Virus record (IMG/VR): IMGVR_UViG_3300028114_000090
Location: 1-25,446 of that record
DNA from: a virus
Direction: 5' to 3' (one strand)
DNA: 25,446 nt
Positions 1-25,446 of this stretch are shown piece after piece (the first letter of the stretch is position 1; each line of letters begins with the position of its first letter). A program made the position numbers and the translations under genes. The notes below the pieces were generated by a model. The model had not been told where the DNA came from, searched no databases, and saw nothing but the letters and a program-made list of their open reading frames with translations.

Positions 1-1061
1 TCCTGATCTGCAATCTGCGTGGCCAGGGCGTCAACATCGGCCTGCGCTTGGGTGATCGCGTCGCGTTGGTCCAGCGTGGCTTGAGCGGCGGTAGCGCGGG
101 CCTGCGCGGCGGTCAGGTCGCGGTTCAGGGTGGCCAGCGTGGCGGTCGCGTGGCGTTTGGCATCGGCGACCCGCTGCACGGCCGCTGCGTGGGCGCGCTG
201 CGCTTGCTGGATCGCATCCGTCGTGCTGCCGGTCGCCTCGTCCAGCCGGCGCTGTACCGCGGCGCGTTGGTCGATCAGGCGTTGACGGTCAAGGTCTCCG
301 CTGACGGCTCGATCCAATTCGGCTTTGGCGCGGGCGGCGGTGTCCAGGGTAGTCAGCTTGGCCTCGACGCGGGCCGTGTGACCTGAGCGTAAACCCAATA
401 TTGCAGCGTCCAGGGCGGTCAGGCGGGCCGGGTGGCCGTCCAGATTGGCAACCTGAGCGCGCAAGCCTTCGTGATGGCGCTTGAGATCGCGGGCCACGTC
501 GCGAGCGAGGTCCGACAGGCGCGCGGGCTCGTCAAGGTTGAGCAGGGCGCGCATCAGGCCCTTTGGATCGTCGTGCTCGGCGAGCTTGGGGGCGTTCTGG
601 GCGCGGAAGGCCGACAAGTAGTAGATCCCAGGGTCGCCCAGGATGTGGGAGAGGCACTGCCGGTATGTACTAGACTTTCCATCAGAAACGGTATTGTCAG
701 GCAATGCTACCGGCTGCCAATCGTCGCCTTGCTGAACATGCAGATAAGCGCGAGTCGATTTTGTCTTGCCATTTTTGTAATGGATCAAGGTTCGATATGT
801 CAGATCACCATGACACCAGATGAGTTCACGCGATCCCGTTTCTCCAAAAGCGTCGTAAACAGTACCAGGAAGCATGGGAGGATCAAGCCACGGCGTTAAT
901 GCGATATTCAAAATTGTTGATTTTCCAGCCCCATTGTCTGCCTTAATCGCCACCGTCAAGGCATCATCTGGGATGGCGCTCAGGTCCATGCTGAGAGTGT
1001 CGCGGTTGAGACCGGCTTTGATTCCTAACGATCCGGTTATAGTGAATTGCTTTGGTGTCAT
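1..1061 (-). CDS. sbcC: SbcC/Rad50-like ATPase, N-terminal part (cut by window edge)
   Basis: Seen: an open frame runs from the ATG at 1061 to the window edge, about 353 residues. A P-loop ADNGAGKST lies near residues 41-49, and the canonical first Gly of GxNGxGKS is Ala here. After about residue 190 the protein becomes Ala/Arg/Gln/Asp-rich with heptad-like spacing, as expected for the first coiled-coil arm of an SMC/Rad50 protein. An SD-like GGAG sits 7 nt before the ATG. Family: SbcC pairs with SbcD as a DNA-end and hairpin nuclease; phage versions (T4 gp46/gp47) feed recombination. The SbcD-like gene just upstream in the same operon supports the assignment. The first 150 codons are more AT-rich than the coiled-coil part. 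The signature motif and Walker B lie outside the window. Confidence 0.85.
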   Translation of the reverse strand, partial: MTPKQFTITGSLGIKAGLNRDTLSMDLSAIPDDALTVAIKADNGAGKSTILNIALTPWLDPPMLPGTVYDAFGETGSRELIWCHGDLTYRTLIHYKNGKTKSTRAYLHVQQGDDWQPVALPDNTVSDGKSSTYRQCLSHILGDPGIYYLSAFRAQNAPKLAEHDDPKGLMRALLNLDEPARLSDLARDVARDLKRHHEGLRAQVANLDGHPARLTALDAAILGLRSGHTARVEAKLTTLDTAARAKAELDRAVSGDLDRQRLIDQRAAVQRRLDEATGSTTDAIQQAQRAHAAAVQRVADAKRHATATLATLNRDLTAAQARATAAQATLDQRDAITQAQADVDALATQIADQ

Positions 1062-1186
1062 TTGTGATCTCCGTGGTTTGCAAACTCTCCGTGAAGTTCG
1101 TAGTTCAATACAGACCGCAAATACTCCACTGTTAGACTATCCCTGGTTCCAATGGCTCCGGCGATTGTGGCGGTGATTGGTGTCAT
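1058..1186 (-). CDS. 42-aa ORF coupled between sbcD and sbcC
   Basis: Seen: a 42-codon frame whose ATG overlaps the sbcD stop (ATGA) and whose TGA overlaps the sbcC ATG (ATGA). A GAGGG lies 7 nt before its start inside the sbcD 3' end. It is the only frame filling this 120-bp gap, and both overlaps match the coupling used through the rest of the operon. Its first 20 residues loosely resemble the start of the following SbcC-like protein (both begin MTP, then a TI.G..G pattern and a D[ST]L), so it may be a duplicated start or remnant. No function is recognised. It could instead be only a translational bridge. Confidence 0.55.
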   Translation of the reverse strand: MTPITATIAGAIGTRDSLTVEYLRSVLNYELHGEFANHGDHK

Positions 1187-2361
1187 GCTGCCGCCCTCAT
1201 CGTAATCTGTTCATCCGCCTGCCCCGTGATGCTCTCAACGATCTGCGCCACGTCACGGGATTGCAGCATCTCTAGCCGATCGGTAAGCCGCGCCAATGCC
1301 GCCTCGCTCCCGGTGGTCTCAGACCAGTACGCCAGTTTCTGAGCAAGGCTCGTTGACTGCCCAATCCCCGCCGCGCGCACCCGCTGCACCGGCAGCACCC
1401 GCGGTTCGAGCTTGACGGTTTCTGCCACGGCGAACAGATCGCGGATCAGTTGCTTATCGACCGAAGCGACGTGTTCCTCGTCGATTACCCACCTGATCCT
1501 TACCGCGTCATCGGGCTGCACCGTCGCGGCCAGGGCGCGCAGTTGGTCCATGTCTGGCAGGCCATCGAAGGCGATTTCGAGAAGCTGCCGGGCCGGGGAT
1601 GGGTGGAACTGAAACGTCGCCTGGCCTGGCTCAACGGTCCAGATCAGAAACCCAACGGGGTCATGATGGCCGTGGACCAAGCGGGCGAGCGATCCCGGAT
1701 AGGCGATGGTGGTCAGGGCGCCGCTCGGGGTGCGGACGTTGGGCCAAACCTGATGCCGATGGATATGCCCCAAAAGGACCGCATCGCAGTCGGCGGCGGC
1801 CAGGTTCTCGACGGAGAACTCCAAATCGGGAGACACCATGGCGTATCCGGACTCGGTGCTACAGCCGGTCACGGTGCCGTGGGTGATCAGGATTGAGGGG
1901 ATGCCGTCGGTGCCATCGTGCGCGGCGGCAAACTCGGCGAGCGCGGCGGCGGTCCAGGCATGAGCGCCCTGCGCCATCACGTCCGGGTCGGCCTTGTTGA
2001 GGCTCGGCAGCGTGCAGACGCGCACCCCAGCGACTTCGTACTCGCCGAGGTCGTCGGCGACAATGACCCGGTGCCGGGTCGGCAATGCCTTGAGCACATC
2101 CAGCGACCCTGGCCGGTCATGGCTGTGCGTGCCCTGAAGCACGACGACGGGCATGTGCTCGGCCAAGCGCAGGACCTGCCGGACGTAGGCCACGAAAGCC
2201 GGCTCATGGACGCTCAGGGCGTGATCGAAGCTATCGCCCGCGATCACGCCAAGGTCGCATCCTGCGGCAATGGCGGTGTCGACGGCGTGCGTCATGGCGC
2301 GATCGATCCAGGCAAGATGCCTGGGACCGTAGTGCAGGTCGGCAAGGTGCATGATTTTCAT
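1183..2361 (-). CDS. sbcD: SbcD/Mre11-like metallophosphoesterase nuclease
   Basis: Seen: 392 residues with calcineurin-like phosphoesterase motifs in order: DLH (residues 8-10), GDSFD (42-46), GTHSHD (77-82, in place of the usual GNHD/GNHE), ITHG (159-162) and GHIHRH (198-203). These residues normally bind the two catalytic metals. The length matches SbcD/Mre11 (about 340-420). The start at 2361 overlaps the upstream stop by one base (TGATG). Family: SbcD is the nuclease partner of SbcC, cutting double-strand ends and hairpins. The SbcC-like ATPase follows after a 42-aa ORF, so the two probably form one complex used in phage replication or recombination. The Asn-to-Thr change in motif III is the only notable oddity. 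Confidence 0.9.
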   Translation of the reverse strand: MKIMHLADLHYGPRHLAWIDRAMTHAVDTAIAAGCDLGVIAGDSFDHALSVHEPAFVAYVRQVLRLAEHMPVVVLQGTHSHDRPGSLDVLKALPTRHRVIVADDLGEYEVAGVRVCTLPSLNKADPDVMAQGAHAWTAAALAEFAAAHDGTDGIPSILITHGTVTGCSTESGYAMVSPDLEFSVENLAAADCDAVLLGHIHRHQVWPNVRTPSGALTTIAYPGSLARLVHGHHDPVGFLIWTVEPGQATFQFHPSPARQLLEIAFDGLPDMDQLRALAATVQPDDAVRIRWVIDEEHVASVDKQLIRDLFAVAETVKLEPRVLPVQRVRAAGIGQSTSLAQKLAYWSETTGSEAALARLTDRLEMLQSRDVAQIVESITGQADEQITMRAAA

Positions 2362-3641
2362 CAGAACGGTACCTCGTCAGTGCCGACAGGCGGTGCCTGG
2401 TCATGGATCTGACCGGCCGGGTCTTCCGGGGTTTCTACCGGAACGTCGATAGCCGGCCGCGTCACCGACAGCAAGGGCTCCAGCTTCGCCGCCATCGCTG
2501 CCAGGGTTTTCACGTCCGGCATCCGCCCACGATCCGGGAAGTTGATGTCCAGCCATTCCTGCTGTGTCTGCCGGTCCCACCCGAGCGTGCTGAACAGGGC
2601 GCCCAAGTACTTGCGGCCCTCGGCCTGCGCGGGGTCGACGGCAGGGGCCGCGGGGGCTGGCTCCGGATCATGTACCGGCGCGGCCAAGGCCGGCACTGGG
2701 GCCGGCGCCGGGAGCGTGGCCGTCGGCGCAGGCCCACCGAGCACCGCCATCATGTCCAGCCCGGACGCCTCCAGGCGGATAATCCACTGCTGCGAGGTCT
2801 CAGGCTTGCCGGTCTCCCAGTTCATTCGCCGGACCTTTTCGTGCCCCTTGCTGAGCCAGAAGATCGGCTCGCCGTTGTGCAGCCCGCTGATGCGCCCCAG
2901 CCCGGCGCGGACCATCTCCAATGTCTCGGCGATGCCCATGGACGCGTACAGCGAGGTGAACGTCATCGAGATGACCCCTGCACCCTTCACGCCAGGGATC
3001 CAGAAGTGCAAGGTGGCGACGTGTTTGCACTCGCCCTTGGCGAACAGGTCGCAGTCGTTTGGATTGCACGCACGGTCAACCGCGGTCGGACGGCCGCCCC
3101 AGCGGCGCCCGGCGCCGGGGGTCGGCGCGGTATCGGCGCGCTTCATGCACTGAAGCGTGCCGGCGTCCGGGTCCGGCTCGGACCAGCGCAGCAGTTCGGT
3201 GGCCTTCCACGCTTCAAACTGCTCGCGGAACACCAGGTCGAGCGCGTCGGACGGGAAGATGATCGGGAAGGCGTACAGCCGCGGCTCGGTGTCGCCCGTG
3301 CGGACTTCGCCATAGCGCGCCATGATCTCGGCGGCTGCTCCAGGGGTAGCAAAATCGCCTTGGCGGACGGAGAAATAGCCGACGTTCTTCGGCGTCAGCG
3401 GCCAGCTTGGCGCCTTGGGGACCTTTCCCAGTGCGACGCTGATCTCGTCAAAGCTGGCTCCCGCGGCGAGTCCGTCGGCGTAGCACTTGGCGAGCGCTGG
3501 GTTGGCCGCGGCGGCCTTGGTGAGCACTTTGATGCCGGGGCGGATTTTTCCGGCAACCGGCAGGCGGCGCGTCGACAGGACGGCGCCGTCGGCGTGAACG
3601 GCGCCGATGTTTCTGGAGACGCGGGCGGTGATCACGGGCAT
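2361..3641 (-). CDS. Gp3-like recombination directionality factor family protein
   Basis: Seen: 426 residues. The N-terminal part has the layout I recall for the phiC31 Gp3-like family, also annotated as hydrolase or metal-binding protein: RRLPVAGKIRPGIK near 25-38, NVGYF near 86-90, an IIFPSD block at 127-132, and a probable metal site from C165, C192, C197 and C205, followed by LHFWIPGVKGAGV. Beyond about residue 310 the chain is Pro/Ala-rich, and it ends in TDEVPF, similar to the acidic tip of single-strand binding proteins. Family: Gp3 of phiC31 switches a serine integrase to excision; the role of distant relatives is unproven. Here it lies directly upstream of sbcCD, so a replication or recombination role is also possible. 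No serine integrase is in view. Confidence 0.6.
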   Translation of the reverse strand: MPVITARVSRNIGAVHADGAVLSTRRLPVAGKIRPGIKVLTKAAAANPALAKCYADGLAAGASFDEISVALGKVPKAPSWPLTPKNVGYFSVRQGDFATPGAAAEIMARYGEVRTGDTEPRLYAFPIIFPSDALDLVFREQFEAWKATELLRWSEPDPDAGTLQCMKRADTAPTPGAGRRWGGRPTAVDRACNPNDCDLFAKGECKHVATLHFWIPGVKGAGVISMTFTSLYASMGIAETLEMVRAGLGRISGLHNGEPIFWLSKGHEKVRRMNWETGKPETSQQWIIRLEASGLDMMAVLGGPAPTATLPAPAPVPALAAPVHDPEPAPAAPAVDPAQAEGRKYLGALFSTLGWDRQTQQEWLDINFPDRGRMPDVKTLAAMAAKLEPLLSVTRPAIDVPVETPEDPAGQIHDQAPPVGTDEVPF

Positions 3642-3650
3642 GGGAGGTTC

Positions 3651-4124
3651 CTAAAACTGTGCGGTGAAGGGGGTGATGCTGAGCGGCGGGCGCGCTGGCG
3701 ACGACTGCACAAACCGCTGGCAGTCGGCGTAGGCGCGCTCCAGGGCGGTCGCGGACCCGCGGAGCGACACTTCGCTCCGGCCGCGGTCGGTGATGACCCA
3801 GGCGCGGCGGCCGTGCCGCAGCGCATCCAGGGCCGCATCGGTGAGGACGACATAGACCCCCCAGTCGAACGCCTCAGTCACGTCGTCCGGGGCGAATGCC
3901 TGGCCGTCTACGGACAGCCCGATGAGGGTGATGCGGGTGTTGCCGATGACAAACAGCGCCGCGTGATCGCACGCGGTCACCGGCATGAACCCGACGGCGA
4001 TGAGGACCCCAGAGGCGGTATCCGTGACGGCCATCATTTCATCGACGCGCCACGGCGCGGCCTGGGCACTCAGGGGCATACTCAGGGTCGCCATCAGGGC
4101 GACGATGCGGGCGATGGCGGTCAT
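3651..4124 (-). CDS. Predicted exported protein of unknown function
   Basis: Seen: 157 residues. Residues 1-23 look like a Sec signal peptide: a short polar start with one Arg, the hydrophobic stretch IVALMATLSMPLSA, then AQAA before APW, a reasonable signal peptidase I site. The mature part is about 134 residues with a single Cys pair (in TACDHA and ADCQRF), so a periplasmic disulfide is possible. The ATG at 4124 overlaps the upstream stop (ATGA); its own stop is 9 bp before the next gene. An exported protein inside an early recombination operon is unusual and suggests a moron-like function such as exclusion or envelope modification. I do not recognise the family. Confidence 0.75.
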   Translation of the reverse strand: MTAIARIVALMATLSMPLSAQAAPWRVDEMMAVTDTASGVLIAVGFMPVTACDHAALFVIGNTRITLIGLSVDGQAFAPDDVTEAFDWGVYVVLTDAALDALRHGRRAWVITDRGRSEVSLRGSATALERAYADCQRFVQSSPARPPLSITPFTAQF

Positions 4125-4576
4125 AGCGTGTCCTCGATGCGCTCAGCGAGCCCGATCAGGTACAGCGACCAGTCCGGGACGTGGGCAAAAAACAGGCCGG
4201 TCTCGGCCAGGGCGCGCAGGCGGCGCGCGTCAACGAGAGACAGCGCGGATGGCGCGTGCTCCAGTCGGTGCAGTTGCGCGATCAGGTCGTCTTGCTTGAC
4301 CGTCGGCGGCAGCGGCTCGGCGCCACGCGGCACTAACACCCGGTCAGGGGGTCCCATCGAAGCGGCCAAGCGATACGACGCCACGGGCGCAGCCCGCTGG
4401 ATGTCGCCCGCTTCGATCATTGGCTTGAGGATCGACATTACGTCACCGGCGCCAGCGGCGATGGTGCTAGCCTCAAACAGTTGCTTTGCCGTCCGCGGCT
4501 GTTGGTCACTCAACAGCGCGAGGATGTCATCGCGCAGGGCCGCGTTTTTCGGGGTGCTGAGTGATGCCGATGCCAT
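4121..4576 (-). CDS. Winged-helix-like small protein
   Basis: Seen: 151 residues from the ATG at 4576, which overlaps the upstream stop as TGATG and has GGAAGGGG 7 nt before it. The frame stays open further upstream, but that stretch is antisense-like and Arg/Pro-rich, so the internal start is preferred. Residues about 10-70 resemble a winged-helix fold: an LRDDILALL helix, RTAKQLFEAS, a second helix VMSILKPMIEAGDI, and a short wing ending YRLA. The remainder is Leu/Ala-rich with no recognised motif. A regulatory or DNA-binding role in the left operon is inferred from fold resemblance only. The stop overlaps the next ATG by 4 bp. Confidence 0.7.
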   Translation of the reverse strand: MASASLSTPKNAALRDDILALLSDQQPRTAKQLFEASTIAAGAGDVMSILKPMIEAGDIQRAAPVASYRLAASMGPPDRVLVPRGAEPLPPTVKQDDLIAQLHRLEHAPSALSLVDARRLRALAETGLFFAHVPDWSLYLIGLAERIEDTL

Positions 4577-4944
4577 CACCGCGCCCCTTCCGGCTGCTCG
4601 GCCAGGATCGCGGCCATGTCGCCGACGATCTGCTCTACGTACCAGGCCAGGCGTTCGAGTTCGGCGCTCGCCTCCGCGCCGGGGGCTTTCAGGGACAGCA
4701 GCGCGCCGACCGGCTGCTGTTTCAGGCGGGCCGTGATCGCGTCGACGCGGCTGTAGTGCGCATCGACGGCGATTTCTTGCGGGTCTTGCTGCTGCCAGAC
4801 GGCGCGGCGGCGCTCGACGGGCAACTGGGCGGTCGCCGGGACCGTCATCCAGCCGCCGCGACGGTTGGTGCGCAGGCGCAGTCCCGCGGCAGCAGCGGCA
4901 GCAGCGGCGACAGCCACGGGGGTGGATGGGTGGATGTTCAGCAT
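4576..4944 (-). CDS. Hypothetical protein, Ala-rich N-terminus
   Basis: Seen: 122 residues starting MLNIHPSTPVAV, then eight Ala in a row from GCN codons, then a basic, helical body (RRRAVWQQQD, VDAITARLKQQP) and an ELERLAWYVEQIVGDMAAIL helix near the C-terminus. The Ala run is too short and too close to Arg residues to be a convincing membrane segment. It is placed between neighbours with an 8-bp gap upstream and a 1-bp overlap downstream. No family is recognised. Confidence 0.65.
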   Translation of the reverse strand: MLNIHPSTPVAVAAAAAAAAGLRLRTNRRGGWMTVPATAQLPVERRRAVWQQQDPQEIAVDAHYSRVDAITARLKQQPVGALLSLKAPGAEASAELERLAWYVEQIVGDMAAILAEQPEGAR

Positions 4945-4952
4945 GATGGCTC

Positions 4953-5192
4953 CTACGCGGCGTCAAGCGGCTGGTGGGGGTTGATGGCATAGACCCGCGG
5001 CGTGGGTCTGGCCGCGATCGAGATCACCGTCAGTCCGTGACGGCGGGCGTCCATGGCGATGCGCATCAGGTCATCACAGGCGCGATGCATCTGAGTGTCG
5101 GCGCAGCGGTGCGCGGGGCGGGCGATCTCCGACAGGCGGCTGTACTGCGCCATCGGGGGCGCGGTTCGGCGAAGGGTTCGATGCGGTCTCAT
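4953..5192 (-). CDS. Small basic hypothetical protein (79 aa)
   Basis: Seen: ATG at 5192 with AGAGGA about 9 nt upstream (sequence GAGAGGATGGCGTC before the ATG). The product is basic (Arg/His-rich N-terminal half) with a compact second half, MRIAMDARRHGLTVISIA, that resembles an alpha/beta unit. It sits 8 bp ahead of the next operon gene. No family is recognised. The 114 bp just upstream (5193-5306) hold no convincing gene, only a weak 6-bp hairpin at 5222-5240. Confidence 0.6.
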   Translation of the reverse strand: MRPHRTLRRTAPPMAQYSRLSEIARPAHRCADTQMHRACDDLMRIAMDARRHGLTVISIAARPTPRVYAINPHQPLDAA

Positions 5193-5306
5193 GACGCCAT
5201 CCTCTCGTTAGGTGAATGAGTGCCAGGAATCCCACCTGGCGGCCAGTGCGTATAGAGGCTGGTCCTCTCAGCGTCTTGCGGTTGTCCGCTCGGGTCGCTT
5301 GTCCCG

Positions 5307-5480
5307 TTATTCGTCGTCTTCCGCGTCGGCCACGATGATGCGGACCGAATTGACGCTCATGCTGTCCTTGACAGCGTCCGCGCCAACCACCATGGATGCC
5401 CGGCCGGACGGCAACTCGACTTCGACCGGGTAGTGATCCGGGAAGTTGGCCAGGAGGGATTTCATGTCGGCGACGGTCAT
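5307..5480 (-). CDS. Small acidic hypothetical protein (57 aa)
   Basis: Seen: the ATG at 5480 overlaps the stop of the preceding membrane ORF (ATGA), so this start is preferred over a GTG 21 bp upstream. The product begins MTVADMKSLLANFPD, contains a GADAVKDSMSVNSVRI strand-like region and ends in an acidic tail, ADAEDDE. The layout (MKSLL..FPD...V) is common in small phage proteins of unknown role. Coupled translation with the upstream 57-aa membrane protein is likely. Confidence 0.6.
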   Translation of the reverse strand: MTVADMKSLLANFPDHYPVEVELPSGRASMVVGADAVKDSMSVNSVRIIVADAEDDE

Positions 5481-5650
5481 CGCGCGGCCCCCGCGTTGCA
5501 CGCGGCGAGCTTCCGGGCGCGCTGGCGCTGCTTCTTGCGCTCGACTTCCAGCGCGGAACCCCAGGTGAACCAGCCGGCGAACAGGGTCAGCACCAGCGGT
5601 AGGGCTGCATCGACCAGGCTCAGGAATGTGGCAGCGTCAGGGATCATCAT
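5477..5650 (-). CDS. Small single-pass membrane protein (57 aa)
   Basis: Seen: 57 residues from the ATG at 5650 (GGAG 6 nt upstream; a second ATG follows directly). Residues 9-31 are hydrophobic (FLSLVDAALPLVLTLFAGWF), followed by a strongly basic segment EVERKKQRQRARK, so the C-terminus should stay in the cytoplasm. The stop overlaps the next start by 4 bp. The short length, one membrane helix and basic tail fit an exclusion, lysis-timing or regulatory membrane peptide, but nothing identifies which. Confidence 0.6.
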   Translation of the reverse strand: MMIPDAATFLSLVDAALPLVLTLFAGWFTWGSALEVERKKQRQRARKLAACNAGAAR

Positions 5651-5692
5651 CAGTGTCTCCGCGCCCGGCCGATAAGCCGGGCGATGTAAAGG

Positions 5693-5956
5693 TCAGCGGT
5701 AGCTGTTGTAAAAGGCGCGGTCGGCAGCCCGGTCAGCCTGGGCTTCGGCCTTGGCGCCCAGGGCGGCGCGCTTGACCAGCCGCTCGGTTGCGGTGCGGAT
5801 CAGGGCGTAGAAGTCGACCTGCTGACTGAAGTCCAGACCCGAGACCAGTTCCATCACCGCATCGCGGAAAGGCTGATCGTCGAGTTCCGAGCGCTTCTCC
5901 TCGGCGGCGAACTCCAGTGCGTCGTCTTCATCCAGCACAAGGCGGGGGTTGTACAT
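5693..5956 (-). CDS. Acidic hypothetical protein (87 aa)
   Basis: Seen: ATG at 5956 with a strong AAGGAG 6 nt upstream. The first third is very acidic (LDEDDALEFAAEEKRSELDD). The rest is helical, with an ALIRTATERLVKRAALGAKAEAQ region that could form an amphipathic helix or short coiled coil, ending RAFYNSYR. It is the second gene of the leftward operon, 10 bp after the first. No family is recognised. Confidence 0.65.
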   Translation of the reverse strand: MYNPRLVLDEDDALEFAAEEKRSELDDQPFRDAVMELVSGLDFSQQVDFYALIRTATERLVKRAALGAKAEAQADRAADRAFYNSYR

Positions 5957-5966
5957 GGCGTTCTCC

Positions 5967-6170
5967 TTACAGGCCGCGAATTGAGGTCAAGCCGGTCTGG
6001 CGCCGGATGCGGCGCTTGAGCATCTGCCGGCCGCGGTGGCCGCTGGTGCTGTAAAGGTCGAACCCGCGGGCGGTGCGCGGCAGGTTGTGCGCCCGGCGCA
6101 CGGCGCGGCGATCCAGGTGCTCGGTGGTAATGCCTGGGAAGTACAGGTCAGCAGGGGCTGCGGCGATCAT
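5967..6170 (-). CDS. First gene of leftward early operon, basic protein (67 aa)
   Basis: Seen: the frame is open from 6227, but the predicted promoter would start transcription near 6211, so the ATG at 6170 (GGGAG 8 nt upstream) is the usable start. The product is basic: MIAAAPADLYFPGITTEH, then RRAVRRAHNLPR and a C-terminal KRRIRRQTGLTS. No fold is recognised; nucleic-acid binding is a guess from charge. As the first gene after the repressed left promoter it should be made early after infection or induction. Confidence 0.6.
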   Translation of the reverse strand: MIAAAPADLYFPGITTEHLDRRAVRRAHNLPRTARGFDLYSTSGHRGRQMLKRRIRRQTGLTSIRGL

Positions 6171-6210
6171 GGGGCGGTCTCCCGTGGGTGCCGGCCGATG
6201 TGGCTGGCTT

Positions 6211-6246
6211 GGGATAAAATATAGCAATCGCTATATTCCGCGTCAA
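6211..6246 (-). promoter_or_regulatory. Left early promoter (PL-like)
   Basis: On the minus strand a TTGACG (6246-6241), a 17-bp spacer and TATATT (6223-6218) form a near-consensus sigma70 promoter with a predicted start near 6211. An operator fills part of the spacer and overlaps the -10, and a second abuts the -35, so the repressor should silence it. Confidence 0.75.
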
Positions 6247-6258
6247 TAGCTTTTGCTA
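6218..6258. promoter_or_regulatory. Left operators, two TAGC-N4-GCTA sites
   Basis: Site 1 is TAGCAATCGCTA (6222-6233), the core of a perfect 20-bp palindrome spanning 6218-6237. Site 2 is TAGCTTTTGCTA (6247-6258). Their centres are 25 bp apart. The same 12-mer consensus occurs three times near the cro start, which marks these as binding sites of the phage repressor and/or Cro. Confidence 0.8.
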
Positions 6259-6273
6259 CATATTTATTGCGCA

Positions 6274-6299
6274 GGCAAACAAAACCCGCCGAAGCGGGT
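6274..6299 (-). terminator. Rho-independent terminator of the repressor operon
   Basis: Read leftward: ACCCGC, loop TTCG, GCGGGT (6299-6284), then TTTTGTTT. It lies about 110 bp after the tumA stop and just before the left operators, so it insulates the lysogeny operon from the left early operon. A further small GC hairpin (GGGGA/TCCCC) lies between tumA and this site. Confidence 0.75.
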
Positions 6300-6405
6300 C
6301 AGGGGGTCAGGGGGGCAGGGCAGGGGATGCTCCCCGGCCCCGGCGACTCAGAAGAACGACTTGATGACCAACGAGGCGACGCCGGCCGCCTCGGATGACG
6401 ACATC

Positions 6406-6780
6406 TCAGGCCGCCTGGGCACCAACGCTGGCCAGGCGAATCAGGACTTCATCCCACGGGACACCGACTGCCCCCGCGGCATCCTGCGTAATCAACTCCA
6501 GATCCAGGAGCTTGGCAATATCGGTGCGGACGCGGCCGAGGGGCCGCTCCAACCGCGCGGCCAGGTCTTCAACGGCCACTGGCCCCAACCCTTTGAGCGT
6601 GTCCAGGAGCGTCAGCCGCGCCGGGGTCAGGTCCGCGAGGAGCTGCGCCGCGGTGGCGTACCCCAGGTGATAGTCTGCTTCCGGCAGGTCGGCACCCGCG
6701 TCTAAGCGGCGGGCCGTCTGCCGCAGCTCGGCCTGCATCTGCTGCCAGTCAGATAATTCAATTACCGCTTTCGCCATCAT
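6406..6780 (-). CDS. tumA: TumA-like antitoxin, HTH (HVO_A0114 type)
   Basis: Seen: 124 residues (MM start at 6780 or 6777), overlapping the 3' end of tumE by 23 bp. The middle, about residues 48-95, reads as a winged helix: LTPARLTLLDTLKG, then VAVEDLAARLERPLGRVRTDI, then LLDLELITQD. This matches the HVO_A0114-type DNA-binding proteins I recall beside TumE toxins. Family: the antitoxin neutralises TumE and usually represses its own operon. Here, as the last gene of the repressor operon, its expression is tied to lysogeny. Toxin-before-antitoxin order is seen in several such pairs. Confidence 0.75.
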   Translation of the reverse strand: MMAKAVIELSDWQQMQAELRQTARRLDAGADLPEADYHLGYATAAQLLADLTPARLTLLDTLKGLGPVAVEDLAARLERPLGRVRTDIAKLLDLELITQDAAGAVGVPWDEVLIRLASVGAQAA

Positions 6781-7060
6781 GACCTCCGAGCCGGTTCACG
6801 TCCGCGCTGAAATCCGCCATCAATTGATCCAGGGAGCGGAACGCATAGGCCACTTCGACCCGCCCCAGGTGTTTGTGGTCGCCTTTGCCGCGCTCGTTGT
6901 CGTAGCGCACCACACAGCGCCCGTCCCGCCCCGCGTACAGCCGATACTTGAAGGGGTGGGTGCAGCCCGCCACCGGCGGGGCCACGCGCCACACCACCGC
7001 CTCAATCACCAGCCCGTCTGGCCGCGTGATCTTCTTGCGATACACCGGGGTCGCGCTCAT
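6758..7060 (-). CDS. tumE: TumE-family toxin (DUF6516)
   Basis: Seen: 100 residues with the hallmark block KYRLYAGRDGRCVVRYDNER followed by GKGDHKH, then a C-terminal FRSLDQLMADFSADVNRL. These match the TumE/DUF6516 toxins as I recall them. The start at 7060 is 6 bp after the repressor stop; the SD is weak. Family: a type II toxin paired with an HTH antitoxin; the biochemical target is not something I can state. The pair lies between the left and right operators and behind the repressor, so lysogens should express it constantly, where it could act in plasmid-like addiction or in excluding other phages. Confidence 0.85.
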   Translation of the reverse strand: MSATPVYRKKITRPDGLVIEAVVWRVAPPVAGCTHPFKYRLYAGRDGRCVVRYDNERGKGDHKHLGRVEVAYAFRSLDQLMADFSADVNRLGGHDGESGN

Positions 7061-7066
7061 CGCCCG

Positions 7067-7486
7067 TCACGACGCTTTCTGCCGGGCGAGAAAGTGCGCG
7101 ACGATCGCTTGGTTCACCTGTTTCTTTTCCGAAAGTTCTCGCAGCACGGCCTCTTGCTGCGCCTCGGTGAGTCCGTCGAAGTAGCCGAGCAATGCCTGCT
7201 GGCGTGGCGTGAGGGCTGACGCTGCCACGCCTACAGGGCTGTCCTCCGCGGGCTGCTGGGTGGGAGCGGGGCGATCGGGCAAAGCGTCGTGGGGTTGGTC
7301 CATCCAGCCAGCGGGGAGCCGCAAACATTTCTCAATATGACGGGCGAATTTTTCCCCCATCTCTCTGTGCCCGCTCAGGTATTGCCAGATCACAGGCGGT
7401 GTTCTGTGCACCATGAGAGCAAACGCGGCCTGGTTGCCCTCGGCGCGGGTGTCTACTAATAACTGAAGTTGGTCACGTCTGGACAT
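7067..7486 (-). CDS. Phage repressor (CI-like HTH protein)
   Basis: Seen: 139 residues from the ATG at 7486; a longer open frame to 7573 crosses the operators and is not credible. Residues 1-50 form an HTH of the CI/Cro kind (RRDQLQLLVDTRAEGNQAAF, then VIWQYLSGHREMGEKFARHI), ending LRLPAGWMDQP, a phrase common in short proteobacterial phage repressors. A Pro/Gln linker follows, then a helical tail (LTPRQQALLGYFDGLTEAQ). There is no LexA-type Ala-Gly or Ser/Lys protease domain, so induction is more likely through an antirepressor than RecA cleavage. It is divergent from cro, with three operators between. Its mRNA may be leaderless. Confidence 0.85.
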   Translation of the reverse strand: MSRRDQLQLLVDTRAEGNQAAFALMVHRTPPVIWQYLSGHREMGEKFARHIEKCLRLPAGWMDQPHDALPDRPAPTQQPAEDSPVGVAASALTPRQQALLGYFDGLTEAQQEAVLRELSEKKQVNQAIVAHFLARQKAS

Positions 7487-7498
7487 GACAGCACAATA
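7486..7498 (-). promoter_or_regulatory. Candidate repressor-maintenance promoter (-10 only)
   Basis: A TATTGT (7498-7493, minus strand) lies 7 nt before the repressor ATG at 7486. No good -35 exists 16-18 bp upstream; that position is covered by the middle operator. This fits an activator-dependent promoter whose transcript would begin at or very near the start codon. Inference from spacing only. Confidence 0.35.
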
Positions 7499-7548
7499 GC
7501 AGCCGCTAGTGTAGCTTTGGCTATTGCGTAAACATGTAGCAGAGGCTA
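7497..7548. promoter_or_regulatory. Right operators, three TAGC-N4-GCTA sites
   Basis: TAGCAGCCGCTA (7497-7508), TAGCTTTGGCTA (7512-7523) and TAGCAGAGGCTA (7537-7548), centres 15 and 25 bp apart. The last overlaps the -10 of the cro promoter, the middle one abuts its -35, and the first lies next to the repressor start. The last two have the same 25-bp spacing and the same position relative to the promoter as the two left operators. Confidence 0.85.
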
Positions 7549-7560
7549 TATTTCTGCACA
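7524..7560 (+). promoter_or_regulatory. Right early promoter (PR-like)
   Basis: TTGCGT (7524-7529), 17-bp spacer, TATATT (7547-7552). The expected start, about 7-8 nt after the -10, coincides with the A of the cro ATG at 7560, predicting a leaderless cro message. It drives the long rightward operon. Confidence 0.7.
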
Positions 7561-7811
7561 TGGATATCCGCACTTACTACGATTCGTTACCGAGCGGCGG
7601 TCGCCGGGCCTTGGCAAAGGACCTGACGATATCCCCTGCCTATCTATATCAAATGGTTACGAACATACGCCCGGTGGCACCCCAGTTGTGTCGTGCCATC
7701 CAGCACGCTACCAACGGCGCCGTCACGGTCTATGACCTGCGCCCGGATATCTTCGGGCCGGCGCCTGGCCTACCGCCGACTGCGCCCGAGCCCCAGGAGC
7801 GGGCGGCATGA
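7560..7811 (+). CDS. Cro-like regulator (YdaS-type HTH)
   Basis: Seen: 83 residues from the ATG at 7560; the frame is open upstream to 7524, but that part lies across the promoter. The protein reads MDIRTYYDSLPSGGRRALAK, then DLTISPAYLYQM as the HTH, then LCRAIQHATNGAVTVYDLRP and DIF. This is the layout of Cro/YdaS proteins, which end their domain with a Pro-Asp-[IV]-F motif, followed here by a Pro-rich tail. It is divergent from the repressor and first in the rightward operon, so it should compete for the TAGC-N4-GCTA operators and favour lytic growth. The stop overlaps the next start (ATGA). Confidence 0.85.
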   Translation: MDIRTYYDSLPSGGRRALAKDLTISPAYLYQMVTNIRPVAPQLCRAIQHATNGAVTVYDLRPDIFGPAPGLPPTAPEPQERAA

Positions 7812-8017
7812 CCACTGCCCCGCAGCACTGCGGCACATGCCGTCACGTCATTGAGTCGGACCGCCATCCGCCACCGCCGCGGGACGTGGTTCCAGGGCGC
7901 GGCTACGTGGCGGGGTGCTCTCACCCTGATCACCTGTCCGAGCCGAGCAAACGCATCATCCAGCACGCGGAGCGGCCAGAACTTCCGGTGTGCTCTGGCT
8001 ATGAGGCAGCGGCATGA
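7808..8017 (+). CDS. Small Cys-rich protein, CxxC type (69 aa)
   Basis: Seen: starts MTTAPQHCGTCRHV, with Cys pairs at CGTC, then GCSHPDH and a final VCSGYEAAA. The CxxC...C...C layout suggests one bound zinc. It overlaps cro by 4 bp and the next gene by 4 bp. The same layout recurs in at least four other short products of this window and in the terminase tail. No function is known to me. Confidence 0.7.
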   Translation: MTTAPQHCGTCRHVIESDRHPPPPRDVVPGRGYVAGCSHPDHLSEPSKRIIQHAERPELPVCSGYEAAA

Positions 8018-8211
8018 CGACGCCTCTCCCGCCCAATCCGCTGATGATCGCCGTCAGGATGAGGATTCACGCCGACAGCCTCTCGGCGGTCGCCGCCGAC
8101 ATGTCCCAGATCACCGCCGATCCCTGGCCCCATCACGCGGCCGAGCTGGCCGGCGCAGTGGTTCTGCTGCGCGATTGGGCAGACGCCATCACGGAGGAGA
8201 CGGCGCTATGA
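8014..8211 (+). CDS. Hypothetical protein (65 aa)
   Basis: Seen: an ATG coupled to the upstream stop (ATGA) and a stop coupled to the next start. The product is a short helical protein (MIAVRMRIHADSLSAVAADM, then AAELAGAVVLLRDWADAI) without Cys or obvious motifs. A helical-hairpin regulator is possible but cannot be supported further. Confidence 0.6.
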   Translation: MTTPLPPNPLMIAVRMRIHADSLSAVAADMSQITADPWPHHAAELAGAVVLLRDWADAITEETAL

Positions 8212-8402
8212 GCCTGCCCATCGATATCTGCCGCTGCCTGGGGACCACGTGCGGCAGCGAGCGCATCGGTTGCCGACGGTTCGAAGACCGCAACACCGAC
8301 CCGTTGCGCACGCCCTGGGCCTGCGCGCTGCGCCGCGCTGACCTGCCAGCGTCGGAGCCCTGCCCCGCTCGCCTTCCCGCACCCACCGAGGTCTCGCCAT
8401 GA
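8208..8402 (+). CDS. Small Cys-rich protein (64 aa)
   Basis: Seen: MSLPIDICRCLGTTCGSERI, then GCRRFEDR, CAL and PCP, six Cys in 64 residues. The open frame begins far upstream, but the ATG at 8208 forms an ATGA overlap with the previous gene, so this start is used. The Cys spacing could hold a small zinc or redox site. It ends Pro-rich and overlaps the next gene by 4 bp. Confidence 0.6.
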   Translation: MSLPIDICRCLGTTCGSERIGCRRFEDRNTDPLRTPWACALRRADLPASEPCPARLPAPTEVSP

Positions 8403-8584
8403 ACAACCGCGGCCGTCTCGAAGAACTCCTCTCCGCGATGATCGGCCAGCGCGCCCTCCTGGACCGCCTGGTCCAATACAGCGCCGATGACCCCGTCTGG
8501 GAAGTGCAGCGCCTGGCCGTCGACGACAGCATCAAGACACTCGAAGCCGAACTGGCCGCACCGCCGTGCCCGTCGGGCCAATGA
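8399..8584 (+). CDS. Hypothetical helical protein (61 aa)
   Basis: Seen: MNNRGRLEELLSAMIGQRAL, then a second helix VWEVQRLAVDDSIKTLEAEL, with almost no strand-forming residues. ATGA overlaps on both sides fix the boundaries. It resembles a small two-helix phage protein; no family is recognised. A terminator-like structure follows immediately. Confidence 0.6.
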   Translation: MNNRGRLEELLSAMIGQRALLDRLVQYSADDPVWEVQRLAVDDSIKTLEAELAAPPCPSGQ

Positions 8585-8676
8585 TCTCCAGGTCCTCCTC
8601 GTCCCCGTTCGCGGGGTTTGCGCTCGTCCGCGGCAACGCGGGCGGGCATTTTTTTGGATGCAATGGACGCCACTGA
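8581..8676 (+). CDS. 31-aa ORF spanning the terminator hairpins
   Basis: Seen: the ATG at 8581 overlaps the preceding stop (ATGA), and the TGA at 8674-8676 overlaps the next ATG at 8676 (TGATG), so this tiny frame links both genes without a gap. It starts MISRSSSSPFAGF with four Ser codons in a row and ends GGHFFGCNGRH. The frame runs through both hairpins of the putative terminator. It may be a leader-like peptide whose translation affects termination, or an ordinary small gene. Confidence 0.4.
   Translation: MISRSSSSPFAGFALVRGNAGGHFFGCNGRH
8603..8655 (+). terminator. Tandem hairpins with T tract inside the early operon
   Basis: First hairpin CCCCG-TTCG-CGGGG (8603-8616). Second: an 11-bp stem with two GU pairs, arms 8622-8632 and 8637-8647, GCAA loop, then ATTTTTTT (8648-8655). 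Sequence features are those of a strong rho-independent terminator, although more early genes follow without a new obvious promoter. Confidence 0.65.
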
Positions 8677-8909
8677 TGAGACCCCCACTCGTGGATCACG
8701 ACATAAAAATCTGGGTTGACGCGCAGACCTATCTGGCGCTGCAAGCATCGGCGAAGGCCGAAGACCGCAGCGTTTCCTATTACGTGCGGCGGCTGATTGC
8801 TGCCGACCTTGCGGAGAAAGCATCGGCGCTGCATCACGAAAACGCCAGTGGCGAGGCGGCGCAGGATAGGGATATGCGGGGCGCTGTAGGGCGCGGGGGT
8901 GACCGGTGA
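8676..8909 (+). CDS. Ribbon-helix-helix (Arc/CopG-like) DNA-binding protein
   Basis: Seen: 77 residues from the ATG at 8676 (an in-frame ATG at 8658 is also possible). Residues 8-47 have the ribbon-helix-helix pattern: strand HDIKIWVDAQTYLAL, then AKAEDRSVSYYVRRL and IAADLAEKA. The tail is polar. Family: such dimers bind operators through the paired strands. Placed right after the internal terminator, it may regulate phage early genes or serve as a lone antitoxin-like repressor; no toxin partner is adjacent. Confidence 0.7.
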   Translation: MRPPLVDHDIKIWVDAQTYLALQASAKAEDRSVSYYVRRLIAADLAEKASALHHENASGEAAQDRDMRGAVGRGGDR

Positions 8910-9256
8910 GCCGCTCCAAGACATGGAGGCATTACCGGCCGGGGGATGTGGTCGGCAATACGCGGGTCATCCAGATCACGATCGCGGCCCATCAGCAAGA
9001 GCGATCGTTCTACGAGGTGGAGACCTGCTGCTGTGGGACGCGCGCGACCTACAACCATAGCGGGCTCGCGCGGCGGCAGGCGCAGATGGACAAGGCGGGC
9101 GGCACGCCGATGCAGTGCGCGGCCTGCAAAGAGACCAAGCCGAAGATCCAGCTTCCGCTCGATGAGCGCGTGGGCGAACGCGACGCGACCGGGTTCCTGT
9201 GGCCGGTGATCACCGTCGTGGTGTCGGGGAATCGCACCGAGAGGGCGTACCAATGA
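8906..9256 (+). CDS. Zn-ribbon-like hypothetical protein (116 aa)
   Basis: Seen: a GTG start at 8906 overlapping the previous stop (GTGA). The N-terminal half reads YRPGDVVGNTRVIQI and then TCCCGTRATYNHSGLARRQ, with a later CAACKETK; the CxCG and CxxC pairs probably form one zinc site. The GD..G...V opening and Cys pair resemble small phage proteins that begin with a beta-barrel-like strand and end in a Cys pair. The C-terminal third (FLWPVITVVVSG) is strand-rich. The role is unknown. Confidence 0.6.
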   Translation: MSRSKTWRHYRPGDVVGNTRVIQITIAAHQQERSFYEVETCCCGTRATYNHSGLARRQAQMDKAGGTPMQCAACKETKPKIQLPLDERVGERDATGFLWPVITVVVSGNRTERAYQ

Positions 9257-9441
9257 GCGAGGCAAATCCGGAAATCTGCGCTGGATGCGAGGCATGGTCA
9301 CCTCACGGGCTTGGGTGTTTGCAGCGCACCGTCCCGATGGGCGAGGGCTGCCGGATGGCGCGCCTGCAATCGCTGGGCGAGTCGGAGCAGGAACGCACGG
9401 CCGGCGTGCCGTTTGTCGAAGACCCGGACTGGCGGGATTGA
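9253..9441 (+). CDS. Small Cys-rich protein, CxxC type (62 aa)
   Basis: Seen: the ATG at 9253 in ATGA overlap with the upstream gene. MSEANPEICAGCEAWSPHGL is followed by GCLQRTVPMGEGCRMARL. The CxxC-x(n)-G-x-C-x(n)-C layout matches the other short Cys-rich products here. It ends in an acidic FVEDPDWRD tail. It is probably zinc-binding; function unknown. This is the last gene before an 84-bp gap. Confidence 0.65.
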   Translation: MSEANPEICAGCEAWSPHGLGCLQRTVPMGEGCRMARLQSLGESEQERTAGVPFVEDPDWRD

Positions 9442-9454
9442 ACGCCACGAACAC

Positions 9455-9493
9455 AAAAAAATGCCGACACGGTGACGCAAACACCGGGCCGGC
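9455..9493 (-). terminator. Possible minus-strand terminator in intergenic gap
   Basis: Read leftward, an interrupted hairpin (GCCG...CGGTG, loop, CACCG...CGGC; 9493-9463) is followed by ATTTTTTT (9462-9455). No minus-strand gene lies to its right nearby, so it would stop antisense transcription entering the early operon. The plus-strand reading has no T tract. Confidence 0.45.
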
Positions 9494-9525
9494 GATCACC
9501 AACCGATAGATAGAGGTATCGATCG

Positions 9526-10206
9526 ATGACGAATGAAATTGTAGCACTTCCTAGCGCGACGGCGAGCGTGACCAGTTTGGATATCTCCACATTGGTCGAG
9601 AAGCGTCACGACAACGTGAGGGCGCTGATAGTGCGGCTTGCTGAACAAGGAGTTATAACACTTCCTGAATTTCAGGAAGTACACAACGATGGTCCCGGAC
9701 CAAAATCCGTCAAGATTTACCGATTTTCCGGAGAGACTGGGCGACGTGATTCCATCATCGTAGTTGCCCAACTCTCCCCCGAGTTCACCGGCCGTTTGGT
9801 CGATCGCTGGCAGGAGCTTGAAGCTAAGACCGCAGCCCCAGCAGTGACCGACCCCATCATCGCTGCCCACATTCGCGCGCTGGTCGAAGTCGATCAACTC
9901 AAGCAGCGGCAACTGGCCGTGGAGGTCGCGCAAGCCGCCATGCAGCGGCAGATGGACAGCAACACTCGCCAGTTACAGCAGATCGAAACCGCCAACGACT
10001 ATTTCACCGTCATCGGTTGGCACCGCTACGCCAAGCTCGGCGGCAGCCTGCCGTATGCCGACGCGGCCAAGATGGGCAAGGTCGCCACGACTTTCTGCAA
10101 GGAGCACGACATCATCATCGGTCACGTCCCCGACCCGCGCTTCGGCATCGTCAACCAATACCCAAAGTGGGTTTTAGACAGTCTGTTTGCTCAGGAAGCT
10201 GCCTGA
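9526..10206 (+). CDS. Rha-family phage regulatory protein
   Basis: Seen: 226 residues, ATG preceded by AGAGG 9 nt upstream. The N-terminal 100 residues follow the Rha pattern: VTSLDISTLVEKRHDNVRAL, then LPEFQEV, KIYRFSGETGRRDS and LTG-like FTGRLVDRWQELE. A coiled middle (QRQLAVEVAQAAMQRQMDS) links to a C-terminal domain (FTVIGWHRYAKLGG ... AAKMGKVATTFCKEH) of the type attached to phage antirepressors. Family: Rha is an early protein that can block growth in some hosts and acts as a regulator. A 21-bp perfect palindrome lies within codons for LPEFQEV. Its stop overlaps the next ATG (TGATG). Confidence 0.8.
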   Translation: MTNEIVALPSATASVTSLDISTLVEKRHDNVRALIVRLAEQGVITLPEFQEVHNDGPGPKSVKIYRFSGETGRRDSIIVVAQLSPEFTGRLVDRWQELEAKTAAPAVTDPIIAAHIRALVEVDQLKQRQLAVEVAQAAMQRQMDSNTRQLQQIETANDYFTVIGWHRYAKLGGSLPYADAAKMGKVATTFCKEHDIIIGHVPDPRFGIVNQYPKWVLDSLFAQEAA

Positions 10207-10391
10207 TGGATGACGCCGATTTCGCCCAACAACGCATCGAGGCCGACCTGGCCCGCGCCATCGAGCACGCCCGTGGCACCCTGCGGTATGCGACCCATTG
10301 CCCGGACTGCGGCGAGGCGCTGACCGAGCAACGGCGGCACTATGGGCGGTGCGTGGGGTGTCAGCGGGAGCGTGAGGGGGCGCGGCGGTGA
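10206..10391 (+). CDS. TraR/DksA-type C4 zinc-finger protein
   Basis: Seen: 61 residues. The N-terminal helix reads MDDADFAQQRIEADLARAIE, with the acidic D-x-x-D-x-A tip seen in TraR/phage DksA proteins. A C4 finger follows: C32-P-D-C35 ... C49-V-G-C52 with GEALTEQRR between, where the family usually has G..IP..RR. Family: short DksA/TraR proteins enter the RNA polymerase secondary channel and shift promoter choice without ppGpp. In a phage this would help redirect host transcription. The start overlaps the rha stop by one base; the stop is coupled to the helicase GTG. Confidence 0.85.
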   Translation: MDDADFAQQRIEADLARAIEHARGTLRYATHCPDCGEALTEQRRHYGRCVGCQREREGARR

Positions 10392-11815
10392 GTATCATTC
10401 TGCGCGACTACCAGTCGAGTGCGGAAACGCAGACGCGGGCGTGCTATGCCCGTCGGCTGCGCGCCGTGCTGCTGGTCATGCCGACCGGCTCGGGCAAGAC
10501 GGTCACGTTCGCGTCGATCGCCGACCAGGCCGCAGCGAAAGAGAAACGCGTGCTGATCCTGGTGCATCGGCGCGAATTGCTGCGCCAAACCTCGCGGACG
10601 CTCGATGACTTTGGCGTCGCGCACGGTTCGATTTCCGCGGGCATGTCGACGTTTCAGGGTCACCGGGTGCAGATCGCCAGCGTGCAGACCCTGGTGAAAC
10701 GCATGGAGCGGCTGCGCTGGCGACCGGACCTGATCATTGTCGACGAGGCCCACCATGCGACCGGGAAAACGACATGGGGTCAGGTGCTGGCCTATTACGA
10801 TGACGCGCGCATCCTCGGTGTCACGGCGACCCCGCAGCGGCTGGACGGCCAGGGGCTGGGCGTTGTTGCTGGCGGAATCTTCGATCACATGATTCAAGGC
10901 CCGACGGTGGCCGAGCTGACGGCCCGCGGTTATCTGTCGCCTGCTGTGGTCTACGCCCCACGCGGTGCGCCGATCGATCTGTCCGGAGTCTCCACCCGTG
11001 GCGGTGATTTCGCCGCCGGCGAGGTTGCCGCCGCAATGGATAAGCCGTGCATCACTGGCGATGCGGTCGCTCACTATCGGCGGCTGTGCCCAGGCGAGCC
11101 CGCAATCGCGTTCTGCGCCAGCGTCGCCCATGCTGAGCATGTGGCCGAGCAATTCATCGCGGCTGGGTATTCGGCGGCCAGCGTCGACGGCAAGATGGAT
11201 GCGGGGGTACGCGCCGCGCGCATCGCTGACCTGGGTGCCGGCCGGCTCCAGGTGCTAACGTCCTGCGAGATCATCAGCGAGGGTGTTGACGTTCCCGTGG
11301 TGTCGGCAGCGATCCTGCTGCGGCCGACGCAATCGCTGGGGCTGTACCTGCAACAAGTCGGACGCGTGCTGCGCCCGGCGCCGGGGAAGACCCGCGCCGT
11401 CGTGCTCGATCACGTCGGCAACGTCTATCGCCACGGCCTTCCGGACGACGATCGCGAGTGGTCGCTGATGGGCCGCCCCAAAGGCGCCAAGAAACCCGCC
11501 GATCCGGACGCGCTGCCGGTTCGCCAGTGCGACAACTGTTACCACGTCCACCGCCCCGCCCCCCGCTGCCCGAAGTGCGGATTCCTGTACCCGGTCCAGG
11601 CGCGCGAGATCGAAGAGGTCGACGGCGAGCTAGAGCAGGTGGACCCGATGGAAGTACGGCGCGCTGCGAAGCAGGCCCAAGCGGCGGCGAAGACCATCGA
11701 AGAACTCGAAGAACTGGGCCGCAAGCTGGGGCATAAGCCCGGCTGGGCGCGGTTCGTGTGGCAGGCCCGGCAGGCGAAGGCTGAGCAACGGGCGGCGCAG
11801 CAGGTGACGGCATGA
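10388..11815 (+). CDS. DEAH-box superfamily 2 helicase with Zn ribbon
   Basis: Seen: 475 residues from GTG at 10388 (GTGA overlap). Motif I MPTGSGKT (31-38), motif II DEAH (119-122), motif III TAT (146-148), and motif VI QQVGRVLRP (322-330), where superfamily 2 helicases usually have QRIGR.xR. A four-Cys ribbon (C381, C384, C394, C397) and an Ala/Gln-rich helical tail follow. Family: phage helicases of this kind resemble the RecG/UvrW/RAD25-like branch and act in replication or recombination; the exact substrate cannot be inferred. It lies directly ahead of a VRR-NUC nuclease, so a helicase-nuclease pair acting on branched DNA is plausible. Confidence 0.9.
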   Translation: MSIILRDYQSSAETQTRACYARRLRAVLLVMPTGSGKTVTFASIADQAAAKEKRVLILVHRRELLRQTSRTLDDFGVAHGSISAGMSTFQGHRVQIASVQTLVKRMERLRWRPDLIIVDEAHHATGKTTWGQVLAYYDDARILGVTATPQRLDGQGLGVVAGGIFDHMIQGPTVAELTARGYLSPAVVYAPRGAPIDLSGVSTRGGDFAAGEVAAAMDKPCITGDAVAHYRRLCPGEPAIAFCASVAHAEHVAEQFIAAGYSAASVDGKMDAGVRAARIADLGAGRLQVLTSCEIISEGVDVPVVSAAILLRPTQSLGLYLQQVGRVLRPAPGKTRAVVLDHVGNVYRHGLPDDDREWSLMGRPKGAKKPADPDALPVRQCDNCYHVHRPAPRCPKCGFLYPVQAREIEEVDGELEQVDPMEVRRAAKQAQAAAKTIEELEELGRKLGHKPGWARFVWQARQAKAEQRAAQQVTA

Positions 11816-12180
11816 CAGTCGAGCACGACATTCAGAACGCCGTTCGCTTGGTTGCAAGCAATGCTGGGCTGACCCTCTGGAGGAACAACGTCGGGGTTGG
11901 CTGGGTTGGGAAAGTCGTCCACTTACCCGACGGCTCAGTGCTGATTAAAAATCCGCGCCCGCTTCACGCCGGGCTGTGCAAGGGATCATCAGACTTGATC
12001 GGTTACCGCGCGAGGATCATCAGACTTGATGACATTGGGACGACCATCGCGCAGTTTGCTGCGGTCGAGGTCAAGACTTTGGTCGGGCGCGAGCGAGTCA
12101 AGCAGCAGCATTTCCGCGATCACGTTACCGATGCGGGCGGCTTCGCCATCGTGGCCCGGTCACCGGAGGACCTGACATGA
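11812..12180 (+). CDS. VRR-NUC domain nuclease
   Basis: Seen: 122 residues in ATGA overlap with the helicase. Catalytic pattern: an N-terminal acid (E4), GSSD (58-61), EVKT (86-89), and Q98/Q99, matching the PD-(D/E)xK layout of VRR-NUC enzymes. Family: stand-alone VRR-NUC proteins of phages cut Holliday-like junctions. The core contains a 17-bp direct repeat (11983-11999 and 12014-12030) read in two different frames, which lengthens the segment between the Asp and the E-x-K, so a small tandem duplication may have occurred here. Otherwise the gene looks intact. Confidence 0.85.
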   Translation: MTVEHDIQNAVRLVASNAGLTLWRNNVGVGWVGKVVHLPDGSVLIKNPRPLHAGLCKGSSDLIGYRARIIRLDDIGTTIAQFAAVEVKTLVGRERVKQQHFRDHVTDAGGFAIVARSPEDLT

Positions 12181-12821
12181 GTCGCGAGGACTACGAGGCC
12201 GCAATCCGCCCCAGTATGGACCTGATCTATGACTGTCTGCCAGCCGGTCAGAAACCGAGCGACCGCCCGCGGACGCTCAACACCATCCACCGGTGCGATA
12301 TCGGCGCCATTCTTGCCGCGACCGATATCGTCGATCTGATCGGCGATGCCGTCGAACTGCGCAAGGCCGGGACCGACTATCAAGCGTGCTGCCCGTTCCA
12401 TGACGAGAAAACCGCATCGTTCACGGTCAGCCCGAGCAAGCAGTTCTATCACTGTTTTGGTTGCGGGGCGCACGGCGATGCCCTGGACTGGCTTCAAGAG
12501 TATGACCGACTGAGCTTCCGCAAGGCGCTGGAAGCCCTCGCCGGCCGGGCCGGGATGGATCTTCAGCCTGAAGATCGCGGCGAGACCAAGCGCCGCCGCG
12601 CGGTTGCGATGCAGCGCGAGCTTGAGTCCGCCGCCTGGCCGGAACTGATGATTCTGGATATGGCGATCGGCGAGCGGGTGACCTACCGACAGATCGATGC
12701 AGCCACGCGCAATCGCTACCAGCACATCCAGGCGGTCCCGGATGCGATCTCGGAGCGCGAGATACTGGCCGCGAAACGGCTGGTGGTGGCGCTTTACGCG
12801 ATCTATGGGGTGAAGGCGTGA
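12177..12821 (+). CDS. CHC2 zinc-finger (DnaG-type) primase N-terminal protein
   Basis: Seen: 214 residues. A 40-residue leader precedes the DnaG-like domain: ILAATDIVDLIGDAVELRK, then CPFHDEKTASF (72-82) and YHCFGCGAHGDALDWL (91-106), giving zinc ligands C72, H75, C93 and C96. LSFRKALEALAGRAGMDL follows. There is no TOPRIM or RNA polymerase-like core, so it is not a complete primase; it may supply template binding to another subunit or to the helicase encoded next. The stop overlaps the helicase ATG by one base, implying coupled synthesis. Confidence 0.85.
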   Translation: MSREDYEAAIRPSMDLIYDCLPAGQKPSDRPRTLNTIHRCDIGAILAATDIVDLIGDAVELRKAGTDYQACCPFHDEKTASFTVSPSKQFYHCFGCGAHGDALDWLQEYDRLSFRKALEALAGRAGMDLQPEDRGETKRRRAVAMQRELESAAWPELMILDMAIGERVTYRQIDAATRNRYQHIQAVPDAISEREILAAKRLVVALYAIYGVKA

Positions 12822-14131
12822 TGACCCATAAGCCCACCGATCCGGGGCAAGAGCCCGCGGTGGTCGCCAATATTCTGGACCGGATCAAGCGGAAGCCGGA
12901 GTCTAAGCCAAAGCAGGAGGCGCCACGACGCGCCGCGGGCGATTGGCGCGACGCGCTGATCGTCAAAGTCAATAATGACGGCAGCGACCAAGTAGTATGC
13001 CGGGTTCACAACCTGATCCTGATCCTTCAGAACGCGCCGATGTTCAAGGACCGCATCAAGCTGAACCTGTTTTCTGAGCAGGTCAGCATCGACGGCCAGG
13101 ATGCCAAAAAGGTAGCGGTAACCAAGATCAAGGCCGAAATCGAGCGGCATTGGATACCCGGCGAGAAGGTCCCGACTACGGATGTTGCGGAAGCCCTGGC
13201 AGCAGTCGCGGAGCACAACCAGTTCAACCCAGTGCTCGACTATCTGAATGGGCTGAAATGGGACGGAACGCCGCGTATTGATGAATTTTTCAGTGTGTTC
13301 TGCGGAACGAAGCGGGAAGACCCCTATCATGTCGCAGTCGCGCGAGCGCTGTTTATTTCCGCTGTACTGCGTATCATCAAGCCAGGGTGCAAGGTCGATT
13401 TGATGGTGATCCTTGAGGGCGTTCAGGGGGCAGGCAAGACAAAACTATGGTCTGCGCTGTTTTCCCCTTGGTACGCCGAAGTGGTTGATAGCCTCAACAG
13501 CAAAGACTTTTTCATCGGTCTGCGCGGAATATGGTGCGCGGACTTTGGCGAACTGGACCAGTTCAGCAAGGCCGAGACGACGCGGATCAAGCAGGTTATT
13601 ACCAGCCAAACGGACAACTACCGCGGGCTGTTTGAGACCGGACATCAGCGCCATCCTCGCCAGTGCATCTTCGTCGGCGGAACCAACAGCGACAGTTGGC
13701 AAACAGACTCCACCGGTGCGCGTCGATTCCTTCCGGTGCGCGTGAACAGCGAGATCGATGCCGAAGGCGTTACCGCGGTGCGCGACGAGTTGTTTGCCGA
13801 AGCCATGACATGGGTCGCTAATGGGACGACCGGCAAGTGGTGGTCGATACCCAATGCTATCGAGCACCAGGAAGCAAGCTATGTGGGGGACCCATGGGAA
13901 ACGCCGATTCATGCGATGCTTGCTCAGATCATAAAGGATGCGCCCCTGAAATTTCCGCCAGTAGAGCCGGAGACCACCACGTATGACGCGCTGTTCACCT
14001 GCCTGAACATCGACAAGGGCAAGCAGACTCGATCCGATCAGATGCGGGTGTCGGCGATCTTCAAGCGCGCAGGATGGGAGCGCAAGCAGCTTACAGGAGG
14101 CGGGTGGTGTTACCGGCCAAAGAAAAAATAA
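12821..14131 (+). CDS. VapE-family P-loop replication helicase
   Basis: Seen: 436 residues from ATG 12821 (TGATG overlap; a GTG one codon earlier is also in frame). The N-terminal 190 residues carry FNPVLDYLNGLKWDGTPRID, a typical VapE lead-in. Walker A GVQGAGKT (200-207), Walker B-like WCADFGELDQF (238-248) and sensor CIFVGGTNSDSW ... GARRFLPV (282-306) follow. Family: virulence-associated protein E ATPases act as superfamily 3-like replicative helicases in phages and satellites. A CHC2 protein upstream and an iteron array immediately downstream support a role as the phage replication initiator or helicase. Confidence 0.9.
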   Translation: MTHKPTDPGQEPAVVANILDRIKRKPESKPKQEAPRRAAGDWRDALIVKVNNDGSDQVVCRVHNLILILQNAPMFKDRIKLNLFSEQVSIDGQDAKKVAVTKIKAEIERHWIPGEKVPTTDVAEALAAVAEHNQFNPVLDYLNGLKWDGTPRIDEFFSVFCGTKREDPYHVAVARALFISAVLRIIKPGCKVDLMVILEGVQGAGKTKLWSALFSPWYAEVVDSLNSKDFFIGLRGIWCADFGELDQFSKAETTRIKQVITSQTDNYRGLFETGHQRHPRQCIFVGGTNSDSWQTDSTGARRFLPVRVNSEIDAEGVTAVRDELFAEAMTWVANGTTGKWWSIPNAIEHQEASYVGDPWETPIHAMLAQIIKDAPLKFPPVEPETTTYDALFTCLNIDKGKQTRSDQMRVSAIFKRAGWERKQLTGGGWCYRPKKK

Positions 14132-14402
14132 CCAACCTAACCAACCTCTTACCAACCTCAGTAACCAACCTTTTTATTAAGGACATCAAAGGCATAACCA
14201 ACCTAACCAACCTTTTTGCGTTTTTCATTTCTTCGCCAGGAAATAGCAATATGGCCCCTTGGTATTGTCGTCGATTATTGTCGTCGATTTTTATATAACT
14301 CTCTTTTAGGTTGGTTAGGTTGGTTAGGTTGGTTATAGATATGAAATATAAAGAAAAAAATCGTAACCAACGGTGTAACCAACCTTGCGAAATAACCAAC
14401 CT
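14128..14402. other. Candidate replication origin: twelve 9-bp iterons in an AT-rich gap
   Basis: The 9-mer AACCAACCT occurs ten times exactly and twice with changes. Plus-strand copies: 14130, 14139, 14150 (first base T), 14163, 14196 and 14205. Inverted copies: 14308, 14317 and 14326, in tandem. Plus-strand copies again: 14365 (last two bases GG), 14377 and 14394. A 20-bp block at 14128-14147 and 14194-14213 recurs as an exact inverted copy at 14317-14336. The stretch between is AT-rich and holds a 13-bp tandem repeat. This sits at the 3' end of the VapE helicase gene. Iterons plus an AT-rich unwinding region beside a helicase gene are the classic features of an iteron-type origin; this is inferred, not proven. 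Confidence 0.65.
14264..14289. repeat. 13-bp perfect tandem repeat inside origin region
   Basis: ATTGTCGTCGATT occurs twice back to back (14264-14276, 14277-14289), followed by a TTTTATATAA stretch. It lies between the plus-strand and inverted iteron clusters and may be part of a DNA-unwinding element. Confidence 0.8.
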
Positions 14403-14574
14403 AAAAACGCCATCCTTGACCTGCTGGTCATGCGCGCATACCCGCCCAACTGGTTGTTATATGGCTCAAAAAACGTGGCCTAACGCCCCGCTGGCCGACT
14501 GCCCGCGCGCCGACTACGAACCCGGCTCAGACGAAGCTGAGCGAAACACCGAGACCCCTAGCCATGGCCTTTGA
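14341..14574 (+). CDS. Small Cys-rich protein, CxxC type (77 aa; start uncertain)
   Basis: Seen: the convincing part is C28-W-S-C31-A-H, then GC39, C54 and an acidic YEPGSDEAE end, a pattern shared with other small phage Cys proteins. The ATG at 14341 lacks an SD and the first 20 codons run through iterons, so the true start is unclear (upstream GTG 14311 and downstream ATG 14461 are alternatives). It overlaps the SSB-like gene by 11 bp. Probably zinc-binding; function unknown. Confidence 0.5.
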   Translation: MKYKEKNRNQRCNQPCEITNLKTPSLTCWSCAHTRPTGCYMAQKTWPNAPLADCPRADYEPGSDEAERNTETPSHGL

Positions 14575-14926
14575 ACCACGCGACCTGTCCGGCGCCCTCT
14601 TCCGCAACGACAAAGCCACGTCCGACCGGCACCCGACCCACAAGGGATCAGCCCTGATCGACGGCGCCGAGTTCTGGATTTCGGCATGGGTCAAGGATGG
14701 CAGCAAGGGCCGGTTCTTCAGCCTGGCCTTCGAGCCCCGGACCCGCGACGAGTCCGCCGAGACGCGCGCCGCCGCCGTGCTGGGCCGGGCGTTCCGTATC
14801 GACCCCGAGCAGGTGATGGCGATGCTGGGCAGCGGAAGCTACTCCCAGGCCGCGCCAACGGCCCCAGGACGCGCCGACGCGCCGCCGCCCGACCAACAGG
14901 CATGGGACGACGATATCCCCTTCTAA
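14564..14926 (+). CDS. SSB-like phage protein with acidic DDDIPF tip
   Basis: Seen: 120 residues. The N-terminal half (SGALFRND, then HKGSALIDGAEFWISAWVKD and GRFFSLAFEPR) is strand-rich, like phage proteins recalled from replication modules with an OB-like or DUF736-like core. A helical segment and a Pro/Ala linker follow, and the chain ends WDDDIPF, matching the C-terminal tip of bacterial SSB that recruits RecQ, ExoI, RecO and others. It may bind single strands or mimic the tip to recruit host proteins. It follows the putative origin and overlaps the Cys ORF by 11 bp. Confidence 0.7.
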   Translation: MAFEPRDLSGALFRNDKATSDRHPTHKGSALIDGAEFWISAWVKDGSKGRFFSLAFEPRTRDESAETRAAAVLGRAFRIDPEQVMAMLGSGSYSQAAPTAPGRADAPPPDQQAWDDDIPF

Positions 14927-14970
14927 CGCGTGATCGAATCCATCAGCAGCCCTGACACCGGAGCCGAACG

Positions 14971-15444
14971 ATGTGCAATCACTCTGCTGAAACCTTTCTG
15001 TGCCCCAGGCAATCGGGAGGGCTTCTGCTTTTGCCGTCGGCGTGCGCCAAGCTGTGGCAGCGCGGGCTGACCGCTGACGCGACCAATGCCGCCCGGCTGT
15101 GCCGCGGCTGTACGATCGGGGCGGAACATGCCGGCGCGGGCTCCCAGGCCGCTCCTGCGGTGCCTGCGGGCCATGTCTGCGTGCGTTGCGGGAGGTCCAA
15201 CCTGCGGATCATCGCATCGACAGGGATCTGCGTGAGTTGCTACAACCGCGAGCGGGAGGTGCGGATCGGGCGGAACCGCCGCGGGCAACCGCCGTGCCGG
15301 GCGGTGCCGCTGGCGCCGCTGCTGCTGGTGGTCGACGGGCGCCCCGTGGCGCGCTCTGCCGCGTCACTGGTTGAGGCTGCCCTGTGGGCCGCGTCGCGGG
15401 CGCCTGGAGCGCTGATCAGTCGCGGGGTGTCCGCGCATGGCTGA
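14971..15444 (+). CDS. Multi-CxxC zinc-ribbon protein (157 aa)
   Basis: Seen: ATG at 14971, GGAG about 7 nt upstream. Three CxxC pairs: C44/C47 (LCRGCTIGAEHAG), C70/C73 (VCVRCGRSNLRII) and C87/C90 (GICVSCYNREREV), the last two forming a plausible zinc ribbon followed by a basic patch GRNRRGQPP. The C-terminus is Leu/Ala-rich (LAPLLLVVDGRPVARSAASL). The arrangement recalls conserved but uncharacterised phage proteins located between the replication and packaging genes, possibly a transcription factor. The stop lies 8 bp inside the next gene. Confidence 0.65.
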   Translation: MCNHSAETFLCPRQSGGLLLLPSACAKLWQRGLTADATNAARLCRGCTIGAEHAGAGSQAAPAVPAGHVCVRCGRSNLRIIASTGICVSCYNREREVRIGRNRRGQPPCRAVPLAPLLLVVDGRPVARSAASLVEAALWAASRAPGALISRGVSAHG

Positions 15445-15718
15445 TGGCGCGCTGTGGGAGTTTACGAATCACGTGTGCCGGGTCTGCTTTGGCCGGGTCA
15501 TGCGCCGTCAGGGGCCGGCCGGGGGGGCGGTGTACCGGTGTTCGCAGTGCGAAGCCGAGGCGCCCGACCGGGTTGAGGCGATCTGCACCTGCGGGGCGGC
15601 GATGCCGAACGGGCGCCTGGCGGGCCTGGCGTGCGTGCTGAATCCAAAGCCGACGCTGGAGCAGCCGAGCCGGGTGGTGGTGAAGTTTGTGGGGGAGCCT
15701 GCGGGAGTGCATTCGTGA
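15437..15718 (+). CDS. Cys-rich zinc-ribbon protein (93 aa)
   Basis: Seen: C14/C17 (VCRVCFGRVMRR) with C35/C38 (YRCSQCEAEA) form a probable zinc ribbon; CTCGAAM (C50/C52) and C66 follow, then a VVVKFVGE tail. It overlaps the preceding Zn-ribbon gene by 8 bp and the methyltransferase GTG by 4 bp, so the two ribbon proteins are probably made together. Function unknown. Confidence 0.65.
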   Translation: MADGALWEFTNHVCRVCFGRVMRRQGPAGGAVYRCSQCEAEAPDRVEAICTCGAAMPNGRLAGLACVLNPKPTLEQPSRVVVKFVGEPAGVHS

Positions 15719-17160
15719 TTGAGCATCAAGAGCTTGAGTATTGGCCGCTGGATCGGTTTGTTGAGTACGCGCGCAACCCGCGCAAGAACGATCATGCGGT
15801 GCCTCGCGTTGCCGCAGCGATCCGTGAGTTCGGGTTCAAAGTGCCGATTCTGGCGAGATCGGACGGACTGGTGGTCGACGGTCACTTGCGCCTGAAGGCC
15901 GCGCGCAGCCTGGGCCTTGAGACGGTCCCGGTGCTGCTGGCCGATGACCTGACTGACACACAGATCAAGGCGTTCAGGATCAGCGTCAACCGGATGGCCG
16001 ATCTTGCCGAGTGGGATCAAGAGTTGCTGGCGCTGGAGCTTGAGGATTTGCGGCTGGAGGACTACGACCTGGACCTGACGGGGTTTGATGCGGAGGCGTT
16101 GGATGCGCTGATGGGGGGGGTCGAGTCGACGCCTGATGGGGACAGAGACGCTGATGCGGATACCGCGCCGCAGGTTGATCAAGCAGAGGAGTTGCGCAAG
16201 AAGTGGGGTGTTGTCACGGGCCAGTTGTGGGCTCTTGGTGATCACCGGCTGCTGTGCGGGGATTGTACGTCGGAAGCGGACATCGGTCGGCTGATGGGCG
16301 GGGAACTCGCCAACTGTTGTTTTACTTCGCCGCCTTACGCCATGCAGCGCAAAAGCAGTTATGGTGGAACGCCAGTCGATCAGTATCCGGAGTGGTTCGC
16401 GGGCGTGGCAGCAAATGTGCAGCGGTACCTGGCCGACGATGGGAGCTTCTTCGTCAACATCAAGGAGCACGTCGAAGACGGCGAGCGGTCGCTGTATGTT
16501 TTCGAGACGATTAAGGTCTTACGGGCTGCTGGATGGCGCTATGTCGATCAGTTGATTTGGGCTAAGCCGGGGTTGCCTGGTGCCTGGATGGACAGGTTGA
16601 AGAATGATTTCGAGCCAGTGCATTTTTTCACGAAAAGGGACAAGATAACCTGGATGGTTCAGTGCGTTGATGTCGATACCGAAAGATTTGCTGACATTGG
16701 TGATGCGTCAATGGTGGATCTTTATGAGGATATTTATCACTTTACGAGACGGGAAAAAATAAAGTTTAACCCGAGATGCGCGGGTAAGGAGTCGAAAATG
16801 ATCAGGGTGTACGACAAGGACAAAAGCGGGTTGTCTGTGAATGGAAATGTCGGGGTTGACGGAAAGTATCGAAGCGGAATCGCAAGGCCGAGTAATGTGC
16901 TTTGGCTGCAAAACAATATGGAAAAAGCTGACCACCCGGCCATGTTCCCTGTGACGCTGCCGAGTTTCTTCATGAAACTCACCACCGACACGGGCGAGCT
17001 GGTTTACGAACCATTCTCTGGCTCCGGAACAACCATTATCGCAGGCGAGAACCTGGGCCGACGCGTGCGGGCGAGCGAAATATCCCCTGGGTATGTTGCG
17101 GTCGCACTTCAACGATACCAGGACCATACCGGGCGGACCCCGACGCTATGCCAAGGCTAA
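15715..17160 (+). CDS. ParB-like nuclease domain fused to N4/N6 DNA methyltransferase
   Basis: Seen: 481 residues from GTG 15715 (GTGA overlap). Residues 1-95 are ParB/Srx-like (LDRFVEYARNPRKN, GLVVDGHLRLKAA at 51-63, DLTDTQIKAFRISVNRMADL). An acidic linker leads to the methyltransferase: motif IV TSPPY (204-208) precedes motif I FSGSGTT (434-440), the order of class beta enzymes. The product likely methylates adenine N6 or cytosine N4 in phage DNA; no restriction enzyme is adjacent. About 16,600-16,930 (target-recognition region) is clearly less GC-rich than the flanks. Such ParB-methyltransferases often sit just before terminase genes in proteobacterial prophages. Confidence 0.9.
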   Translation: MIEHQELEYWPLDRFVEYARNPRKNDHAVPRVAAAIREFGFKVPILARSDGLVVDGHLRLKAARSLGLETVPVLLADDLTDTQIKAFRISVNRMADLAEWDQELLALELEDLRLEDYDLDLTGFDAEALDALMGGVESTPDGDRDADADTAPQVDQAEELRKKWGVVTGQLWALGDHRLLCGDCTSEADIGRLMGGELANCCFTSPPYAMQRKSSYGGTPVDQYPEWFAGVAANVQRYLADDGSFFVNIKEHVEDGERSLYVFETIKVLRAAGWRYVDQLIWAKPGLPGAWMDRLKNDFEPVHFFTKRDKITWMVQCVDVDTERFADIGDASMVDLYEDIYHFTRREKIKFNPRCAGKESKMIRVYDKDKSGLSVNGNVGVDGKYRSGIARPSNVLWLQNNMEKADHPAMFPVTLPSFFMKLTTDTGELVYEPFSGSGTTIIAGENLGRRVRASEISPGYVAVALQRYQDHTGRTPTLCQG

Positions 17161-17666
17161 CCGCAGACCAGTGGGAGACGGTTCGCGCCGAGTTTGAGGC
17201 GGGGGCCACCCTGCGCGAGCTTGAAGGCCGGCACCATGTTGACAAGGCGGCGATCTCGCGCAAGGCAACCCGCGGAGAATGGCGCGTTTCTGATGATGTT
17301 GGCGCAGCGATTCGCGCAAAAGTCAACGCAAAGGTCAACGGCGTAGTCAACGCAGACCCCGTTAAAAAAGCCGAAGCAATCAATGCAGCAGCCGACCGAG
17401 CGGCGGAAGTCCAGCGGCGCCACCAGGAGGAGCCTGGGGTGGTTCGGGGAATGCTGTACACCGCGGTCAGGGCGCACAAGGCGGCCGAAGATAAGCAGGC
17501 CAAGGCGCTGGCGTTCGACGACTTGAAGGCGGCAAAGATATCGAGCGAGGTTCTCATGAACATCCATTCGCTGGAGCGCAAGGCGTGGTCACTCGACGAC
17601 CCCGGCCCGAAAGACATCACGAAGCTGAGCGACGCGGAACTTGAGGCGATGGTGAGGGGTAAATGA
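17148..17666 (+). CDS. terS: Probable small terminase subunit
   Basis: Seen: 172 residues. Residues 4-45 read TADQWETVRAEFEAGATLRE, then LEGRHHVDKAAISRKATRGE, an HTH as in Nu1-like small terminases. The middle is Ala/Lys-rich and helical, and the end (DITKLSDAELEAMVRGK) is typical of small terminases and related phage HTH proteins. It overlaps the methyltransferase by 13 bp, and the large terminase follows after five small ORFs. Role inferred from the HTH and position: recognising the packaging site. A generic phage HTH regulator is the alternative. Confidence 0.65.
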   Translation: MPRLTADQWETVRAEFEAGATLRELEGRHHVDKAAISRKATRGEWRVSDDVGAAIRAKVNAKVNGVVNADPVKKAEAINAAADRAAEVQRRHQEEPGVVRGMLYTAVRAHKAAEDKQAKALAFDDLKAAKISSEVLMNIHSLERKAWSLDDPGPKDITKLSDAELEAMVRGK

Positions 17667-17667
17667 C

Positions 17668-17769
17668 ATGGCGATGACCAAGAAAGAAAAGGCCGCGATG
17701 GACGCTGCGATCTACAAAGCCGAACTGCTGCGGATTGATCAGGCGATGCGCGAGGCCGACGAGCAATGA
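17668..17769 (+). CDS. 33-aa helical ORF
   Basis: Seen: an ATG one base after the previous stop, with GAGGGGT about 9 nt upstream. MAMTKKEKAAMDAAIYKAEL is followed by LLRIDQAMREADEQ, one continuous amphipathic helix, and the stop overlaps the next start by 4 bp. The SD, the overlap and plausible codon use argue it is translated. Function unknown. Confidence 0.55.
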   Translation: MAMTKKEKAAMDAAIYKAELLRIDQAMREADEQ

Positions 17770-17981
17770 GCGTAACTGACATAGCCAAAAAAATGCGCGC
17801 CCGTGCCGACGCTGACGAATTGCCTGATGATCATCCGTTACGCGTCGCAGCAGATGCGTTTGACGCTGCGATGCCTGGGTTTCATGGTGAACCGCAGATC
17901 ACGACCGTGCAGCAGTTTATGGGCGCGTGGGCACGGGCTCGCAAAGCGTGGTGCGATTATTCGGGAGAGGCTTTAATATGA
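17766..17981 (+). CDS. Hypothetical phage protein (71 aa)
   Basis: Seen: MSVTDIAKKMRARADADELP, then HPLRVAADAFDAA and a C-terminal FMGAWARARKAWCDYSGEAL. The last segment (GAWARAR.AWCDY.GE) is a phrase I associate with conserved small phage proteins near packaging genes. ATGA overlaps on both sides. Probably a helical regulator or packaging accessory; unproven. Confidence 0.65.
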   Translation: MSVTDIAKKMRARADADELPDDHPLRVAADAFDAAMPGFHGEPQITTVQQFMGAWARARKAWCDYSGEALI

Positions 17982-18139
17982 TCATCAGCGTCGCAGACCT
18001 TCGATCAGCCTGGGCCGCCGGGTCTGAATCTGCAAAAGAGGCTATGTGCGCGTCCATCAAGGCCGCTGGACTGACCCCGCGGCAAGCTGTCGAGATCGAC
18101 AGCGAGTCAGGGTACTTAGAGCACGATTGGACGCGATGA
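17978..18139 (+). CDS. Hypothetical protein (53 aa)
   Basis: Seen: 53 residues, MIISVADLRSAWAAGSESAK, then LTPRQAVEIDSESGYLEHDW. The start overlaps the upstream stop by 4 bp, and the next gene begins one base after its stop. A helix-turn-helix-like spacing (SAKEAMCASIKAAGLTPRQA) is possible but weak. Confidence 0.55.
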   Translation: MIISVADLRSAWAAGSESAKEAMCASIKAAGLTPRQAVEIDSESGYLEHDWTR

Positions 18140-18140
18140 C

Positions 18141-18338
18141 ATGCTCAACCCCGAAGACCTGATCATCACAATCCACCCACCCAAGCCGACCACGGGCATG
18201 ATCACTGGAAAACCAAACACCGGCGTGCGCATCGTCCACTTACCCACGGGGTGCGCGGTCGAGTGCAGCAATCGCCGGTCGCAGCACAAGAACAAAGAAG
18301 CGTCGCTGGCCGTGCTGGAGTTGTTGGTCGATGTCTAA
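18141..18338 (+). CDS. Release-factor domain-like mini-protein lacking GGQ
   Basis: Seen: 65 residues. Residues 28-57 (GVRIVHLPTG, then VEC and RRSQHKNKEASLAVL) closely match the RF-1 domain 3 signature that follows the GGQ loop in class I release factors (AVRITHLPTG ... VEC..ERSQHKNK...). Aligned without gaps, the GGQ position holds T18-G19-M20, so the catalytic Gln is absent. There is no codon-recognition domain. It could bind the ribosome's peptidyl-transferase region without hydrolysis, or be a repurposed RNA-binding domain. It overlaps the next gene by 8 bp. The likeness is strong by eye; function is unknown. Confidence 0.7.
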   Translation: MLNPEDLIITIHPPKPTTGMITGKPNTGVRIVHLPTGCAVECSNRRSQHKNKEASLAVLELLVDV

Positions 18339-18537
18339 CGCCCCAAAGCTCTGCGGAAACTGCTGGCACTGGAAGGCGACTTACATGAACGCTGGCGTCT
18401 GCCGCGCCCTTGTCGGACGCACCGATGTACCGTACTGGGCGCCAGATAGCCCGAGCGCCTGTCGGCACTTGGGTGATGGGCGCGACTGTCCGGTGTTTTT
18501 CGCGAAGCCGGTGATGCTCAAGGGCGATGCGGTTTAG
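18331..18537 (+). CDS. Small Cys-rich protein, CxxCxxW type (68 aa)
   Basis: Seen: LCGNCWHWKATYMNAGVCRA, then ACRHLGDGRDCPVFF. The CxxC-x-HW-x(n)-GxC-x(n)-C-x(n)-C layout is the clearest example of the small zinc-binding type repeated in this window. It overlaps the release-factor-like gene by 8 bp and lies just ahead of the large terminase. Function unknown. Confidence 0.7.
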   Translation: MSNAPKLCGNCWHWKATYMNAGVCRALVGRTDVPYWAPDSPSACRHLGDGRDCPVFFAKPVMLKGDAV

Positions 18538-18594
18538 CTGGGGGGATGCGATGTATCAGGAGATTTCGCCGATACCGCGACGGGAGCGCCTGAC

Positions 18595-20562
18595 ATCGCC
18601 CTAACCGCCAAGGCTCGCGCCGCCGCCGAGCTTGAGCGCCGCCGCCGCAAGCGCGCCCTGGCCACGGATGCCAGCATCGCCCCAGGAAAGGACGAGTCGT
18701 TTCGGGCCTGGTGCGGGAGGCTGGCGGCGGCCGGCCTGGCGGTCGACGGGCATCCCTTCACGCTGGACAACCGGCCCGCGCTCCATGCGATCTATGACCT
18801 GATCCCGACCCATCCGGCCGACGCCTATGACCGGATGATCGTGTTGATGAAAGGCGCCCAGATGGGCCTGACGGTGTGGGAAGTCTTAGCCGATCTCTAC
18901 ATGGCCATGAAGTGGGAGCCGGCGACCATCGCCCTGTACGTGCCAGACTCCAAGCTGGCGCCCTACAAGTCGACCCACCGGTTCATGCGCCTGGTCCGCT
19001 CGGTGCCGGACATCTACAAGCGGATGACGATCAGCGTCGACGCCGACGGGGCGAGCAAGCGCACCGGCGAGGGTAACGTGCTGACGCGCACCCTGGGGGA
19101 GTCGATTTTTCTGTTCCTCTGGACATCGGGCGCGACGATGACGGAGAGTTTCCCCGCGGACGTGGTGTCGTTCGACGAGGTGCAGAACATGAGCCCCGGC
19201 GACGTCAGCAAGGTGCGCGAGCGCCTGAGCGCGTCGCTGATTCGCTTCACGCTGCTGCTGTCGACTCCGCAATGGCCGGATGCCGACATTCACTTCTGGT
19301 ACCTGCAAGGCACCCAGCATCAATTCTGGACGCGCTGCGCCGGGTGCGGCGAGAGTGCCGTGCTGTCGGAGTACCTGCCCGAGCGGCTGGGCGAGGTGAT
19401 CGCCCTGGACCCCGCCACCGACGCCTACCGCTACCGCTGCCCGACGTGCCGGGCGTGGATCGATGATCCGCAGCACGGTGAGTGGCGGGCGCAGTTCCCC
19501 GAGCGCGCGATCCAGAGCTACAGCCTGTCGCAGGTGTTGAGCCCGACGGTGACCGCGGGGCAGTTGCTGGCCGAGTGGCAGGCGATGCAGACCGGCGAGC
19601 AGCGGGCGAGTTTCTACAACCGCAAGCTCGGGCGGCCCTACGCCGACCCGTCACAGATCCCGGTGACGCGCGACCACCTGCAGGCGTGCGTGGCGGCCGG
19701 CGCCCTGGTCGGGGTGCGGTGGCAGACCAGCGGGCGCGAGACCTTCATGGGCATCGATCAGATGGGCGGGTTCAACTGCGTGCTGATCAAGGCGCGGCTG
19801 CCCGACGGCCGCCAAGCGCTGATTCATGCCGAGGCGATCTTCGACGCCGATCCCTTCGCACGGTGCGACGTGCTGATGGCGCAGTACGGGGTGCAGTGCT
19901 GCGTGGTGGAGGGGCTGCCCAACTGGAATGACGCTAAGCGCTTCGCCAATCGGCTGGCGGGTCGGGTGTTCGTGGCCAGCTATGGCGATCAGGCGGATAC
20001 CCAGGTGTGGGGCGATCAGATCGCGCGCACCGACCAGAAGACCAACACCGAAGACCGGGACCGCTGGACGGTGCGGCTGAACCAGTACAAGGCGATGCAA
20101 GCCTCGGTGGCGCGGATCACCGGGGCGACCTGTCTGTTCCCCGATCCGGGCGGCCTGGAGTGCGACTATCGCGATGGGCCGCCGCGGCGCGTGCTGTTGC
20201 TGCGCGACATCATTTTTGAGCATCTGACGCGTGTCGCGTTGATCTCGGAGCGCGACGGCGAGACCGGGCGGTGGCGGACCAAGGTGAGCAAGGTCGGCAT
20301 GGACCCGCACTTTGCCTACGCCAACATGCTGTGCGATGTGGCCTGGGCGCGGGCTTATGGCGGGGCCAGCGTGATGTTCATGGATGCGCCCGTGGCGCTG
20401 CCGCCCGATCAGATGGCCGCTCTGACGGCTGCGCAAGGCGCCCCGCGCCCGACCTGTGGCACGTGTTCCGCCTATGTGGCCGGGCGCTGCCAGGAGCGCG
20501 ACCTGGGGGTGCAGGCGGGTGATCCGGGGTGCGCTCTGTGGTGGTCTGAGGGCGGCGCTTGA
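18595..20562 (+). CDS. terL: Large terminase subunit, GpA family (N-terminus unresolved)
   Basis: Seen: coding signal from about 18595 to 20562, but the first ATG in this frame is 18835, already at the ATPase motif. Upstream residues (LTAKARAAAELERRRRKRAL, then FTLDNRPALHAIYDLIP) look genuine, with no ATG, GTG or TTG among them, and TGA at 18592 closes the frame. A -1 shift at 18600 would join a frame starting at ATG 18527. The P-loop MKGAQMGLT has its Lys at the beginning, like lambda gpA KSARVGYSK. Zn pairs CAGC and CPTC, an RNase H-like acid in MGIDQMGG, and DPHFAYANMLCD mark ATPase and nuclease domains. The tail adds a CGTC...GRC...GC Cys module. It cuts and packages phage DNA with the small terminase. 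Confidence 0.85.
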   Translation: MALTAKARAAAELERRRRKRALATDASIAPGKDESFRAWCGRLAAAGLAVDGHPFTLDNRPALHAIYDLIPTHPADAYDRMIVLMKGAQMGLTVWEVLADLYMAMKWEPATIALYVPDSKLAPYKSTHRFMRLVRSVPDIYKRMTISVDADGASKRTGEGNVLTRTLGESIFLFLWTSGATMTESFPADVVSFDEVQNMSPGDVSKVRERLSASLIRFTLLLSTPQWPDADIHFWYLQGTQHQFWTRCAGCGESAVLSEYLPERLGEVIALDPATDAYRYRCPTCRAWIDDPQHGEWRAQFPERAIQSYSLSQVLSPTVTAGQLLAEWQAMQTGEQRASFYNRKLGRPYADPSQIPVTRDHLQACVAAGALVGVRWQTSGRETFMGIDQMGGFNCVLIKARLPDGRQALIHAEAIFDADPFARCDVLMAQYGVQCCVVEGLPNWNDAKRFANRLAGRVFVASYGDQADTQVWGDQIARTDQKTNTEDRDRWTVRLNQYKAMQASVARITGATCLFPDPGGLECDYRDGPPRRVLLLRDIIFEHLTRVALISERDGETGRWRTKVSKVGMDPHFAYANMLCDVAWARAYGGASVMFMDAPVALPPDQMAALTAAQGAPRPTCGTCSAYVAGRCQERDLGVQAGDPGCALWWSEGGA

Positions 20563-20608
20563 GTCACTGACGGGGCCGCTGCGCGCCGCCCACCCTCGCG
20601 CGTCCACA

Positions 20609-20905
20609 TCATGCGGGATGAAGCTCTTCGCGGATGACCCGCCGCAACGTGTCTTCAAGGGTGCGGCGCTGCATGGCCTCGCGCAGCGTGGCGTTGATCA
20701 GCGTCTGATAGCCGCGCTCGCCTGACTGGTGCTTGAACCATGACACCACGTCCGGGTCCAGGGCAATGCTGATCTTGGTTTTTTTACCCGGCGCGGGCTG
20801 TAGTCCGACGCGGTGAACGGCACGGGCCAGGTCCTCTTGAGTCACCGGCGGCGCCGTATCCAGGTCGGTATCATCCCACTTGCTGGTAATAGTGGCGTTG
20901 CTCAT
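20609..20905 (-). CDS. brnA: BrnA-family antitoxin
   Basis: Seen: 98 residues. The N-terminal half is variable and acidic (KWDDTDLDTAPPVTQEDLAR); the C-terminal half has the BrnA ribbon-helix-helix signature KKTKISIALDPDVVSWFKHQ and GYQTLINATLREAMQRR. The start lies 35 bp inside brnT, the usual toxin-first overlapping order. It neutralises BrnT and, with it, represses the operon. Convergent with terL, 46 bp apart. Confidence 0.88.
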   Translation of the reverse strand: MSNATITSKWDDTDLDTAPPVTQEDLARAVHRVGLQPAPGKKTKISIALDPDVVSWFKHQSGERGYQTLINATLREAMQRRTLEDTLRRVIREELHPA

Positions 20906-21143
20906 GTTTATCGGCCTTGCGCAGGGAAATGACGTGAATCGTGTCGGATGTTTCCGTGTGTGCGATCACGACCACGGTGACACCCAACAGCCCCAGGGTG
21001 ATAAATCGGTGTTCGCCATAGGCGAAGCGCCGATCCTCGAAGGTGAACGTGTGCCCGGTGAAGGCCGTTGCCGCAGCGGCCAGGTCCATCCCGTGTTTCT
21101 TCCGGTTGGTGGTGCGCTTTGATTCGTCCCAGGTGAAGTTCAT
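20871..21143 (-). CDS. brnT: BrnT-family ribonuclease toxin
   Basis: Seen: 90 residues from the ATG at 21143; the longer open frame to 21179 crosses the promoter. MNFTWDESKRTTNRKKHGMD, then FEDRRFAYGEHRFITLGLLG, VVVIAHTE and IHVISLRKADKHEQRHYYQ are the standard BrnT blocks (F.WD..K...N..KHG; ER...G; H......RIIS.RKA...E). Family: RelE-like fold, stops translation through RNA cleavage. The pair is oriented against the surrounding phage genes and has its own promoter, so it behaves like an independent cassette within the late region. Confidence 0.92.
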   Translation of the reverse strand: MNFTWDESKRTTNRKKHGMDLAAAATAFTGHTFTFEDRRFAYGEHRFITLGLLGVTVVVIAHTETSDTIHVISLRKADKHEQRHYYQQVG

Positions 21144-21145
21144 GC

Positions 21146-21179
21146 GGATAACGATATAGACAATTATCCATACCGTCAA
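21146..21179 (-). promoter_or_regulatory. brnTA promoter with palindromic operator
   Basis: Minus strand TTGACG (21179-21174) with TATATC after 15 bp or TATCGT after 17 bp. A GGATAA/TTATCC inverted repeat (21146-21151 and 21164-21169) covers the -10 area, a fitting site for BrnTA autoregulation. Confidence 0.5.
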
Positions 21180-21195
21180 GCGCGCCTGTGTTGCC

Positions 21196-21225
21196 TTGAC
21201 ACCCGCGCCCCGCCCGACCTATGCT
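21196..21225 (+). promoter_or_regulatory. Sigma70-type promoter upstream of structured RNA
   Basis: TTGACA (21196-21201, perfect), 18-bp spacer, TATGCT (21220-21225). Predicted start near 21232, just before a 7-bp hairpin and followed 75 nt later by a strong terminator. It is back to back with the brnTA promoter. Confidence 0.6.
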
Positions 21226-21231
21226 CTGCGG

Positions 21232-21307
21232 GCCGCTGGGGTCCCAGCGGTCGGGCTTGACATCCCGGAAGACTCTGGCGGACAACCGCCGCCTTGGCGG
21301 TTTTTTT
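21232..21307 (+). ncRNA. Candidate small RNA or attenuated leader (about 76 nt)
   Basis: Bounded by a promoter and an intrinsic terminator with no credible ORF between. Predicted stems: CCGCTGG/CCAGCGG (21233-21239, 21244-21250, loop GGTC); CGGG/CCCG (21252-21255, 21264-21267, 8-nt loop CTTGACAT); and terminator AACCGCC/GGCGGTT with a T tract. A GC hairpin with a U tail is the kind of 3' end bound by ProQ/FinO proteins, and one is encoded 1.3 kb downstream. Alternatively it is the attenuated leader of the antirepressor mRNA. No Rfam family is recognised. Confidence 0.45.
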
Positions 21308-21440
21308 ATGGACGAACGCGCGGCTCCAGTTTAGGGCCGTGCGGGGGCACTTTCGGGTGCGCCGGACCCAGAGCCCGGTATGTCAACCTCGCACGGTCCG
21401 CTATCCCCGTTTGACATCGGGAAAGACGCTCTGGAGTTAT
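21252..21440. repeat. Three copies of a TTGACAT...CTCTGG-type element
   Basis: Copy A (plus) has TTGACAT at 21257-21263 and TCTGG after GAAGAC. Copy B (plus) has TTGACAT at 21411-21417 then AAAGACGCTCTGG. An inverted copy has CCAGAG (21368-21373) and ATGTCAA (21380-21386). In A the loop is closed by CGGG/CCCG and in B by CCCG/CGGG, i.e. compensating stems. B leads straight into the antirepressor SD. It may be an operator or an RNA element. Confidence 0.5.
21284..21307 (+). terminator. Rho-independent terminator before antirepressor
   Basis: AACCGCC (21284-21290), loop GCCTT, GGCGGTT (21296-21302), T tract 21301-21307. It stands 137 bp ahead of the antirepressor ATG, so it ends the candidate small RNA or attenuates the antirepressor transcript. 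Confidence 0.8.
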
Positions 21441-21443
21441 GCC

Positions 21444-22589
21444 ATGACCAACCTGGTCCCCTTTTCGTTTGAGTCCCACAAAGTCCGCGTCCTGACCGAC
21501 GACAACGGCGAACCGCTGTTTGTCGCCAAGGACGTTGCTGAAGCCCTCGGTTACAAGGACCCGACAACTGCCGTTAAGTCCCACTGCCGTGGGGTGCAGG
21601 AATTGCACCCCATCCCGGATGCTTTGGGGCGGATGCAGGAGGCCCGCGTCATCCGCGAGCCAGACCTCTACCGTCTAATCTTCGGTTCCACCCTGGACAG
21701 CGCCCAGGCGTTCGAGCGCCTGGTGGTGGAGGAGATTCTCCCGACCATCCGCAAGACCGGACGGTACGCGGCTCCCTCTGCCGTGCCCCAACCCATCCCC
21801 GCCACCATCGACTTCGAGGGCACCACCCTGCGTGTGATCGAGCGCGACGGCGCCCCCTGGCTGGCCGCTTCAACGCTCGCCGCCGCCCTGGGCGAAGGTC
21901 TTCACCTGGTGCAGAACACCTTCCACCGCAACCGGGGCCAGTTCGCGGGCATGTCCGCGGTGATCCGTGACGGGCGCACGCCGCAGGTGCGCATCTTCTC
22001 GGTGTGGGGTGTCTACCTGCTGTGCCTGCTGATTCATACCCCGCGCGCCGCCCGACTGCGCGAGTGGACGCGCACGGTGTTGGATACGCTCGGCGCGCTC
22101 GGCGGTTCGCGCCTGCCGCCGCCCGCCGGCGCAGGCGTCGAGATCCAGCTACGCGCCCTGGTGACGCTGCGCGACGGGGTGTTGGTCGGGATCGCGCCGT
22201 TGCCGGAACCGGCGCCGGTGGCGCTCGCCTCCCCCACGATCCTCGGCGAGGTGATTGACCGCTTTGCCCCCGCGCGGGCGGCGGCCACGCGCTACCACTA
22301 CCCGGCGGAGTTGGCGAAGCCCGACCGGCGTAGCGCCGACGGCATGATCAACAGCTCGGCCTGGCTCAATCAGATCGGCTCGCCGCTCGGCGACCTGTTG
22401 CGCCAACTCAAGGCCGATGGCCACGACGTGAACGGCGCCCTGATCCAGTTCCACGCCCTGCGCGGCATCCTGTTGTCGTCCACGCAGATGTGGCGCGCGT
22501 TCCGGAGCCAGGCGTCCGCGGCGCTGGACCAGTCCCTGCCCTGGACGCCAGCGTTACCCGACACGCTGTGGGCGTTGACCGACTGGTGA
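21444..22589 (+). CDS. BRO-type phage antirepressor with duplicated BRO-N-like domain
   Basis: Seen: 381 residues from the ATG at 21444 (CTGGAG 8 nt upstream); the frame is open further up but crosses the terminator. Domain 1 (about 5-105) is a clear BRO-N: FESHKVRVLTDDNGEPLFVA, then KDVAEALGYKDPTTAVKSHC and RLIFGSTLDSAQAFERLVVE. A second, more divergent copy (about 117-215) has FEGTTLRVIERDGAPWLAAS, RIFSVWGVYLLCLLIH and ARLREWTRTVLDTL. The rest is Ala/Pro-rich with a conserved-looking C-terminal helical part. Family: such proteins bind and disable phage repressors. With a repressor lacking a cleavage domain, this is a candidate inducer of the lytic cycle. Confidence 0.85.
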   Translation: MTNLVPFSFESHKVRVLTDDNGEPLFVAKDVAEALGYKDPTTAVKSHCRGVQELHPIPDALGRMQEARVIREPDLYRLIFGSTLDSAQAFERLVVEEILPTIRKTGRYAAPSAVPQPIPATIDFEGTTLRVIERDGAPWLAASTLAAALGEGLHLVQNTFHRNRGQFAGMSAVIRDGRTPQVRIFSVWGVYLLCLLIHTPRAARLREWTRTVLDTLGALGGSRLPPPAGAGVEIQLRALVTLRDGVLVGIAPLPEPAPVALASPTILGEVIDRFAPARAAATRYHYPAELAKPDRRSADGMINSSAWLNQIGSPLGDLLRQLKADGHDVNGALIQFHALRGILLSSTQMWRAFRSQASAALDQSLPWTPALPDTLWALTDW

Positions 22590-22649
22590 ATCATCGGCGC
22601 CGATAACCCCGGCCGCACGGACGCGGCCCCCACCACGGAGCATCCCGAC

Positions 22650-23165
22650 GTGAGCTTGAAGAAACCCCCCTCCCGCGCGCTGTTGGCCTTGCGCGAAGCG
22701 TTCCCGCTGGCCTTCCCCGCCGACGATGCCGCGCTGCGCCCGCTGGCGATCGGGATTCGGGAGCCGATCCTGGCCTGGACCGCCACCCGGCCGGAGGTGA
22801 ACGTCAAGCAGGTGCACGCGGCCCTCGCGTATCACTGCACCCGCATCACTTATCGCCGGCTGCTGATTGAGGGCGCGACGCGGATCAACTTGCAGGGCGC
22901 GCCCGTTGGAGTGGTTACGGCCGCCGCGGCGCAGTTGGCGCGGGTGAGTGTCGAGCAGGACCGCGCGGCGGCGGCGACGAAGGCGCTTGCGCGGGCGCAG
23001 CAGTTGGAGCGGCACGCGGCGGCGCAGGCGAAGCTACCGGCGGCGGCGAAGCCAGCCAAGCAGCCGACAACGGCCGTGGTTCAGGTCGCTGCCCCGCCCG
23101 TCGCGGCACCCTCCAAGCGCCCCACGGTGGTGGTCAAAAAGCGGCGGAGCATCAGCGGCCCGTGA
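22650..23165 (+). CDS. ProQ/FinO-domain RNA chaperone
   Basis: Seen: 171 residues, GTG at 22650 with GGAG 9 nt upstream. Residues about 8-90 match the ProQ/FinO core: RALLALREAFPLAFPADDAA, then RPLAIGIREPILAW, VKQVHAALAYHC, YRRLLIEGATRINLQGAPVG. A long Ala-rich, then Pro/Lys basic tail follows (VVVKKRRSISGP), typical of flexible RNA-binding extensions. Family: FinO/ProQ proteins bind structured small RNAs and terminator hairpins. It is 60 bp after the antirepressor, with a small-RNA-like transcript just before that gene. The 3' end overlaps a minus-strand small gene by 14 bp. Confidence 0.88.
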   Translation: MSLKKPPSRALLALREAFPLAFPADDAALRPLAIGIREPILAWTATRPEVNVKQVHAALAYHCTRITYRRLLIEGATRINLQGAPVGVVTAAAAQLARVSVEQDRAAAATKALARAQQLERHAAAQAKLPAAAKPAKQPTTAVVQVAAPPVAAPSKRPTVVVKKRRSISGP

Positions 23166-23355
23166 TGGCCGATCGGCTTGGAACGCTCGGCGCTTCCTGA
23201 TAGTCCCGGCAGACGCACCAAGATCCCGGCCATAAGCTGCCGGGCCGCTTGCTCGCTGGGGCCTGCGCCAGGCAGGACCCCAACCCCGTGCCATCGCCTA
23301 CCGTGTCGCGCACCCAGTGGGCACAGGCGCGGCAGGCGACCTGGACCGGCGTCAC
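23152..23355 (-). CDS. Small Cys-rich protein, CxxCxHW type (67 aa)
   Basis: Seen: GTG at 23355 overlapping the portal stop (GTGA). VACRACAHWVRD, then GLGSCLAQ and WCVCRDYQ reproduce the CxxC-x-HW ... GxC ... C layout of the plus-strand Cys ORFs, here on the opposite strand. Coupling to the portal gene and pattern conservation argue it is real despite the short length. It probably binds zinc; role unknown. Confidence 0.6.
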   Translation of the reverse strand: MTPVQVACRACAHWVRDTVGDGTGLGSCLAQAPASKRPGSLWPGSWCVCRDYQEAPSVPSRSAITGR

Positions 23356-25446
23356 GTGGCGATGGTCCAAACCTGGGGGTCGACGGCGTGGAGGGCCTTT
23401 TCCATGGCGTCCTTGACTTCGGTCTGGGCAGGGCAATAATAGATCGTGAGCGGCTCAACCGCCTGTTGAACGATTGAAAGGTCACAGGCCGGTATCCGGG
23501 GCATGGGGGTAAACAGCCCCTCTCCGAGATTTGAGCCGCTTTTCTGTACCCGTCCCGGTTGCTCAATGTAGAGCGTCACCAGATGGTTGCGGTCATCGCT
23601 GGACGTGAAGCGGCTGGCGCCATAGACCGCTGTTTTGCCATCGAAGCGCGTGCGGCGCCACTCCCAATGCACCGGATGACCGGTGGCATCGGACACGATC
23701 GCCGTCGGCGTTGAGCGGATGACTTCCGGCAGAGCCAGTACGTCGCCGCGCGTCACATGATAGCCAGCCGTCTCGCCCGCACGCTCCCCGTGTTTCCAAA
23801 TAAACTTGACCAAGCCATATCCGCGCGCCGTGCCGCCCGGCTGACGACTCAACTGCTTTCCTGTCACTTTGATCGATCCGTCGCTGGCCTCTACCGCCGG
23901 CCCTTTGTCTAACTGCGCAACCAGGTCGGATGCTTGGAGACGCACCAGCATGGCGTCTGGCGCCGCCAATGGATGCTTCAGCGTGAAGTCGTAGAGTTCA
24001 TGAAGTTGGCGTTTCTCGTAGTGCACTTGCGGGGATCGTGCAAATCGCCCATCGTCGTCATGATAAGGATCAGCCTTCGCTAACCGCCCCCCAGCGTCCT
24101 CAGCCCCGTCGCCACGTCCTGCGCCGTCAGCCCCCATACGGCCTCGGCGGCCCGCTGTCGGCGCGTCCTCAGTCGCAGCCGCCGCAGCCGCTTTCTGATC
24201 GCCCTGATCGCCCGCGTCGGGTCCGCCCGGTTGGCTGCTGTCCGCGCTTGCAGTGGCCCCGTCTTGCTCTCGCGCGTCCGCGCCGCTCGTATCATCTGTC
24301 TGTCCTCCACCGGTCGCAATTTGCATCCACGGCCCGATCAGGGACGGGTTGATGGGCGCATCCCCCAACGGACCGGGCAGCGCCGCGTAGCCTTCTTCGG
24401 CGCGCAGCTCGTTCACCGTCAACACCAGCTTGCGGATTTCCAGGCGCTGCGCGGCGTCGTCCTCGTCGAGCCCGGTCCAGCGGAAGCAGTAGTGATCGCT
24501 GAAGCGGCCGACGAGGTCATCCGAGCACACCCCTTCCAGGTACGACAGCAACGGGCGCAGACCGGAATCCTTGGACGCGGCGAGTTTTTGCGCGGTGTCG
24601 CTGCCGGCCAGGGCCGAGGTGTTGCCGCCGGTGAAGGAATCGAAGTTGATCTCGGCCGGCGACATGCCGTAGATGGCGCAGATGAGCGAGGTGAGGAAGG
24701 TCATCCACTTGGCGAAGTGCATTTCGTCGGCGGCGACATCGATGCGCGTGAACTCGGCCTTGCCGGTTGGGTCCTGGCTGAACAGGACCGGCATCCGCCA
24801 GTGGTTGTTGGGGCCGTGCACCATGCTGTGCCAATGGCGCTTGAAGGCTTCTTGCTGGCTGGTGTCGATGGTGCCGAACAGCGACAGGAAGCCGCGCGGA
24901 AAGCTGTTGTCGTCAAAGCCCTTGCTGTTGTGGGTCATGGCGTTGAGAAAGCCGGTGACGACGCGCACCAGCAACTCAGTCTCACCGAGCCCGTAGCCGC
25001 CCAGGCGCACATCGGCGCGCGGGTTGCGCGGGGTGTAGATCAGGTCGTCGTGGGTGTAGGTGGTGACGACTTGGCCGGTGACGACCTGGACGGCAAACAC
25101 GTCGGGATCGCCCCGGTAGCCGGTTTCCGGGCAGAGGCGGATGGTGGAGCCGTCGAGCGCGTAGCAGCCATCGAGCAGGCCGGTGCCGCGCTGGGTCTCG
25201 GTTTCGATCGCCAGCGCGTCATAGGTCAATGACTCGCGCGTTGCCTTGGCGATCAGGGTGCTGAACGGGTCGCGGCGCAGGCGAGCGCGTTGCCGCGGGC
25301 GGGATTCCCAGCCGCTGTGGGTGAGGAATCGCGTCAGCGCTTCGCGGGCGCGTTGCTCGGGCGGGGTGATGTCGTGCTGCGGGTCGACGTGGGCGATCAT
25401 GAACCCCGGACCGCGACCGCCGTCTTGCGGCTGGCAGAAGCGCTGC
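23352..25446 (-). CDS. Phage portal protein with C-terminal PBECR-like nuclease domain (5' end outside window)
   Basis: Seen: open to the window edge beyond the internal ATG at 25400 (QRFCQPQDGGRGPGF precedes it), so the start is missing. The N-terminal 370 residues match portal proteins: LTRFLTHSGW, DPFSTLIAKATRESLTYDAL, YALDGSTIRLCPE, AIYGMSPAEINFDSFTGGN. A long low-complexity Gly/Ala/Asp linker (about 24,070-24,300) follows. The C-terminal 190 residues (GKQLSRQ, GYGLVKFIWKHGE, HVTRGDVLALPEVIRSTPTA, FTSSDDRNHLVTLYIEQPGR) resemble Barnase/EndoU/colicin-like nuclease domains that tail phage portal or head proteins. The portal forms the DNA channel; the extra domain may be an injected toxin. 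Strand is opposite to terL. Confidence 0.8.
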   Translation of the reverse strand, partial: QRFCQPQDGGRGPGFMIAHVDPQHDITPPEQRAREALTRFLTHSGWESRPRQRARLRRDPFSTLIAKATRESLTYDALAIETETQRGTGLLDGCYALDGSTIRLCPETGYRGDPDVFAVQVVTGQVVTTYTHDDLIYTPRNPRADVRLGGYGLGETELLVRVVTGFLNAMTHNSKGFDDNSFPRGFLSLFGTIDTSQQEAFKRHWHSMVHGPNNHWRMPVLFSQDPTGKAEFTRIDVAADEMHFAKWMTFLTSLICAIYGMSPAEINFDSFTGGNTSALAGSDTAQKLAASKDSGLRPLLSYLEGVCSDDLVGRFSDHYCFRWTGLDEDDAAQRLEIRKLVLTVNELRAEEGYAALPGPLGDAPINPSLIGPWMQIATGGGQTDDTSGADAREQDGATASADSSQPGGPDAGDQGDQKAAAAAATEDAPTAGRRGRMGADGAGRGDGAEDAGGRLAKADPYHDDDGRFARSPQVHYEKRQLHELYDFTLKHPLAAPDAMLVRLQASDLVAQLDKGPAVEASDGSIKVTGKQLSRQPGGTARGYGLVKFIWKHGERAGETAGYHVTRGDVLALPEVIRSTPTAIVSDATGHPVHWEWRRTRFDGKTAVYGASRFTSSDDRNHLVTLYIEQPGRVQKSGSNLGEGLFTPMPRIPACDLSIVQQAVEPLTIYYCPAQTEVKDAMEKALHAVDPQVWTIAT

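Follow-up and report, generated by a model that had tools for sequence, protein, structure and literature searches.

Results

Genes and control elements of the locus

The window, by which we mean the whole stretch of 25,446 bases that was analysed, holds a gene for a 139-aa prophage repressor and, divergent from it, a gene for an 83-aa YdaS/Cro-type protein, with copies of one short palindrome, TAGCNNNNGCTA (TAGC-N4-GCTA), on both sides of the repressor gene. The features of the locus and two regulator genes further along are as follows.

5967-6170, minus strand: first ORF after PL, 67 aa, function unassigned
6218-6246, minus strand: PL promoter, TTGACG-17-TATATT, from the consensus scan (10/12 matches)
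6222-6233: OL1 operator, TAGC-AATC-GCTA, overlapping the PL -10; 18-bp form at 6219-6236
6247-6258: OL2 operator, TAGC-TTTT-GCTA, abutting the PL -35
6283-6300, minus strand: intrinsic-terminator-like hairpin
6406-6780, minus strand: TumA-type antitoxin (HVO_A0114 winged helix; PF25212, 9.3e-15), overlapping tumE by 23 bp
6758-7060, minus strand: TumE toxin, in the repressor operon (PF20126, 1.4e-14)
7067-7486, minus strand: prophage repressor of 139 aa with a short C-terminus and an N-terminal HTH akin to SfV/H-19B-type CI and phrog_5736
7493-7498, minus strand: putative PRM -10, TATTGT, with a poor -35
7497-7508: OR3 operator, overlapping the putative PRM -10
7512-7523: OR2 operator, abutting the PR -35; 15 bp from OR3 and 25 bp from OR1
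7524-7552, plus strand: PR promoter, TTGCGT-17-TATATT, spacing kept in relatives
7537-7548: OR1 operator, overlapping the PR -10
7560-7811, plus strand: 83-aa YdaS/Cro-type protein (PF15943, 1.6e-14; phrog_35, 3.4e-15)
9526-10206, plus strand: Rha-type regulator, antirepressor candidate (PF09669, 2.4e-7)
21441-22589, plus strand: Bro-N protein, Ant-type antirepressor candidate (PF02498, 1.1e-23; phrog_130, 7.7e-49)

The repressor and Cro-like ORFs have the lengths that the original prediction gave them. No S24 peptidase match was found in the 139-aa repressor with Pfam, and the protein has the make-up of the small non-cleavable repressors (Gifsy/PaaR2/DicA-like), with about 130-140 aa, an HTH, a short C-terminus and no peptidase; its match to DicA itself is weak (E 3.5e-4, 20 bits vs a cut-off of 101). 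A structure model (mean pLDDT 68.8, pTM 0.44) places four helices in residues 3-54 and a helical C-terminus at low confidence, and because the model is reliable for no more than roughly the first 60 residues, the C-terminal fold was not taken as evidence of family. Foldseek matched the model best to a Rep-Ant complex from a temperate phage of Salmonella (5d50, E 4.2e-3); a further chain of 5d50 aligned over 65 columns at 1.1 A with 28% identity.

The repressor, tumE and tumA genes follow one another in that order with tight or overlapping starts. A TumE domain lies beside a winged-helix antitoxin, as in the TumE-TumA pairs, a toxin-antitoxin family shown to target translation (PMC10584680). 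The hairpin scan of the 3-kb region found one hairpin against 1.8 expected in shuffles, and the argument for a terminator is its position between the repressor-tumE-tumA operon and OL/PL, not its score.

The 67-aa ORF was considered as an N-type antiterminator and set aside, as profile searches gave no confident family. Both the Rha and Bro-N genes match antirepressor families. LexA boxes were not in excess (8 found vs a mean of 6.6) and give no support for a link of these genes to the SOS response; the sole exact LexA box (18087-18102) is not beside an antirepressor candidate.

Operator sites and promoters

Five exact copies of the palindrome start at 6222, 6247, 7497, 7512 and 7537, two at the left promoter and three between repressor and cro, which agrees in number and in every position with the original prediction. 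Dinucleotide shuffles of the window held 0.07 copies on average and never more than 1, with 0/100 reaching five. Allowing one mismatch gave 9 sites against a mean of 3.9, a number that 2/100 shuffles reached, and because this excess is weak only the exact sites stand out. An 18-bp matrix derived from the five sites gives them scores of 18.7-25.1, OL1 highest, and the next-best position in the window a score of 10.3; in the 18-bp forms, 10/10 half-sites have A or T as their second flanking base. The separation of about 1.3 kb that had been claimed for the two operator groups is borne out by distances of 1250 bp (OL2-OR3) and 1315 bp (OL1-OR1). OR2 and OR3 are spaced by 15 bp, so that their 18-bp forms would overlap by 3 bp; they lie too close for two 18-bp footprints, a point against the explanation preferred below.

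Both early promoters have the form TTGnnn-17-TATATT, with PL on the minus strand (TTGACG at 6246-6241, TATATT at 6223-6218) and PR on the plus strand (TTGCGT at 7524-7529, TATATT at 7547-7552), each with 17 bp between the hexamers. OL1 and OR1, the inner sites, each occupy a portion of the spacer together with the two leading bases of the -10, whereas OL2 and OR2, the outer ones, end beside the -35, and the centres of each pair are 25 bp apart; the geometry first proposed, with one site over the -10, another at the -35 and equal spacing at both promoters, therefore holds. PL and PR both fit one two-site promoter, TAGCN4GCTATTG-N10-TAGCN4GCTA. OR3 overlaps the putative PRM -10 by two bases, in the same register as at the other two -10 hexamers. 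A consensus scan of 5400-8400 returned two promoter-like sites, PL and one on the plus strand, and did not report PR or PRM. The plus-strand site (6209-6237, 9/12 matches) lies across OL1, and transcription from it would enter the repressor operon in antisense.

The cro ATG follows the PR -10 hexamer after 7 nt and the repressor ATG follows the putative PRM -10 hexamer after 6 nt, and because of this short spacing leaderless mRNAs are predicted for both genes, each probably starting at its ATG. The same spacings, 7 nt for cro and (by eye) 6 nt for the repressor, are found in four close relatives (L003, L004, L005 and L166). Among 88 loci in which this spacing was counted, 30 have an ATG no more than 9 nt after the -10 hexamer, of which 17 Pseudomonas-type loci with GGAGG before a second ATG (by eye) were left out; a leaderless-type start with no competing GGAGG-led ATG is thus found in 13/88, the last step being by eye. 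The others have a longer leader (n=55) or no start that could be found (n=3).

Conservation in close relatives

The original prediction required that the motif should not be common elsewhere, and in the window it has no exact copy outside the five-site locus. The same is true of a 40,361-base (40.4-kb) twin record (L001/L006), with identical repressor and Cro and the same five sites, and of a 43,551-base (43.6-kb) relative, whose five sites are all in the immunity locus; in the 7.1-Mb Lamprocystis MAG that holds L166, 5/13 sites are in the immunity locus. The arrangement is kept wholly or in part in L003 and L166 (five exact sites each) and in L004 and L005 (three each), with OR2 and OR3 degenerate in the latter two, so that an OL/OR-type control region with the repressor operon between, as was proposed, is preserved in independent relatives. 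Comparison of OR1-OR3 with L003 shows identical arms (8/8) and N4 centres with 2/4 identical bases, and because arms and spacing are kept while the centres change, it is arms and register that are under selection.

Residues 1-67 of the window repressor are 88% identical to L003 and 84% to L004, after which the C-termini diverge; the relatives differ from the window in their N4 centres, in their repressor C-termini and, for L003, in the genes between repressor and OL. OL and OR are separated by about 0.6-0.7 kb in L004 and L005, and by 4 kb in L003. Thirteen further contigs were found only through Cro (L010-L022), of which 11 have no site, L013 has two and L020 has one.

Distribution of the operator type

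The viral and genome collections were searched with a pattern built on DNA only, TAGCN4GCTATTG-N{9,11}-TAGCN4GCTA. It matched at least 120 viral stretches and 116 genome stretches, whereas control patterns matched only 2 viral stretches (arms reordered to CGAT/ATCG) and 1 (gap shortened to 4-6 bases). All 236 stretches were kept, including 18 with a shared tail that are probably another element, and because the two collections overlap (for instance, L118 and L249 derive from equally long records, and L181 is the same contig as L238) counts over the 236 are not independent. Among the matches listed, the spacing is N10 in 188/236 loci, where a third would be expected, and in 190/192 N10 rows the next hexamer has a final T. 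Pseudomonas is the commonest name in the genome titles (46/116), which also include Achromobacter, Acidovorax, Variovorax, Methylococcales, Marinobacter and Lamprocystis; the few stretches from distant groups may be chance matches.

A homologue of the repressor HTH lies within 3 kb (phmmer E<0.01) in 92/236 loci among the matches listed. An exact site lies near the repressor start in 84 of these 92 and both OR and OL sites are present in 82, with 5 stray sites in 776 kb. The OL pairs are present by selection, except in two loci that have their pair at OR, and independent evidence therefore comes from the OR site alone. A Peptidase_S24 domain is found in 82/92 of these operator-linked homologues, while 8/92 are at most 165 aa long; a few of the 92 may be Cro proteins, since 3 match YdaS. 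The remaining 144/236 loci among the matches listed have no repressor-HTH homologue at this threshold within 3 kb; contig ends and other elements account for some of them, but not for all. Identity of the repressor HTH to two Pseudomonas repressors is low, at 26% and 20% over the whole alignment. Eight regions of named phages matched through the S24 half of the repressor (L264-L271) contain no exact TAGC-N4-GCTA, and one of them, PseuP_224, has TTACC-N4-GGTAA-like sites instead (by eye).

The TAGC-N4-GCTA operator type is therefore widespread and occurs in many prophage-like loci, and the window, with its two-site promoter near a repressor of related HTH, belongs to it. Within the group the window is a minority form, as it lacks S24, has an apparently leaderless cro and repressor and carries TumE-TumA in the rexAB position.

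The interval between repressor and OL

In lambda, rexAB lies between the repressor gene and OL, and the predicted TumE-TumA pair of the window sits in that position; L166 likewise carries TumE-TumA there. The gap between repressor and OL ranges from 16 to 3555 bp over 93 loci and is below 100 bp in 48, so that the OL-OR distance is not conserved. In the larger gaps, 37 ORFs picked by hand from 89 interval ORFs and the L003 region provide examples of cargo, not a rate: RexA in L114 (PF15969, E 2.4e-54), a ShosA/DprA-like protein with a HipA-like kinase in L003 and PDC-S42 in L189. Several Pfam matches in the intervals are not defence genes (e.g. ketoacyl-synthase III and zinc ribbons), and PADLOC gave no match for 6/10 interval ORFs scanned singly. 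This varied cargo fits the rexAB position of lambda.

Discussion

We consider the locus to be a temperate-phage immunity region run by the 139-aa repressor at the TAGC-N4-GCTA sites, and we give this explanation as a whole a probability of about 0.86. A repressor dimer would bind the sites at PR and PL, one covering the -10 of each promoter and a second, 25 bp upstream, sitting at the -35, so that with both bound PL and PR would be shut; of all the steps proposed here, this blocking of the -10 and -35 has the firmest footing. Neighbouring dimers would touch at the 25-bp spacing of the pairs, and OL and OR, 1.25-1.3 kb apart, may add strength by contacting each other, which is the weakest step of the scheme. 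The YdaS-type Cro made from PR would bind the same sites, probably including OR3, and thereby shut the repressor promoter. Repressor, TumE and TumA would form one lysogenic operon, and because this operon ends before PL the toxin-antitoxin pair takes the place of rexAB. Since the repressor has no S24 domain, lambda-type RecA cleavage is not expected; it would more probably be removed by an antirepressor, with Rha and Bro-N as candidates, than by RecA-driven self-cleavage, a proposal made by analogy with the Gifsy phages. Counting against the explanation, besides the closeness of OR2 and OR3, are the poor PRM -35 with OR2 over it, the 144/236 listed loci that lack an HTH homologue, the YdaS matches among the 92 homologues, the low HTH identity to the Pseudomonas repressors, the lack of a LexA-box excess and the degenerate OR2 and OR3 of L004 and L005.

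The description of the locus as lambda-like stands for part of its design. Repressor and cro diverge with operators between them, and a second set of operators lies at the early left promoter beyond the repressor operon. Lambda OR sites are nearly equally spaced, whereas those of the window lie 25 and 15 bp apart, and the window has no RecA-cleavable S24 repressor, vs the S24 domain in 82/92 operator-linked homologues. Activation of PRM, which the lambda repressor performs from OR2 at about -42, is doubtful on geometry: OR2 has its centre about 42 bp before the predicted start of PR but about 31.5 bp before that predicted for PRM, and because OR2 would thus cover the PRM -35, lambda-type activation from it seems improbable. 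PRM may instead be under negative autoregulation, or OR1, at about -56.5, may assist it.

In function, the PaaR2/YdaS region of the cryptic prophage CP-933P comes closest by analogy, with the Gifsy repressors also close. The paaR2-paaA2-parE2/ydaS-ydaT region (PMC8630535) resembles the window in having a small CI-like repressor at the head of a toxin-antitoxin operon, a divergent YdaS-type Cro, operators that the two share, and a PL with operators beyond the toxin-antitoxin genes; the paaR2 mRNA is leaderless, as predicted for the window repressor. The layout was demonstrated to function in that prophage, with footprints of PaaR2 and of YdaS, both on overlapping sites (PMC8630535). It also has differences, namely four GTTTAGTAA-type inverted repeats with three pseudosymmetrical OR operators and three OL operators, and a ParE2/PaaA2 pair instead of TumE/TumA. 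The window repressor has four sequence matches in the PDB, of which none is named PaaR2. According to PMC3121763, the Gifsy-1/-2 repressor has 136 aa and no cleavage motif, like the 139-aa protein of the window, and is not cleaved on induction; the Gifsy antirepressor genes lie outside the immunity region, as do the window's candidates, but are LexA-controlled, whereas the window has no excess of LexA boxes.

Other likenesses are partial. The N-terminal HTH is about 38% identical to that of the CI proteins of SfV and ST2-8624 (H-19B-like) over residues 3-66 or 3-70; one SfV record names its repressor UmuD-like. The ST2-8624 record annotates OR1/OR2 and OL1/OL2 at 25 bp apart, like the window pairs, and by this analogy contact between dimers in pairs at 25 bp is plausible. 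Its operators, in contrast, are TTTATC-N5-GATAAA-like, and no TAGC-N4-GCTA occurs in the SfV and ST2-8624 stretches examined or in the whole of SfV. A layout of three and two operators is known from N15/phiKO2 immB (PMC4488713), and 933W has no OL3 (PMC5977221). PY54 is described as having leaderless cI and cro mRNAs, as predicted for the window; N15/phiKO2 and 933W have other operator sequences (PY54 family) and other repressors. A named counterpart is Pseudomonas phage PG1 (Stutzerimonas stutzeri, OQ504958.1; complete, 37,204 bases). Its TAGC-N4-GCTA sites number exactly three, a single one at OR and a pair with 25-bp spacing at OL, and a YdaS protein lies beside the repressor; it differs from the window by an S24 repressor, a cro gene after GGAGG and (by eye) degenerate OR2 and OR3.

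The sites could belong mainly or only to the YdaS/Cro-type protein or to a host factor, with the 139-aa protein as a toxin-antitoxin-linked regulator inactive at PL and PR. Both proteins are small HTH proteins whose binding is predicted only, and a toxin-antitoxin pair does follow the 139-aa gene; yet the sites flank the repressor gene on both sides in 82/92 loci (on the OL side by selection) while the genes between differ, and PaaR2 and YdaS both bind overlapping sites in CP-933P (PMC8630535), so we consider this reading improbable. It is more improbable still that the sites are an incidental set of palindromes or a repeat element. Another element with the same pattern of two palindromes does exist, represented by 18 loci with a TTTTAC/TTGGAC-like tail (10 at N9), and one Methylococcaceae MAG (NSP1-2) supplies 7 contigs to the pattern matches. 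The sites of the window, however, match exactly, stand in promoter register, occur in the locus only and are conserved although their centres change, and control patterns found almost nothing in the viral collection.

Whether OL and OR contact each other is a question within the immunity-region explanation, which is also compatible with independent OL and OR and an interval that is a slot for cargo. The variable gap between repressor and OL favours this loop-free variant, as does a 933W without OL3 (PMC5977221), but the paired sites at both ends of the interval and the octamers that PaaR2 is reported to form in solution (PMC8630535) speak for contact, and we judge the variant to have slightly less than an even chance.

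The layout is familiar in kind, and what is new is the operator sequence and the combination of features. The operator was not recognised in the literature searched by motif strings and topic, a search that subscription journals mostly fell outside, so it may be printed elsewhere; in two papers that contain the motif strings, these fell in primers, and PDB codes led to unrelated papers only. The original prediction had called the operator unfamiliar, and no described counterpart was indeed found, but the sequence is not peculiar to this phage and is a recurring type.

Taken by itself the single locus is an ordinary, well-formed lysogeny switch. Its motif is directly searchable, and can be used for finding and grouping immunity regions in Pseudomonas and other proteobacterial prophages and for predicting which prophages may block each other; PG1, as a named phage with the motif, makes this prediction testable. 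The interval between repressor and OL is a place to seek exclusion, defence and toxin-antitoxin genes. It is a tentative idea, to which we give rather long odds, that all these loci form one immunity group, in which a single operator code is shared across many proteobacterial prophages while the C-terminal half of the repressor swaps between an SOS-cleavable S24 form and a short antirepressor-type form, and the interval takes changing defence or toxin-antitoxin genes (RexA, ShosA/DprA-like, HipA-like kinase, PDC-S42 and TumE-TumA). If this were true, phages with different induction triggers would be mutually immune.

Gene content of the window and of a relative

In L003, a relative that keeps five operator sites, the interval between repressor and OL (4420-7907) encodes a HipA-like kinase, a 295-aa protein of unknown function and a ShosA/DprA-like protein, among others, and these genes are likely to be defence cargo. 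The following features were found in the window:

Features of the window outside the immunity region
15631-17160, + strand, one protein with an N6/N4 DNA methylase domain and a weak ParB_N match
18141-18338, + strand, 65-aa ORF matching the RF-1 peptide-release domain (PF00472, 8e-10; phrog_20323)
18835-20562, + strand, terminase
within 20609-21179, - strand, BrnT toxin (PF04365, 1.9e-21)
within 20609-21179, - strand, BrnA antitoxin (PF14384, 2.6e-13)
23352-25400, - strand, portal protein

The portal and terminase genes lie on opposite strands, and the portal protein carries ~340 C-terminal residues beyond its portal match. BrnT and BrnA, judged by their domain matches, form a second toxin-antitoxin pair.

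Operator-like sites in other elements

The two-palindrome pattern (TAGCN4GCTATTG-N{9,11}-TAGCN4GCTA) is followed by a common TTTTAC/TTGGAC-like tail in 18 of the compared loci (L152, L162, L206, L208, L251, L259, L263 and 11 more), 10 of which have the N9 gap. Seven contigs with this element come from one Methylococcaceae MAG, and it looks like a dispersed repeat with no relation to the phage operators.

Pseudomonas phage PseuP_224 (L264), whose repressor is 60.6% identical to that of L029, another compared locus, has TTACC-N4-GGTAA-like sites upstream of cI, in a similar place as judged by eye. It is possible that these sites represent a one-base shift of the operator code.
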